Shown here: in pieces, positions 1-64,000 of the stretch
How positions within the stretch are numbered: the stretch's first letter is position 1
Layout of the letters: every line of letters begins with the position of its first letter
From: Flavobacterium alkalisoli
GTDB taxonomy: Bacteria; Bacteroidota; Bacteroidia; Flavobacteriales; Flavobacteriaceae
Reading direction: 5' to 3'
Length of the DNA stretch: 64,000 nucleotides
NCBI RefSeq assembly: GCF_008000935.1
Contig: NZ_CP042831.1
Location: forward strand, 186,001 to 250,000
Made by a program: the position numbers and the translations under genes
The notes under the pieces: model-generated
Seen by the model: the letters and a program-made list of their open reading frames with translations, nothing else
Told to the model about the DNA's origin: nothing
The model's database searches: none

Positions 1-758
1 ACATCCCTTAAATACTCAACGGTAAACCTCCAAATTTCCTGATATTGAGCAGGTGTACAATAAGCACTCCCCCACCAGAACCAGTTACCATCAAACTCAT
101 GAAACGGCCTGAAAATAACAGGTATAAGTTTATTGTTGTTATCTTTAAGGTTCGCAAGAACATCGGCAACCTTATCCAGCTTTTGTTTATAATAATCATG
201 ATTGCTACCTCCCGGAAGTATACTCGGTAGTGCATTATATTTTTGAAAATCGGTCAGATCGCTGGTATAGAAGCTCTCCCCTTCAAAGGGTTCCCTAAAG
301 TGCCAGCAAAAAATATTGACCATTCCTTTGCTATATGCCTGCTTAACATTATCTGTTATTAATATTTCCTGCTGATAAAACCAGTTTTCGGGCTGTTCGT
401 TATTCTGGTCATCTGTAATAAACATAAAGTCTGAGCCAAGCAATGCCGGATCACTTCCAGTGGCTTTCTTCATATCAGAATCGCCCATATCGTCATTATA
501 AAAACCGGTATAGGCATCCTGCTGACCAACAAGAAATTTGGTTTTAGATAAATTATAAAGATTATAAAACAATGCTACCGTTTCATCAGTTGCATTGGGA
601 TCTGTCATAAAGCTACGGACATTCTCTACAGTAAGTTCTTCTTGGGGCTGAACAATTGGCTCTTCTGTAACATTTTGCTTATCATCATCAGAACAGGCAA
701 TAAATATAAGGCATGTAAAAAATACCGTTACCGGTATTAATCTATAAGTAAGTTTCAT
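1..758 (-). CDS. GH26 endo-beta-1,4-mannanase, lipoprotein (3' part beyond window)
   Basis: This reading frame starts at 758 and stays open to base 1, giving 252 residues of an enzyme whose C-terminus lies outside the window. A short hydrophobic N-terminus ends in the lipobox FIAC with Cys22, followed by SDDD, so it is probably a surface lipoprotein. The body matches the other GH26 protein at 5260-6438, for example SILPGG near 179 and the acid/base segment RPFHEFDGNWFWWG with Glu221. The catalytic nucleophile (ETG motif) would lie beyond the edge. It probably cuts mannan backbone and is the last visible gene of the leftward mannan arm. It lies 140 bases past the epimerase stop, with a strong hairpin between them, so it may be expressed separately or at a lower level. 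Confidence 0.88.
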   Translation of the reverse strand, partial: MKLTYRLIPVTVFFTCLIFIACSDDDKQNVTEEPIVQPQEELTVENVRSFMTDPNATDETVALFYNLYNLSKTKFLVGQQDAYTGFYNDDMGDSDMKKATGSDPALLGSDFMFITDDQNNEQPENWFYQQEILITDNVKQAYSKGMVNIFCWHFREPFEGESFYTSDLTDFQKYNALPSILPGGSNHDYYKQKLDKVADVLANLKDNNNKLIPVIFRPFHEFDGNWFWWGSAYCTPAQYQEIWRFTVEYLRD

Positions 759-773
759 AGTAGTTTCGTTTAG

Positions 774-812
774 AAAACAGTTGCTTTTTTGCAGTTAAAA
801 AGCAACTGTTTT
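774..812 (-). terminator. Hairpin between epimerase and second GH26 gene
   Basis: A perfect 16-bp stem (774-789 with 797-812) has a 7-base loop, A-rich on one arm and T-rich on the other. It sits downstream of the epimerase stop and only 15 bases before the next ATG at 758. It looks like an intrinsic terminator, but the leftward U-run is only four bases. It may therefore attenuate rather than stop transcription, or stabilise the upstream mRNA end. Confidence 0.5.
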
Positions 813-898
813 TGTAGTGTGTTATATTTTTGAAAATTAAGCTTTCAAACGTTTTCGAACTACTTGTTTTTTGTCAAAAAGGTATACTATTCCTTCAA

Positions 899-2071
899 TC
901 AGGGTAACCTTTTTATAAGCTCAATACATGCTCTTGAGTTGTGGTAAGGACATTTCCAAAAACCTGCCTTGTCTTTTTCTATAAGCGAGTAATCTTTATT
1001 TACACCCCATACCCACTCACCATTTTCTTTATCCAATATATGCTGCTGAACAAATTTCCAGTTCTTTTGGGTTAAGTCAATATATTTTTTATCTCCGGTA
1101 AGCTGCCATGCATTTACAAAGCCAATCCATAATTCCGATTGTGGCCACCAGTGCTTTTCCTTAATCATTTGGTTTTTGTGTGCATCAAACTCATACCACA
1201 ATCCACCATCATTATCTAATCCTTCCAGCGTACCTTCGGTTAATATTATAGCGTGCTTTTTATAAACAGCAGTAAGGTTTTCATCATCAATTGCCTCGGC
1301 ACACCATTGCAATAGCCAGGCAGCTTCAATATCATGACCATAAGAAACAACATCTTCTTTTTCTACCCATTCTTCATTAAAGAACAACCTAAGATGTTTA
1401 CTATCTGTATCAATAAAATACTTATCAATAGTTATAAGTAATTCCCTGGTTGTACTTTTAAGATCTTCATCTTTCCAAACTCTGTAAAGGTTAGCATAAG
1501 CCTCTACTATATGAAGATGCGTATTCATGGTCTTCTTCTCGTTAGCATCCTTATCACTTAGGCGAAGATCATCAATAGGCTGCCAGTCTCTTGTAAAGGC
1601 TTCAAAATAACCTTTATGCACAGGGTCAAAACTATACTCTTCTATTTTTTTATAAAGAGCTACAGCCATTTCCAGAGCCTGAGTATTTCCAGATGCAGCA
1701 TAAAATTCAGACAGCCCATATATAGTAAATGCTAAGGCATAAATCTGGTTTTTGGTATCGTTTGGAGTACCATCGCTGTTAAGGCTCCAAAAAATACCAC
1801 CATGCTCCCTGTCATAAAAGTATTGGGCTATATAATCAAAAGCCCGTTCAGCAATTTTTAGATGCTGCTCATTTTTGGTAATTGGATAGGATGCAGAAAA
1901 TGCCCATAAAATACGGGCATTTAGTACTGATCCTTTTGGGTCGTTATAGTGTTTTATCTCGTTATGGTCAATCGTCCCGATGAAACCGCCATTCTTATTG
2001 TCTATTGTATTTTTAGTCCAATAGTCAAGAATTGAAAGCAGCTCATCACGCATTTGCGATTTTAAATCCAT
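899..2071 (-). CDS. Cellobiose/mannobiose 2-epimerase (AGE family)
   Basis: This 390-residue protein belongs to the N-acylglucosamine 2-epimerase (alpha6/alpha6 barrel) family. Enzymes of this type epimerise the reducing-end sugar of beta-1,4 disaccharides, here probably mannobiose to mannosyl-glucose. The three histidines expected for catalysis are visible: His187 in HLHIVEA, His246 in YGHDIEAAW and His377 in PYHNSR. WWPQSE near 308-313 is also typical of the family. No signal peptide is seen, so it is cytoplasmic. Its ATG overlaps the stop of the GH130 gene by one base (TAATG), which points to translational coupling. The pairing with GH130 supports a mannobiose rather than an N-acetylglucosamine substrate. 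Confidence 0.9.
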   Translation of the reverse strand: MDLKSQMRDELLSILDYWTKNTIDNKNGGFIGTIDHNEIKHYNDPKGSVLNARILWAFSASYPITKNEQHLKIAERAFDYIAQYFYDREHGGIFWSLNSDGTPNDTKNQIYALAFTIYGLSEFYAASGNTQALEMAVALYKKIEEYSFDPVHKGYFEAFTRDWQPIDDLRLSDKDANEKKTMNTHLHIVEAYANLYRVWKDEDLKSTTRELLITIDKYFIDTDSKHLRLFFNEEWVEKEDVVSYGHDIEAAWLLQWCAEAIDDENLTAVYKKHAIILTEGTLEGLDNDGGLWYEFDAHKNQMIKEKHWWPQSELWIGFVNAWQLTGDKKYIDLTQKNWKFVQQHILDKENGEWVWGVNKDYSLIEKDKAGFWKCPYHNSRACIELIKRLP

Positions 2072-3267
2072 TACAGAAACTTTTTATTATTCTCTACCTG
2101 TCTGATTATTGTATTTACCGATCCTGCAGATGTAAAAGTATCTTCCGGTGTATTCATTACATAATCTACCAGTTTATCTACAGTAGATACGGCAACATGC
2201 ATACGCGTATCAGAAGAAGCATAGTAAATATAAACAGTACCGTCCTCTTCTGCAATCCATCCGTTAGAAAACAGTACATTAGATACATCGCCAACTCTTT
2301 CCTCTCCCTCTGGCCCCATAAAATGACCTGCCGGCTGATGGGTTACCTTAGAAATATCATTAAGATCGGTCATGAATAGATATAATGTATAGCGAAGTCC
2401 GGCTGCCGTATTACGAACACCATGAGCCATATGCAGCCATCCTTTACTCGTTTTTATCGGTGCAGGACCAAGACCGTTTTTAAGCTCATAAATTGTATGA
2501 TATACCTTACCGCAAATAATCCTTTCATCCTGAACAACAGGATTCGTCATATCATCCACAAAACCAAGACCTATTCCGCCTCCGCTTCCCACGTCAATAA
2601 AACCATCCTGCGGACGTGTATATAAGGCATACTTTCCGTTTACAAACTCAGGGTGAAGTACAACATTACGTTGCTGTCCCGTATTTGAAACAAGGTCTGG
2701 TAATCTTTCCCAGTTTATAAGGTCTTTAGTCCTTACAATACCTGCATTGGCAACTGCAGCACTGGTATCTCCTTTTGGAGCATTAGGGTCTTTTCTTTCG
2801 GTACAAAAAATACCATATACCCATCCGTCTTCGTGCTCCACAAGCCTCATATCATACACATTTGTATCATGATTTTCTAACTGAGGAATAACGCATGGTT
2901 TTTCCCAAAACTTAAAGTTGTCCACCCCGTTAGGGCTCTCTGCTATAGCAAAAAACGACTTTCTGTCTACACCTTCAGTACGAACAGCAAGCACATACTT
3001 ACCTTTCCATTTCATAGCTCCGGCATTAAAGGCAGCATTCATGCCAATACGCTCCATACCGTAAGGATTGGTCGCCGCATTAAGGTCATACCTCCACTCT
3101 ATAGGAGTATGTGCTGCAGTAACCACCGGGTTTTTATATCTTGAATAAATACCATTGGTCTCTTCAACCGGAGTATTCTTTCTTTCAATCAGTTCCTGAT
3201 GCTTTTTAACCAGGGTTTCATAGTTAGGTATTCTAACCTGGTTGTTTGTAATCATCTCGCTAGCCAT
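2071..3267 (-). CDS. GH130 4-O-beta-D-mannosyl-D-glucose phosphorylase
   Basis: This 398-residue cytoplasmic protein is a glycoside hydrolase family 130 phosphorylase. The family splits beta-mannosyl-glucose with phosphate to give mannose-1-phosphate and glucose. Visible family features are RYDLNAATNPYGMERIGMN near 59-77, RTEG near 96-99, and the general-acid aspartate in NVYDMRL (Asp139). The length fits the group-1 mannosyl-glucose enzymes. It is coupled to the epimerase downstream (1-base overlap) and lies 36 bases after the symporter. The gene set matches the Bacteroides fragilis mannobiose pathway. A mannosyl-N-acetylglucosamine phosphorylase is the main alternative, but the epimerase makes it less likely. 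Confidence 0.9.
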   Translation of the reverse strand: MASEMITNNQVRIPNYETLVKKHQELIERKNTPVEETNGIYSRYKNPVVTAAHTPIEWRYDLNAATNPYGMERIGMNAAFNAGAMKWKGKYVLAVRTEGVDRKSFFAIAESPNGVDNFKFWEKPCVIPQLENHDTNVYDMRLVEHEDGWVYGIFCTERKDPNAPKGDTSAAVANAGIVRTKDLINWERLPDLVSNTGQQRNVVLHPEFVNGKYALYTRPQDGFIDVGSGGGIGLGFVDDMTNPVVQDERIICGKVYHTIYELKNGLGPAPIKTSKGWLHMAHGVRNTAAGLRYTLYLFMTDLNDISKVTHQPAGHFMGPEGEERVGDVSNVLFSNGWIAEEDGTVYIYYASSDTRMHVAVSTVDKLVDYVMNTPEDTFTSAGSVNTIIRQVENNKKFL

Positions 3268-3303
3268 ATATTAATTTATATTAAATTCAGGTTTTAGTTC
3301 TTA

Positions 3304-5229
3304 TTAGTAATCTGTAAGCCTGCTCCACCAGGTCTTTTTCATAATCAGTACTATAATTAGCATCAGTGCAAGTACAATGGCAAAACCTGTCCATTTGCTA
3401 AGTATAAAGTACATAGGAAGTAATGTTAATAGTATTTGGCCGGTAATGCCCATAGCCACATTAACCATGTTAATACCAAAGTTTTTGTTTTCTGTTATAG
3501 AAGGATCCTGCGCCTGTGCTGCTTCCCTAACCGGTTTCCAAAAACCCCATGGCCTTACCGTTTTGTAGAAGTTTATAAGTGTCTCCTGATTGGTAGGCGG
3601 TGCCGAGTATGAACCCAGTACACAAGCCACAAATTGTATTACAATAAACACAGGGAAATAATACAGCATTCGTGTACCGTCAAAATAATCGGTAATACCG
3701 CTTACTGATAAAGCCGGAGGTATGGCACTGGCAATAATACCCGCCAGCATTCCCCAAAAGAATCCGTTTGCATTAAAGCGCCACCAATACCACTTAAGCA
3801 CGTTAGCACATACAAACCCACCATAAAGACCCGCTGTTATTATATTAAAGATCATGTTCACATCTTTAATAAGAAGCCCTAAACCAACGCCTAGGATTAC
3901 CATTACAGTACCTGAAACATAACTCATACTGATTATCTGCTTTCTATCGGCATCCGGCTTTAGGAACTTAAGGTAGATATCATTTACAAGATAGGCCTGA
4001 CCCGCATTTAATGTCCCCGAGAAGTTACTCATAAATGCCCCAAGGAATCCTGCCAGTACAAGACCTACAAGACCTACAGGCAGGTATTTATTAATAACCG
4101 CAGGCATAATGCTTTCAAAGTTTACTCCGTCTGCACTGTGGCTTAACGCCAAATCCTTAAAGTACAGCACACCAAGTATACACAGTCCCATTGTCATAAA
4201 GTAGCGTATAGGAAGTAGTATTATGGAGATAAAACCACTCATTTTACTGGCTTCTTCCGGTGACTTTGTACTTAATATCTTTTGGCAGTCATAATTAGGT
4301 GCGGGACCGGCAAGGCTTTTAAGCACACCCGAAAAGAACATCATACCCACTACTGCCGAGAATAGCTTATAACCATCCTTTTCAAGTTTTACCTGTGCAT
4401 CGGTCAATATGTTTTGCCAGTCAAGTCCAAGTTCCCACCCAAACATAGGACTGTCCCATCCTACAGGCATTTTATCGGCTATTACTATACCCGAATCTGC
4501 CAAATGAATCATAGCTATGGTACCCACAAATAGGGAACAAACTATCATGATCATATACTTTATAAAATCAGCCAGCACTATACCGTGCATACCCCCTACA
4601 ATACTGTAGAATGTAGCAACAAGGCATATACTAACTCCGTAAAACTTAGCCGTAAGATCTTTAGCTTCATATAAGGCTGTTTCATAAGCCGGTGTTCCTA
4701 CCTGAAAAGCATCTATATGCTGATCAAGAAACGGAAAAACTTCCTTTACACTTTCATAAGGGATAAATATTTCAAGAAACTCCCCTACTCCTACAAAAGC
4801 ATAGGCCATATAGCCCACACAAAGCATAAGTGCAAAAACCACTACTACTGCATGGCTTTGCTTAACTCCTTTATCAGACAGCCCAAAACGGGTGCCCAAC
4901 CATTCTGCTCCGGTTGTAGCGTTACTTCTTCTAAGCCACTTACTTAAAAATACCATTAGAAAAACCTGATTGAACACAGGCCACATCCACGGTATCCAAA
5001 CACTTTTAAAACCGTAAAGAAATGCCATACTTACCAATAGCATGGTTCCGCTTATATCAAACATATCGCTGGCATCACTTAGCCCTAACATGTACCACGG
5101 AAGTTTTTTACCACCCATAAGGTAGCTGTCCTTGCTTTTCTTGGCGCGGTTTTTCATGACAATCCCTATTACGATCATCATTATAAAATAAAGTGCAATT
5201 ATCGTTAAATCTATGGCTGTTAATCTCAT
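3304..5229 (-). CDS. Sodium:solute symporter (SSS/SLC5 family), probable mannooligosaccharide importer
   Basis: This 641-residue inner-membrane protein has many hydrophobic segments, starting with DLTIIALYFIMMIVIGIVM at about 7-25. SSS-type motifs such as SYLMGGKKLPWYMLG and TGAEWLGTRFG are present. It follows the GH26 lipoprotein gene after 30 bases and precedes the GH130 gene by 36, so all four probably share one mRNA. In the B. fragilis mannan pathway a symporter at this place is thought to bring mannobiose across the inner membrane. The substrate here is inferred from context; uptake of glucose, mannose or galactose is also possible. Confidence 0.87.
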   Translation of the reverse strand: MRLTAIDLTIIALYFIMMIVIGIVMKNRAKKSKDSYLMGGKKLPWYMLGLSDASDMFDISGTMLLVSMAFLYGFKSVWIPWMWPVFNQVFLMVFLSKWLRRSNATTGAEWLGTRFGLSDKGVKQSHAVVVVFALMLCVGYMAYAFVGVGEFLEIFIPYESVKEVFPFLDQHIDAFQVGTPAYETALYEAKDLTAKFYGVSICLVATFYSIVGGMHGIVLADFIKYMIMIVCSLFVGTIAMIHLADSGIVIADKMPVGWDSPMFGWELGLDWQNILTDAQVKLEKDGYKLFSAVVGMMFFSGVLKSLAGPAPNYDCQKILSTKSPEEASKMSGFISIILLPIRYFMTMGLCILGVLYFKDLALSHSADGVNFESIMPAVINKYLPVGLVGLVLAGFLGAFMSNFSGTLNAGQAYLVNDIYLKFLKPDADRKQIISMSYVSGTVMVILGVGLGLLIKDVNMIFNIITAGLYGGFVCANVLKWYWWRFNANGFFWGMLAGIIASAIPPALSVSGITDYFDGTRMLYYFPVFIVIQFVACVLGSYSAPPTNQETLINFYKTVRPWGFWKPVREAAQAQDPSITENKNFGINMVNVAMGITGQILLTLLPMYFILSKWTGFAIVLALMLIIVLIMKKTWWSRLTDY

Positions 5230-5259
5230 ATTATAGCAGCTGCAAAAGCAGTATATGTC

Positions 5260-6438
5260 TTATTGGTATAATTTTTCTTTTGTTACGTCGCTTTGAAAAA
5301 GCGTATTCCTATCCTTATAGTATTGAATAAAATCCTCTTTATAAGAATGCCCGCTGTAGGGCGCATAATAATGCATTCTTGGCGGATTCATATGCTCATT
5401 CCAGCCATGGTTTCTCCACACCAGGACATAGGATATCTTATTTTTACCTATTGCATTTGTAAGGGTTTCTGTCCACCATTTTTCATACGGGATAGCCTCA
5501 TAACCGGTCTCGGCCAGTGCGGTAAGCTTCCCGTGTTCATCGGCTGCTTTTTGAATAACAGTTAAAAGATGGTTTACGTTTTTACTGTATTCCTCAAGCT
5601 TAGTACCTTCGCCCATTTGATAAGCATCAAAACTCATCATATCCACATACTCATCGCCGGGATAGTATTCCATAAAATCCTCCTGAGTATTTACATTTGA
5701 GTCTGAAGTATTATATACATATATAAGGTTGTGTACCCCTTTCTCTTCAAAATAGTTTACCGTAAACTTCCATAGTTCCTTAAATTGCTGTGGTGTGGTA
5801 GTATTTTTACACCACCAAAACCAGTTACCTGTAAATTCATGATAAGGTCTGTATAGTATAGGTATCAGCTTACCATCACTTCCTTTCAAGGAAAGGAAAA
5901 ATGAAGCCGCGTTATCAAGCCATCCTTTAAAAACCTCATGCTTATCACCTCCCGGAAGTATAGAAGCAACCGTTCCCTGTGGGTTATCCCAAGCATCGCC
6001 ACCGCTAAGCGGGTTATTCATATGCCAGCTTATGGTATTAACACCACCTCTGTCATAAACCTGTTTAATAAACTGCCTCATTTTTTCAAAAGGCACACCG
6101 TCAAGGTTTTTTTCTTCATTATTCTCCAGTCGGCCTATATCCCAACCATATACAGCAGGATAATCTCCGGTAACATCTTTAACATCACTGCGTCCTTCTT
6201 CATACTTCCATTCCACCCCATATGCAAGGTCATCCTGATGACCGAACATATAACCGTTTTCCCTTAGATTAAAAAGATTGTTATATAGTGCAGCGGTTTC
6301 TTTTGTAGCCTGTTTGTCTGCTAAAAGATGTGTATCTTTTAGATTTGCATCACTATTTTCCGCCTCCTGCTTTTTATCCGATTTCCCACAGGAAACCACA
6401 GCAAAAGCTAAGAGCAGTATTGGTAATTTGTTTTTCAT
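5260..6438 (-). CDS. GH26 endo-beta-1,4-mannanase, lipoprotein
   Basis: This 392-residue protein is the first gene of the leftward mannan arm. It starts with a lipoprotein signal ending in VVSC (Cys17). The GH26 catalytic residues can be read directly: acid/base Glu201 in YRPYHEFTGNWFWW and nucleophile Glu310 in ALAETGYE. Substrate-side motifs ISWHMNNP (136-143) and SILPGGDKHE (159-168) are also present. It should hydrolyse mannan or galactoglucomannan backbone at the cell surface or in the periplasm; many family members release mannobiose, which suits the epimerase and phosphorylase downstream. A likely promoter with a TATCTTTG -7 box lies about 110 bases upstream. It resembles the truncated GH26 at the left edge but is clearly a distinct gene. 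Confidence 0.93.
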   Translation of the reverse strand: MKNKLPILLLAFAVVSCGKSDKKQEAENSDANLKDTHLLADKQATKETAALYNNLFNLRENGYMFGHQDDLAYGVEWKYEEGRSDVKDVTGDYPAVYGWDIGRLENNEEKNLDGVPFEKMRQFIKQVYDRGGVNTISWHMNNPLSGGDAWDNPQGTVASILPGGDKHEVFKGWLDNAASFFLSLKGSDGKLIPILYRPYHEFTGNWFWWCKNTTTPQQFKELWKFTVNYFEEKGVHNLIYVYNTSDSNVNTQEDFMEYYPGDEYVDMMSFDAYQMGEGTKLEEYSKNVNHLLTVIQKAADEHGKLTALAETGYEAIPYEKWWTETLTNAIGKNKISYVLVWRNHGWNEHMNPPRMHYYAPYSGHSYKEDFIQYYKDRNTLFQSDVTKEKLYQ

Positions 6439-6547
6439 TTAATTTTGTAGTTGGTTTGCGAAGAACCTGTTAAGCTTGATAAATTCTTAAATTCTTCACC
6501 TTATTATTTCACAAAGTGCAATTTTAAATACACTTTTTTGATAATGC

Positions 6548-6555
6548 CAAAGATA
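6548..6555 (-). promoter_or_regulatory. -7 element of the leftward mannan operon
   Basis: Leftward TATCTTTG fits the Bacteroidetes -7 consensus TAnnTTTG. It lies about 110 bases upstream of the GH26 start at 6438. No TTG is found at the usual -33 place; instead the shared 18-bp element ends exactly 19 bases upstream, as expected for an activator-dependent promoter. Confidence 0.55.
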
Positions 6556-6574
6556 ATTTTAGTCTTAAATTTAA

Positions 6575-6592
6575 GTTAATATTATTTTATCA
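6575..6592 (-). promoter_or_regulatory. Shared 18-bp element, copy 1 (leftward arm)
   Basis: Read leftward the sequence is TGATAAAATAATATTAAC. It is identical to 7642-7659 upstream of susC and has the same orientation relative to its gene. Its proximal end is 19 bases from the -7 box, as at susC. It also lies 11 bases before a weak TATAATTG (6604-6611) that could serve the AraC gene. It is probably a binding site for the AraC-type regulator encoded next to it. Confidence 0.6.
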
Positions 6593-6628
6593 ATATTATA
6601 TCATATAATTGCAAATAAAATTACAGAT

Positions 6629-7504
6629 ATGAACAATCAAAAATTTCACAGAGAAATAACACCGCTTTCTAAAGGGGACAGTTTCCTGGTTTTTGACAGG
6701 ATAAAAGACAATTTTGACTTCCCCATTCACTACCACCCTGAGTTCGAGATTAACTTTATTCTAAATGCGAAAGGTGTAAAAAGAATTGTAGGTGACCATA
6801 TTGAGGAGATAGATGATGTAGAGTTGGTATTGGTGGGGCCTAACCTTTATCATGGTTGGGAGATGCATAACTGTAAAAGCAAAAACATACACGAAATAAC
6901 CATACAGTTTCACAATGACCTTTTTAGTGAATCGCTACTTTCTAAGAGAATAATGATGCCTATAAAAGATATGTTTAACAGGGCTAATCACGGTATACTC
7001 TTCTCAAAAAAAACGGGAGAAGAACTAGCTAACAGGCTGGTACACATATCTAAGCTTGACGGAATGGATTACTTTCTGGAGATAATTTCCGTACTGCACG
7101 ACATGGCCAATTCCAGAAACCAGAAACTGCTTTCTACCTATACCGTTAACTACGACACCTTTGAAGATGACGACAAAATGAAACTGGTATATGACTATAT
7201 ACAGAAGAACTTTTCGGGTAAGATAACTCTTGATGATGTGTCGGATATTGCAAGCATGAGTCCTGTATCATTTAACCGTTTTATCAAGAAAAGAACGGGA
7301 AAAACCTTTGTTAACTACTTAAATGATATTCGTGTAGGTTATGCCGCAAGATGGCTGGTAGAAAAAGACCTCAGTGTATCTGAAATTGCATTTAAATCAG
7401 GCTTTAATAATATTGCCAACTTTAATCGCATTTTCAAAAGCGTAAAAAACACAACACCAAGCCAGTACAGAGATGAATTTTACGGAATGAAACGATTTTT
7501 ATAA
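6629..7504 (+). CDS. AraC-family transcriptional regulator of the mannan locus
   Basis: This 291-residue protein has an N-terminal cupin-like sensing part (about 25-105, with HYHPEFEINF and GPNLYHGWEMH) and a C-terminal AraC/XylS double helix-turn-helix of about 100 residues. In the latter, ITLDDVSDIASMSPVSFNRF forms the first unit and LSVSEIAFKSGFNNIANFNR the second. Such regulators usually bind a sugar in the cupin part and activate nearby promoters. It sits between the two divergent mannan arms, and both flanking promoters carry the same 18-bp sequence, so it is the natural candidate regulator. Its own promoter is weak in sequence (TATAATTG at 6604-6611), which may mean self-regulation. 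Confidence 0.9.
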   Translation: MNNQKFHREITPLSKGDSFLVFDRIKDNFDFPIHYHPEFEINFILNAKGVKRIVGDHIEEIDDVELVLVGPNLYHGWEMHNCKSKNIHEITIQFHNDLFSESLLSKRIMMPIKDMFNRANHGILFSKKTGEELANRLVHISKLDGMDYFLEIISVLHDMANSRNQKLLSTYTVNYDTFEDDDKMKLVYDYIQKNFSGKITLDDVSDIASMSPVSFNRFIKKRTGKTFVNYLNDIRVGYAARWLVEKDLSVSEIAFKSGFNNIANFNRIFKSVKNTTPSQYRDEFYGMKRFL

Positions 7505-7630
7505 AACAAAGCCTATATAAAACAAACACTCAAGAAGAGAATAAATAATTGATTTAAAACCATTTAATTATTCTTAAAAACTACTTTCTATTTTTACGGT
7601 ATACTATTTACGCAAACGTTAGAGAAAATA

Positions 7631-7647
7631 TTATCATTAAATGATAA
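7631..7647. promoter_or_regulatory. Inverted repeat upstream of susC
   Basis: TTATCATT-A-AATGATAA is a perfect 8-bp inverted repeat around one base. It overlaps the left end of the shared 18-bp element and lies 31 bases before the susC -7 box. It may be part of a regulator site; the leftward promoter has no matching palindrome. Confidence 0.35.
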
Positions 7648-7659
7648 AATAATATTAAC
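7642..7659 (+). promoter_or_regulatory. Shared 18-bp element, copy 2 (susC arm)
   Basis: TGATAAAATAATATTAAC is identical to the leftward copy at 6575-6592. It ends 19 bases before the susC -7 box, the position normally taken by the -33 box. A chance 18-base match at the same spacing at two divergent promoters is unlikely even in AT-rich DNA. Confidence 0.6.
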
Positions 7660-7678
7660 AAACACTTAACATCTCCCA

Positions 7679-7686
7679 TAAATTTG
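7679..7686 (+). promoter_or_regulatory. -7 element of the susC operon
   Basis: TAAATTTG fits TAnnTTTG. It lies about 93 bases before the susC start. The rest of the 275-base gap between the regulator and susC is AT-rich and shows no further gene. Confidence 0.55.
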
Positions 7687-7779
7687 TTTTTATCAATAAA
7701 TAAACTCTAAAATTACCGAAAGTAAAAATAAAGTGTTTATTTATTTAGAAATTAGTAACTAACCTAACACAAATCAATT

Positions 7780-10700
7780 ATGGGGATTAAATTACTCTAT
7801 TTTACTAAATGGCTCCAGCGAGGCAATGCATTACTGTATTTGCTTTTGTTGTGCTCTTTTAGTGCCTTACAGGCGCAAACAACTGTTACCGGTACGGTAA
7901 TAGACAACACAGGCATGGGTATACCTGGTGCTAACGTTACTATAAAAAGTACAGGAACCGGTGTATCTACAAATGAAGACGGACAATACAGCATTAATGC
8001 TCCAAGTGATGCTGTGCTGGTTTTCAGTTTTATCGGGTATGGAAATCAGGAAATTGAAGTAAATGGAAGAGAGGTAGTAAATGTTACCCTTGAAGAAAAT
8101 GCACAAACTCTTGACGAAATAGTATTAATTGGTTATGGAAGTCAAAAAAGACAGGAAGTTAACGGTTCTGTTTCAAAAATAAAGGCTACTGATGTTGCCG
8201 ACTTAACACAGGTAAGTATAGACCAAATGATGCAGGGTAAGGCTTCGGGGGTTGTTGTTACAAACAACTCAGGACAGCCGGGTAGTTCAACCTCCATACG
8301 CATTAGGGGTAATACATCACTTTCAGGAACAAACGAACCTTTATATATTATAGACGGTGTACCAGTTTCGGGAGATGCTACAGGAAACGCTATGAGCGGA
8401 AGACCTATAGCAGGAGGCGATTTTACATCACAGGGTAATAACACAGTGAGTCCGCTTGCTATGCTAAACCCTAATGACATCGAGTCGATGGACATCCTTA
8501 AAGATGCATCTGCAACAGCCATTTATGGCGCAAGAGGTGCCAATGGTGTTGTAATAATCACTACTAAATCAGGTAAAAAAGGTACAGGAAAACTAACATA
8601 CGACAGTTATGTTTCGTTCCAGGAACAGGCTAAATTACTTGATGTAATGGATCTTCAGCAATATGCACGCCAGCAAAATGAACTTGCCGCTTTGTACGGA
8701 CAGGAATTAAGACCTGAATTTGCACATCCTGAGTTATTAGGATCTGGTACTAACTGGCAGGAAGAAATTTACCAGACAGGTATACTTAAAAACCATCAGT
8801 TAGCTTTTTCAGGTGGTAAAGATGACACCAATTACTATATATCAGGAGGTTATACAGACCAACTTGGTACAGTAATCGGATCTCAGTTTAAGCGTTATAC
8901 ATTTAAATCTAATGTTGACACTAAAGTAAAAAAATGGTTAAAGGTAGGTGCTTATGTAACAGGTTCAATTACCAACGAAGACATTACCTTAAATGGTCAG
9001 CAAAACGGTATTGTAAGTACTTCACTACTTCAGGCTCCTGATTTAGCAGTAAGAAATCTTGATGGTTCTTATGCAGGTGCTCCGGCAAACAACCAGGGTG
9101 TTGCTTACATAAACCCTGTGGCCCTTGCTCTAACAAAATCTAACGAACTGGTTCGTAAAAATTTCTTAGGAAATGTTTATGCTGAAATATCTTTATTTAA
9201 AGGCCTTAGTTACAGGTTTGAACTTGGTGCCAATACAGAGTTTAGCGAAAACGACGAGTTTCTTCCAACATATCAGTGGGGTTCTTTTGGTAATGAGTTT
9301 GCAGACTTAAATAAAAGACGTCAAAACTGGTACTCATGGAACGTAAAAAACCTTCTTACTTACAGAAACACATTTGCAGGCAAACATGATGTAACAGTGC
9401 TTGCCGGACAGGAGGCTAATGAGTCTACTTGGGATGGTATGTATGCTTATGCTACAGGTTTCCTGAGTAATGATGTACACACTATAAGTGTTGCCGATGC
9501 TTCTCAAAGCACTGTAAACGACTATAAAGGCAGCCAGGCTCTTAATTCATATTTTGGTAGGGCTATTTATACTTTTGACGATCGTTATAGCATTCAGGGT
9601 TCAATAAGGGCTGATGGTTCTTCTAAATTTGATCCTGTAACTAAAAAACAATGGGGATACTTCCCTGCAGTTTCAGGTTCATGGACACTTTCAAACGAAA
9701 GCTTCATGGAAGGAACTAAAAAATATATAGACAATATTAGATTTAGAGCCGGTTATGGTGAAGTGGGTAACCAACAGATAGGTAATAACAGGTATGGTGC
9801 TAACCTTAGCTTTATTGGTACAGGATTAGGAACAGGTACCCTGTTTACTAACATGGCCAACCCTAATGTAACATGGGAAACTTCTAAACAAACCAACTTA
9901 GGTGTAGATTTTACGCTATTTAGCAACAGACTTAGTGCTACAGTAGAATTCTACAACAAAAGATCGGAAGACTTCCTTACTACGCTCCCTCTACCTTATT
10001 ACCTTACAGGCGGCCCTAACTGGGAAGGTGGTATAGACCCTCCTTATGTAAATCTTGGTGAGATACAAAATAAAGGTATAGACCTTACCCTTTCATACAA
10101 AACAGATCCTTCAAAAGATTTTTCATGGAACTCTACCCTTATCTTCTCAAGAAACAGAAATAAGGTAGTATCCCTAAACGACGGACTGGTACTAATGCAG
10201 GAAGTAAACACTAATGATTATACTACTGTTACCGCTACAAATACTGTTGTAGGACAGCCAATGGGACAGTTTTACGGATATCAGACATTGGGAATCATCA
10301 GAGACCAGGATCAACTTGACAATGCGCCGTTAATTGGCATTTACAACGGAGACCCGGTACAATCTCAATTAGGAGATGTATTATATGCCGACTTAAATGA
10401 TGACGGAGTAATAAACGATGATGACAGAACTTTTATAGGTAATCCTTACCCTGATTTTACTTATGGTTTTACAAACAACTTCAGGTATAAAGGTATAGAC
10501 TTTTCAATTTTCCTACAGGGTTCTCAGGGCAACGACATTCTTAATCTTACAGGAAGAACCGGCACCCTAAACACCAACCTGTATCAAAACCAGCTAGCTG
10601 AAGCTGCTGATTACTGGACGGTAGACAATCCTAATGCAAGCCTGCCCAGGCCGGTAAGTAACCTTGGTCACAGTAACCTTTTAATTTCTGACAGGTATGT

Positions 10701-10953
10701 TGAAGATGGTTCTTACTTAAGAATCCAAAACATTACGTTAGGTTATACTTTACCATCTGATATTACATCAAAAGTAAGTATTACAAAGCTGAGAATTTAT
10801 GGAGGTGTTCAAAACCTGCACACCTTTACAAAGTATAAGGGATATGATCCTGAAGTAGGTTCTTTTAACCAGAATGCGCTTTTAACAGGAGTAGATAACG
10901 GACGCTACCCTTCGCCACGTTCATTCACTATGGGATTAAATGTTGAATTCTAA
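7780..10953 (+). CDS. SusC/RagA-type TonB-dependent outer-membrane transporter
   Basis: This 1057-residue protein has a signal peptide ending near SALQAQ (about 28-33), a carboxypeptidase-regulatory-like domain (about 34-105), and a TonB-box-like segment LDEIVLIGYGSQKR near 111. A plug domain follows, with the SusC signatures IRIRGNTSL and PLYIIDGVP and the segment DILKDASATAIYGARGANGV. The rest is the long beta-barrel. It should import mannan oligosaccharides through the outer membrane with energy from TonB, capped by the SusD lipoprotein encoded 10 bases downstream. It is the first gene of the rightward arm and has a -7 box and the shared element upstream. The substrate is inferred from neighbours, not from its own sequence. 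Confidence 0.95.
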   Translation: MGIKLLYFTKWLQRGNALLYLLLLCSFSALQAQTTVTGTVIDNTGMGIPGANVTIKSTGTGVSTNEDGQYSINAPSDAVLVFSFIGYGNQEIEVNGREVVNVTLEENAQTLDEIVLIGYGSQKRQEVNGSVSKIKATDVADLTQVSIDQMMQGKASGVVVTNNSGQPGSSTSIRIRGNTSLSGTNEPLYIIDGVPVSGDATGNAMSGRPIAGGDFTSQGNNTVSPLAMLNPNDIESMDILKDASATAIYGARGANGVVIITTKSGKKGTGKLTYDSYVSFQEQAKLLDVMDLQQYARQQNELAALYGQELRPEFAHPELLGSGTNWQEEIYQTGILKNHQLAFSGGKDDTNYYISGGYTDQLGTVIGSQFKRYTFKSNVDTKVKKWLKVGAYVTGSITNEDITLNGQQNGIVSTSLLQAPDLAVRNLDGSYAGAPANNQGVAYINPVALALTKSNELVRKNFLGNVYAEISLFKGLSYRFELGANTEFSENDEFLPTYQWGSFGNEFADLNKRRQNWYSWNVKNLLTYRNTFAGKHDVTVLAGQEANESTWDGMYAYATGFLSNDVHTISVADASQSTVNDYKGSQALNSYFGRAIYTFDDRYSIQGSIRADGSSKFDPVTKKQWGYFPAVSGSWTLSNESFMEGTKKYIDNIRFRAGYGEVGNQQIGNNRYGANLSFIGTGLGTGTLFTNMANPNVTWETSKQTNLGVDFTLFSNRLSATVEFYNKRSEDFLTTLPLPYYLTGGPNWEGGIDPPYVNLGEIQNKGIDLTLSYKTDPSKDFSWNSTLIFSRNRNKVVSLNDGLVLMQEVNTNDYTTVTATNTVVGQPMGQFYGYQTLGIIRDQDQLDNAPLIGIYNGDPVQSQLGDVLYADLNDDGVINDDDRTFIGNPYPDFTYGFTNNFRYKGIDFSIFLQGSQGNDILNLTGRTGTLNTNLYQNQLAEAADYWTVDNPNASLPRPVSNLGHSNLLISDRYVEDGSYLRIQNITLGYTLPSDITSKVSITKLRIYGGVQNLHTFTKYKGYDPEVGSFNQNALLTGVDNGRYPSPRSFTMGLNVEF

Positions 10954-10963
10954 AAATTAGCTC

Positions 10964-12526
10964 ATGAAAAAAAATATAAAATCAATAGCAGTCGCAGTTT
11001 TCGCTTTAGGAGTGATGTCGCTTAACTCATGCAGTGATGACTTCCTTATACGCGAACCGCAGGACAGCATTACACTCGAAAATTACTTTAGTTCTAATGA
11101 CCAGGTAAGAAACAGTACTAATGCAATGTACAGCAAAACATGGTTTAACTTTCACAACAAGGCTTTCTTTGCAATTGGTGAAGTTGGATCGGGTAACAGC
11201 TACACAGGATCAAGCGACGTTAACAGTTTAAGAACACTTACAATTTCCGGTACCGACGTAGAGATGGTTAATGCGTGGAAAGGTCTATGGGCTACTATAG
11301 CACAGGCCAATATGCTTATTAGCCTTCTGCCGGAAAGAGTAGGTCCGGAAGTAGATCCGGAAGTAGTGGATGTTGCAATTGGCGAAGCGCACTTTATGAG
11401 AGCTACGGCTTACTTTTACCTTGTTAGGCTATGGGGACCGGTGCCAATTGTAGAAAACAACCTGGATAACGTTGAAAACCCTCAAATACCTACAAACCCT
11501 GTAGAAGATATTTATCAGTTTATTGAATTAGAATACAATGCTGCAATAAATATGCTTCCTGAAAAAATAAGAAGCTCTAATTATGCCGATAACGGAAGGG
11601 TATCTAAAGGTTCTGCTAAAGCAATGCTTGCTAAGGCGCATTTATATCAGGGAGAATATAGCGAGGCAAAACAACTTGCTGAAGAAGTAATAAACAGCGG
11701 TGAGTTTAAACTTTATGGAGGTGAGGAACTTCCTTCCTACTCTTTTGGAGACCTGTTCCTTACAGCTAACAATAATAATGAAGAATCTATTTTTGCACTA
11801 CAGTGGAAAGTTACCGGAAACTATGGTACTGCCAGTAACTGCAACACCCAGTTTGGTTATTCCCCTTATATAAATCAGGCTACTTACGGAGGTGTATTTG
11901 CCCCTTCTATGGACCTGTTAGCTTCGTTTGAAGATGGGGATTTAAGACGTAAGGAAACAGTTATGTTACCTGGGGACTTCTACCCTAACATTACGACTGC
12001 CGATGGTCCCGGATTAACTGTTCCTGATGATATTGATGCACAGGGAACCGGTTCGGGTATCAAAAAATACGTTGTAGGTAAAGGCGGCGGTGCTGCAGGG
12101 CCGTTTGACAACTGGGGTATGATGGAAAACAACACTTACATTATGCGTTATGCTGAAGTATTACTTATACATGCTGAGGCAATTTTAGGAGGTGCTGAAA
12201 GTACTTCAGATGCTGCTGCTCTTGCTTCTTATAACAAAGTAAGAAACAGGGCCGGTTTACCATCTGTAACTTCATTCACTTTTGATGAGCTTTTCCATGA
12301 GAGAAGAATCGAATTGGCTTTTGAGGGCGATTACTGGTATGATCTGGGAAGATTACCATTATCTAAAGCTGCAGATATAATAAGCAATCAGGACAGAGGG
12401 TTTGTAGACAATCCTAACTTCGTGCCAATCCCATCGGGAGACTTTTTTATACTGCCTTACCCAACTATCGATTTAGACAAGAATCCTAAATTAGGTGAGC
12501 CTCCGGTACCTTATAACTTTGACTAA
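10964..12526 (+). CDS. SusD/RagB-type surface glycan-binding lipoprotein
   Basis: This 520-residue lipoprotein has its lipobox at LNSC (Cys23) followed by SDDF. The N-terminal TPR-like part (AKAMLAKAHLYQGEYSEAKQLA near 215-240) and the C-terminal RagB/SusD part, with FDELFHERRIELAFEGDYWYDL (about 440-460), are typical. It lies 10 bases after susC and would form the lid of the SusC channel and bind mannooligosaccharides at the surface. Confidence 0.95.
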   Translation: MKKNIKSIAVAVFALGVMSLNSCSDDFLIREPQDSITLENYFSSNDQVRNSTNAMYSKTWFNFHNKAFFAIGEVGSGNSYTGSSDVNSLRTLTISGTDVEMVNAWKGLWATIAQANMLISLLPERVGPEVDPEVVDVAIGEAHFMRATAYFYLVRLWGPVPIVENNLDNVENPQIPTNPVEDIYQFIELEYNAAINMLPEKIRSSNYADNGRVSKGSAKAMLAKAHLYQGEYSEAKQLAEEVINSGEFKLYGGEELPSYSFGDLFLTANNNNEESIFALQWKVTGNYGTASNCNTQFGYSPYINQATYGGVFAPSMDLLASFEDGDLRRKETVMLPGDFYPNITTADGPGLTVPDDIDAQGTGSGIKKYVVGKGGGAAGPFDNWGMMENNTYIMRYAEVLLIHAEAILGGAESTSDAAALASYNKVRNRAGLPSVTSFTFDELFHERRIELAFEGDYWYDLGRLPLSKAADIISNQDRGFVDNPNFVPIPSGDFFILPYPTIDLDKNPKLGEPPVPYNFD

Positions 12527-12543
12527 TTTTAAAAATTCAGTAT

Positions 12544-13578
12544 ATGAAAACTTTTAAATTAAAAAAACTAATGGGTTTACTTACCGTTTTTACGGTAGTA
12601 TTCCTGGGGATTGTATCCTGTAGTGATGATGATTCGTCTGCAAGTACATCTGCCCCTGAAATTAACAGTATAGCCCTTGCTGCCGACGAAAATCTGGAGC
12701 CACTTGAAGTAGGTTATGCTAACAACATGTATGCAATACAGGGTGTAGGATTCAGTACATTACAAAAAGTATATTTTAATGACACTGATACTTATTTTAA
12801 CCCAACCTTAGTTACTGAAAACACCATTTTTGTTACGATAGACAAAGACACTCCTTATGCAGATGCATCAAATGAGTTAAAAATCGTTACAAAATATGGC
12901 ACAGCAGTATACCCGTTTATTGTGGCACCACCGGCACCGGAACTGAGAAGTTTCCAGCCTGTTAATGCAGCAGATGGCGAAGTGGTAACCCTTTTAGGAA
13001 ACTATTTCCTTGACCCTGTAGTAACTGTAGGCGGTGTAGAAGCAGAAATAGTTTCTACATCTTTAACGGAAGTAGCTATTAAACTGCCTGCCGGTTCTCA
13101 ACACAAATATATTGAGGTAGAAACCATATCGGGTTCAGATGCATGGGGAACAGCTGTAGGCACTGCTATTTACGACGATGCATTTTATGACCCGTGGACT
13201 ATAGAAGAATGGAACAACCACGAATATATAACTGATCCTGCAAAAGCATATCAGGGTGTGACTTTCATCAAAAAAGAAATTTCAGGATGGGATAATATTC
13301 AGGGTAATTGGGCATGGGATGATCAGATATCTCAATACACAGGAATACGATTTTCAGTTCGTTCTGACGATCCGGGAAAACTGGTGCTTATTTTTAACGG
13401 TGCAAACTGGGGTGATGCAAACTTTGCATTCACTACCACTTCTGACTGGAAAGAATACCGCTATACATGGGAAGAACTGGGCGGAATGCCTGAAGCCTTA
13501 CAGAATATTTCGTTCCAGGAATTTACTGGAGCAACCCATAACTATTACTTTGACAATATAGGATTCACCGTAGATTAA
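12544..13578 (+). CDS. SusE-position IPT/TIG surface lipoprotein, probable glycan-binding protein
   Basis: This 344-residue protein has a lipobox at GIVSC (Cys26) and the SDDD stretch common in exported Bacteroidetes lipoproteins. Two IPT/TIG-like Ig domains are suggested (about 38-125 and 129-205, the second with FQPVNAADGEVVTLLGNYF). A C-terminal domain rich in Trp and aromatic residues (SGWDNIQGNWAWDD near 247-260) looks like a carbohydrate-binding jelly roll. It is the third gene of the susCD transcript, ends just before a strong terminator, and most likely binds mannan at the cell surface. No catalytic residues were recognised. Confidence 0.85.
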   Translation: MKTFKLKKLMGLLTVFTVVFLGIVSCSDDDSSASTSAPEINSIALAADENLEPLEVGYANNMYAIQGVGFSTLQKVYFNDTDTYFNPTLVTENTIFVTIDKDTPYADASNELKIVTKYGTAVYPFIVAPPAPELRSFQPVNAADGEVVTLLGNYFLDPVVTVGGVEAEIVSTSLTEVAIKLPAGSQHKYIEVETISGSDAWGTAVGTAIYDDAFYDPWTIEEWNNHEYITDPAKAYQGVTFIKKEISGWDNIQGNWAWDDQISQYTGIRFSVRSDDPGKLVLIFNGANWGDANFAFTTTSDWKEYRYTWEELGGMPEALQNISFQEFTGATHNYYFDNIGFTVD

Positions 13579-13615
13579 TCCCCTACACTTATACATTGTG
13601 ATTTTGTTTTTTGTG

Positions 13616-13648
13616 AAACATTCCCTGATTCAGAATCGGGGAATGTTT
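13616..13648 (+). terminator. Terminator after the susC-susD-susE-like genes
   Basis: A 15-bp stem (13616-13630 with 13634-13648, one G-T pair) with a 3-base loop is followed by a T-rich run. It separates the binding and transport genes from the GH27-GH5 pair. Part of the transcription could still read through. Confidence 0.85.
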
Positions 13649-13697
13649 TAATTATTTTTAAGTTTCCTCCATAATACCTGCACAATAAAAAAACATA

Positions 13698-14942
13698 ATG
13701 AAAAAAATCTTTTATAGCCTTTTAAGCTTAATATTATCCCTATCGGCATTTTCACAGGGAAATAACCATAAACTGGAACCTTCAAAATTTGAAGGACTGG
13801 CCATGACCCCTCCTATGGGATGGAATTCATGGAACACTTTTGCAACCGATATAAATGAAGACCTGGTAAAACAAACTGCCGATATTATAGTAGCATCGGG
13901 CATGAAAGATGCCGGATATACTTACATAGTACTGGATGATGGCTGGATGACGCGTGAAAGAGATGAAAACGGCAACTTAGTTCCCGATCCTAAAAAATTC
14001 CCTGGCGGAATGAAAACCTTAATAGATTATGTACACTCTAAAGGCTTGAAATTTGGATTATACAATTGTGCAGGCACTAAAACCTGTGCCGGTTATCCGG
14101 GAACAAGAGGATATGAATATCAGGATGCCCGCTTTTATGCTGCGCTGGGTATCGATTTCTTAAAATACGACTGGTGTAATACAGAAGGCATTACCGCTAA
14201 AGAAGCTTATACAACAATGAGCAATGCCCTTAAAACTGCAGGCAGGCCAATCCTTTTCAGCCTTTGTGAATGGGGAGACAACCAACCTTGGGAATGGGCA
14301 GAACCATTAGGAAATATGTGGAGAATATCAGGAGATATATACCCTTGTTTTGACTGTGAGTTTAAGCACCCTGAAAACTGGTCGTCATGGGGATTCATGA
14401 AAATTATTGACATGAGAAAAGGTATCAGAAAATATTCGGGACCTGACCACTGGAATGATTTTGACATGATGGAAGTAGGCAATGAAATGAATGATACTGA
14501 AGATAAATCTCATTTCAGCATGTGGTGTATGGTGGCTTCTCCGCTTATTGCAGGCAACGACTTTAGAAAAATGAGTAAAGAAACGCTTAACATTCTTACC
14601 AACAAAGGTATGATTGCCATCAATCAGGACAAACTGGGAATACAGGGGTTTAGATATAATGACAATAACGGTCTTGAAACATGGGTAAAGCCGCTTGAAA
14701 ATGGCGATTGGGCTGTAGCTTTTCTTAACAGAAGTGAAGAAGAAAAAACAATTGACTTTAACTGGAAAGATCATAGCATAAAAGATGAAGAATTCAACAA
14801 GCAGACTTCATTCAACACCTCTACTTATGACATTCAGGATGTATGGAATAACAAAAAAGCAGGAAATACTAAAAAGGCTTACAAAAGCAAAATAGCTCCG
14901 CATGATATTGTTGTACTAAGACTTACTAAAAAATTGAAATGA
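13698..14942 (+). CDS. GH27 alpha-galactosidase, secreted
   Basis: This 414-residue protein has a signal peptide of about 20 residues (ending AFSQ) without a lipobox, so it is probably periplasmic or secreted. GH27 signatures are clear: TPPMGWNSWNTF (37-48), LDDGWM (79-84), nucleophile Asp158 in LKYDWCN and acid/base Asp213 in RISGDI. It should remove alpha-1,6-galactose branches from galactomannan or galactoglucomannan, opening the backbone to GH26 and GH5. Its stop overlaps the start of the GH5 gene by four bases (ATGA), so the two are coupled. No clear TAnnTTTG was found in the short gap after the terminator. Confidence 0.93.
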   Translation: MKKIFYSLLSLILSLSAFSQGNNHKLEPSKFEGLAMTPPMGWNSWNTFATDINEDLVKQTADIIVASGMKDAGYTYIVLDDGWMTRERDENGNLVPDPKKFPGGMKTLIDYVHSKGLKFGLYNCAGTKTCAGYPGTRGYEYQDARFYAALGIDFLKYDWCNTEGITAKEAYTTMSNALKTAGRPILFSLCEWGDNQPWEWAEPLGNMWRISGDIYPCFDCEFKHPENWSSWGFMKIIDMRKGIRKYSGPDHWNDFDMMEVGNEMNDTEDKSHFSMWCMVASPLIAGNDFRKMSKETLNILTNKGMIAINQDKLGIQGFRYNDNNGLETWVKPLENGDWAVAFLNRSEEEKTIDFNWKDHSIKDEEFNKQTSFNTSTYDIQDVWNNKKAGNTKKAYKSKIAPHDIVVLRLTKKLK

Positions 14943-15895
14943 CACAACGCTTAAAACATATTATAGCTACACTCCTGCTCTGCTCTGCCTGTTTTGCACA
15001 GGTAAGCAAACACGGGCAGCTAAGTGTTGAAGGAACAAAACTGGTTGACCACAACAGCGAACATATTATGCTTAGAGGCATGAGCTTTGGGTGGCATAGC
15101 TTTTGGCCCCGCTTCTATAATAAGGAAGCGGTACAATGGCTTAAAGACGACTGGAATGTAAACATTGTTAGAGCTGCAATGGGTATAGAGGTTGGCAACA
15201 ACACTTACCTGCAAAATCCTCAGGATTCTGAACAAAAAATAATGGCTGTTGTAGATGGAGCCATAGCTTCTGATATTTATGTTATTATAGACTGGCACAG
15301 TCACAATATAAACCTTAAAGAAGCGAAGCTGTTTTTTGACAAGATGTCTAAAAAATATGGAGACAGCCCCAATGTTATTTATGAGGTATTTAATGAACCT
15401 GATGAAGAAACATGGCCGGAAGTAAAAGCATACAGCGAAGAAATAATTAAGGTTATACGAAAAAATGACCCTGATAATATCATACTGGTAGGCTGTCCGC
15501 ATTGGGATCAGGATATTCACTTACCCGCTCAGGATCCTATTACGGGATTTAAAAACATTATGTATACGGTACATTTTTATGCCGCTACCCATAAACAGGA
15601 GCTGCGTGACCGTACCGACAAGGCAATTGAAGCCGGATTACCTGTATTTGTTTCAGAATGTGCAGGCATGGAAGCAACCGGAGACGGCCCTATTGATTAT
15701 GAAGAATGGCAACGATGGATTGACTGGATGGAAAGCCGCGGACTTAGCTGGATTACATGGTCGCTATCTGATAAAGATGAAACCTGTAGTGTACTAAAAA
15801 AGACTGCCTCTTCTACAGGAAACTGGAAGAAAGATGACCTTAAGGAGAGTGGTGTAAAAACAAGAGACTATTTAAAATCATTGAATAAATCATAG
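14939..15895 (+). CDS. GH5 endo-beta-1,4-glucanase/mannanase (subfamily 2-like)
   Basis: This 318-residue secreted enzyme has a signal peptide ending near CFAQ (about 21). GH5 residues are visible: the acid/base Glu153 in YEVFNEP, the nucleophile Glu240 in FVSECAG, IDWHSH (117-122) and TVHFYAATHKQ (210-220). The overall pattern (GTKLVDHNSEHIMLRGMSF near 32-50) recalls subfamily 2 endoglucanases more than the usual GH5_7 mannanases. It may therefore cut glucose-containing stretches of glucomannan. Assignment to a subfamily is by eye only. It is translationally coupled to the GH27 gene and followed by a good terminator. Confidence 0.88.
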   Translation: MTQRLKHIIATLLLCSACFAQVSKHGQLSVEGTKLVDHNSEHIMLRGMSFGWHSFWPRFYNKEAVQWLKDDWNVNIVRAAMGIEVGNNTYLQNPQDSEQKIMAVVDGAIASDIYVIIDWHSHNINLKEAKLFFDKMSKKYGDSPNVIYEVFNEPDEETWPEVKAYSEEIIKVIRKNDPDNIILVGCPHWDQDIHLPAQDPITGFKNIMYTVHFYAATHKQELRDRTDKAIEAGLPVFVSECAGMEATGDGPIDYEEWQRWIDWMESRGLSWITWSLSDKDETCSVLKKTASSTGNWKKDDLKESGVKTRDYLKSLNKS

Positions 15896-15923
15896 ATTTA
15901 GTTTGAGTTAGTTTTGTAATTTT

Positions 15924-15950
15924 AAAAACCCTGTAAAAAGCAGGGTTTTT
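15924..15950 (+). terminator. Terminator at the end of the mannan locus
   Basis: A perfect 10-bp stem (15924-15933 with 15941-15950) ends in a T-run after the GH5 gene. A TATCTTCG (15956-15963), close to a -7 box, follows directly and may start transcription of the next pair of genes. Confidence 0.85.
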
Positions 15951-15980
15951 TATTTTATCTTCGCACAAAACCAATAACTG

Positions 15981-16448
15981 ATGAAAAAATTAATTTATTT
16001 ATGTCTTGCCTTATGCATGACTACAGCGATTAGTTTCGCACAAAAACTGACCGACAAAAACTTACAGGGAACCTGGAACGTTGTTGCAGTAGATCTTCTT
16101 GAAACAGAAGGTATATATCTTGACCTTATAAAAGAAGATGTTGTTTTCTCTGAAGAAGTGAAAAGCCAAGCTCCTGCAGAAACATTAGAGCAGGCCAAAG
16201 CAAGTATGGCCCCAACCATAACCATGCTTAAAGAAATGAAAATGATAATAACCGGAAATAATGTACAGCAATTTATACCGGGAGAAGAAGTAAACGGTGT
16301 TTATACTCTGGTTAACGAAAATAATAAGCAAATGCTTAAGATTACATATTCTGACGACACAGAGGATTTTGTTGAAGTTTACATGAAAGAAGACAAGCTT
16401 TATATTGACCTTGAACAGGATGGTCTTTTTATTTATAAAAAAGGATAA
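15981..16448 (+). CDS. Lipocalin-like exported protein, copy 1
   Basis: This 155-residue protein has a signal peptide ending near ISFAQ (about 21). The mature part begins with LTDKNLQGTWNVVAVDLLET, the G-x-W start typical of lipocalin-like small-molecule-binding barrels. No catalytic motif was recognised and the ligand is unknown. The next gene, 5 bases downstream, encodes a diverged paralogue of nearly the same length. The pair is separated from the mannan locus by a terminator, so a role in mannan use is not supported. Confidence 0.7.
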   Translation: MKKLIYLCLALCMTTAISFAQKLTDKNLQGTWNVVAVDLLETEGIYLDLIKEDVVFSEEVKSQAPAETLEQAKASMAPTITMLKEMKMIITGNNVQQFIPGEEVNGVYTLVNENNKQMLKITYSDDTEDFVEVYMKEDKLYIDLEQDGLFIYKKG

Positions 16449-16453
16449 TTAGG

Positions 16454-16918
16454 ATGAGAACAACAAAGTTCTTAATCCTATTCGTTCTATTGTGTTTCAA
16501 ATTATCAAATGCACAGGAATCAACTCAGCAAAGTCTTCAGGGAAAATGGACATTAATAGCTTTAGACGCTATGCAAAGTGAGGGGTTTTATCTTGATCTC
16601 GCCAATAATTCCTATGAAATTTCTGATGAGTATAAAAAAATTATAACTCCTGAAAATGAAAGTAATATTAAGGCCACAATAATTCAATTCACCGAAAGAT
16701 TTAAGGATAACTTTGTCTTATTCGAACAAAATAATATCCAAAGAGTTATAGCCGGAGACGAAAATAAAGGCACATTTATTATTAAAAATAATAATGACAA
16801 ATCGTTTCTAAACATTAATTACAATAATAATATTAAAGACAGCTTAGAGTTTTTCATTAAAGACAAAAGATTACACATAATTGTTGATAATGAAGCCGAC
16901 TTTATCTTTACAAAGTAA
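16454..16918 (+). CDS. Lipocalin-like exported protein, copy 2
   Basis: This 154-residue protein has a signal peptide ending near SNAQ (about 21). It shares the same layout as the preceding gene: SLQGKWTLIALDAMQSEGFYLDL aligns with the GTWNVVAVD region of copy 1, and both end in a short hydrophobic FIF/FIY strand. It is richer in Asn and Lys and in AT-rich codons than copy 1, so it is probably diverging faster. Function unknown. It is followed by a very strong hairpin. Confidence 0.68.
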   Translation: MRTTKFLILFVLLCFKLSNAQESTQQSLQGKWTLIALDAMQSEGFYLDLANNSYEISDEYKKIITPENESNIKATIIQFTERFKDNFVLFEQNNIQRVIAGDENKGTFIIKNNNDKSFLNINYNNNIKDSLEFFIKDKRLHIIVDNEADFIFTK

Positions 16919-16920
16919 TA

Positions 16921-16960
16921 AAACAAAAAAAGCTCACCACTTGGTGAGCTTTTTTTGTTT
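16921..16960. terminator. Bidirectional terminator after the lipocalin-like pair
   Basis: A perfect 18-bp stem (16921-16938 with 16943-16960) has a 4-base loop and A-rich and T-rich arms. It can act in both directions and so also serve the leftward 55-codon gene that ends at 16970. Confidence 0.9.
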
Positions 16961-16969
16961 AGTAATTTT

Positions 16970-17137
16970 TTAGCGAAGGAAGCAGGCCCCTACAAAAAGC
17001 AGGATTATGGAAATGCATAAGTTACAAACACCCATGCTCCTGAACCTTACACTGTCTCTGTCGATTCCCGCCAGAATTAGTTTTCCTGACGCCATTAGAA
17101 AGAAAGCTCCAAACGAATAACATAAAACCTGGTACAT
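16970..17137 (-). CDS. Small hydrophobic protein, 55 residues
   Basis: A 55-codon frame runs from ATG at 17137 to TAA at 16970-16972. It encodes two hydrophobic stretches (about 3-24 and 36-53) joined by a short charged loop with DRDSVRFRS, which suggests a two-helix membrane protein. It ends ten bases from a bidirectional terminator and otherwise nothing would use that terminator leftward. No family was recognised and no strong ribosome site is seen. It fills most of the 314-base gap between the lipocalin-like genes and sprF. It may be a small conserved membrane protein or a chance frame. Confidence 0.45.
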   Translation of the reverse strand: MYQVLCYSFGAFFLMASGKLILAGIDRDSVRFRSMGVCNLCISIILLFVGACFLR

Positions 17138-17232
17138 AATCGTAGTTTTTTAGTGAAACATTAAGACTCCTCTTTTCTTTTTCTTTTTAGCTTTTTTAGT
17201 TTTCCTCAAACTAACATTAAACAGATGCAGGA

Positions 17233-18168
17233 TTAATGCCATGTACAAGGACAGTTACTAACACCCTGGAAGATATCCAGACCAATAGTTATCATGTGTG
17301 TACCACTGTTATAAGCCAACAACTCGTTTGTTGTTAACTGATAAGAGTACGCAAAATAAAAATTCGAAACTTTTAGACCTACCATAGGGCCTATATTAAT
17401 AGGGTTACCCATCTGGTCGTTAAGAAAACGATAGTTACCCCCTATCCAGTAATAATTTTCGCCATCCATATAGCGAAACTTAAGGTTGATATCTGTTGTA
17501 GACCTTCCGTCACTTTCAAAATACTGGATAAAGCTTGAAGGTTCAACTTCCAGATTACCACTACCCTTAAAGGTATATCCGGTATAAAACTGGTAATTCC
17601 TTAGTTTGTTTGGCTCGTTTATAGCAAAAACATCAAGGCTTTTATTAAGTAAGTTACTACCTGTAGCATTAAAATAAAACTGACCTATCCTGTATAAAAC
17701 AGCAACATCAAAGTTGTGGTTAACCACATACCTGTTATTGCTTATAGAGGGGTCGGGAGTTTGGATATTCTCTATATCTACCTTAAACTGGTTAAGGTTG
17801 TAAGAGATACCAAACGACAGGAACTGGTTATTATACTTATCCAGAATAATGTGGTGGGCAAAAGATACCTTACCACCATACTGGCGGGTATTACCATTCT
17901 TGTCGTTATATAAAAACAATCCTATACCAGTATCATCGGCTATCCTCATGTCTGCAGCTAACGACTGCATGTCGGGCGCATCCTTAATACCTACCCATTG
18001 GGTAAGACCGTTTGCCCTTATCTTAACATAATCCCCTATACCCGCATAAGCAGGAGAAATTATAAAAGGGTTATCTGCCAGATATTGTGTAAATGTTGGT
18101 ATGGTTAACTCCTGAGCACGTAAAAAAGATGCCGTTAGCAATAATAATAGGAGAAATGTTTTTTTCAT
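17233..18168 (-). CDS. sprF: PorP/SprF family type IX secretion membrane protein
   Basis: This 311-residue protein has a signal peptide ending near FLRAQ (about 19). The PorP/SprF beta-barrel pattern follows, with TQYLADNPFIISPAYAG near 27-43 and FGISYNLNQFKVDIENI near 123. Proteins of this family sit in the outer membrane and are needed to export or anchor partners that carry a type B gliding C-terminal domain. The gene follows the giant adhesin after 72 bases, in the position of sprF in the Flavobacterium johnsoniae sprCDBF operon. The symbol rests on family and position, not on alignment. Confidence 0.88.
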   Translation of the reverse strand: MKKTFLLLLLLTASFLRAQELTIPTFTQYLADNPFIISPAYAGIGDYVKIRANGLTQWVGIKDAPDMQSLAADMRIADDTGIGLFLYNDKNGNTRQYGGKVSFAHHIILDKYNNQFLSFGISYNLNQFKVDIENIQTPDPSISNNRYVVNHNFDVAVLYRIGQFYFNATGSNLLNKSLDVFAINEPNKLRNYQFYTGYTFKGSGNLEVEPSSFIQYFESDGRSTTDINLKFRYMDGENYYWIGGNYRFLNDQMGNPINIGPMVGLKVSNFYFAYSYQLTTNELLAYNSGTHMITIGLDIFQGVSNCPCTWH

Positions 18169-18240
18169 TTTTTGAGTTTTTGGCCTGTTATGATAATTAA
18201 AACCACAGCCGGCTAAGCGGCCGTGGCTTTTATTAATTTA

Positions 18241-21200
18241 TTATCTGAATATGGTAAAGTGTCCTACAAATTCCCTGTCATCTTCCGGATTGTTAAGTTT
18301 TACTATATACCAGTAATCTCCGGTTGGCAGTTCTTTTCCGTTATACTTACCGTCCCACTCCTGTCCTTGTCTCAGGGTTGCCAGTTTCCTGCCGTACCTG
18401 TCAAATACATAGAACTCAAGGTTTGGATAATTTTGAGCATTGCCCGGCGCCCATGTGTCGTTTATTCCGTCATCATTTGGAGACATTACATCCGGAAGGA
18501 TGATATCAACAAATTCCGCTGAAATAGTTTTTTGAGCCACACAGCCTCTGCTATCAGTCACTGTTACCACATAAGTTCCGGTAGCATAAATCTCAAATAC
18601 GTTTGTACTACCCATATAGTCGTTGTTAAACGTATATGTATAACCTCCTGAACCTCCTGTTGTAGTTGCAGTAATTTCATTAAGATCAGTTTCTGCCAGG
18701 ATCAGCACAAGCGGTGTAGTATTTTCTACAGTTACCGGATCTGTACTGTCTATACATCCTGATTCATGAAGTACGTCTACAACATAAGTACCGTCTGCAA
18801 GGTTAGTAAACACGTTACTTGTTTGCGGTGTACCACCGTTTAGCGAGTAAGTTACCTGACCCTGAACACCTGACTCTACATTAACTGTCAGGATATTCTC
18901 ATCACAGTTGTAAACCAGTTCCGGTGTTGCATTAATTGTTAGTGGTGCATCCATCCATACATCTATAGAAGCGACACATCCGTTAGCATCTTTAACATAG
19001 ATGGTATAAGTAACACCTCCGTCAAGATTAGTATAAAGGTTTTTATCAACTTCAAACGGCTGGTTCATATCCATACTTGTAGAGTATGGCGCTGTACCTC
19101 CTGTAATATCAATTAATATTGCACCATTATCGTCATTTTCACATACTTCAGGGTATACCTCAACTTCAGTAAGTATAAGTGCAGTTGGTTCACCTATAGT
19201 AGCTGTGTATTCCATATAACAGCCTGTTTCATCCTGAACTCTTACTGTATAAGTTCCAGCCGGTACATTAAATGTACTTTCGGCAGTCATAACAAAGTCA
19301 GGCGAAATACCATAAGTAAGCTGTCCTACACCTCCTGAACCATCAACCATAATAACACCATTTGCCTCACCATTACATAGAGCATCCCTTACTGTTAGCA
19401 GGCCAAGGATTGGCTTACTGTTTCGAAGCGTAATTTCTCTTGTCTTAATACATCCGTTTGTGTGTCGGATATACACCGTGTAAGTCCCGGCAGGTAAATT
19501 AGTAAATATGTTTGATGACTGGTAGTTCACTCCATCAATAGAGTACATGATATCTCCAGCTATATTAGCATTGATGTTCTCTACCGTAATCATGTGAAGC
19601 GGTGTGTTATTGTTACATATCTGCTCTGATGTAAGAACAGGGTTAAATGTTACACCATCTTCAATATTGAATACGATTGGTATAATAGAACATCCTACCG
19701 CATCCTGAACGAATACTATATGCTGGCCACCGCCAAGGTTACCGTAAGTAAACTGATCCTGAACAAAAGTAACTCCGTCCATACTTGTTGAATATGGCGC
19801 TGTACCACCTGATACGCTTATGGTAACTGTACCATCGTTAGCATTTAAACAGGTTTCGTTAGTCCAGTTTACAGAAGCTACAATTTGTGACTGAGCCTGA
19901 GTTATTACCACATTGTTTATGGTTTGTACACATCCTAGCTCATCTCTTACCTTGATTGTATATGTTCCTGCTACCAGTGAAGTAAACGTATTGTTAGTTG
20001 TATAAGTAAATACCGGTGAAATGGCATACTCTAACTGACCTGTACCTCCTGTAGCGGTAACCAGGATTTCTCCTGTATCATCCCCAAAACAGATTACGTT
20101 TTGAGTAACCGTTGCCGTAGCATTAACCGGCTGATGATCTTCCACATCAAAGTCAACTGTTTGTATACATCCGTTTAGATGCTGTACATAAGCTGTATAT
20201 GTACCTGCTGTAAGGTTATTATAGATATTAGAAGCCTGATATGTTACACCATCTACAGAGTACTGAACCTGACCTACATACTGAGAAGCAATTGAAATAG
20301 TCACTATGTTGCCCGGTGTATTGTTATTACAGATATCCTGTACGTTAACACTTGGCTGGGTATTTACACCCGGAGCTACAGTAAATGTTATTGGCGTTAC
20401 TGTACAACCGTTACTATCCATTACATAAACTGTATGGTTACCTGCTGTTAAGCCTGTGTAGTTAAACACATCCTGAACAAAGTCAGCAGGGTTATTAGAA
20501 TCCAGACTTGTAAAGTATGGAGCCGTACCACCACTTACTGTAAATGTTACTGTACCATCGGCATCATTAAAACAGATTTCATCTGTTGTAACAACATTGC
20601 CTGTCACTAAAGCAGTTGTTGGTTCAGTAATAGTAAGTGTAGCACTTTGTACCTCACAGCCTATACCGTCTGTTACCATCACTGTATAAGAACCGGCTGT
20701 TAAACCTGTAAATACATTGTTAGTTCCATATATAAAGTCTGGTGAAATGGCATACTGAAGTGTACCTGTACCTCCTGAAGCCGTTACGGTTATCTCACCC
20801 GTTGCCTCACCAAAACATAGTACATCAGCAGTTACTACAGCCGCATTTAATGTTATTGGCTGAAGGGTGTTGATTGTAAATGTTGTGGTCTCTATACAGC
20901 CGTTTGCATACTGTACATAAGCCGTATAGTTACCCGGTGCTAAGTTGTTGAACACGTTTGATGCCTGGTAGGTAGTACCGTCAACTGAGTACGTAAGGTC
21001 AGCAGGGTCTAATGTCTGTGACGAAACCACATCGATTGTCACCTCATTACCCGGTACGTTGTTAGTACAGTTCTCTACTACTGTAGCACTTGGTGTCATA
21101 TCTGCACCCGGAGCAATTGTAAAGTCAACAGGCGTTACTGTACAACCGTTACTATCCATTACATAAACTGTATGGTTACCTGCCGTTAAGCCTGTGTATG

Positions 21201-24200
21201 TAAACACATCCTGAACAAAGTCAGCAGGGTTATTAGAATCCAGACTTGTAAAATATGGAGCCGTACCACCACTTACTGTAAATGTTACTGTACCATCGGC
21301 AGCATTGAAACAGATCTCATCTGTTGTAACAACATTACTCATTGTTAAGGCAGTTGTTGGTTCAGTAATAGTAAGTGTAGCACTTTGTACCTCACAGCCT
21401 ATACCGTCTGTTACCATCACTGTATAAGAACCGGCTGTTAAACCTGTAAATACATTGTTAGTTCCATATATAAAGTCTGGTGAAATGGCATACTGAAGTG
21501 TACCTGTACCTCCTGAAGCCGTTACGGTTATCTCACCCGTTGCCTCACCAAAACATAGTACATCAGCAGTCACTACAGCCGCATCTAATGTTATTGGCTG
21601 AAGGGTGTTGATTGTAAATGTTGTGGTCTCTATACAGCCGTTTGCATGCTGTACATAAGCCGTATAGTTACCCGGTGCTAAGTTGTTGAACACATTTGAT
21701 GCCTGGTAAGTAGTACCGTCAACTGAGTACGTAAGGTCAGCAGGGTCTAATGTCTGTGACGAAGCCACATCAATTGTCACCTCATTACCAGGTACGTTGT
21801 TAGTACAGTTGTCTACTACCGTAGCACTTGGTGTCATATCTGCACCCGGAAGGATATCAAACACTAGCGGTGTAGCAATAGTACAGTCGTTTGCATCTTT
21901 TACAAATACTGTATGTGTACCTGCCGTAAGTCCTGTGTATGTAAACACATCCTGAGCATAATCAGCATCATTGTTTGAATCAAGGCTTGTAAAGTACGGA
22001 GCTGTACCACCACTTACCGTAATGGTTACCGTACCATCGGCAGCATTGAAACAGATTTCATCCGTAATCACATCTATAGCTGATGTCAGTGCGTCAACTG
22101 GCTCATCTACAGTTACTGAAGCTACCTCAAATTCACAGCCTATACCGTCTGTTACCCTTACGGTGTAAGTTCCCGCAGGTAGGTCTGTAAATACATTTGA
22201 AGGACCGTAAACATAAGCCGGTGATATTGCGTACTGAAGTGTACCTGTACCGCCTGTAGCTGTTACAGTTATCTCTCCTGTAGACTCTCCTTTACAAAGA
22301 ACATCTAGTGTAGCAACTGCTGTAGCAGCAATTGGCTGAAGGGTGTTGATTGTAAATGTTGTAGTCTCAATACAGCCGTTTGCATGCTGTACATAAGCCG
22401 TATAGTTACCCGGTGCTAAGTTGTTGAACACGTTTGATGCCTGGTAGGTAGTACCGTCAACTGAGTACGTAAGGTCAGCAGGGTCTAATGTCTGTGACGA
22501 AGCCACATCAATTGTCACCTCATTACCCGGTACATTGTTAGTACAGTTGTCTACTACCGTAGCACTTGGTGTCATGTCTGCACCCGGATTTATAGTAAAG
22601 TCTATCGGAGTAATAGTACATCCGTTGCTGTCTGTTACATATATAGTATGAGAACCTACAGCTATATTAGCATACACAAACTGATCTTGTACAAAGTCAG
22701 CAGGGTTGTTAGAGTCCAGACTTGTAAAGTATGGAGCTGTACCGCCACTTACTGTTAAAGTTATTGTACCATCATTTGCATTGAAACAGATTTCATCAGT
22801 TATAACTTCAGCAGCAGTAAGAGCAGCTGAAGGCTCATTCACTGTTAAGTTAGCTGTAGTTATTTCACAACCTATCTCATCCATTACACTCACTGTATAA
22901 ATACCTGCAGGAAGACCTGTAAATACATTGTTTGCAGTATAGTTAGCAGGATCTGTTGAAATAGCGTATGTAAGAGCTCCGGTACCTCCTGAAGCAACAA
23001 CAGTAATCTCACCTGTTGCTTCACCAAAACATAGTACATCAGCAGTTACCGCAGCACTATCAATTGAAATTGGTTGTAGTGCATTGATTGTAAACGGTGT
23101 TGTTTGTATACATCCGTTCGTATGCTGTACATAAGCCGTATAGTTCCCCGGAGTAAGATCTGTAAAGAAGTTATCCGTTTGATAGTTAACTCCGTCTATT
23201 GAGTATTGTACGTCTGCTAATACGTTTGGATTAACATTCACAATTACCACATTACCCGGTACATTGTTAGTACATAAAGGAAGAACCTCAGCATATGGCT
23301 GAATGTCTACACCCTGCTCAATATCAAACACAAGCGGTGTAGCTATAGTACAGTCGTTTGCATCTTTTACAAATACTGTATGTGTACCTGCCGTAAGTCC
23401 TGTGTATGTAAACACATCCTGAGCATAATCAGCATCATTGTTTGAATCAAGGCTTGTAAAGTACGGAGCTGTACCACCACTTACTGTAATGGTTACCGTA
23501 CCATCGGCAGCATTGAAACAGATTTCATCCGTAATAACATCTATAGTTGATGTTAATGTATCAACAGGCTCGTCTACTGTTACTGAAGCCACCTCAAATT
23601 CACAGCCTATACCGTCTGTTACCCTTACAGTGTAAGTTCCCGCAGGTAGGTCTGTAAATACATTTGAAGGACCGTAAACATAAGCCGGTGATATTGCGTA
23701 CTGAAGTGTACCTGTACCGCCTGTAGCTGTTACAGTTATCTCTCCTGTAGACTCTCCTTTACAAAGAACATCCAGTGTGGCAACTGCTGTAGCAGCAATT
23801 GGCTGAAGGGTGTTGATTGTAAATGTTGTGGTCTCTATACAGCCGTTTGCATGCTGTACATAAGCCGTATAGTTACCCGGTGCTAAGTTGTTGAACACAT
23901 TTGATGCCTGGTAAGTAGTACCGTCAACTGAGTACGTAAGGTCAGCAGGGTCTAATGTCTGTGACGAAGCCACATCAATTGTCACCTCATTACCAGGTAC
24001 GTTGTTAGTACAGTTGTCTACTACCGTAGCACTTGGTGTCATATCTGCACCCGGAAGGATATCAAACACTAGCGGTGTAGCAATAGTACAGTCGTTTGCA
24101 TCTTTTACAAATATTGTGTGTGTACCTGCCGTAAGTCCTGTGTATGTAAACACATCCTGAGCATAATCAGCATCATTGTTTGAATCAAGGCTTGTAAAGT

Positions 24201-27200
24201 ACGGAGCTGTACCACCACTTACTGTAATGGTTACCGTACCATCGGCAGCATTGAAACAGATTTCATCCGTAATAACATCTATAGTTGATGTTAATGTATC
24301 AACAGGCTCGTCTACTGTTACTGAAGCCACCTCAAATTCACAGCCTATACCGTCTGTTACCCTTACAGTGTAAGTTCCCGCAGGTAGGTCTGTAAATACA
24401 TTTGAAGGACCGTAAACATAAGCCGGTGATATTGCGTACTGAAGTGTACCTGTACCGCCTGTAGCTGTTACAGTTATCTCTCCTGTAGACTCTCCTTTAC
24501 AAAGAACATCCAGTGTGGCAACTGCTGTAGCAGCAATTGGCTGAAGGGTGTTGATTGTAAATGTTGTGGTCTCTATACAGCCGTTTGCATGCTGTACATA
24601 AGCCGTATAGTTACCCGGTGCTAAGTTGTTGAACACATTTGATGCCTGGTAAGTAGTACCGTCAACTGAGTACGTAAGGTCAGCAGGGTCTAATGTCTGT
24701 GACGAAGCCACATCAATTGTCACCTCATTACCAGGTACGTTGTTAGTACAGTTGTCTACTACCGTAGCACTTGGTGTCATATCTGCACCCGGAAGGATAT
24801 CAAACACTAGCGGTGTAGCAATAGTACAGTCGTTTGCATCTTTTACAAATATTGTGTGTGTACCTGCCGTAAGTCCTGTGTATGTAAACACATCCTGAGC
24901 ATAATCAGCATCATTGTTTGAATCAAGGCTTGTGAAGTACGGAGCTGTACCACCACTTACCGTAATGGTTACCGTACCATCGGCAGCATTGAAACAGATT
25001 TCATCCGTAATAACATCTATAGTTGATATTAATGTATCAACAGGCTCGTCTACTGTTACTGAAGCCACCTCAAATTCACAGCCTATACCGTCTGTTACCC
25101 TTACGGTGTAAGTTCCCGCAGGTAGGTCTGTAAATACATTTGAAGGACCGTAAACATAAGCCGGTGATATTGCGTACTGAAGTGTACCTGTACCGCCTGT
25201 AGCTGTTACAGTTATCTCTCCTGTAGACTCTCCTTTACAAAGAACATCCAGTGTGGCAACTGCTGTAGCAGCAATTGGCTGAAGGGTGTTGATTGTAAAT
25301 GTTGTGGTCTCTATACAGCCGTTTGCATGCTGTACATAAGCCGTATAGTTACCCGGTGCTAAGTTGTTGAACACATTTGATACCTGGTAAGTAGTACCGT
25401 CAACTGAGTACGTAAGGTCAGCAGGGTCTAATGTCTGTGACGAAGCCACATCAATTGTCACCTCATTACCAGGTACGTTGTTAGTACAGTTGTCTACTAC
25501 CGTAGCACTTGGTGTCATATCTGCACCCGGAAGGATATCAAACACAAGCGGTGTAGCAATCGTACAGTCGTTTGCATCTTTTACAAATATTGTGTGTGTA
25601 CCTGCCGTAAGTCCTGTGTATGTAAACACATCCTGAGCATAATCAGCATCATTGTTTGAATCAAGGCTTGTAAAGTACGGAGCTGTACCACCATTCACTG
25701 TAATGGTTACCGTACCATCGGCAGCATTGAAACAGATTTCATCCGTAATAACATCTATAGTTGATGTTAATGTATCAACAGGCTCGTCTACTGTTACTGA
25801 AGCCACCTCAAATTCACAGCCTATACCGTCTGTTACCCTTACGGTGTAAGTTCCCGCAGGTAGGCCTGTAAATACATTTGAAGGACCGTAAACATAAGCC
25901 GGTGATATTGCGTACTGAAGTGTACCTGTACCGCCTGTAGCTGTTACAGTTATCTCTCCTGTAGACTCTCCTTTACAAAGAACATCCAGTGTGGCAACTG
26001 CTGTAGCAGCAATTGGCTGAAGGGTGTTGATTGTAAATGTTGTAGTCTCAATACAGCCGTTTGCATGCTGTACATAAGCCGTATAGTTACCCGGTGCTAA
26101 GTTGTTGAACACGTTTGATGCCTGGTAGGTAGTACCTTCAACTGAGTACGTAAGGTCAGCAGGGTCTAATATCTGTGACGAAGCCACATCAATTGTTACC
26201 TCATTACCCGGTACATTGTTAGTACAGTTGTCTACTACCGTAGCACTTGGTGTCATATCTGCACCCGGCTCAATAGTAAATGTTAATGTAGCTGTAATAA
26301 CGCAGTTATTAACATCATGAACATCTATTGTATGTGTACCTGCTGCAAGACCGGTATATGTAAACATATCCTGAACAAATGCAGCAGAGTCTAAACTTGT
26401 AAAATAAGGAGCAGTACCTCCTGAAACAGTTACCGTAACTGTTCCGTCGGCAGCATTGAAACAGATTTCGTTTGTAATACCTCCTGTTACCGAAGCGGTA
26501 AGCTGAGCAGGCTCATCTACCACTATAGCTGAAGAAGTAACCTCACAACCTATCTCATCCATTACACTCACAGTATAAGTACCTGCAGGAAGACCTGTAA
26601 ATACATTATTTGCAGTATAGTTACCTGGATCTGTTGAAATAGCGTATGTAAGAGCACCTGTACCTCCTGAAGCCGTTACAGTTATTTCACCTGTGGCATC
26701 ACCAAAACAAGCAATAGCTGATGTTATTGGAGTTGCATCTATACTGATAGGAAGAAGATTGTCTATTACAAAATCATCTGTATCTACACATCCGTTAGCA
26801 TGTCTTACATAAGCGGTATAGTTACCCGGAGTAAGATCTGTAAAGAAGTTATCCGTTTGATAGTTAATTCCGTCAAGGGAGTATACCACGTCTGCCAATA
26901 CATTTGTAGCAACATTTACAATTACTACATTACCCGGTACATTATTAGTACATAAAGGAAGTACCTCTGCACTTGCCTGTATATCCACACCCTGCTCAAT
27001 ATCAAATACAAGTGGTGTAGCAATCGTACAGTCATTTGCATCTTTTACAAACACTGTGTGTGTACCTGCCGTTAAGCCTGAGTATGTAAACACATCCTGT
27101 GCAAAATCAGCATCGTTGTTTGAATCAAGGCTTGTAAAGTACGGAGCAGTACCACCACTTACCGTAATGGTTACCGTACCATCGGCAGCATTAAGACAGA

Positions 27201-30200
27201 TTTCATCTGTAATAACATCTATAGCAGATGTTAGCGCATTTAGCGGTTCATCTACTGTTACAGAATTTATCTCAACCTCACAACCTATACTGTCTCTTAT
27301 CCTTATGGTATAAGAACCTGTTGCAAGATCTGTAAACACATTTGAAGAACCATAAACAAATGCCGGTGAAATTGCATATTCAAGAGCTCCCGTACCACCG
27401 GTGGCTGTTACTTCTATCGATCCTGTTGCATCTCCCTTACATGGCACATCAACTATATTTGAAATTGAAGCACTAACAGGCTGTAACGGATCTATAGTAA
27501 AGTTCACCGTTTGTACACATCCGTTAGTATGCCTTACATATACTGTATATGTAGCCGGAGCAAGGTTTGTAAATATATTTGATGCCTGATAGTTGGTACC
27601 GTCTAATGAATACTGAATATCTGAAGCATTAAGTGTTTGTGACGAAGCAACATTAATAGTTACCGTATTACCCGGCACGTTATTGCTACAAGTAGCTACA
27701 ATATCTGCTGTTGGTGTCATATCAACACCTTCATTTATTGTAAAGTCTATTGGCGTTACAGTACAATCATTAGCATCCTTAACATAAACTGTATGGTCTC
27801 CCGCTGCAATACCTGAATATGTAAGCACATCCTGTGCAAAATCAGCAGCATTATTAGAGTCCAGACTTGTAAAGTATGGAGCTGTACCACCTGCTATTGT
27901 TAAAGTAATTGTACCATCAGCATTATTAAAACATATCTCGTGGGTTAAGCTACCAACCGAAGCTGAAAGAGGTGCAGTTGGCTCCATTATTTCTAATGTA
28001 GACGTTTCAACCTCACAGCCTATTCCGTCAGTCACCCTTACAGTATATGTTCCTGCTGTTAAACCTGTAAATACGTTAGTTGAACCATACACGAATGCCG
28101 GTGAAATTGCATACTGAAGTGTACCTGTACCACCTGAAGCAGTTACAGTTATTACCCCTGTTGCATCACCAAAACATAGTACATCTGTAGTTACTACAGC
28201 CGAATCTATTGTTATTGGCTGAAGTGTATTGATTGTAAACGTATCGGTTTTAATACAGCCGTTTGCATGTTGTACATAAGCCGTATAGTTACCCGGTGCT
28301 AAGTTGTTGAACACATTTGATGCCTGGTAAGTAGTACCATCTAGTGAGTACGTTAGGTCGGCAGGATCTAATGTCTGTGACGAAGCCACATCAATTGTTA
28401 CCTCATTACCCGGAACGTTGTTAGTACAGTTTTCTACTACCGTAGCAGTTGGTGTCATATCAACACCCGGAAGGATATCAAATGTTATTGGCGATGCTAT
28501 AGTACAGTTATTGAAATCCTTAACATATAATGTATGTGTACCTGCTGCAAGGCCTGTGTATGTAAACACATCCTGTGCAAAATCAGCAGGGTTATTAGAA
28601 TCAAGACTTGTAAAGTATGGAGCGGTTCCGCCTGAAACAGTTACAGTAACTGTACCATCAGCGTCATTGAAACAGATCTCATTTGTAATACCTCCTGTCA
28701 CAGAAGCTATAAGCTCAGTTGGTTCATCTACAAATATACCTGCCGATGTAATTTCACAACCAATAGTATCGGTTACACTCACATAGTAAGTTCCCGTTGC
28801 TAAGTTGTTGAATACATTACCTCCGCCATAAGTAAACGGACCTGTTGCACTTGTAGAAATACCATACTGAAGTGCACCTGTACCACCTGAAGCAGTTACA
28901 GTTATTACACCTGTAGTACCTCCAAAACAAGCAATAGGCGTTGTTACAGTAGCAGCATCTATACTGATAGGCTGACGTACATTAATTGTAAATGTATCGG
29001 TCTCAATACAGCCATTTGTATGTTGTACATAAGCCGTATAGTTACCCGGCGCTAAGTTATTGAACACGTTTGATGCCTGGTATGTCGTACCGTCTACAGA
29101 GTATGTAAGTTCTGAAGGGTCTAAAGTTTGTGATGATGTAACATTAATAGTTACTTCATTACCCGGTACGTTGTTAGTACAGTTTTCAACTACTACAGCA
29201 TCCGGAACCATATCAACACCCGGCTCAATATCAAATGTTATTGGCGATGCGATAATACAGTTATTGGCATCCTTAACATATAATGTATGTGTACCAGCCG
29301 CAAGGCCTGTATATGTAAACATATCCTGGGTAAAATCACCCGGGTTATTAGAATCCAGACTTGTATAGTATGGTGTTGTACCTCCCGAAACAGTTACGGT
29401 AACTGTACCGTCGGCAGCATTAAAACATATCTCGTTTGTAATACCTCCTGTTATCGAAGCAGTAAGCTCAGTTGGTTCGTCTACAAATATACCTGCAGAT
29501 GTAATTTCACAATCAATAGTATCGGTTACACTCACATAGTAAGTTCCAGTTGCTAATCCGTTAAACACGTTACTAGCCCCGTAAGTAAACGGACCTGTAG
29601 CACTTGTAGAAATAGCGTACTGAAGTGTACCTGTACCACCTGAAGCAGTTACCGTTATAACACCGGTAGCATCTCCAAAACAAGCAATAGGCGTAGTTAC
29701 CGGAGTTGCATCAATGCTTATAGGAACAAGGGTATTTATTACAAAGTCATCGGTATCAACACATCCGTTAGTATGTCTTACATATACTGTATAGTTACCC
29801 GGGGTTAAACCATAAAACTCGTTAGAAGCCTGATAAGTAACATTGTCAAGAGAGTATTCTACATCCGCTAACACATTAGTATTAACACTCACTAAAACTA
29901 CACTACTAGGCACATTATTAGTACATATTTCGAAAACCTCTGCAAGTGCCTGAATATCCACACCAGGGTTAACCGTAAAGTCAAGAGGAGCAACTATTGT
30001 ACATCCGTTTGCATCTTTAACGTATACCGTGTGATTTCCAGCTGCAAGACCTGTATAAACTAACTGGTCTTGTGTAAAGTCGGCATCGTTATTTGAATCA
30101 AGACTTGTAAAGTATGGTGTTGTACCACCACTTACAGTTATGGTTACTGTACCATCCTCTGCATCAAGACATATTTCATCTGTAACACCACCGGTAACAG

Positions 30201-33200
30201 AAGCTGTTAGCTGAGTAGGCTCATCTATAAATATACCTGCTGATGTAATTTCACAAGTAATTTCATCCGTTACACTTACATAGTAAGTTCCTGTTGCTAA
30301 ATCTGTAAACACATTAGCTGTGCCATATGTAAACGGACCTGTAGCACTTGTAGAAATACCATATTGAAGTATACCGGTTCCTCCTGAAGCTGTTACAGTT
30401 ATTTCACCCGTTACATCACCAAAACATTCTATAGGTGAAGTCACTACAGCAGAATCTATAACAATAGGAGCCGTTGGATCAATTACAAAATCATCTGTTT
30501 GTATACATCCGTTAGTATGCTGTACATATGCTGTATAAGAACCTGCTGCAAGATTATTAAATACATTTGATGACTGATAATTTGTACCATCTACTGAGTA
30601 GGTAAGATCAGCAGCATTTAATGTTTGAGATGAAGTTACAGATATTGTCACTTCATTAGCAGGAACATTATTCGTACAACTGTAAGCCACAGTTGCCTCA
30701 GGTGTCATGTCTACACCCGGATTTATATATTGTTGTAGCGGCGGATTTACATTACAGCCATTTGAATCTCTAACATAAATATCAAAAGCTGTACCTCCTA
30801 CAAGGCCTGAGAAAGTATACTGAGTTCCTGTTACAGGAATATAAACAAGTGTATCATCAGTCGAAATACTTAAATCATCTATTGCAACTTCATAAGTCCC
30901 TGTACCTCCCCAAATATTTACAGTTATTGATGCATCAGAATCTCCTAAACATGTCTCATCCTGTAAACTTCCTAAATCAATCTCTGCTTCAAGAAGAGCA
31001 GGATTTAAAATTTCTACCTGGAACATTTGGAAACATCCATTTTGATCCTGAGCAATTACATCATACCAACCTGCAGGAAGAGCAGTAAACACATTAGTAC
31101 TCACAAATTGGTTAAGATAAGGTGAAATGGCATATTGTACAGTTCCTGTACCACCATTAGCGGTTACAGTTATGCTACCATTATTCTCATTATAACATAA
31201 TACATCAGTCTTTGCTACAGAAGCAGTAAACAATGTAGGTGAAGCAATATTAATAACCGGTGAAGTTTCCTCACAGTCATCACTTGTTACACGAACATAA
31301 TAATCACCTGCAGGTAGTCCTGAGAAAGTATTTTCTGCCTGTGGTCCAGCTATTACTGCGCTAGTACCATCCAGAAGTTCATAACTATAGTTACCTAAAC
31401 CTCCTGTTACATTTGCAACAATTGAAGCTGTAGATTCACCAAAACAGTTAATAACTGCACTGCTAAGATCAAGGTTTATGGTTAACGGCGGTACCGGAAG
31501 CACAGTAACCTCGTTAGAAAGTACTGCTGCACAGTTATTGCTGTCACGTACATAGATTTGGTAAGTACCTGCACCCACAGTATAAACTGTCTGGTTAGTA
31601 TAAGTTACACCATCCAAGCTATATTGATAAGTAGGTGTACCACCAGTTGCAGAAACTGTAATCTCTGCCTGAGTTGTACAGGTTAAAGTATCTGTAAGAT
31701 TTAAGAATGCCTGAATCGGATCCGGCTCATTTATAGTAACCGTAGGTGTTGTTAAATCACAACTCCATCCATCAGTTACAGTAATGCTGTAGGTACCTGC
31801 ACCAAGGTTATCAAACGTTGGTGATGTTTGTGCATCTGTACTAATAACTATTGTAGTACCTGCATCATCATATATATTAAGTATATACTGGTATACACCT
31901 TCACCACCTGTTACACCTGTTACATCTACTGTAGCGGTGTTATCACCATTACATAGTAACAATGTTGCAGAAGCATTGATCGTTGCCGATATCGGGTCCG
32001 GTTGTATTAGATCTATTGTTTGTGAAACTATACAACCACCAGCATCTCTAACATTTACAGTATAGTTTCCGGCAACAAGACCTGCAAACGCATTGTTTGT
32101 TCCGTATGGCTGAACAGTAGTTGCAGCTGTGTTGTTTATAAGCTCAAACTCATAAGAACCCCAACCTCCTGTTGCAGTTGCTAAAATTTCTCCCTGATCG
32201 TTTGTACAGGTAACGTTAGCCATTTCAGCAGCGTTAAGCACAAGCGGATCTGCCGGAGAGGCAACTGTAATATTATTTGACACGGCAGAACAGAAAGGAG
32301 AATCTGTAGCGGTAATTGTTACGTTTAAGTTACCTGCCGTTAATCCTGTTATTGTAAACGGATTTGTTGTTGTAGCACCACTACCTGTAGCTACAGTATT
32401 ACTTAATCCATCTGTAACCACATAGTCATAAGCACCGGTATATCCTGTTACTTCAATAGTAACAGTACCGTTTGCATCTCCAAAACATGTTACCTGAGTA
32501 GATACTGTGGCTTCAACCTCAATAGTATCATAAGGAGCTATAGTGTAAGGAGCAGTAGTAATTTCATAACATCCCGTTACATTATCTGTAACCTGGAAGT
32601 CATAACTACCCGGTGCAGAAAGAACAAAATCAGCTGTATATGTTCCCGCACCCGGAGTAACAGACGCTTGTGTACCAAGTGGCAGTAAATCAAAAGTGAA
32701 ATCTCCCGAACCTCCTGTTACCGTTATGGTAACTGTTTCGTCGTTAGTACATGTAATAGCTGTTTGTAATGTAGGTACTACACTTATTATTTCCGGTAAC
32801 GGATTTATTGTTAACGGGAATGTAGCCGTACAGTTATTAGCATCTTTTACTGTTACTGTTATATTTTGTGTAGTACCATTATCTACTACTTCAAAAGTAT
32901 TTGATGTAAAGAAGTTAGTACCATCTATACTATAAGTATATGGAGCCGTACCTGTACTTGCACCTACAATAGCTGTTATTGTTGATGTAGTTACCGCGTT
33001 AGTAACATCACACGCAAAATCTGTAGCTGTTGCCGTAAGTGTTAATGCATTAGGCTCTGTAATATTAATTATTTCCTGAGCCGTACAGTCTTTACCGGAA
33101 GTTACCGTTAATGTATAAGTACCTACTGCAAGACCTGTAAATATGTTTGAGTTTTGTACTACGGCAGGGTTAGTACCGTCGTTTAGTGTATATGTATAAA

Positions 33201-36200
33201 CAGGGTTGTTGTTAGAAGCCGGAAGGGTAACAACTATAGAGCCGTCATCTGCCCCATTACAGCTTACGTTTTGAGAAACATAAGTAAATGTAACCGGAGT
33301 TGGCGTTTCAAGTGTTACAGGTGCCGTAACGCTACAACCTGTTGTTGTATCTGTAATTTCTACGATATAATCGCCCGGATCCTGACCCGCAAATACATTT
33401 GATGGATTTGCTGCCACGATAGGGTTATTTGCCGTATCCTGAAGTTCATATTCGTAATTAGATGAACCACCGGTAGCAGTAACTGTAATTACCCCGTCAC
33501 TACCTGCACAGGTTGGCTGAGCCGTTACCGCAGGAGTAAAGTTAAGCGGAGGGTATACAGTAATTGTTTGTGTATCGGTACAGCCATTTACATCTCTAAC
33601 AGTTACATCATAAGTTCCTGAAACAAGGTTAGTATAAGTAAATGTAGTACCCGATTGTGCCTGGAATGCACCTCCGTTAAAGCTGTAAGTATAAGGAGGC
33701 ATCCCTGCTGTTGTAAGGTCTACCTGAACTGAATAGCTACCTTCGGCAACATCACATTGCTGTACTACAGAAAGTGCAATTACCGGAGAAGGATCTGTAT
33801 CTAATGTTATTGGTGCTGCTATTGGCTGAATACATCCGTAAGCATCCATAACATATACCATATAATCACCACCGTCAACATTAAATGTGTTTGATGATGT
33901 CCATCCTGCTGTAGCAGCCGTAGGAGGTGTAGCTACAGGAGCAGCCAGTATTAAATATTGATAAGATGCTGTACCGCCATCTGCAACAGCAGTTATAACA
34001 CCTGAATTTGCATTACAGTTTGCATTTGATACAACAGAAGCTGTAACTGTAAGCACTTCCGGAGATTCAGTTATTGAGAATTGTCCTGAAGCAGCACTAC
34101 AACCTGCATTTGCACCATCAACTTCTGTAAATAAAATAAAGTAAGTACCCGGAGCTAATGGTCCTATACCCGTTATTGTTGCCGGTGTTCCTGTAGTAAC
34201 AGGTGTTGAACCCGTTACTCCTGTTGGTTGGTTAGATTGTGCATAGTATACTTCATAAGTAACCTGAGTAGTACCTGCATCAAAATTATCTATAGTAACA
34301 TCTATATTACCATCCGCGTTACCTTTACAGCTTACGTTATTAATAACATCTATTATTGAAGTTAATGACGAAGGAGTATTTATAGGCTGATCTGCAGCTT
34401 TTACATAATAACATCCTGTTACGTTATCACGAACTACAAAAGTATAGGTTACACCCGGTATAAGCCCTGTAAATGTAGAGGTTAAAGGTGTACCTAAATC
34501 TGCAGCCTGCCAGTCACCTGCCGGAATATTTGCAGGGTCATTTTCTGTTGTTAAAACAGCAAAACTATAGTCGTTACTACTTACATCCGGATTTACAGTT
34601 ACTACTGCTGTACCACCCGTAGCACAATCTGAAGTCAATGTAGATATATCAATATCCATGTCCTCAGGCGGTGAAGCCATAATGATATCCTGCTCTATTA
34701 ATGTACAGCCGTTAGCATCAACTACAGTTACCTGATAGATACCGTAATCTAAGATTGCAAATGAATGGTCTTCGTTTGTCGTGGCCGTAAAGCTATCAGC
34801 ATATCCAAAGTTATTAGAAAGATAGTATGTAAACGGAGTTGTACCACCCGTTACATTTTCTATTATAATTTCACCTGCAGATACACCTGTACCAAGAGGA
34901 TCACAAGTAATAGGAACCTCAGTTGTATCAAAAGCAACAGCTGTAGGTTCTGTAATTATTACATTCGTTTGAGAATCAGTACAAGCATTTGCATCTGTTA
35001 CCGTAACAGTATAATTACCCGCAGGTAAACCTGTGGTTTGAGTAAAATAATCAGTACTTGTCGTAGTATTATAAACATTTATAGTGTAAGGTCCTGTACC
35101 GGTAGTGGTATCAACAACTACTGATAGCGCACCTGTGCTCTCGCCATTACATAAAATGTTTTGAGTTTGTGTTACTGAAGTTATAGACGGTAAAGTAAGC
35201 GGAGCTATAACAGTAGTGTTAGTTTCTGTTACACATCCGTTTGCATCTGTTATACGGAATCTAAATGACCCGTCTACAGCCGTCTGGTATGAAATTGAAG
35301 AACCTGTTACTGAAGCAGAAGCACCATAAGTAGTACCTCCGTCAGCAGAAACCTCATAAGTATAAGGAGATGTACCTCCATTAATAGTTACATCTATTTG
35401 AGCATCAGGTGATGCAGTACAGTCTAAACCTTTTGTAAAGGCAGCCATTGCAGTTAATGTAGGTGCAATGGTTTGTGAAACTGTATCTGTACAACCGTAA
35501 GCATCGGTAACTGTAATATTGTATGTATTTGGAGTAAGGTTGCTAAACACATTTGATGACTGGTCCGGAGCTCCGTTAAGTGAATATGTAAACGGAGCAG
35601 TACCACCTGTTACAGTAACTGTAAGTGAAGCGCCATTTGAATCATAACAAATATCAGAACCTGTTAATGAGGCTGTCAATGCCGGTGGAGTACTTAATGT
35701 AAACGTATCTGTTACTGTACAGTTGTTAGCATCTCTAACAGTAACAGTGTAAGTACCTGCCTGTGTTAAACCTGTAAATGAAGAACCCGACTGCGGACCT
35801 ACTGTAGAAAGGTCTGGTTGGGTTAAAATATATTGATAGCTACCCCACCCTCCTGATGCTGAAACAGAAACACTTCCGTTTGCCACACAGGTTATTGGGT
35901 TAGATGTAGTTGCTATTGTTAATACCGATGCAGGTTGGCTTATTGTAACCGTAGCCGTAGCCGTACAGTTGGTAACATTATCAGTAACCGTAATAGTATA
36001 TGTTTCGGCAGCAAGTCCTGTTAAAGGTATTGCTGTAGCTGTTGCAGAAGCAGATGAACCTACTGTTGCAGAAGCACCATTAACTATTGTATAAGTATAG
36101 TTAGTAGAGAAACCGCTTACATTAAAGTTAAGCGAACCGTCTGCTGCACCAAAACATGTAACATTGCTTACTGGCTGACCATTAACCGCAATAGGTGTTA

Positions 36201-39200
36201 AAGCGTTTATTGTATAGTTCTCGCTATAAGTACAACCTTTACTGTCTGTCACCATAAATGTATATGTCCCCGCACTAAGGCCTGCAAATACATTATTGGT
36301 ACCGTTATTAACTACTGCCGCAGCAGGAGCTGTTATCTGGTAAGTAAACGGACCTGTACCCGACACTACTGTTAAAGTAACATCTGAAGTTAGTGTAGGA
36401 CATGTTTGTGTTGTAGCACTAAATGTAAGATCTGTAGGCGGTGTAAGCGGATCTATTACAATTGAATTAATAACATATGTACATCCGTTAGCATCTTTAA
36501 TTGTAACATTATAAGTACCTGCTGTTAGTCCTGTAAAGCTAGTGGAAGAAGTAAAGTTAACCCCATCTACACTATACTGATATGGAGCAGCACCTCCTGT
36601 TATGGTTGCCGTATCAACAGTAATAGTCGCTCCCGATGAACCTGCAACTGTACAGTCATAAGGCTGAGTTACACTTGCAGTACCTCCTGTTATAGGGTCC
36701 GGTTCAGTAATAGTAAATGTAAAAGGGAAATCACACGATCTGTTACCTTTAGTTTGATGTAATATAACAGTATAATCTCCGGGTGGTAATCCTGTAAACG
36801 ACCCTGAATTGTTTGAAGCTATTACATTATCTAAATCATCCAGTAGCTGGAAAGAAACATTATATCCCTGAGTACTACCTATAGTATACACTATAGATCC
36901 GTTATTGGCACCATTACAGCTAACCATATTTACGGCTGTGGTATATGCCACATCAGGAACAAGATCAATAGTTACTTCGTTTGAAAGAACAGTACAGTTG
37001 TTTTTATCTACCATGATAAAAACATAATCTCCCTGTTGACCTATAGGAATATTAAATATCACACTCGTTTGGTAATCTTCAGGAGTAGGGTTTGCTAATA
37101 CTCCATTATAACTGTAAACAGCATAAAGATATGGCGTTTGACCTCCAGAAGAACTCATTTGAATATTACCTTCATCACAAGATATATGCTGTGAAACAGT
37201 TGCAGTTAAATTAAGATTATTTTCATTTAATATCGTAACTGTATTACTTACAGAACAGCCATCATCGGTAGTTACTGTATATGTATAAGTACCTGCATTA
37301 AGTCCGGAAAATGTATGGTTATTATCCATTAAAGGTCCGTGAGTAACATTATATCCTCCAGGTCCTGTTAAATTAAAATAGTACTGAGGCAACACATTTT
37401 GTGCTACCAACTGAATACTTCCTAAACCATTACATGTTATATTTTCAGCAACTACATTAACAGTAAGATTTCTGTTTTGAATACCTATATTATCTATAGT
37501 AAATTCACAATACGTATTACCCGGATTAGCATCAACCCCCTGTTGTCTGAAATTTACTGTATATGTACCAGCTGTAGCAATATCAAATGATGGTCCCATA
37601 CCATCAGTATAGTCATAAATAACAGTGTTAGTTGTTTGGTCTACCAGCTGATATTCATAACCTGCAGGAACATTAGTCACTGTAATATTACCATCGCTAT
37701 TACAAATAATGTTTTCTTTTGTAAACTGCGGGTCAAGGTTATTTTTATACACAAAGAAGTAGTAGGTAGCCGGACAACCATCATACATAACTATTAAACG
37801 GTACTGTCCCGCTGTATCAGCTAAATAGTTTGGCCCTGTAGCTACTTCATCCCATGTTCCGTTTGGACAAACTCTCCACGGACAATCATCCGGAAGCGTT
37901 TCTAATGTTGGACATGTTGGACATATTCCGGCTGGAGTTGCTAAACATGCACTTTCATCAAGTTTTTGCCAACTTATACTTGTTGCACCGCTTATTGCCG
38001 TCTGAATAAATCTTTCATCATCTATACCACATAAAAATATATTAGGTATAACACTGCTACTGCCTTCATTAGCACATGAAGCTAACTCATCGGCATAAGG
38101 GATAACCGGATTTGGATAAAGAGAACCAGAGTTGTTAACTATAAAATGTTCTACTATAGATACACAGGGAGCAATTGCAGTATTTTCAACGTAATACTCA
38201 CCTTCAAGAACACTCACTGTTTGAGATGTATATTGTACTCCTCCACCATCAAGAAGTGGAGTACCATCGCCATTAAACCATGCGTAAGTATCGTAACCGC
38301 TTGCAGCAGTAAGTACAACCGGATCGGCACATAAAATCACTGTATTTTCAAAAATACAATCATCAATGTCTACCAAAAAGTTTGATGGCCCATATTCACC
38401 AATACCACATAGAGCATCATAACTGTAAAAACTAGGATCATCAGATATTACTCCACTGTTTAATACACCCTGATATGTTGCATAAGCCTGGTTTTGTATT
38501 ATGTTAGAGCAGGCATCCTGTAATTCATTACAGGAGTTTACTACCTGTACCCTGATACCTATAACATATTCAAAATCTTCTTCCTCAACTAAATTATCGG
38601 GAATAGTAAATAAGATTTCCCCCGTAGTAGCATCATAGGTCCATGTTACACCAGGTGCACCACTCACATCAATAGATTCAAAAGTCGTGTTTATAGGTAA
38701 TATATCCCTAATCGTTGTATTAACAGCATCATCATTACCTATATTCTCAAATTCTATATAATAATCCAGTACCTGTCCTAAAGTTACATCTGCACCAGTT
38801 ATATCATTACCTGCAAGATCATGAACACGTTTAATAAGTTTGATTTCCGGCTCAATAATTTCAACGGCAAATGTTGCTAAAAAAGCACCGTAACCATCTC
38901 CCGATGTAGTAAGCGTTAATGTTGCTCCCGTTTCGTTATTAGGTATAACACTATTGCCCGGATTATTCATGTCAAACATGTCTAAGTCCAAACCTTGTGT
39001 GTTTTCGCTGTTTGGTGTACGTGTAGTTACATAAGCTCCATTATTAGTAATAGTAGAGTTAAAAAAGTTATTGTTAGGATTAAGTGTTGTAGCCATATTG
39101 GTATATCCGCCTACAGAATTAGCCTGAAACCTTAACTGATCACCTGTTAATCCTCTATCCCCTTCCAAAGCTGCAACACCCAACCTTGCGTTAACAGGCT

Positions 39201-40035
39201 GTGGGTTAGGCAAGGTAACAAAACCATTAATATTAATATCAGCACTACTCGACCCACTAACACCCTTATAACCATCAAATGTGGAGATAAATTTTCCAGG
39301 TAAAGTTGGATCCTCATAAATAATAACCATTACCCATCCTGCAGAACTCGACCCATCTCTTCTCCCTTTTGCTGCTCTTAAATTTGCCAATGTGTATTGA
39401 CCATTAGGGTCAGCTAAAGCCGATACTAAACCGGTAATATTTTTATAACATATAATAGGTGAATCTTTATAGGACAGAGTTATATCTAAAGGATTATAAC
39501 CATCAAATATAATATCATCTTCATCTCCTACAGCATCTGCATTATTATCGGCTACAAGATCTATATAAGCCCCTCCGGGCAATTTAAACTTAACCTGATT
39601 CCAGTCTTCTATTCTTTGATTTCCGGGCGAATACGACCATTGCTGCCCGGAATTGTTACTCCTTTCATATGGATAAGTTGAAGCCCAATACAGACCGGCA
39701 TATACAACTCTATGACAGCTCCCCGGAATACTCAAAGAGGCACTACTGGAACTGAAAGTTGAAGGATCCCCATCAATATCAATATATTCCATATTGTGTG
39801 AGTTATTATCCGTGCTACCGTTATAAGGGGTATTTGCCTCAGACGGATTACTTGCGGAAGCCCTGTTAAGAATATTATTTCCTACAAAAACAATATCTCC
39901 TTTTACCTTGATATTACCTCCAGAAAGTCTTGGAGAGAAATCTACAGCTACCGGAGTTTGTGCCTGCATGGCAAAACACGACAGTAAAAATCCTAACAGG
40001 ATCTTAATCCTTAAATTGTGTATTCGTATATGCAT
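18241..40035 (-). CDS. sprB: Giant SprB-like gliding/adhesin repeat protein (7264 residues) with type IX sorting domain
   Basis: This is an uninterrupted 7264-residue frame. The order of parts is: signal peptide (to about 25, AMQAQ); an N-terminal globular region (about 26-390); a DUF11-like domain (about 395-510); a Cys-rich region (about 560-850); about two dozen diverse SprB-type modules (about 850-3000); about 16 tandem 246-residue units (about 3100-7030); and a C-terminal gliding-motility-associated domain from about 7178 (LPDVMSPNDDGINDTWAPGN). That last domain directs type IX secretion and surface attachment. SprB of F. johnsoniae is a mobile surface adhesin of similar size, with PorP/SprF partners on both sides of the gene here. 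The symbol is by analogy; another large adhesin of this class is possible. Confidence 0.85.
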   Translation of the reverse strand: MHIRIHNLRIKILLGFLLSCFAMQAQTPVAVDFSPRLSGGNIKVKGDIVFVGNNILNRASASNPSEANTPYNGSTDNNSHNMEYIDIDGDPSTFSSSSASLSIPGSCHRVVYAGLYWASTYPYERSNNSGQQWSYSPGNQRIEDWNQVKFKLPGGAYIDLVADNNADAVGDEDDIIFDGYNPLDITLSYKDSPIICYKNITGLVSALADPNGQYTLANLRAAKGRRDGSSSAGWVMVIIYEDPTLPGKFISTFDGYKGVSGSSSADININGFVTLPNPQPVNARLGVAALEGDRGLTGDQLRFQANSVGGYTNMATTLNPNNNFFNSTITNNGAYVTTRTPNSENTQGLDLDMFDMNNPGNSVIPNNETGATLTLTTSGDGYGAFLATFAVEIIEPEIKLIKRVHDLAGNDITGADVTLGQVLDYYIEFENIGNDDAVNTTIRDILPINTTFESIDVSGAPGVTWTYDATTGEILFTIPDNLVEEEDFEYVIGIRVQVVNSCNELQDACSNIIQNQAYATYQGVLNSGVISDDPSFYSYDALCGIGEYGPSNFLVDIDDCIFENTVILCADPVVLTAASGYDTYAWFNGDGTPLLDGGGVQYTSQTVSVLEGEYYVENTAIAPCVSIVEHFIVNNSGSLYPNPVIPYADELASCANEGSSSVIPNIFLCGIDDERFIQTAISGATSISWQKLDESACLATPAGICPTCPTLETLPDDCPWRVCPNGTWDEVATGPNYLADTAGQYRLIVMYDGCPATYYFFVYKNNLDPQFTKENIICNSDGNITVTNVPAGYEYQLVDQTTNTVIYDYTDGMGPSFDIATAGTYTVNFRQQGVDANPGNTYCEFTIDNIGIQNRNLTVNVVAENITCNGLGSIQLVAQNVLPQYYFNLTGPGGYNVTHGPLMDNNHTFSGLNAGTYTYTVTTDDGCSVSNTVTILNENNLNLTATVSQHISCDEGNIQMSSSGGQTPYLYAVYSYNGVLANPTPEDYQTSVIFNIPIGQQGDYVFIMVDKNNCTVLSNEVTIDLVPDVAYTTAVNMVSCNGANNGSIVYTIGSTQGYNVSFQLLDDLDNVIASNNSGSFTGLPPGDYTVILHQTKGNRSCDFPFTFTITEPDPITGGTASVTQPYDCTVAGSSGATITVDTATITGGAAPYQYSVDGVNFTSSTSFTGLTAGTYNVTIKDANGCTYVINSIVIDPLTPPTDLTFSATTQTCPTLTSDVTLTVVSGTGPFTYQITAPAAAVVNNGTNNVFAGLSAGTYTFMVTDSKGCTYSENYTINALTPIAVNGQPVSNVTCFGAADGSLNFNVSGFSTNYTYTIVNGASATVGSSASATATAIPLTGLAAETYTITVTDNVTNCTATATVTISQPASVLTIATTSNPITCVANGSVSVSASGGWGSYQYILTQPDLSTVGPQSGSSFTGLTQAGTYTVTVRDANNCTVTDTFTLSTPPALTASLTGSDICYDSNGASLTVTVTGGTAPFTYSLNGAPDQSSNVFSNLTPNTYNITVTDAYGCTDTVSQTIAPTLTAMAAFTKGLDCTASPDAQIDVTINGGTSPYTYEVSADGGTTYGASASVTGSSISYQTAVDGSFRFRITDANGCVTETNTTVIAPLTLPSITSVTQTQNILCNGESTGALSVVVDTTTGTGPYTINVYNTTTSTDYFTQTTGLPAGNYTVTVTDANACTDSQTNVIITEPTAVAFDTTEVPITCDPLGTGVSAGEIIIENVTGGTTPFTYYLSNNFGYADSFTATTNEDHSFAILDYGIYQVTVVDANGCTLIEQDIIMASPPEDMDIDISTLTSDCATGGTAVVTVNPDVSSNDYSFAVLTTENDPANIPAGDWQAADLGTPLTSTFTGLIPGVTYTFVVRDNVTGCYYVKAADQPINTPSSLTSIIDVINNVSCKGNADGNIDVTIDNFDAGTTQVTYEVYYAQSNQPTGVTGSTPVTTGTPATITGIGPLAPGTYFILFTEVDGANAGCSAASGQFSITESPEVLTVTASVVSNANCNANSGVITAVADGGTASYQYLILAAPVATPPTAATAGWTSSNTFNVDGGDYMVYVMDAYGCIQPIAAPITLDTDPSPVIALSVVQQCDVAEGSYSVQVDLTTAGMPPYTYSFNGGAFQAQSGTTFTYTNLVSGTYDVTVRDVNGCTDTQTITVYPPLNFTPAVTAQPTCAGSDGVITVTATGGSSNYEYELQDTANNPIVAANPSNVFAGQDPGDYIVEITDTTTGCSVTAPVTLETPTPVTFTYVSQNVSCNGADDGSIVVTLPASNNNPVYTYTLNDGTNPAVVQNSNIFTGLAVGTYTLTVTSGKDCTAQEIINITEPNALTLTATATDFACDVTNAVTTSTITAIVGASTGTAPYTYSIDGTNFFTSNTFEVVDNGTTQNITVTVKDANNCTATFPLTINPLPEIISVVPTLQTAITCTNDETVTITVTGGSGDFTFDLLPLGTQASVTPGAGTYTADFVLSAPGSYDFQVTDNVTGCYEITTAPYTIAPYDTIEVEATVSTQVTCFGDANGTVTIEVTGYTGAYDYVVTDGLSNTVATGSGATTTNPFTITGLTAGNLNVTITATDSPFCSAVSNNITVASPADPLVLNAAEMANVTCTNDQGEILATATGGWGSYEFELINNTAATTVQPYGTNNAFAGLVAGNYTVNVRDAGGCIVSQTIDLIQPDPISATINASATLLLCNGDNTATVDVTGVTGGEGVYQYILNIYDDAGTTIVISTDAQTSPTFDNLGAGTYSITVTDGWSCDLTTPTVTINEPDPIQAFLNLTDTLTCTTQAEITVSATGGTPTYQYSLDGVTYTNQTVYTVGAGTYQIYVRDSNNCAAVLSNEVTVLPVPPLTINLDLSSAVINCFGESTASIVANVTGGLGNYSYELLDGTSAVIAGPQAENTFSGLPAGDYYVRVTSDDCEETSPVINIASPTLFTASVAKTDVLCYNENNGSITVTANGGTGTVQYAISPYLNQFVSTNVFTALPAGWYDVIAQDQNGCFQMFQVEILNPALLEAEIDLGSLQDETCLGDSDASITVNIWGGTGTYEVAIDDLSISTDDTLVYIPVTGTQYTFSGLVGGTAFDIYVRDSNGCNVNPPLQQYINPGVDMTPEATVAYSCTNNVPANEVTISVTSSQTLNAADLTYSVDGTNYQSSNVFNNLAAGSYTAYVQHTNGCIQTDDFVIDPTAPIVIDSAVVTSPIECFGDVTGEITVTASGGTGILQYGISTSATGPFTYGTANVFTDLATGTYYVSVTDEITCEITSAGIFIDEPTQLTASVTGGVTDEICLDAEDGTVTITVSGGTTPYFTSLDSNNDADFTQDQLVYTGLAAGNHTVYVKDANGCTIVAPLDFTVNPGVDIQALAEVFEICTNNVPSSVVLVSVNTNVLADVEYSLDNVTYQASNEFYGLTPGNYTVYVRHTNGCVDTDDFVINTLVPISIDATPVTTPIACFGDATGVITVTASGGTGTLQYAISTSATGPFTYGASNVFNGLATGTYYVSVTDTIDCEITSAGIFVDEPTELTASITGGITNEICFNAADGTVTVTVSGGTTPYYTSLDSNNPGDFTQDMFTYTGLAAGTHTLYVKDANNCIIASPITFDIEPGVDMVPDAVVVENCTNNVPGNEVTINVTSSQTLDPSELTYSVDGTTYQASNVFNNLAPGNYTAYVQHTNGCIETDTFTINVRQPISIDAATVTTPIACFGGTTGVITVTASGGTGALQYGISTSATGPFTYGGGNVFNNLATGTYYVSVTDTIGCEITSAGIFVDEPTELIASVTGGITNEICFNDADGTVTVTVSGGTAPYFTSLDSNNPADFAQDVFTYTGLAAGTHTLYVKDFNNCTIASPITFDILPGVDMTPTATVVENCTNNVPGNEVTIDVASSQTLDPADLTYSLDGTTYQASNVFNNLAPGNYTAYVQHANGCIKTDTFTINTLQPITIDSAVVTTDVLCFGDATGVITVTASGGTGTLQYAISPAFVYGSTNVFTGLTAGTYTVRVTDGIGCEVETSTLEIMEPTAPLSASVGSLTHEICFNNADGTITLTIAGGTAPYFTSLDSNNAADFAQDVLTYSGIAAGDHTVYVKDANDCTVTPIDFTINEGVDMTPTADIVATCSNNVPGNTVTINVASSQTLNASDIQYSLDGTNYQASNIFTNLAPATYTVYVRHTNGCVQTVNFTIDPLQPVSASISNIVDVPCKGDATGSIEVTATGGTGALEYAISPAFVYGSSNVFTDLATGSYTIRIRDSIGCEVEINSVTVDEPLNALTSAIDVITDEICLNAADGTVTITVSGGTAPYFTSLDSNNDADFAQDVFTYSGLTAGTHTVFVKDANDCTIATPLVFDIEQGVDIQASAEVLPLCTNNVPGNVVIVNVATNVLADVVYSLDGINYQTDNFFTDLTPGNYTAYVRHANGCVDTDDFVIDNLLPISIDATPITSAIACFGDATGEITVTASGGTGALTYAISTDPGNYTANNVFTGLPAGTYTVSVMDEIGCEVTSSAIVVDEPAQLTASVTGGITNEICFNAADGTVTVTVSGGTAPYFTSLDSAAFVQDMFTYTGLAAGTHTIDVHDVNNCVITATLTFTIEPGADMTPSATVVDNCTNNVPGNEVTIDVASSQILDPADLTYSVEGTTYQASNVFNNLAPGNYTAYVQHANGCIETTTFTINTLQPIAATAVATLDVLCKGESTGEITVTATGGTGTLQYAISPAYVYGPSNVFTGLPAGTYTVRVTDGIGCEFEVASVTVDEPVDTLTSTIDVITDEICFNAADGTVTITVNGGTAPYFTSLDSNNDADYAQDVFTYTGLTAGTHTIFVKDANDCTIATPLVFDILPGADMTPSATVVDNCTNNVPGNEVTIDVASSQTLDPADLTYSVDGTTYQVSNVFNNLAPGNYTAYVQHANGCIETTTFTINTLQPIAATAVATLDVLCKGESTGEITVTATGGTGTLQYAISPAYVYGPSNVFTDLPAGTYTVRVTDGIGCEFEVASVTVDEPVDTLISTIDVITDEICFNAADGTVTITVSGGTAPYFTSLDSNNDADYAQDVFTYTGLTAGTHTIFVKDANDCTIATPLVFDILPGADMTPSATVVDNCTNNVPGNEVTIDVASSQTLDPADLTYSVDGTTYQASNVFNNLAPGNYTAYVQHANGCIETTTFTINTLQPIAATAVATLDVLCKGESTGEITVTATGGTGTLQYAISPAYVYGPSNVFTDLPAGTYTVRVTDGIGCEFEVASVTVDEPVDTLTSTIDVITDEICFNAADGTVTITVSGGTAPYFTSLDSNNDADYAQDVFTYTGLTAGTHTIFVKDANDCTIATPLVFDILPGADMTPSATVVDNCTNNVPGNEVTIDVASSQTLDPADLTYSVDGTTYQASNVFNNLAPGNYTAYVQHANGCIETTTFTINTLQPIAATAVATLDVLCKGESTGEITVTATGGTGTLQYAISPAYVYGPSNVFTDLPAGTYTVRVTDGIGCEFEVASVTVDEPVDTLTSTIDVITDEICFNAADGTVTITVSGGTAPYFTSLDSNNDADYAQDVFTYTGLTAGTHTVFVKDANDCTIATPLVFDIEQGVDIQPYAEVLPLCTNNVPGNVVIVNVNPNVLADVQYSIDGVNYQTDNFFTDLTPGNYTAYVQHTNGCIQTTPFTINALQPISIDSAAVTADVLCFGEATGEITVVASGGTGALTYAISTDPANYTANNVFTGLPAGIYTVSVMDEIGCEITTANLTVNEPSAALTAAEVITDEICFNANDGTITLTVSGGTAPYFTSLDSNNPADFVQDQFVYANIAVGSHTIYVTDSNGCTITPIDFTINPGADMTPSATVVDNCTNNVPGNEVTIDVASSQTLDPADLTYSVDGTTYQASNVFNNLAPGNYTAYVQHANGCIETTTFTINTLQPIAATAVATLDVLCKGESTGEITVTATGGTGTLQYAISPAYVYGPSNVFTDLPAGTYTVRVTDGIGCEFEVASVTVDEPVDALTSAIDVITDEICFNAADGTVTITVSGGTAPYFTSLDSNNDADYAQDVFTYTGLTAGTHTVFVKDANDCTIATPLVFDILPGADMTPSATVVDNCTNNVPGNEVTIDVASSQTLDPADLTYSVDGTTYQASNVFNNLAPGNYTAYVQHANGCIETTTFTINTLQPITLDAAVVTADVLCFGEATGEITVTASGGTGTLQYAISPDFIYGTNNVFTGLTAGSYTVMVTDGIGCEVQSATLTITEPTTALTMSNVVTTDEICFNAADGTVTFTVSGGTAPYFTSLDSNNPADFVQDVFTYTGLTAGNHTVYVMDSNGCTVTPVDFTIAPGADMTPSATVVENCTNNVPGNEVTIDVVSSQTLDPADLTYSVDGTTYQASNVFNNLAPGNYTAYVQYANGCIETTTFTINTLQPITLNAAVVTADVLCFGEATGEITVTASGGTGTLQYAISPDFIYGTNNVFTGLTAGSYTVMVTDGIGCEVQSATLTITEPTTALVTGNVVTTDEICFNDADGTVTFTVSGGTAPYFTSLDSNNPADFVQDVFNYTGLTAGNHTVYVMDSNGCTVTPITFTVAPGVNTQPSVNVQDICNNNTPGNIVTISIASQYVGQVQYSVDGVTYQASNIYNNLTAGTYTAYVQHLNGCIQTVDFDVEDHQPVNATATVTQNVICFGDDTGEILVTATGGTGQLEYAISPVFTYTTNNTFTSLVAGTYTIKVRDELGCVQTINNVVITQAQSQIVASVNWTNETCLNANDGTVTISVSGGTAPYSTSMDGVTFVQDQFTYGNLGGGQHIVFVQDAVGCSIIPIVFNIEDGVTFNPVLTSEQICNNNTPLHMITVENINANIAGDIMYSIDGVNYQSSNIFTNLPAGTYTVYIRHTNGCIKTREITLRNSKPILGLLTVRDALCNGEANGVIMVDGSGGVGQLTYGISPDFVMTAESTFNVPAGTYTVRVQDETGCYMEYTATIGEPTALILTEVEVYPEVCENDDNGAILIDITGGTAPYSTSMDMNQPFEVDKNLYTNLDGGVTYTIYVKDANGCVASIDVWMDAPLTINATPELVYNCDENILTVNVESGVQGQVTYSLNGGTPQTSNVFTNLADGTYVVDVLHESGCIDSTDPVTVENTTPLVLILAETDLNEITATTTGGSGGYTYTFNNDYMGSTNVFEIYATGTYVVTVTDSRGCVAQKTISAEFVDIILPDVMSPNDDGINDTWAPGNAQNYPNLEFYVFDRYGRKLATLRQGQEWDGKYNGKELPTGDYWYIVKLNNPEDDREFVGHFTIFR
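18930..30713 (-). repeat. About 16 tandem ~738-bp (246-residue) coding repeats in the giant adhesin
   Basis: Unit boundaries, taken at the PG(V/A)D-type motif, fall near 30713, 29965, 29214, 28464, 27720, 26980, 26252, 25520, 24782, 24044, 23308, 22578, 21836, 21100, 20362, 19650 and about 18930. Each unit holds three related modules of about 80 residues, marked in order by DNCTNNVPGNEV, VLCKGESTGEI and DEICFNAADGTV. Outer units differ in many codons. Units between about 21.1 and 26.3 kb are nearly identical; for example 24044-24781 and 24782-25519 differ at only a few bases where compared. Confidence 0.9.
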
Positions 40036-40094
40036 TTGTGTTTGTATTGGTGTTTTAGTTGGTTTTATTGTAATTAGTCAGTTGGTTTATCGGT

Positions 40095-42437
40095 TTAGTT
40101 TACATTGATGCTCATCAGCCATACTGTATCAAAGTAGGTATTGTTAACATTTGAATAGTATGAGATGAGTGCATCTCTCCAGCTTGTGTGTTTTTTAAGA
40201 TATACATATCTAAAATTGTTTTGCGGATTTAGGAAAAAGTCTGCTTTTATTCCCCTGTCCTTTAATTTATTAATAAACTTATCAGTATTTTCCTGCTCAC
40301 TAAACACGTTTGCTATTACATAATAGCCCGGCTCAACATCTTTAATCATGAGGACATCGCCTCTTTTTGGTGCCTGTCTTACTAAATCAGTCTTTGCAGC
40401 ATAATAATCTTTTATTTCCTGCTCTGTAGTAAGATCCTCTTCTTTCCTTATATACTGTGCGGAAGGAGGTTTCGATCCCGTTTTCGCTTCCCGCGTATCG
40501 TTTGGTACCAGTTCATTTGCTTTTGTTTTAGTATTATTAGTTGGTTGATTATTACTCTTATTTGCCCCACTATTATTTGCATTGTTTCCGGCTGTTACTT
40601 CTGTAGGCCTGCCTGCTGTTGCATTATTACTTTGTGGCGGCAATGCCTCTGCATTATTAGCCTTTTTAGCTTCATTTGCCATTTCGCTTTCCATAACACT
40701 ACCCTCTTCATTATTTCCGTTCCCGGTAGTATTTCCGTTATTACCCATCTTTGCTGCAACAACCGCTCCTCCTGTTACTACTGCAGCTGGGTTTACTATG
40801 TTCCCCCCTTCTGAGTTATTACCTGAATTACCAGACCTTGAAGCTGTTGGATTACTACTCCCCTGTTTTGGTTTGCTTCCGGTTGAGCTTTTTTGACCTC
40901 CTTTACCAGAGCTTCTGCCCGAAACGCCATTTTCTCTTTCCCTTCTCCTTATGTTTTCCTCTTCTGCGTCAGAGCTATCTTCCACATGAATCAGATAAGG
41001 ATTTTTTTCAATTTTCTCTTCCTTCTTCTTTTCTAAGGCCAATGCTGCCTCAGTAAAATTATCATAGCGTTCTATTATTACTTCGTCTTCGCTTTTAGCG
41101 TTAGGTGGTGTTGATACCACATAATATCCGCTTCTTGCTTTTTTAAGATCTTCCACTGTTTGAGGCTCAATTGCTTCTTCTCCCGGGTCTTTCCTCTTCA
41201 TGTTGAGCATTTCAGTTTTTGCTCTTTCCAGTTTTACTGCCTGCTCCCTTTTTGCATAGTCTTTAAGGTTTTTAACCTTGTTATCAAACTCTGCCTTGTT
41301 TATTTTATTTATGGAGTCTTCTCTAATTAGTGCATCAAGTAAATACTGACTATCCTCATCAAGCTCCATTCTCAGTTTTTCAAAGTCGGCTCCTTTCTCT
41401 AAATATTCCTCTTCTTCTTCCTCCGCCTCTTCAGCTATTTTGTCTTCCTTAAGTTTTTCTTCCAATTGTGCCAGTGTATCGCCAGCCTTTTTATTTTGTT
41501 GCCTCAGGCTAAGCTTATCTTTTAGCTTAAACGACATGATAATTTCATGCGAGGGGCCCAGGTTTACTAATCCATCCTTTACTGTTCTTTCGTAGGTATA
41601 ACCTAAGGAAAGCCTTTTAGTTAAATGGAAACCTGCCCCAATTCCTACCCCGTAATAATTATCTACCGAGGTTTGCAGCCATCCTAACCTTGGAAAGTTT
41701 ACCAGTAAAAAACCATTAAGGCTAAAACCGTATAACTCGCTCATCTTACCTCTCAGGCCAAGGTTAAAATCACTATCCTTAAAAAGGTCCTTCATGGCCA
41801 CCATTTTGTGTGTATACATTAGGTGCATGGAATATGTTTTGTCAGTATACTTCTCTGACATCTCATCCGATTTAAAATCGTAATCCACTACATTCTCTGC
41901 ATACACTCCAAGGTCAAAATCTTTATAATTAAAGTTTATCCCTGGCTTGATACTAACCAATGAATTGTTTCTAAGCTCTAATATCAGCGGGTCCGGCTCA
42001 CCTGTTACCGTTCTTGTTTTATTAACTCCGCTATTGTAATAAGCGATGTTAAAGCCAAGAGTAAGGTTCATTCTTTCCTGAAGCCTTATGTTGTAAGAGT
42101 AGTTTGCTACTCCCCCAAAACTGGTTATTACCCCAACGTTTTGCTGATAAATACCAAAACCAAGTCCTGACTTATCTGAAAATCGTCCGGTATAAGTAAG
42201 CATATATACCTTTGGAGAATCGTCAAACTGTACCCACTGGTTACGATGATATAGCGAAACGTATGTATTATCTTCCCTGACAAAAGAGAAAGCCGGATTG
42301 TATAAGAACCTATTAAACTTTAAATTGTTCTGGTACGGAATATTAAAGGTAACTACAGGCGCATCCTGAGCGCTTACCTTTGTAAAAGCGGCTATAAAAA
42401 CTAATATGAAAAATAAGGAGTGGTAGTTTTTTATCAT
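40095..42437 (-). CDS. PorP/SprF-domain protein with charged linker and SPOR-like C-terminus (SprD-like)
   Basis: This 780-residue protein has a signal peptide ending near KVSAQ (about 24) and a PorP/SprF barrel domain (about 35-310, with FLYNPAFSFVREDNTYVSLYHRNQW). A charged, probably helical region follows (about 330-430, with EEEEEEYLEKGADFEKLRM), then a low-complexity Gly/Asn/Ser stretch (about 500-650). The last 80 residues (from about 703, PGYYVIANVFSEQENTDKF) look like a SPOR domain. The barrel probably takes part in type IX export of the flanking adhesins; the C-terminus could contact peptidoglycan. It lies 3 bases after the 2008-codon gene and 59 before the giant gene. Position and family suggest an SprD role. 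The extra parts are well beyond a plain SprF of about 310 residues. Confidence 0.8.
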   Translation of the reverse strand: MIKNYHSLFFILVFIAAFTKVSAQDAPVVTFNIPYQNNLKFNRFLYNPAFSFVREDNTYVSLYHRNQWVQFDDSPKVYMLTYTGRFSDKSGLGFGIYQQNVGVITSFGGVANYSYNIRLQERMNLTLGFNIAYYNSGVNKTRTVTGEPDPLILELRNNSLVSIKPGINFNYKDFDLGVYAENVVDYDFKSDEMSEKYTDKTYSMHLMYTHKMVAMKDLFKDSDFNLGLRGKMSELYGFSLNGFLLVNFPRLGWLQTSVDNYYGVGIGAGFHLTKRLSLGYTYERTVKDGLVNLGPSHEIIMSFKLKDKLSLRQQNKKAGDTLAQLEEKLKEDKIAEEAEEEEEEYLEKGADFEKLRMELDEDSQYLLDALIREDSINKINKAEFDNKVKNLKDYAKREQAVKLERAKTEMLNMKRKDPGEEAIEPQTVEDLKKARSGYYVVSTPPNAKSEDEVIIERYDNFTEAALALEKKKEEKIEKNPYLIHVEDSSDAEEENIRRRERENGVSGRSSGKGGQKSSTGSKPKQGSSNPTASRSGNSGNNSEGGNIVNPAAVVTGGAVVAAKMGNNGNTTGNGNNEEGSVMESEMANEAKKANNAEALPPQSNNATAGRPTEVTAGNNANNSGANKSNNQPTNNTKTKANELVPNDTREAKTGSKPPSAQYIRKEEDLTTEQEIKDYYAAKTDLVRQAPKRGDVLMIKDVEPGYYVIANVFSEQENTDKFINKLKDRGIKADFFLNPQNNFRYVYLKKHTSWRDALISYYSNVNNTYFDTVWLMSINVN

Positions 42438-42440
42438 CCG

Positions 42441-45400
42441 TTATTCAACAATAGTTATAGAGCCTCTCTTAGTAATCTCATTATCTTCCATAATGGTGTA
42501 ATAATACACCAGGCTTTTTGTGGAATATGTAAAATCACTCTCCGGCCAGTTATTCATATAATTTGAAGCCCTGAATACAATTGTACCACTTGGGGCATAT
42601 ATCACAATTTCTACATTATCCTTGTTTACATATTTTGCAGGCAATGCCCACTTATCGTTTTTACCGTCGTTGTTTGGTGTAATTGTATTAGGTATGGCTA
42701 TAACATTGTTTTCTACTACGCTTACCATTACTTCTCTTGTTTCCTCACAATCCCCTACAGTTGCCACTACGGTATATAAACCACCCTGAGAAACCTCAAC
42801 ACTTGGAGAGTTTGAAACAACCACCCCGTTTAAATACCATGTGTAGCTTTCGGCTCCACTTGCAGTAATTGTTGATGTTGTCCCTTCCGGAAGATCAAAT
42901 GTAGGTCCGGTGCTTATAGCTACCTGAGACATATCATATGGTATTACTTCCAGTACATTAGAAGAAATAGTACAGTTCTCATAGCTTACCTCCATAAAAT
43001 AGCTTCCGCCTTCGGTAACGGCTATAGAGTTACTGTTACCTATTACTGTGCTGCTTCCTACCTTATACCATTTGTAAGTATAAGCACTATCATTAACATT
43101 AGAAGTTATATTTATCGTGGTACCTTCTGCACAAAATACATCGTTTGTAGCTATGGTAACATTATCAATAAATCCAAGATTTACAGTTATTGTATTTGAA
43201 GCAATAGGTCCAAAGTCAGGTATTGTAACCTCAAGGTGATATTCACCACTTTCATTTACGGTAATACTTGTTCCTGTTGCTCCAGATATAGGAGTTCCAT
43301 TATTGTACCACTGGTATCCGTAACCATAGTTGTTGTCAAGAATATCTATAGTACCACCCATAGGTCTTAAGGCATCAAATACAACTATATTTAGTGATGT
43401 AGCCGTATCGGCACATTCCACAAAGTCTCCATCTGGCGCAATCTGTATATCAAAGCCTATAGGATAAGTCATAATAAAGGTAAGTTCCTTTACTATACTA
43501 CAATCCTGTGTTTGTTTAACTTCTATCTTATATTCACCTGCTGTGTTTACATACATTGAAGATGTAGTCTCAGTCGGTAAAACAACACCATCTTTATACC
43601 ATGTAAATATTGGTGACAAGGCATTTGTAGTTACAGACAGCACTTTGTTCTCTCCCGGTATAATAACATCTTCGAGCGGAGTATCCGGAGTTAAGCTGAA
43701 ATCACTTAATATTAAATCAAGAGTATTAGACACAAATGAACAGCTAGGTGTAGTTACTACCACATAATACTCGCCTTCTGCTATAGCCGTATAAACCGGG
43801 TTGTTTCCTGTTGCTACAGAAACACCGTCCTTAAACCACTCATATCCATAAGAAGGAATAGTTACACTAGAGGTAAGGTCTACCTGCGGATCATCAGGAC
43901 AAAGCAGGCCACTTTGCGATATATCTACAGTACCTATACTCAATGTTATTGATACTGTGTTAGACAGTAAGGCAGAGAATCCCGGCATAATAACCTGTAG
44001 CCTGTAATTACCATTTTGGGTGGCATCGTTTACAGTATAAGATGGCGATGTAGCTCCCGGTATTGCAACACCGTTAAGGAACCACTGATAAGCATATCCT
44101 AAATCAGTCATTGGGATATTACCCTCAGAAGTTATAGCAATAAAACTTGATATATCTAAATCTACCGATGTACTCGCACATGGTGAATAAGAAGCATCCG
44201 GAGCTATAGCTATTGTAAATCCTGTAGGGTAACCCAAAACAAATGTCATTTGAGTAGTAGTGGTACAACCTATTGTTTGGGTTATGGTCACAACATACTG
44301 TCCATCCTGAGTTGCAGTTAAAGTACCTGTTGTTTCAGGTAAGGCAACCCCGTTTCTTGTCCATGCAAACTGAGGTCCCATAGCATCTGTAGTAACAGTG
44401 ATAAGTTTATTTTGCCCCGGCAGTATTATATCTACCACAGGGTTAGTACTGTTTACCGAAATCGTTTCTAAAGTAACAGTAATGGTATTAGACTGCATGT
44501 TACAGGTACCATTACCTACCGTTATGTAGTAATCGCCTACTGCATTTGCAGAGTATGTCGCTGAGTTGGCTCCCGGTATTGCAACTCCATCCTTGTACCA
44601 CTGGAAGCTATAAGATGGCGCTGTTAAACTTGATGAAAGTAAAGTTGTACTTCCCGGACAAATTGTAGCTGTACCGCTTATGGTTACCGTTTGTACCGCA
44701 AGGTTTATATTAACCGTATTTGACACAACAGGTGCAAAGTCCGGAAGTGTTATCTGTAAATAATAGTTACCGTTTTGTGCAGCACTTGTTATGGTTAAGC
44801 TTGGCGTAGTAGCGCCTGCCACTGCAACACCATCCTTAAACCACTGATAAGCATAACCCAAATCGGTCATTGGTACATTTCCTGATGGTGTTATGGCAAT
44901 AAAGTTTGTTATATCCAGCGTAGCACTTGTACTGGTACATGCTAAATAACCTGCCTGAGGAGCTATGGTAACATCAAAACCTGTTGGATACTCAAGCACA
45001 AAAGTGTACTGTGCTGTTGCAGCACAGCCTACTGTTTGTGTTACTGTTACAACATACTCACCATCCTGGGTAGCGTTGATTGTTGAAGTAGTGCCTGCAA
45101 TAGCAACGCCATCCCTGGTCCATGAGTACTGAGGCCCATTGGCATCTGTAGTAACAGTTAAAGGTTTTGTTTGTCCCGGTAGTATTAAATCCAGTGTTGG
45201 AGTACTACTGTTTATATTTACAACCGCAGTTGTTATAGTTAAAGTGTTAGACTGCATGTTACAGGTACCGTTACCCACTGTTATGTAGTAATCACCTTCA
45301 GCATTTGCAGAATAAGTTGAAGTTGTAGCTCCGGGTATTGCAACACCGTCCTTGTACCACTGGAAGCTATAAGTTGGCGCTGTTAAACTGGATGAAAGTA

Positions 45401-48400
45401 CAGTAGAACTTCCTGAACAAATTGTAGTAGTACCACTTATGGTTACCGTTTGTACCGCAAGGTTTATATTAACTGTATTTGACACAATAGGTGCAAAGTC
45501 CGGAAGTGTTATCTGTAAATAATAGTTACCGTTTTGTGCAGCACTTGTTATGGTTAAACTTGGCGTGGTAGCTCCTGCCACCGCAACACCATCCTTAAAC
45601 CATTGATATGCATAACCCAAATCGGTCATTGGTACATTTCCTGATGGTGTTATGGCAATAAAGTTTGTTATATCGAGCGTAGCAGTTGTGCTGGTACATG
45701 CTAAATAACCTGCCTGAGCAGCTATAGTAACATCAAAGCCTGTTGGATACTCAAGCACAAAAGTATATTGTGCTGTAGCAGCACAGCCTACTGTTTGTGT
45801 AACTGTTACAACATACTCACCATCCTGGGTAGCGTTGATTGTTGAGGTAGTGCCAGCAATAGCAACGCCATCCCTGGTCCATGAGTACTGAGGCCCATTG
45901 GCATCTGTAGTAACAGTTAATGGTTTTGTTTCTCCAGGCAATATCAAATCAAGTGTTGGAGTACTACTGTTTATCGTTACTGTTTCGGTTGTAATAACTA
46001 ATGTGTTCGACTGCATGTTACAGGTACCATTACCTACTGTTATGTAGTAGTTACCATTTGCATTTGCCGAATAAGTCGATGAAGTTGCTCCAAGTATAGA
46101 AACTCCGTCTTTATACCACTGGAAGCTATAAGTTGGCGCAGTTAAACTGGATGATAATAAGGTGTTTCCTCCCGGACAAATTGTAGTGGTACCACTTATG
46201 GTTACCGATTGAACCGCAAGGTTTATATTAACCGTATTAGACACAACAGGAGCAAAATCTGGCATGGTAATCTGTAGGTAGTAATTACCGTTTTCAGCTG
46301 CACTGGTTATATTAAGTGTTGGGGAGGTAGCACCTGCTACTGCAACACCGTTCTTAAACCACTGATATGCATAACCCAAATCGGTCATAGGCATATTACC
46401 TAATGATGTTGTGGCTATAAAATTTGTTATTTCAAGAGTTGCACTTGTGCTGGTACAGGCAAGGTAGCCTGCCTGAGGAGCTATAGTTACATTAAATCCT
46501 GTTGGGTATTCAAGTACAAAAGTATACTGAGCAGTTTCCGGACAGCCTACTGTTTGTGTTACCGTTACTACATATTGACCGTCCTGTGTCGCATTGAGCG
46601 TAGCTGTAGTACCTGCAACAGGAACACCATCTCTGGTCCATGAATACTGAGGCCCGTTGGCATCAGTAGTAATAGTTAATGGTTTTGTTTCACCAGGCAG
46701 TATCAAATCCAATGCAGGAGTGCTACTGTTTATTGTTATTTCATCCTGAACCACACTAATTGTGTTTGACTGCTGCACACAAACTCCTGCTGTAACAGTC
46801 ATATAATAATTACCTTCGGCAGTCGCTGTGTAATTATAAGTAGTTGCTCCAGGTATCACTACAGCATCTTTATACCACTGATAAGTATAACTGGAAGATG
46901 TTACATTTGAAGTTAATGTTACCGAACCACTATCACATAAAATAGAGCTTCCTGAAATTACCGGCGTAGGAGCACTTAAATTAATAGTAAGAGCATTAGA
47001 AACTATTACACCATAACCCGGAATGGTTATTCTTAATTCATAACTACCATTTAAAGTAGGGCTATTTAATGTTAAGCCCGTACCTATACCTCCTGATACG
47101 GCCACACCATCTTTATACCACTGATAGCTGTATCCTAAAGTATTACCTATAAGATTAACAATACCGCTTAAAACCGTAGCATCAAACTGGAAAATAGAAA
47201 GATCTACCGTAGCACTGCTACATGATGTGTAAGAAGGCGATGTTTGTATAAGTAAATCAAAACCGGTAGGATATACTATACTTACTGTAGCTTCTTTAAC
47301 TATATTACAAGGGGTAGGCTGTGTTACTACTACTTTGTAGTTACCCGGTTGGTTAACATTTAAAGTAAGCCCGTTTGCCCCCGAAATTAATACGTTATCC
47401 TTATACCATGCTATATTTGGCGAAATTGCATCTGTTATAGCCGTTAGTGTTAAGGTTTCTCCCGGGATAATTGATGTAGGGACTGCCGGATCTATATCTA
47501 AAGTAAAATCGGTGGTATTTAGTGTAATGGAATTTGAGTCGAAGCTACAACCGTTACTTGTTAATACTAAATGATAAACACCGCCCTGTGTGGCAGCGTA
47601 TGTAGCAGAGGTTGCTCCGGGTATTAAGACATTGTCTTTGTACCATTTATATGTATAACCTGGCTGCTGGAGGACGCTCGTGAGCAAAATGTTACTGGAA
47701 GGACAAATTGTTGTTTCATTGCCGGCCGATTCAATAGTTGGATAGAGTATTGATTGTGCGTTGACCTGAATTATATTTGAATAGGAATTCATGACACACG
47801 GCCCGTAATCTACAATAACGTAATAAGAACCCGCTTGAGAAACTGTAATACTACTACCTGTCTCTCCCGGTATTTCCACATAATCTTTATACCAGATATA
47901 AGTTAACTGAGGATAATATAATGGTGAAGCCGGCGTTCCAGTATTATCAATTTGTAACACCTGGCTACCGCCTCCGCATAAATTCACAGTGCTTATATTG
48001 CCATTTACAGAAAAAGGCTGATTATGTACAGCATAATAAGCCGAAAAGGCTACACTTGGAGCACTGATTTTTATCGGATTTGTACTTCTTACCCTAATCC
48101 TGTAAGCATCTCCGTAAGTATTAGAAGGAAACACAAAGCTGCCTGATACCGGCGATGTTGTATTAGTTAGTGTGGTTAATATAGTTGGAGAGGTAAAATC
48201 TCCTGTTGGACTTGAAAGCTCTACAATAAACTGATTTGTAGGGCCAAGGTTTGCAGCTGGGAAAAATGAAAAGGAGAAATTGAAGCCACCAGAACTGGCA
48301 GATGCACAGGCCTGAGTAAATCCTACACTGGGTGTAGAGATTGTTATTTGCGAGTAACCGCAAGTAACAAACCCTACACAAACTACTAAATAGTAGAATA

Positions 48401-48431
48401 ATAGATATTTTCTAACAAAAAGGTCGTGCAT
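42441..48431 (-). CDS. Large Ig-like repeat surface protein with type IX (type B) C-terminal domain (SprC-like)
   Basis: The frame can begin at 48467, but the methionine at 48431 gives a normal signal peptide (MHDLFVRKYLLFYYLVVCVG, ending GYSQ), so this start is preferred and gives 1996 residues. The body is made of Ig-like modules with YQWYKDGV and NGNYYLQITLPDF motifs, arranged in a longer repeat of about 254 residues. The C-terminus (NTITPNNDGKNDKWALPAKY and after) is the gliding-motility-associated sorting domain. It is the first gene of the four-gene cluster, in the position of sprC. It is probably secreted by the type IX system and exposed at the surface; its ligand is unknown. Confidence 0.82.
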   Translation of the reverse strand: MHDLFVRKYLLFYYLVVCVGFVTCGYSQITISTPSVGFTQACASASSGGFNFSFSFFPAANLGPTNQFIVELSSPTGDFTSPTILTTLTNTTSPVSGSFVFPSNTYGDAYRIRVRSTNPIKISAPSVAFSAYYAVHNQPFSVNGNISTVNLCGGGSQVLQIDNTGTPASPLYYPQLTYIWYKDYVEIPGETGSSITVSQAGSYYVIVDYGPCVMNSYSNIIQVNAQSILYPTIESAGNETTICPSSNILLTSVLQQPGYTYKWYKDNVLIPGATSATYAATQGGVYHLVLTSNGCSFDSNSITLNTTDFTLDIDPAVPTSIIPGETLTLTAITDAISPNIAWYKDNVLISGANGLTLNVNQPGNYKVVVTQPTPCNIVKEATVSIVYPTGFDLLIQTSPSYTSCSSATVDLSIFQFDATVLSGIVNLIGNTLGYSYQWYKDGVAVSGGIGTGLTLNSPTLNGSYELRITIPGYGVIVSNALTINLSAPTPVISGSSILCDSGSVTLTSNVTSSSYTYQWYKDAVVIPGATTYNYTATAEGNYYMTVTAGVCVQQSNTISVVQDEITINSSTPALDLILPGETKPLTITTDANGPQYSWTRDGVPVAGTTATLNATQDGQYVVTVTQTVGCPETAQYTFVLEYPTGFNVTIAPQAGYLACTSTSATLEITNFIATTSLGNMPMTDLGYAYQWFKNGVAVAGATSPTLNITSAAENGNYYLQITMPDFAPVVSNTVNINLAVQSVTISGTTTICPGGNTLLSSSLTAPTYSFQWYKDGVSILGATSSTYSANANGNYYITVGNGTCNMQSNTLVITTETVTINSSTPTLDLILPGETKPLTVTTDANGPQYSWTRDGVAIAGTTSTINATQDGEYVVTVTQTVGCAATAQYTFVLEYPTGFDVTIAAQAGYLACTSTTATLDITNFIAITPSGNVPMTDLGYAYQWFKDGVAVAGATTPSLTITSAAQNGNYYLQITLPDFAPIVSNTVNINLAVQTVTISGTTTICSGSSTVLSSSLTAPTYSFQWYKDGVAIPGATTSTYSANAEGDYYITVGNGTCNMQSNTLTITTAVVNINSSTPTLDLILPGQTKPLTVTTDANGPQYSWTRDGVAIAGTTSTINATQDGEYVVTVTQTVGCAATAQYTFVLEYPTGFDVTIAPQAGYLACTSTSATLDITNFIAITPSGNVPMTDLGYAYQWFKDGVAVAGATTPSLTITSAAQNGNYYLQITLPDFAPVVSNTVNINLAVQTVTISGTATICPGSTTLLSSSLTAPSYSFQWYKDGVAIPGANSATYSANAVGDYYITVGNGTCNMQSNTITVTLETISVNSTNPVVDIILPGQNKLITVTTDAMGPQFAWTRNGVALPETTGTLTATQDGQYVVTITQTIGCTTTTQMTFVLGYPTGFTIAIAPDASYSPCASTSVDLDISSFIAITSEGNIPMTDLGYAYQWFLNGVAIPGATSPSYTVNDATQNGNYRLQVIMPGFSALLSNTVSITLSIGTVDISQSGLLCPDDPQVDLTSSVTIPSYGYEWFKDGVSVATGNNPVYTAIAEGEYYVVVTTPSCSFVSNTLDLILSDFSLTPDTPLEDVIIPGENKVLSVTTNALSPIFTWYKDGVVLPTETTSSMYVNTAGEYKIEVKQTQDCSIVKELTFIMTYPIGFDIQIAPDGDFVECADTATSLNIVVFDALRPMGGTIDILDNNYGYGYQWYNNGTPISGATGTSITVNESGEYHLEVTIPDFGPIASNTITVNLGFIDNVTIATNDVFCAEGTTINITSNVNDSAYTYKWYKVGSSTVIGNSNSIAVTEGGSYFMEVSYENCTISSNVLEVIPYDMSQVAISTGPTFDLPEGTTSTITASGAESYTWYLNGVVVSNSPSVEVSQGGLYTVVATVGDCEETREVMVSVVENNVIAIPNTITPNNDGKNDKWALPAKYVNKDNVEIVIYAPSGTIVFRASNYMNNWPESDFTYSTKSLVYYYTIMEDNEITKRGSITIVE
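43440..47900 (-). repeat. About six ~760-bp (254-residue) repeats in the SprC-like protein
   Basis: The motif YP(T/I)GF recurs with its codons near 43455, 44217, 44979, 45738, 46497 and 47258, a regular step of 759-762 bases. Each unit holds three Ig-like modules. The two units between about 44.2 and 45.8 kb are the most alike; the ends are more diverged. Confidence 0.8.
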
Positions 48432-48645
48432 CCTATAGTTGATGTTTTGGCGAATTTCAACTTTCAATAATAAACCTATGTAAACAAATTCTTATCAAAA
48501 AAACAAATCGACAAAACACTCATTAAATACGACAAATAACACCTTTTGGTTTTATATGTGTTTTTTATCGATAAAAATCGCATCTTTTTTTTGAAGTAAA
48601 ATGGGGTAGAAAATAGCTGTAAAAAGAATATTTTTAATTTATTTT

Positions 48646-48696
48646 TTAACTTTTTTAACATTTTACAGTTAACAATATTGTTAACAAATTTTTAAC
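48646..48696. promoter_or_regulatory. Cluster of TTAAC boxes with an 18-bp palindrome
   Basis: Five TTAAC words start at 48646, 48655, 48669, 48681 and 48692. The middle two form the perfect palindrome GTTAACAATATTGTTAAC (48668-48685). This lies in the 366-base gap between the SprC-like gene and the DUF1508 gene, about 240 bases before the adhesin start. No clear TAnnTTTG was found for the adhesin operon. A second palindrome TTTTTATCGATAAAAA is at 48562-48577. No real gene was seen in this gap. Confidence 0.35.
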
Positions 48697-48740
48697 AGGA
48701 TAAATTTTATACCCTGTTAGTTTATTTAAAAAATAAATAA

Positions 48741-48776
48741 AAAAGCAGTGTTATTTGAATTAATAACACTGCTTTT
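48741..48776 (-). terminator. Terminator of the DUF1508 gene
   Basis: A perfect 15-bp stem (48741-48755 with 48762-48776) with a 6-base loop is followed leftward by a T-rich run. It ends the leftward DUF1508 transcript and so insulates the adhesin operon. Confidence 0.85.
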
Positions 48777-48797
48777 AATACATATATTTTTTAATAT

Positions 48798-49124
48798 TTA
48801 TTCGTCTATAACTTCAGCATCAGGAGCGTTTTTTTTAACCGATTCAATACCATTATCCCTTCCCGAGGTGCTCTCATACATTTGGCTGCTACCTATTACC
48901 TGTCCGTTACCGGCCTTCAGATTAAAATAGTGCTTACCGTTTGCAGCTGTCTCCTTCACATATTTTTCGTCTTTTGGAGCGTTTTCTTTTACAGAAGAGA
49001 TTCCGTTATCACAAGACGCTTTACTTTTATACATCTCACTTGTTAAGATAATTTCGCCGTTACCGGCTTTCAGATTAAAATAAAAATCTCCATTTTTTGC
49101 TGTTTTTCTTACAAATTTTCCCAT
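48798..49124 (-). CDS. DUF1508 / YegP-family protein
   Basis: This 108-residue cytoplasmic protein has two copies of the DUF1508 motif, FNLKAGNGEIILTSEMY (about 17-33) and FNLKAGNGQVIGSSQMY (about 67-83). Each is followed by a D-N-G-I-x-S-V-K segment. The two-repeat layout is the usual one for YegP-type proteins. The exact role is unknown; the family is small and widespread. A TAAATTTG -7 box is at 49151-49158. Confidence 0.9.
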   Translation of the reverse strand: MGKFVRKTAKNGDFYFNLKAGNGEIILTSEMYKSKASCDNGISSVKENAPKDEKYVKETAANGKHYFNLKAGNGQVIGSSQMYESTSGRDNGIESVKKNAPDAEVIDE

Positions 49125-49150
49125 AGTTAAATTGGTTTTTCGATTTCTAT

Positions 49151-49158
49151 CAAATTTA
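49151..49158 (-). promoter_or_regulatory. -7 element of the DUF1508 gene
   Basis: Leftward TAAATTTG lies 27 bases before the start codon. No TTG stands at the usual -33 distance. Confidence 0.45.
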
Positions 49159-49323
49159 ACAATACACTACAAAATAAACCTTAAATTATTGTTAATAGAG
49201 TTTGTAAACAAAACAACAAAACAGCTAATTAACCATAAAATTCTTAATCAGCTGATAGTAAGATGAATGCCAATTAGTTAATTTTTTGATTAATATATAA
49301 AAATATTAAATAAATGAGCCGCA

Positions 49324-49356
49324 GTTTATTTAAATATTAAATAAACATTAACTTTG
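49324..49356 (+). promoter_or_regulatory. Inverted repeat and -7 element of the small lipoprotein gene
   Basis: A perfect 10-bp inverted repeat (49324-49333 with 49337-49346, GTTTATTTAA and its partner) ends two bases before the -7 box TAACTTTG (49349-49356). The start codon follows 22 bases later. The repeat covers the -33 region, so it could be an operator. The rest of the 254-base gap from 49125 is AT-rich and shows no gene. Confidence 0.4.
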
Positions 49357-49378
49357 TAAAGTTAAAACCCCACACCCC

Positions 49379-49807
49379 ATGAAAAAATTAACTTTATCAT
49401 TACTGATAGGGCTAGTTGCCTTATTTGTAACATCTTGCGAGACTGACGAAATTAACCAATCTTCAAACGAAACCGAAGCTTCAGTAGTAAATCAGGCAGT
49501 CCCAATTCAGTTGAAAGGAGAATATACTCTCCACACTGGCGCCCCAACAACAGGCAAAGAACCCGTTGTTATTACCATATCAGACAATAAGGTATGGATA
49601 AAGGATATGTACAACCTTGATCTTATAGATTACAGGGTATTTGTAAACGGAGACTGTTGGATGATAATTTACCTTTCTGATACTACCGAACTAAGGTTTA
49701 GCGACTACATGAAAGAGCAAAACCTTATACACCTTACACTTTGGGAAAACGGCATAATGACTCAGGAATTAGGAGTTTATGACAAAACACTACCTTTACA
49801 ACAATAA
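49379..49807 (+). CDS. Small hypothetical lipoprotein
   Basis: This 142-residue protein has a lipobox at FVTSC (Cys20) followed by acidic ETDE. No known domain was recognised in the mature part, which looks beta-rich (VVITISDNKVWIKD, LTLWENGIMTQELGVYD). It stands alone between its own promoter and terminator. Confidence 0.75.
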   Translation: MKKLTLSLLIGLVALFVTSCETDEINQSSNETEASVVNQAVPIQLKGEYTLHTGAPTTGKEPVVITISDNKVWIKDMYNLDLIDYRVFVNGDCWMIIYLSDTTELRFSDYMKEQNLIHLTLWENGIMTQELGVYDKTLPLQQ

Positions 49808-49843
49808 AAAAGAAAGCCACTCAAATGAGTGGCTTTCTTTTTT
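49806..49843 (+). terminator. Terminator of the small lipoprotein gene
   Basis: An 18-bp stem (49806-49823 with 49826-49843) overlaps the stop codon of the lipoprotein gene, with A-rich and T-rich arms. The innermost pairs probably open to form the loop. Confidence 0.88.
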
Positions 49844-49870
49844 ACTTATTAATTATACAAGTATAAACAA

Positions 49871-49898
49871 AAAAGGCTTCACAAATGTGAAGCCTTTT
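49871..49898 (-). terminator. Terminator of tRNA-Met copy 1
   Basis: A 13-bp stem AAAAGGCTTCACA / TGTGAAGCCTTTT has the central bases AA. It follows the tRNA after six bases on the leftward strand. Confidence 0.85.
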
Positions 49899-49904
49899 AC
49901 TTAG

Positions 49905-49977
49905 TAGCGGGAACAGGACTCGAACCTGTGACCTTCGGGTTATGAGCCCGACGAGCTGCCTACTGCTCTATCCCGCG
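49905..49977 (-). tRNA. Initiator tRNA-Met (anticodon CAT), copy 1
   Basis: This is a 73-base cloverleaf without encoded CCA. The anticodon loop is CTCATAA. Two initiator marks are visible: three G-C pairs at the base of the anticodon stem (GGG/CCC) and a mismatch of C1 with U72. It is identical to copy 2. Confidence 0.93.
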
Positions 49978-49989
49978 ATGTTTCGGGTG

Positions 49990-49997
49990 CAAATATA
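49990..49997 (-). promoter_or_regulatory. -7 element of tRNA-Met copy 1
   Basis: Leftward TATATTTG lies 12 bases before the tRNA. No TTG is present 19 bases upstream, unlike copy 2, because the duplicated segment stops near here. This copy may depend on read-through or have a weaker promoter. Confidence 0.5.
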
Positions 49998-50076
49998 CAA
50001 CATTATTATTGAAATACCTCGCCATATCTAATTTAATTACCTTTTCTAATATTTTAACACATCTCAAAAAAAACAA

Positions 50077-50104
50077 AAAAGGCTTCACATTTGTGAAGCC
50101 TTTT
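50077..50104 (-). terminator. Terminator of tRNA-Met copy 2
   Basis: The stem is the same as after copy 1 but the central bases are TT instead of AA. The whole hairpin is thus the reverse complement of the other. Confidence 0.85.
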
Positions 50105-50110
50105 ACTTAG

Positions 50111-50183
50111 TAGCGGGAACAGGACTCGAACCTGTGACCTTCGGGTTATGAGCCCGACGAGCTGCCTACTGCTCTATCCCGCG
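50111..50183 (-). tRNA. Initiator tRNA-Met (anticodon CAT), copy 2
   Basis: Identical over all 73 bases to copy 1, 206 bases away, with the same initiator features. It has the better promoter of the two. Confidence 0.93.
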
Positions 50184-50195
50184 ATGTTTCGAGTG

Positions 50196-50226
50196 CAAAT
50201 ATACAACCATTATACAGAACTACAAG
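50196..50226 (-). promoter_or_regulatory. Promoter of tRNA-Met copy 2 (TTG-N19-TATATTTG)
   Basis: The leftward -33 TTG (50223-50225) is followed by 19 bases and the -7 box TATATTTG (50196-50203). This is an exact fit to the Bacteroidetes housekeeping promoter. Confidence 0.75.
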
Positions 50227-50273
50227 AAAAACACACAAAAATCTTTTTATTTCTTCTATTGCGCTGATATGAC

Positions 50274-50281
50274 TACCTTTG
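50274..50281 (+). promoter_or_regulatory. -7 element of era
   Basis: TACCTTTG lies 18 bases before the ATG at 50300. It overlaps an upstream TTG codon at 50279, which therefore cannot be the translation start. Confidence 0.6.
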
Positions 50282-50299
50282 CAGCATAACTTTTTTTAT

Positions 50300-51184
50300 A
50301 TGTCACATAAAGCAGGCTTTGTAAATATTATAGGTAACCCAAATGTGGGCAAATCTACCTTAATGAACGCCTTTGTAGGCGAACGCCTTTCTATTATAAC
50401 TTCTAAAGCACAAACCACAAGACACCGTATACTGGGTATTGTAAACGGAGAGGATTTTCAGGTAGTACTATCAGATACCCCGGGTATCATAAAACCGGCC
50501 TATGAGCTGCAAACATCCATGATGGATTTTGTAAAATCGGCCTTTGAGGATGCCGATGTACTTATATACATGGTAGAGATTGGAGAAAAAGAATTAAAGG
50601 ACGAAGCCTTCTTTAATAAAATCATCCATGCTAAAATCCCGGTACTGCTATTACTCAACAAAATAGACAAGTCTTCTCAGGAACAACTGGAAGAGCAGGT
50701 AGCACTTTGGAAAGAAAAAGTACCTAATGCCGAAATATATCCTATTTCTGCACTAAAGAACTTTAATGTTGCCGAAGTATTCAACCGTATTTTAGAATTA
50801 CTTCCTGCATCTCCTCCATATTACCCTAAAGACGCACTTACCGATAAACCGGAGCGATTTTTTGTAAACGAGACCATCCGTGAAAAAATCCTTCTTAATT
50901 ACGATAAGGAAATTCCGTATGCCGTTGAGATTGAAACAGAGGAATTTTTAGAAGATGATGATATTATAAGGATAAAAGCCCTTATTATGGTAGAGCGCGA
51001 TACCCAAAAAGGTATCATTATAGGCCATAAGGGAGCAGCCATTAAAAAAGTAGGCATTCAGGCAAGGGAAGACCTTGAAAAATTCTTTGGTAAGCAAATA
51101 CACCTGGAGATGTTTGTAAAGGTCAACAAAAACTGGCGATCAAACTCTTTCCAGCTAAGGCGTTTCGGTTATAATCAAAAATAG
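50300..51184 (+). CDS. era: GTPase Era
   Basis: This 294-residue GTPase acts in maturation of 16S rRNA and the small ribosomal subunit. The G1 loop GNPNVGKS is near 11-18, DTPG (G3) and NKID (G4) follow. The C-terminal KH RNA-binding domain has the signature IIIGHKGAAIKKVG. The frame can be extended to a TTG at 50279, but the promoter -7 box lies there and MSHKAGFVNIIGNPN is the normal Era beginning. It is followed by Der, 107 bases downstream, with its own promoter. Confidence 0.97.
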   Translation: MSHKAGFVNIIGNPNVGKSTLMNAFVGERLSIITSKAQTTRHRILGIVNGEDFQVVLSDTPGIIKPAYELQTSMMDFVKSAFEDADVLIYMVEIGEKELKDEAFFNKIIHAKIPVLLLLNKIDKSSQEQLEEQVALWKEKVPNAEIYPISALKNFNVAEVFNRILELLPASPPYYPKDALTDKPERFFVNETIREKILLNYDKEIPYAVEIETEEFLEDDDIIRIKALIMVERDTQKGIIIGHKGAAIKKVGIQAREDLEKFFGKQIHLEMFVKVNKNWRSNSFQLRRFGYNQK

Positions 51185-51237
51185 AAACCATTTAAGGCAT
51201 ACAAAGTTAGGGCTGCAAAAACTTTACAACTTTTAAC

Positions 51238-51270
51238 TTTGTGACTTTACAACTTATTAGTGTACTTTTG
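51238..51270 (+). promoter_or_regulatory. Promoter of der
   Basis: TTTG (51238-51241) is followed 21 bases later by TACTTTTG (51263-51270), which fits TAnnTTTG. The ATG lies 21 bases downstream. Confidence 0.55.
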
Positions 51271-51291
51271 CAAAAAATTTAAAACAACGGG

Positions 51292-52602
51292 ATGAATAAT
51301 ATCGTAGCCATAGTAGGAAGGCCAAATGTAGGTAAGTCTACTTTTTTTAACCGACTGATACAGCGCAGAGAAGCCATTGTAGACTCTGTGAGTGGCGTTA
51401 CGCGCGACAGAAATTACGGAAAGAGCGAATGGAATGGAAAAGAGTTTTCTGTTATTGATACCGGTGGTTACATAAAAGGATCAGACGATATCTTTGAAGG
51501 CGAGATACGCCGTCAGGTAGAACTGGCTATCGACGAGGCCGATGTTATTATATTTGTTGTTGATGTTGAGGAAGGTATAACTCCAATGGACGAAGAGGTT
51601 GCCAAACTTCTTAGAAAAATTACCAAACCTATACTTCTTGCCGTTAATAAGGTAGATAATGCCATGCGCGAAAAAGACGCTTATGAGTTCTATAATCTTG
51701 GGCTTGGAGAGTATTATACCATTGCTGGTATGAGCGGTTCGGGCACAGGAGAACTTTTAGACGCCCTTGCTGATTTATTACCGGAACCGGAAGAAAAAGA
51801 TGAGAATGTAGAAGCCTTACCCCGTTTTGCTGTAGTTGGACGACCTAATGCCGGTAAATCATCTTTCATTAACGCTCTTATTGGCGAAGACAGATATATA
51901 GTTACTGATATTGCCGGTACTACCCGCGATGCCATTGATACAACATACAACCGTTTTGGTTTTGAATTCAACCTGGTAGATACTGCAGGTATACGCCGTA
52001 AGGCTAAGGTTAAGGAAGACCTTGAGTTTTACTCGGTAATGCGTTCGGTTAGGGCTATTGAGCACAGTGATATATGTATCCTGATGATTGATGCTACCCG
52101 TGGTTTTGAAGGACAGGATCAGAGTATTTTCTGGCTTGCAGAGAAAAACCGTAAAGGGGTGGTAATTCTTGTAAACAAATGGGACCTTGTAGAGAAAGAC
52201 ACTATGAGTACCCGTGACTATGAGAAAAAAATACGCGAAGAGCTTCAGCCGTTTACCGATGTGCCTATTCTTTTCGTTTCAGCATTAACAAAACAGCGTT
52301 TACTTAAAGCACTTGAAACAGCTGTACAGGTTTTTGAAAACAGAAAACAGCGTATAGCTACTTCTAAACTTAACGAATTGATGTTGCCAATTATAGAAAA
52401 CTATCCGCCACCGGCGTTAAAAGGTAAATATGTTAAGATTAAGTTCTGTATGCAGTTACCTACACCTACGCCTCAGTTTGTGTTTTTCTGTAATTTACCA
52501 CAATATGTTAAAGAACCATATAAACGATACATAGAGAATAAGTTACGTGAGAATTTCGATTTTTCGGGTGTTCCGATAGATATTTATTTCCGTCAGAAAT
52601 AA
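51292..52602 (+). CDS. der: Ribosome biogenesis GTPase Der (EngA)
   Basis: This 436-residue protein has two GTPase domains in tandem, with P-loops GRPNVGKS (9-16) and GRPNAGKS (183-190), each followed by DTGG or DTAG and NK-D motifs. The C-terminal KH-like domain includes the [12 protein letters not shown] segment. It takes part in large ribosomal subunit assembly. Length and layout are normal for the family. Confidence 0.97.
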
Positions 52603-52635
52603 AGATTTTCTTGCATTTAACATACTAAAACAATT

Positions 52636-52678
52636 AATTAGCTGTTTATTAAGTCAAAACCTTACTAACCAGCTAATT
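52636..52678 (+). terminator. Weak inverted repeat after der
   Basis: AATTAGCTG (52636-52644) can pair with CAGCTAATT (52670-52678), which is followed by a T-run. The 25-base loop is long, so termination is uncertain. Confidence 0.3.
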
Positions 52679-52690
52679 TTTTTTGTTGCT

Positions 52691-55516
52691 ATGAAAAAGA
52701 GTTCCTTACTCCTCTTTTTATTTTTAATGTTCTCTACATTTTGTTTCAGTCAAAGTATAACCCTCAAAGGAGTTGTTACAGACAATACCGATTACCCCCT
52801 CGAGTCGGCCACTGTATACCTTACCTCGGTTAAAGATTCCACTCTCGTTGACTATACAATTACAAACAAAAGTGGGAACTGGGAAATGAAAATCAGGCAG
52901 GTAGATAATCCTGTCAACCTTAAAATCTCATTTGTTGGCCTGGCCAATTATTCAAAACAGTACGAATCCCTCACACAGGATATTGATTTCGGCAAAATCG
53001 TACTGGAAGACCAATCTACCGAACTTTCTGAAGTTGTAATTGAAGGCGAAGTGCCTCCTGTAAGAATCAAATCGGACACTCTTGAATTTAATGCCGCTTC
53101 TTTTAAAGTACGGCCAGACTCCAATGTAAAAACCTTATTGGAACAATTACCGGGAGTAGTTGTTGGTTCAGATGGTAAAATAACCGTAAATGGTAAAGAA
53201 GTAAACCAGATTCTTGTTAACGGCAAACCCTTTTTTGACAAAGACGGACAAATAGCCCTGCAAAACCTCCCTGCCGATATGATTAACAAGGTGCAGGTTA
53301 CCGATACCAAAACTAAAAAAGAAGAGGTATCAGGAGAAAAAGCCAGTGGTGATAACGCCAGCATTAACCTTACAATAGACGAAGACAAGAATAAAGGCCT
53401 CTTTGGCAAGTTCATGGCCGGATATGGCACTAACGACCGTTATGAAACCAGTGCAATAGGCAATTATTTTAAAGACAAATTAAGGATAAGCCTCTTAGCC
53501 TCTTCTAATAATATCAACTCCAGCGGCTTTTCTATGGACGAGATATTTGATAACATGGGAGGCGGAAGAAATGTGTCTGTATATGCAATGGATAACGGAG
53601 GCGTATATATAAACGGAATGATGTTTGGCGGCGGTAGCGGTATAACAAGATCTGACCTGTTTGGAGTTAATTATTCCGACGAATGGGCTAAAGATTTTGA
53701 TAATACCACAAGCTATTTTTATAACAGCGCAAGTACCGATAATGACAACAAAACCCGGTTAGAAACCCTTCTTACCAATAGCGACCCTAATGATACTACA
53801 GACAGGAGAAATATACGCGAATCAATATCTAGCACTAAAAGTGATAAATATGCGCACAGCATCAAATCGGAATTCGAGATTAAGCCTGATTCAACCTCAA
53901 CAATAAACTTTAGTCCTAAGTTTGTTAAGGCAAATTCAAAATCAAACAATTACAGCAGTCAGTCTACCCGAAACCAGGATGATATTTTACTTAACGAAAG
54001 TAGTGGTGATTATTACTCTGAAAATGACAACAACAGCTTTGAAAGTGAACTGGAGTATTATAAGTCTTTAAGAAGAAAAGGACGCGGTTTTGGTGTATCT
54101 TTTAGCAATACAAACAACAGAGATGACGGAAGTAACTTTAACAACTCTGTTACCAACTTTTATGGAGACGAAGACGGCGATGGTAATCCCGACACTCCGG
54201 CAGATATAAGAAATCAGGTACGATACAGTAAAACCTCTCTGGACAACTACTCAGCAGGAGTTTATTTTACAGAGCCTGTTACCGATTCTTTAAAATTAAC
54301 AACCAACTTTAGTTATGAATCAGAACTATCTGTTCAAAACAGAAAAGGTTTTGATTATGATGATGCTACAGGAGACTATACTCTTGCAAATGATCTAATC
54401 ACAAACTATGTTAGTTCAAGAACCAATACTGTAACCCCCGGAGCAGGTATTGAGTTAGAAAAGGAAAAATATTCGATGAGATTCAGCGGAGGAACAGCCA
54501 TTACTCAGTTTAAAAATTTTTCAAGTTATCTGGGGACTGATTATAGCTTAAATAAAACCTACCTTTTGCCTGATATGGATGCATATTTCAGGTATAAGTT
54601 TGACAAATCAAAATACCTGTCATTATATTACTATTACAATGCAAACTTTCCTAGTGCGCAGCAGGTACTCCCTGTAGAAGATTTAAGTAATGCACTTTAT
54701 ACCTCTATTGGTAACCCTGATCTTAATCCCAGTCAGTCAAATCAATTCTATTTAAATTTCAGGAATTACGATTTCAGCACACGTTCAGGATATGGTTTCT
54801 ATTCAGGACTAACTTTTTATAAAGACAATATTGCTTCGTTTACTGAGATAGATGAAAATGCGAAACAAAGCACAAGCTACACCAATATATCGGGCACTTA
54901 TGACATGTATTTAGGAAGTTATTATAACAAACAGTATAAAAAAGACGCGCATACCTTTAGAGTAAATGCAGGGCTTAGTGTAAATTTCGATTTGAATAAA
55001 GGATTTACCAATCAACAGCTTTATGAGGCTGAAAATTTAAGGTTTAGCCCAAGGTTTAGTCTTACCTATGAGTATGGTGAATTATTAACCATTACTCCTT
55101 CTTATGAGCTTAATTATAACGAAACCAAATACAAGAACTACTCGATAAACGAGGCTTCTAATGTAGTTCATAATCTAAACCTTCAAACTACCAGCTACTG
55201 GCCTAAACACATAGTTTTTGGTAACGACTTTGGTTACACCTATAACTCTAATTTAGGCAGCGGATTCAAAAAGGATTTCTTTTTGTGGAACACCAGTTTA
55301 GGATATAATTTTTATCAGGACAAGCTTTTATTTAAGGTAAAAGTATATGATATACTAAACCAAAACTTAGGCAACTCAAGAAGCATTACCGCTACAGGTA
55401 TTTACGAACAGCAAAATACGGTTCTAAAACGTTATTTAATGTTCTCTCTAACCTACAAGCTTAGCAAGTTTGGAGCTAAGGAAAAGAAAGGCGGAACACG
55501 AATGATACGATTCTAA
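52691..55516 (+). CDS. TonB-receptor-like outer-membrane beta-barrel protein
   Basis: This 941-residue protein has a signal peptide ending near CFSQ (about 20). A carboxypeptidase-regulatory-like domain (about 24-110) and a plug-like part follow (about 120-225, with LEQLPGVVVGSDGKITVNGKEVNQILVNG). A long Asn/Tyr-rich beta-barrel runs to the end. It fits the outer-membrane beta-barrel family of Bacteroidetes that resembles TonB-dependent receptors. No SusD partner or obvious TonB box is present, so it is not a SusC. Substrate unknown. Confidence 0.82.
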   Translation: MKKSSLLLFLFLMFSTFCFSQSITLKGVVTDNTDYPLESATVYLTSVKDSTLVDYTITNKSGNWEMKIRQVDNPVNLKISFVGLANYSKQYESLTQDIDFGKIVLEDQSTELSEVVIEGEVPPVRIKSDTLEFNAASFKVRPDSNVKTLLEQLPGVVVGSDGKITVNGKEVNQILVNGKPFFDKDGQIALQNLPADMINKVQVTDTKTKKEEVSGEKASGDNASINLTIDEDKNKGLFGKFMAGYGTNDRYETSAIGNYFKDKLRISLLASSNNINSSGFSMDEIFDNMGGGRNVSVYAMDNGGVYINGMMFGGGSGITRSDLFGVNYSDEWAKDFDNTTSYFYNSASTDNDNKTRLETLLTNSDPNDTTDRRNIRESISSTKSDKYAHSIKSEFEIKPDSTSTINFSPKFVKANSKSNNYSSQSTRNQDDILLNESSGDYYSENDNNSFESELEYYKSLRRKGRGFGVSFSNTNNRDDGSNFNNSVTNFYGDEDGDGNPDTPADIRNQVRYSKTSLDNYSAGVYFTEPVTDSLKLTTNFSYESELSVQNRKGFDYDDATGDYTLANDLITNYVSSRTNTVTPGAGIELEKEKYSMRFSGGTAITQFKNFSSYLGTDYSLNKTYLLPDMDAYFRYKFDKSKYLSLYYYYNANFPSAQQVLPVEDLSNALYTSIGNPDLNPSQSNQFYLNFRNYDFSTRSGYGFYSGLTFYKDNIASFTEIDENAKQSTSYTNISGTYDMYLGSYYNKQYKKDAHTFRVNAGLSVNFDLNKGFTNQQLYEAENLRFSPRFSLTYEYGELLTITPSYELNYNETKYKNYSINEASNVVHNLNLQTTSYWPKHIVFGNDFGYTYNSNLGSGFKKDFFLWNTSLGYNFYQDKLLFKVKVYDILNQNLGNSRSITATGIYEQQNTVLKRYLMFSLTYKLSKFGAKEKKGGTRMIRF

Positions 55517-55523
55517 ATATTAC

Positions 55524-55553
55524 AAAAAGAGGCTGCAATTGCAGCCTCTTTTT
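55524..55553. terminator. Bidirectional terminator between the barrel gene and the TPM operon
   Basis: A perfect 30-bp palindrome, 15-bp arms 55524-55538 and 55539-55553, has A/T-rich outer ends. It sits between convergent genes and can end both transcripts. Confidence 0.88.
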
Positions 55554-55569
55554 TATCTTATATATTTTA

Positions 55570-56361
55570 TTACCAACTTCCTCCGGCACCGCCGCCATTA
55601 AAGCCGCCGCCGCCAAAGCCACCTCCGAAGCCGCCGCCAAAACCACCTCCGGAACTTCCGCCTCCAAAGCCGCCTCCGCCTCCGCCGCGACCAAGGCTAC
55701 TTAGAATTATGATATCGGCAAGACTCGGCCCGCCCATACGGTTACCACGGCCTCCACCACCTCTTCTTGAAAGGATAGAGATTATTATTATAAAAAGGAT
55801 AATAAAAAAGAAAACTACTCCGGCACCACTTCCCTTCTTTCCGCTTTTACGTTCTCCTTTGTACTCCCCTTTCATTACCTGCATTATCGCAGTAGTTCCC
55901 TTATCTATACCGGTAAAAAAATTACCTTTTTTAAACTCGGGTGTTATTTCATTATCTATAATAGTTTTTGTTACAGCATCCGTAAGCAAGTGCTGAGTAC
56001 CCATACCGGTTTGAATGAACATATTTCTGTCATCTTTAGCGATAAGTAACAACACACCATTATCTTTACCTTTTTGACCAATACCCCATTTATCAGCTAT
56101 ATCAAAAGCATACTTCCATGGAGCTTCGCCTCCTGTTGTATTAACAACTACAACAACTATTTGTGTAGAAGTAGTATCGGCATAGTTGATTAATTTCTGT
56201 TCTATAGCCTGTTTTTCAGATGCACTTAAAAGCTGGGTATTAAACTCATAATAACTGGTTTGAAAACTGGGTTTTTCAGGTATTGTAACTGTTTGCCCTA
56301 AAACAATACTGCTTAAAAGCAGTAAGCTAAAGAGCATTATATTTTTAATTAAATATTTCAT
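55570..56361 (-). CDS. TPM-domain membrane protein with Gly-rich tail (YgcG-like)
   Basis: This 263-residue protein has a signal peptide (about 1-22), a TPM domain (about 35-165, with IVVVVVNTTGGEAPWKYAFDIADKWGIG), and one membrane segment near 178-195. A C-terminal tail of mostly Gly follows and ends in GGSW. It is encoded immediately after the second TPM gene (stop and start adjacent). TPM domains occur in proteins linked to membrane or photosystem repair in other organisms; the bacterial role is not settled. The pair with LemA is a common arrangement. Confidence 0.87.
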   Translation of the reverse strand: MKYLIKNIMLFSLLLLSSIVLGQTVTIPEKPSFQTSYYEFNTQLLSASEKQAIEQKLINYADTTSTQIVVVVVNTTGGEAPWKYAFDIADKWGIGQKGKDNGVLLLIAKDDRNMFIQTGMGTQHLLTDAVTKTIIDNEITPEFKKGNFFTGIDKGTTAIMQVMKGEYKGERKSGKKGSGAGVVFFFIILFIIIISILSRRGGGGRGNRMGGPSLADIIILSSLGRGGGGGGFGGGSSGGGFGGGFGGGFGGGGFNGGGAGGSW

Positions 56362-56799
56362 TTAGCTTTTTGAAATTTCATTAGACAGTTCGTTTTCATC
56401 ATCAGAAGCATAAGGAAAATAGCTTTTTAAGCGTTCTCCTGCCTTTAATATCCCTTTTACCAAACCATCTTTATATTTTTTTTCTTTAAAGTTAGAAATA
56501 ACTAAATCCTTAGTACTGTTCCAAAAATCATCCTCAACCACCTTATCAATACCCTCATCGCCTATTATGGCGAAGGTATGATCGCTAACCCCTACGTAAA
56601 ATAAAACTCCGTTACGAGCGGCAGTAGCCTCCATGCCTAATTGATAAAAAACCTCCTGAGCTCTTTCGAGTGGAGGTTTTTCTGAATGATTTTCGATATG
56701 TACCCTGATTTCTCCTGAAGTGTTCTTTTCTGCTAAAACAATTGCTTCAACAATTTCTTTTTCTTCTTCCGGAGTTAAAAATTCTTCGGTTACAGACAT
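56362..56799 (-). CDS. TPM-domain protein, short form
   Basis: The frame extends to 56904, but that would overlap the LemA gene; the methionine at 56799 (MSVTEEFLTPEEEKEI) lies 13 bases after the LemA stop and is preferred, giving 145 residues. The TPM domain includes SGEIRVHIENHSE and GVLFYVGVSDHTFAIIGDEG. It has no signal peptide, so the TPM domain here is cytoplasmic, unlike that of the next gene. It is likely co-transcribed with LemA and the Gly-rich TPM protein. Confidence 0.85.
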   Translation of the reverse strand: MSVTEEFLTPEEEKEIVEAIVLAEKNTSGEIRVHIENHSEKPPLERAQEVFYQLGMEATAARNGVLFYVGVSDHTFAIIGDEGIDKVVEDDFWNSTKDLVISNFKEKKYKDGLVKGILKAGERLKSYFPYASDDENELSNEISKS

Positions 56800-56812
56800 C
56801 TTTTCTATTTTC

Positions 56813-57400
56813 TTATTTAAAGTTAAATTCAACATCCGGTGCCTTTTCCGCTCCTTCATCCGATTTAAATCTCGGCATATCCTCAAAGCCAAACATATTG
56901 GCAAAAATTACTGCAGGAAAACGGTGTTTTTTAACATCATAAGTGTTTACCGCTTCATTGTATCTGTCTCTGGCTACATTAATTCTGTTTTCTGTGCCTT
57001 CAAGCTGAGACTGTAAAGCAAGGAAATTTTGGTTCGCTTTTAACTCAGGATAACGCTCAACAGAAACCAGTAGCCTTGATAAAGCTCCCGATACTCCGTT
57101 TTGAGCCTGTTGAAACTGTGCTAATTGTTCCGGTGTAATATTAGCAGGGTCTATAGTAACCGCTGTAGCTTTAGCACGTGCTTCAACTACTTCAGTCAAT
57201 GTGCTTCTTTCAAAATCTGCTGCACCCTGTACTGTTTTAACAAGATTACCAATAAGGTCATTTCTTCTTTGATAGCTACTCTCTACATTAGCCCACGTCG
57301 TTTTTGCATTAGCTCTTACAGATACTAATCCATTATAAGATGAAGCAACCCAAATACCCAGAATTGCAAGTACCACAATAGCAATAATCCACTTTTTCAT
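56813..57400 (-). CDS. lemA: LemA family protein
   Basis: This 195-residue protein has one N-terminal membrane helix (about 4-20), followed by the helical LemA domain with YNGLVSVRANAKTTWANVES and the AQFQQAQNGVSGALSRLLVSVERYPELKAN region. Proteins of this family are membrane-anchored helical bundles of unknown biochemical function. It is next to two TPM-domain genes, a frequent partnership, and 11 bases after the MerR gene. Confidence 0.92.
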   Translation of the reverse strand: MKKWIIAIVVLAILGIWVASSYNGLVSVRANAKTTWANVESSYQRRNDLIGNLVKTVQGAADFERSTLTEVVEARAKATAVTIDPANITPEQLAQFQQAQNGVSGALSRLLVSVERYPELKANQNFLALQSQLEGTENRINVARDRYNEAVNTYDVKKHRFPAVIFANMFGFEDMPRFKSDEGAEKAPDVEFNFK

Positions 57401-57411
57401 TTGCGTTTGTT

Positions 57412-57741
57412 TTAAAGTTCGTTTTTAATGTTTAATAAACTTGTTTTAATAGCCTCCAATTTACGAATTATCTCAAACTTATCCAGAGTTTTTTTCTGGC
57501 CTTCCTTTAAGTGCACTTTTGCACCCTCCAGGGTAAAGCCTCTTTCTTTTACCAAATGATAGATAAGTTGAAGGTTTTTAACATCCTCCGGAGTAAACAT
57601 CCTGTTACCCTTTGCATTCTTTTTTGGTTTAAGGATATCAAATTCCTTATCCCAAAAACGAATTAGGGATGTATTTACATCAAAAGCTGTGGCGAGTTCG
57701 CCAATAGTATAATATCTTTTTTCAGGCAGGTCTAGATGCAT
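57412..57741 (-). CDS. MerR-family transcriptional regulator
   Basis: This 109-residue protein has an N-terminal MerR winged helix-turn-helix (YYTIGELATAFDVNTSLIRFWDKEFDILKPKKNAKGNRMFTPED split over about 10-52) and a short helical C-terminal part without visible metal-binding cysteines. Its ATG overlaps the M23 peptidase stop by one base, so the two are coupled. Its target is unknown; it could regulate this operon. Confidence 0.9.
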   Translation of the reverse strand: MHLDLPEKRYYTIGELATAFDVNTSLIRFWDKEFDILKPKKNAKGNRMFTPEDVKNLQLIYHLVKERGFTLEGAKVHLKEGQKKTLDKFEIIRKLEAIKTSLLNIKNEL

Positions 57742-58718
57742 TAGTCAAGCGATTGGTTTTCCTGATTAGCTAATTTAGAAATTAAAATGTACTCCTGTGC
57801 AGAAATGTTTCCGTAATAGAAGTTGATAGGGTTAATAACCTCACCGCCCTTATGCACCTCATAGTGAAGGTGTGGCGCTTCAGATCGGCCTGTGCTACCC
57901 ACAAAGCCTATTACATCTCCCCTTTTTACCTTTTGCCCCACCTTTACATTGTATTTGCTTAAGTGCGCATAAAGGGTTTCATAACCAAAGCCGTGCTTAA
58001 TTACAATATGGTTACCATAACCTGTAGCCCTGTTATCGGCACGTTGTACCACACCGTCTCCGGTAGCATAGATAGGAGTTCCGGTTTTTGCCGAAAAGTC
58101 CATACCGGCATGAAACTTCCTGATTTTAGTAAACGGGTCGCTCCTGTAACCAAAACCGGATGCCATGTGGCGCAGGTCTTCATTCTTTACAGGCTGTATT
58201 GCCGGGATTGCTGCCAGCAGCTGCTGCTTATCTTTAGCCAGTTTGGCAATTTCATCAAGCGATTTAGACTGCACAACAAGCTCTTTAGACAATACATCAA
58301 GGCGTTCTGTAGTATTTCTTACCAGTTTAGTATTGTTAAACCCTTCCAGTTCTTTATAACGGTTTACTCCACCAAAGCCCGCTTTACGCTGCTCATCAGG
58401 AATAGGAGATGTATTAAAGTAAGCACGATACAGGTTGTTATCTCTCTCTTCTATCGCTGCAAGAACCTCATTGGCTTCTTCCATACGCTTATTTAAAATC
58501 TCATAATTAACTTTAAGGTTTTCAATCTCCCTGGCCTGAAGCTTATCTTTAGGAGTTTCAAAAAAAGGTGTATTTAAAAGCACCACAAATGATAAAAAAC
58601 CAAAAAGTGCAGACGACACCATAAAAAGTGCCACTACACCCAGACTTTTGCCTTTTTTGGGCTTAATTTTACGATACGCCAGATTTTCTGTGTCGTAATA
58701 ATATTTTACCTTCGCCAT
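57741..58718 (-). CDS. M23 (LytM/LysM-type) peptidoglycan endopeptidase, membrane-anchored
   Basis: This 325-residue protein has one membrane helix (about 27-48), a coiled-coil stretch (about 58-95 and 130-170), and a C-terminal M23 peptidase domain. The zinc ligands are visible: His203 and Asp207 in FHAGMD, and His285 in PHLHYE, with His252 and His283 also placed as expected. It should cut or remodel peptidoglycan crosslinks in the periplasm. It is the first gene of the leftward operon that continues with MerR, LemA and two TPM genes. A TAAATTTG box at 58785-58792 is the likely promoter. Confidence 0.92.
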   Translation of the reverse strand: MAKVKYYYDTENLAYRKIKPKKGKSLGVVALFMVSSALFGFLSFVVLLNTPFFETPKDKLQAREIENLKVNYEILNKRMEEANEVLAAIEERDNNLYRAYFNTSPIPDEQRKAGFGGVNRYKELEGFNNTKLVRNTTERLDVLSKELVVQSKSLDEIAKLAKDKQQLLAAIPAIQPVKNEDLRHMASGFGYRSDPFTKIRKFHAGMDFSAKTGTPIYATGDGVVQRADNRATGYGNHIVIKHGFGYETLYAHLSKYNVKVGQKVKRGDVIGFVGSTGRSEAPHLHYEVHKGGEVINPINFYYGNISAQEYILISKLANQENQSLD

Positions 58719-58732
58719 GTTCTAATTTATTC

Positions 58733-58740
58733 TATTTTTG
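58733..58740 (+). promoter_or_regulatory. Possible -7 element of alaS
   Basis: TATTTTTG fits TAnnTTTG but lies about 136 bases before the alaS ATG. The leader would be long. A short inverted repeat TTACAA/TTGTAA lies near 58745-58762, but no known riboswitch was recognised. Confidence 0.3.
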
Positions 58741-58784
58741 CACCTTACAATAAAGGTTGTAAAATCGGTAATGTGATAAACGAA

Positions 58785-58792
58785 CAAATTTA
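58785..58792 (-). promoter_or_regulatory. -7 element of the M23-MerR-LemA-TPM operon
   Basis: Leftward TAAATTTG lies 66 bases before the peptidase start. Confidence 0.45.
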
Positions 58793-58876
58793 GCAAATGT
58801 TACGGTTTTGCAGTGGTTTTTTTAAGCCAACCATCCTTTTTTTTAATTATAAAAACATAAACATTTTCATAAAGGC

Positions 58877-61504
58877 ATGAAATCTCAGGATATCAGGAAG
58901 CAATTTTTAGATTTTTTTAAAGACAGGGGCCACCTAATAGTTCCTTCTGCACCTATCGTTACTAAAGACGACCCTACCCTAATGTTCAACAATTCGGGTA
59001 TGGCACAGTTTAAGGAATTCTTTTTAGGTAACGGCACTCCTAAAAGCAAAAGGATAGCCGATACCCAAAAATGTCTTCGCGTTTCGGGTAAGCACAATGA
59101 CCTTGAAGAAGTAGGTATAGACACCTACCACCATACAATGTTTGAAATGCTTGGTAACTGGAGCTTTGGCGATTACTTTAAAAAAGAAGCGATACACTGG
59201 GCCTGGGAATTGCTAACGGAAGTTTATAAAATAGACAAAGACATCCTTTATGTTACCGTGTTTGAAGGTAACAAAGAAGATAACCTTCCTATGGATCAGG
59301 AGGCTTATGATATATGGAAAGAACTTATATCGGAAGACCGAATCCTTATGGGGAGTAAAAAAGACAACTTCTGGGAAATGGGCGACCAGGGTCCTTGCGG
59401 GCCTTGCAGCGAGATTCACGTTGACATCCGTTCTGCTGAAGAGAAAGCAGAGAAATCCGGCCGTGACCTTGTTAATGCAGATCACCCACAGGTTGTAGAG
59501 ATATGGAATAACGTATTCATGGAGTTTAACCGTAAGGCAGACGGCTCTCTTGAAAAACTACCTGCACAGCACGTTGATACAGGTATGGGCTTTGAGCGTC
59601 TTTGTATGGTTTTACAGGGAGTTCAGTCTAACTATGATACAGATGTGTTTACTCCGCTTATACAAAAAATTGAAAGCCTTACAGGTAAAAAATACACTAT
59701 AAAAGCTTCTAACGAAGACGAAGACAAATTAAATATTGCCATTCGTGTTATTGCAGACCACGTTAGGGCTGTGGCCTTTGCCATTGCTGACGGACAGCTG
59801 CCATCTAACAATGGAGCAGGATATGTTATAAGAAGGATATTAAGAAGGGCAATCCGTTACGGATTTACTTTCCTTGATAAAAAAGAGCCGTTCATATTTG
59901 AGCTTGTTGATACATTAAGCAATCAGATGGGCGAATTCTTCCCTGAAATCAAAACTCAGAAAACACTGGTTCAAAATGTAATCCGTGAAGAAGAAACCTC
60001 TTTCCTTAGAACACTTGACCAGGGACTACAGTTACTTGAAAACGTAATTGCTTCTACCGAGGGTAAAACGGTTTCAGGACAAAAGGCATTTGAGCTTTAT
60101 GACACTTTTGGTTTCCCTATCGACTTAACTGCTCTTATCTTAAGAGAAAAAGGATACAATCTTGACGAAGCCGGTTTTGAAGCGGCTATGCAGGAACAAA
60201 AAGCAAGATCGAGAGCGGCATCGGAAGTTTCGACTGCCGACTGGACTATTCTTACTCAGGGCAATACCGAAACTTTTGTGGGGTACGACCAACTGGAAAA
60301 CGAGGTTAAAATTACCCGTTACCGTAAGGTTGACTCTAAAAAAGACGGAATAATTTATCAGATTGTATTAAGCGACACTCCTTTCTACCCTGAAGGCGGT
60401 GGACAGGTAGGCGATAAAGGAAAGCTTGTTTCTGCAAACGAGACCATTGAGGTTATAGATACCAAAAAAGAAAACAACCTTATTCTTCATATCACTAAAA
60501 AGCTTCCTGAAAATGTAAACGGTACTTATACTGCCGTTGTTGATGAAAAGCTTAGAAATGAGTCTGCAAGTAACCACTCTGCCACTCACCTGCTTCATCA
60601 GGCATTAAGAAGTGTATTAGGTACACATGTTGAGCAAAAAGGATCGTTGGTAAGCCCTAATTATCTTCGTTTTGACTTTTCTCACTTCTCTAAGGTAACT
60701 GACGAAGAACTTAAAGAAGTAGAAGATTTTGTAAACGCAAGAATACAGGAACACCTGCCGTTAATTGAGAGAAGAAGCATACCGTTCCAACAGGCAATAG
60801 AAGAAGGCGCAATGGCATTATTCGGCGAAAAATACGGCGATAATGTACGTGCTATTAAATTTGGTGAAAGTATGGAGCTTTGCGGGGGTATACACGTAAA
60901 GAATACTGCCGATATATGGTATTTTAAAATTGTTAGCGAAGGCGCAGTTGCTGCTGGTATACGTCGTATTGAGGCTATTACTAACGAGGCAGTAAAAGAG
61001 CATTTCGCTTCTCAGGAAAATGTACTTAACGAAATTAAGACTGCACTTAAAAACCCGCAGGATACCCTCAAAGCCGTATCTTCATTACAGGACGAGAACA
61101 CCAAGCTTAAAAAGCAGATTGAAGCCCTATTGAAAGACAAAGCAAAAAATCTTAAAGGTGAACTTGCTGCCGAGATACAGGAACTAAACGGGGTTAAGTT
61201 TTTAGCTAAACAGGTAGATCTTGATCCTGCAGGTGCTAAAGACCTTGTTTATGAATTAGGCAACCTTGGTACTAACCTGTTTATTGTACTTGCTACAGCG
61301 CAGGACGACAAACCAATGTTAACCTGCTATATATCTAAAGAGCTTGTAGCAGAAAAAGGCCTTAACGCAGGACAGGTAGTACGCGAACTGGGTAAACATA
61401 TCCAGGGCGGCGGTGGCGGACAGCCGTTCTTTGCTACTGCAGGTGGTAAAAACGTAAACGGTATAAATGATGCCCTGGCAGCAGCAGCAGATTTTATAAA
61501 ATAA
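58877..61504 (+). CDS. alaS: Alanine--tRNA ligase
   Basis: This 875-residue class II synthetase charges tRNA-Ala. The catalytic part begins with the usual [20 protein letters not shown], and motif 2 [19 protein letters not shown] is present. The editing domain has His567 and His571 (HSATH) plus Cys669 and His673 (CGGIH) as zinc and editing ligands, so proofreading of Ser- and Gly-tRNA should be intact. The C-terminal DHHA1-like part includes [10 protein letters not shown]. The GSCFA gene follows after 6 bases. Confidence 0.98.
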
Positions 61505-61510
61505 TAAAAC

Positions 61511-62464
61511 ATGCAATTCAGAACCCAAATACCTGTTTCAAAAAGTAACAATCCAATTAGTTATGATTCTGAGATAGTGTCTTTGGGTTCTTGTTTTGCA
61601 GTAAATATGGGAGAGAAATTTAATTACTTTAAATTTCAAAACACCATTAATCCTTTTGGCATACTGTTTCATCCTGTTGCCCTTAAAAAGTTTATTGACT
61701 ATTCTTTAGCTGATAAAGAATTTACTGAGACCGACATCTTTTATCATAACGAACGCTGGCATTGCTTTGACGCCCATTCAGACCTTAGCAGCACAGATAA
61801 AGAAGAATTACTGGCAAACCTTAGCAACGCAACTAAAAATACGCTTAGCAAGCTTAAAACAGCCTCTCACCTTATTGTAACTTTAGGCACGGCATGGGTA
61901 TATCGCTACAATCAAAAAAATGAGCTTGTGGCCAATTGCCACAAGGTTCCTCAAAAAGAATTTTCAAAAGAGCTATTAAATACCACTTCGATCAAAGAAG
62001 CATTATCAGGTATTATCAATAGCGTAAAAAACATTAACCCTTCTGTAAATATAATTTTTACTGTTTCCCCTGTAAGGCATATTAAAGATGGGTTTAGTGA
62101 AAACCAATGGAGTAAATCAAACCTTATAAGTTCAGTACATGAAACTATAGCAGAGGTAAAAGAAAACCTGGCTTACTTTCCTTCGTATGAAATAATGATG
62201 GACGAACTTAGGGATTATCGCTTTTATGCCGAAGATATGATACACCCTAACCAGGTAGCCATAGACTATATATGGGAACGTTTTGCAGAAAGCCACATTA
62301 CACTCGAAGCCTTTACGACCATGAAAGAAGTAGATACTGTACAAAAGGGAATGCATCACCGCTCATTTAATCCTGAATCGGAACAGCATAAAAACTTTCT
62401 TTTAAAACTGGAACAAAAGGCAAAATCCTTAAAAGATAAATACCCGCATATTATATTTAAATAA
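61511..62464 (+). CDS. GSCFA-domain protein
   Basis: This 317-residue cytoplasmic protein has the name-giving motif GSCFAVNMGEKF at about 27-38, followed by NPFGILFHP and TLGTAWVY motifs and MIHPNQVA near 244. GSCFA proteins are related to SGNH/GDSL hydrolases; the real substrate is unknown. It begins only 6 bases after alaS and is probably co-transcribed with it. Confidence 0.9.
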   Translation: MQFRTQIPVSKSNNPISYDSEIVSLGSCFAVNMGEKFNYFKFQNTINPFGILFHPVALKKFIDYSLADKEFTETDIFYHNERWHCFDAHSDLSSTDKEELLANLSNATKNTLSKLKTASHLIVTLGTAWVYRYNQKNELVANCHKVPQKEFSKELLNTTSIKEALSGIINSVKNINPSVNIIFTVSPVRHIKDGFSENQWSKSNLISSVHETIAEVKENLAYFPSYEIMMDELRDYRFYAEDMIHPNQVAIDYIWERFAESHITLEAFTTMKEVDTVQKGMHHRSFNPESEQHKNFLLKLEQKAKSLKDKYPHIIFK

Positions 62465-62488
62465 AAAGAGCGCTTAAAGCGCTCTTTT
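62464..62488. terminator. Bidirectional terminator after the GSCFA gene
   Basis: An 11-bp stem AAAAGAGCGCT / AGCGCTCTTTT (62464-62474 with 62478-62488) has a 3-base loop. It lies between convergent genes and can serve both. Confidence 0.85.
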
Positions 62489-62493
62489 AGTTG

Positions 62494-64000
62494 TTAGGAT
62501 ATTTTTTCTTTTTCAAATATAAGTTCAAGTCCGCCCTCAATTAAATGAGCTATTTCCGGACGTTTCTTTTTAACCTCATCAAGATGCAACAGCACTTCAT
62601 TAAGTAACTCCTGTTGTTTGTTTTGGTTAAGGAGCTCAGTAATTTCTACCGATAATAACCAGTCGTTAGAATGGTTTTCCTTAAGCTTCTTAAATGTATC
62701 TTCAATACTAATAGTATTAGCAACACCATCTCTGATATTTCTTATATTTTGATACAGTCCTTCCAGTTCTTCCCTTTGGGCCGATTTTTTAGCTTTTATA
62801 GTTTTGCTTGAAGGAACGTGTGTTATAAGGTCAAAGCTGTTTACATCGGCCGGGCCTGAATAAGCAGAAACTACTTTTTTACCCACAGCCATATCATAAG
62901 TACCCCATTCCGGCTGGAACAACACTTTATCCCCATTGGTTACAGTACAATCTTTAAAGCTTATCAGAATAATTTTACCCTGTATGTTTCTTGTACCGGT
63001 AATTATTTCTCCGCTAACGGTTATGTCTCCTTCAAATTCAAGGGTAACTCTTTCCCCTTCATATACACCATAAGCTTTAAGGTCACGCGGACTCATATCC
63101 TCAATAGCAAGGTTAATACCCTTAAGCTTACCAATAGGGCTACCAAAACCTTCTGCATGGTAAGATGTACCATGACCTACAAGTTCTTTTTCCCTATAGG
63201 CAAGGGCTGTACCTCCCGTTGCCTGAATATATACCGGTTTGCCTTCACTTTCAATTACATTTGTGAATACACCTGATATTTGTACTCCTGTACTTAACTC
63301 TATAGTACCTAATGCGTTTGAATTAATTAATTTTTGAATACCGGAAAGTCCACCTGTACGTAATGCCATTTTATTTGCAAATTCTTCAAGCACTAGGCTA
63401 AGATGTGCAAAATCCGGCGTTACAAAAAGTTGTGGTTGTGGCTTAGTGATATCAAAACTTTGGTATGCAGCATTAATATCATATGATAGTTTCTTTACAT
63501 TATCTGTCATACACCATGCGCTTTCCCCTATTGAAGAAAGTAATCCGGCACCATATATCTTAGGATCTTCCACAGTACCTATAAGTCCGTACTCAACTGT
63601 CCACCAGTGAAGATTTCTTATAAGTGCCATTTCACTAAGCTCACCCATATCATTTTGCAATTCATCAACCCTCTTCTCGGCAGCTTCAATTTCATCCTGA
63701 GGCGTACCTTCAGCTTCTTTTAATATAGAAAGTAAGCGTATTGCCTCATATATTTCATAATCTCTGGCTGATGATATGGCTTTACAACCTATTTCGCCAA
63801 ACCTTCTTAAATATTCTGCATATTCAGGGTTTGCAATAATAGGCGCATGACCGGCTCCTTCATGTATAATATCTGGCGCAGGAGTGTATTCAATATGCTC
63901 TAACTGACGGATATCTGAAGCTATTACAAGTACATTATAGGCCTGGAATTCCATAAAGGCATTAGGCGGAATAAATCCGTCTACAGCAACGGCTGCCCAT
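62494..64000 (-). CDS. phhA: Aromatic amino acid hydroxylase (phenylalanine 4-monooxygenase), 5' end beyond window
   Basis: The methionine at 63954 is internal: the frame continues open to the window edge with WAAVAVDGFIPPNAF before it, so the true start is outside. The iron-binding motif HEGAGHAP supplies two His ligands, and the Glu in WTVEYGLIG the third. The enzyme uses a pterin and oxygen to convert phenylalanine to tyrosine. Downstream of the catalytic core there is a C-terminal region of more than 250 residues, absent from the short proteobacterial PhhA (about 270 residues). The visible part is already 502 residues. Confidence 0.9.
   Translation of the reverse strand, partial: WAAVAVDGFIPPNAFMEFQAYNVLVIASDIRQLEHIEYTPAPDIIHEGAGHAPIIANPEYAEYLRRFGEIGCKAISSARDYEIYEAIRLLSILKEAEGTPQDEIEAAEKRVDELQNDMGELSEMALIRNLHWWTVEYGLIGTVEDPKIYGAGLLSSIGESAWCMTDNVKKLSYDINAAYQSFDITKPQPQLFVTPDFAHLSLVLEEFANKMALRTGGLSGIQKLINSNALGTIELSTGVQISGVFTNVIESEGKPVYIQATGGTALAYREKELVGHGTSYHAEGFGSPIGKLKGINLAIEDMSPRDLKAYGVYEGERVTLEFEGDITVSGEIITGTRNIQGKIILISFKDCTVTNGDKVLFQPEWGTYDMAVGKKVVSAYSGPADVNSFDLITHVPSSKTIKAKKSAQREELEGLYQNIRNIRDGVANTISIEDTFKKLKENHSNDWLLSVEITELLNQNKQQELLNEVLLHLDEVKKKRPEIAHLIEGGLELIFEKEKIS

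Follow-up and report, generated by a model that had tools for sequence, protein, structure and literature searches.

The window analysed in our study, a 64 000 nt stretch of the Flavobacterium alkalisoli genome (contig NZ_CP042831.1), contains a mannan locus in which a leftward and a rightward operon flank the gene of an AraC-type regulator. The genes were assigned by domain scan unless otherwise stated.

899..2071, minus strand: AGE-type epimerase (best NCBIfam model cellobiose 2-epimerase, scoring below the cut-off of that model)
2071..3267, minus strand: GH130 mannooligosaccharide phosphorylase family
3304..5229, minus strand: sodium:solute symporter
5260..6438, minus strand: GH26 (mannanase family), first gene of the leftward operon
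6629..7504, plus strand: AraC-type one-component regulator, 291 aa (HTH_18 and HTH_AraC)
7780..10953, plus strand: SusC/RagA outer-membrane transporter, first gene of the rightward operon
10964..12526, plus strand: SusD-type lipoprotein
12544..13578, plus strand: TIG-domain protein
13698..14942, plus strand: GH27-type alpha-galactosidase (Melibiase_2)
14939..15895, plus strand: GH5 glycosidase

Two small ORFs of 155 and 154 aa, without a Pfam match, lie immediately 3' of the GH5 gene (15981-16918, plus strand). The original prediction concerned the pair of promoters flanking the regulator gene, and the features there are as follows.

6548..6555, minus strand: -7 box of the GH26 operon, TATCTTTG
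6575..6592, minus strand: promoter-proximal half-site of the GH26 operon, TGATAAAATAATATTAAC (the 18-mer), from the sequence and kept in relatives
6596..6613, minus strand: putative distal half-site of the GH26 operon in a 21-bp register, TGCAATTATATGATATAA, a conserved block in alignments of relatives
6604..6611, plus strand: candidate -7 box of the regulator gene, TATAATTG, within the distal half-site that belongs to the GH26 operon
7621..7638, plus strand: putative distal half-site of the susC operon in a 21-bp register, AGAGAAAATATTATCATT, a conserved block
7642..7659, plus strand: promoter-proximal half-site of the susC operon, TGATAAAATAATATTAAC (the 18-mer), from the sequence and kept in relatives
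7679..7686, plus strand: -7 box of the susC operon, TAAATTTG

The sequence bore out the prediction that the same 18-mer occurs at 6575-6592 (minus strand) and 7642-7659 (plus strand), that exactly 19 nt separate it from a TAnnTTTG box at both promoters, and that an AraC-type regulator is encoded between them. Sigma-A promoters of Bacteroidota are characterized by a TAnnTTTG -7 box and, at a set distance from it, a TTG -33 box. Both promoters had the TAnnTTTG -7 box and neither had the TTG, none being found 17-23 nt upstream of either -7 box, which agrees with the earlier claim that a TTG at -33 is missing. For F. psychrophilum, the available part of one paper places the sigma-A box TAnnTTTG at -12 to -5 (PMC9723704). 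The end of the left copy of the 18-mer is 36 bp ahead of the start codon of the regulator gene. Scanning the window with up to 3 mismatches returned 3 matches, the third of which (25022-25039) had 3 mismatches, compared to a mean of 0.43 matches in shuffled windows, and none of 100 shuffles reached 3. The observation that the 18-mer does not recur in the mannan locus could be extended to the whole 3.99-Mb genome, which contains only the two copies below 3 mismatches. A further 26 matches were found at 3 mismatches and, as the total of 28 compares with 25 for the reversed-pattern control, the genome matches beyond the two copies are background.

Conservation was assessed in the best 80 of 484 regulator relatives (78-99 % identical), a syntenic set of Flavobacterium together with a small number of records whose titles read Flavobacteriaceae, [Flexibacter] or Bacteroidetes bacterium; many of the 80 are close relatives of one another. 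The closest named relative among these 80 was F. beibuense RSKm HC5, with a regulator 99 % identical. The gene order, with GH26 and SusC diverging from the regulator gene between them (GH26 <- regulator -> SusC), was seen in all 80 loci. Compared to TGATAWWATANTATTAAY, the GH26-side element was exact in 65 loci and differed by one mismatch in 8, two in 5 and three in 2, with TAnnTTTG at 19 nt in 80/80. The SusC-side element was exact in 32/80, with one mismatch in 10 and two in 38, and in many Flavobacterium the 3' end of this proximal half had drifted (TATCGAT). The SusC-side gap was 19 nt in 77/80 loci and 20 nt in 1, with no -7 box found in 2, although this count is slightly biased towards a box, because a -7 box at 15-23 nt served as the tie-breaker in the SusC-side search, whereas the GH26-side search did without it. 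TAnnTTTG was not found on the SusC side of two MAG loci (L026 and L027) or of genome G131 (L159). A TTG 17-23 nt upstream of the -7 box was absent from 76/80 GH26-side promoters and from 70 of the 78 SusC-side promoters with a -7 box. Absence of the element from relatives with the same locus would have counted against the original prediction; instead, Flavobacterium and other genera of the family keep it, with unchanged spacing, at both promoters.

The 18-mer had been taken to be the whole element; it appears instead to be the promoter-proximal half, and a second conserved block, which starts 21 bp upstream, had been missed. Within the window, the distal and proximal halves are identical at 9/18 positions on the left and 12/18 on the right, and the distal halves are inconspicuous in the window alone because 30 of 862 intergenic 18-bp windows (both copies included) match at 11 or more positions. 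It is comparison between species, not the window alone, that reveals the putative distal half-site. Promoters at least 80 % identical were removed, which left 32 GH26-side and 22 SusC-side promoters for the information and offset tests. In these reduced sets, the distal 18 bp carried a mean of 1.46 bits per column on the GH26 side and 1.19 on the SusC side, compared to 1.40 and 1.35 for the 18-mer and 0.22 and 0.43 for the 34 bp beyond the distal block.

A weight matrix of the 18-mer placed the best secondary match of the SusC side at offset -21 (rank 1 of 89 offsets), whichever side's matrix was used. For the GH26 side, a tandem has less support, because offset -21 ranks only 7 and 4 of 89 there and -11 comes first. 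For 35 sites of other genera, offset -21 was first (z 3.0), followed closely by +3 (2.8), with -11 in seventh place. Both half-sites keep a G at position 2. An imperfect direct repeat in a 21-bp register is the best reading of the element, least clearly so on the GH26 side of Flavobacterium, and conservation of the distal block on that side may be partly due to the regulator's own promoter. On the GH26 side, Flavobacterium keeps the motif TGATATA within 6593-6613 (minus strand), at a distance of 11 bp upstream of the proximal half. A repeat of 11 bp was considered as the main register and rejected, as it outscores 21 bp on the GH26 side yet is only seventh in other genera; we regard it as a trait of the genus or of the promoter that serves the regulator gene.

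The distribution of the element was then compared to that of the regulator. Across 150 genomes of the genus, a regulator match (E 1e-60 or better) was found in 41, and a strict composite pattern of the element in 35, all of them within the 41 regulator-positive genomes and none among the 109 others; the reversed control returned 0 (nominal Fisher p 2e-28, with relatedness ignored). Among the 39 genomes with a regulator at least 72 % identical, the 4 missed by the strict pattern carry variants, which were seen directly (G008, G054, G135 and G131). Two further genomes, G044 and G110, have homologues of only 49 % and 41 % identity and yielded no convincing site (best 6 mismatches in L147, none in L160). 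Sites in the genus lie within approximately 210 bp of the regulator gene wherever both share a contig; in G003 they are on two short contigs. In two Flavobacterium genomes (L143 and L144), a second regulator copy of 72 % identity lies directly 3' of another GH26 gene, and the 16-17 kb examined there contained no such site. In the family survey of 299 genomes, 52 had the regulator and 15 had the strict pattern, all within those 52, with 0 among the 247 regulator-less genomes and 0 for the reversed control (nominal p 6e-13). The strict pattern was thus found only where the regulator was matched, in both the 150 genus and the 299 family genomes, which favours the earlier reading of the element as a candidate activator site.

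Zero control matches, together with the constant gap and conservation over several genera, led us to reject a chance repeat of an A+T-rich word as extremely improbable, even though the region is A+T-rich and the distal halves do not stand out in the window. The surveys also bear on the reading that the 18-mer is a core promoter feature, either an alternative -33 element or an UP-like A+T tract read by RNA polymerase, which its A+T richness and the rigid 19-nt gap to the -7 box would fit. Such a feature should recur in the genome, where just the two copies are found below 3 mismatches; the strict composite is absent from every regulator-less genome searched, and the conservation is specific to the sequence and spans the second block. 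We regard a core promoter feature as very unlikely.

A looser scan, which allowed up to 4 mismatches and gaps of 12-27 nt, was applied to locus pieces rather than whole genomes from 51 of the 52 regulator-positive family genomes (G000 was left out; G060 belongs to the same genus). Sites were found in 32/51 genomes and their frequency can be set against the identity of the regulator: 18/22 at 64-80 %, 11/17 at 60-63 %, 3/7 at 55-59 % and 0/5 at 40-54 %. The gap was 19 nt in 45 of 48 sites and 20 nt in the other 3. At this threshold, 4 of the 22 genomes in the highest identity class (G365, G370, G251 and G186) had no site, and neither had 6 of the 17 genomes at 60-63 %; raising the limit to 5 mismatches left 2 of the 22 without one. 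With up to 5 mismatches allowed, 57 of 67 sites had a gap of 19 or 20, and the threshold admits background, because the other 10 sites scatter over other gaps. When 57 loci were replaced by order-1 Markov sequence, 0.6 matches per replicate were obtained, compared to 35 distinct real sites. The Markov test and the offset test in other genera used these 57 of the 68 loci L091-L158, counting identical sites of overlapping loci once; the second or distant regulator copies (L138, L143-L148 and L158) and the Flavobacterium loci (L149-L151) were left out.

Co-occurrence alone does not name the binder, because the regulator, the sites and the mannan genes travel together. GH130 was found in 31 of the 299 family genomes and all 31 also have a regulator match, so that an attempt to separate the regulator from the mannan genes by means of GH130 failed. 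Sites were also seen at other positions and in other loci. In G257, the regulator is on contig 1, and contig 2 carries the GH26/SusC locus with both sites; in G417, divergent SusC and GH26 genes enclose the sites at a distance of 15 kb from the regulator; and in G249 and G408, a SusC promoter with a site is approximately 8 and 4.5 kb from the regulator, respectively. G262 has one site beside the regulator and another far off, ahead of a carbohydrate-binding-module protein followed by GH10, and it is possible that these two genes form a further part of the regulon. In this region (L140, 6000-9163), the protein behind the site has 602 aa, with CBM60, CBM10 and CBM5/12 and no recognized catalytic domain. 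In six genomes (G168, G221, G396, G286, G343 and G327), the regulator adjoins a SusC of only 31-36 % identity and no GH26 or GH130 match was found in the locus piece examined, yet a variant with 3 or 4 mismatches and a gap of 19 precedes this SusC. Other loci of this type, for example in G269, G175 and G370, were without a site in the pieces examined. The sites in trans and those in loci without GH26 or GH130 therefore suggest that the site is tied more closely to the regulator than to the mannan genes or to a position, although they identify the regulator as the binder only indirectly. Extra copies, with the sequence TGATAAAATAGTATTATC, were noted near second GH26 and AGE-type genes (L134 at 3470 and 6155, L135 at 13373), without TAnnTTTG at the usual distance.

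A factor encoded elsewhere, such as a global regulator or a hybrid two-component system (HTCS) that includes an AraC-type domain, might bind the element while the local protein acts otherwise. Precedent comes from the marine flavobacterium Muricauda sp. MAR_2010_75, in whose beta-mannan locus an AraC-type factor is accompanied by an HTCS (PMC9860051), and HTCS motifs of Bacteroides likewise have a predicted 21-bp register (PMC3878776). However, 6629-7504 holds the only regulator domain among the 12 ORFs of 899-16918 scanned (two of the 12 being without a Pfam match), the strict site is missing from every regulator-less genome of both surveys, and the regulator still has sites next to it where the locus contains different genes. 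We therefore consider another factor unlikely and the local AraC-type protein the preferred binder.

The protein itself matches the AraC/XylS family in its C-terminal double helix-turn-helix, a domain of approximately 100 residues in this family, with PF12833 at 205-282 and PF00165 both above their cut-offs, and its profile matches solved AraC-type domains. The family pattern also includes a ligand-binding, cupin-like domain at the N-terminus, for which no Pfam match was obtained. A structure prediction from 28 sequences had a mean pLDDT of 59.6 and showed N-terminal strands, with block means of 55 or less for residues 1-100. A hybrid two-component architecture was not seen, the DNA-binding domain being the only one recognized in the 291 aa. 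Ahead of the regulator gene, the box TATAATTG is one base off TAnnTTTG and 17 nt from the start codon, and TAnn(A/T)TTG is kept at this position in 78/80 relatives. As the distal half of the left operator covers this -7-like box, autoregulation is suggested, and the regulator probably controls its own gene. In the available text on Muricauda, the proteins of the locus, regulators included but the HTCS excepted, rose on galactomannan (PMC9860051), which argues against simple self-repression.

Taken together, we consider it highly probable that the 18-mer is the proximal half of a tandem operator of approximately 39 bp, at which the local AraC-type activator switches on both operons. In the mechanism that we infer, the regulator (6629-7504) would bind this operator at both flanking promoters, with two protomers on one face of the DNA, separated by two helical turns; given a -7 box at -12 to -5, they would occupy about -70 to -53 and -49 to -32. 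On binding a mannan-derived ligand, it would touch RNA polymerase from the position of the -33 box, and this contact would allow a sigma-A promoter with only a TAnnTTTG box to fire. One regulator would thereby co-induce the catabolic operon (GH26, symporter, GH130 and epimerase) and the uptake operon (SusC/D, GH27 and GH5) and, where the left operator covers the -7-like box of its own gene, would control itself.

The site adjoins the core promoter and the direction of control is not readable from sequence, which leaves room for a repressor that sits on the element and is released by mannan oligosaccharides. Such a repressor is distinctly unlikely, as the site is upstream of the -7 box and the -33 TTG is absent from most relatives at both promoters, features that fit the need for an activator. 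The AraC-type CgrA of the marine flavobacterium Zobellia galactanivorans likewise acts as a positive regulator of a polysaccharide regulon, although its substrate is carrageenan and no CgrA operator is described in the available part of that paper (PMC5698469). Activation by the local regulator therefore remains our favoured reading.

The element is real, widely conserved and, with strong comparative support, probably an AraC-type tandem operator, which invites comparison with known systems. At the E. coli araBAD promoter, AraC uses I1-I2, two direct half-sites approximately 21 bp apart of which the proximal adjoins the -35 position, and AraC is an activator of a sugar operon that is encoded beside that operon and autoregulates. 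Direct half-sites approximately 21 bp apart were likewise found here, in other genera and on the SusC side, though not on the GH26 side by the offset test; the proximal half-site adjoins the -33 position, 19 nt from TAnnTTTG, and a putative sugar-operon activator, which probably regulates itself, is encoded alongside. Unlike I1-I2, the same operator is found at two promoters that flank the regulator gene, and these belong to the -33/-7 type of Bacteroidota.

For AraC-type HTCS of Bacteroides, the accessible text predicts direct repeats with a mean distance of 21 bp and monomers on one face, two turns apart (PMC3878776). By its register, the operator described here can be likened to those of HTCS_Man in B. 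thetaiotaomicron, where an AraC-type domain and 21-bp repeats are likewise placed before polysaccharide-utilization operons; those loci serve alpha-mannan, according to the same text (PMC3878776). In contrast to the HTCS, the regulator of this study has no recognized kinase, receiver or periplasmic sensor domain. The Muricauda locus is similar in gene content (GH26, GH27, GH5, GH130, symporter, SusC/D and AraC-type factor), its AraC-type factor is expressed and the locus responds to mannans but to neither mannose nor pectin; unlike the locus in the window it also has the HTCS gene, and no operator is described for it in the available part of the paper (PMC9860051). The literature matches listed, which lie largely outside subscription journals, contained in their available text no description of the motif or of a mannan AraC-type operator in Flavobacteriaceae, and one-component AraC-type operators seem little described in the polysaccharide loci of this family.

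The half-site sequence, its register and its distance from the -7 box provide a handle for finding regulon members in other genomes, and may be of use in constructing promoters inducible by mannan and in studying how the -33 contact of Bacteroidota is replaced by an activator. A broader view, which we hold tentatively and at somewhat less than even odds, is of a family-wide regulon under one one-component regulator and an operator at a fixed 19 nt from the -7 box. The regulon would comprise the two divergent operons and the promoter of the regulator gene, with the -7 box of the latter lying within the distal half of the left operator, and operator occupancy would jointly set the levels of enzymes, importer and regulator. 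As the regulator moved into further polysaccharide loci, the operator would have moved with it, and it would also have reached hemicellulase genes that are unlinked.

Elsewhere in the window, a single open frame of 7264 aa (18241-40035, minus strand) adjoins a PorP/SprF-type gene (17233-18168, minus strand), and the two probably represent a giant surface protein and its type IX secretion partner.
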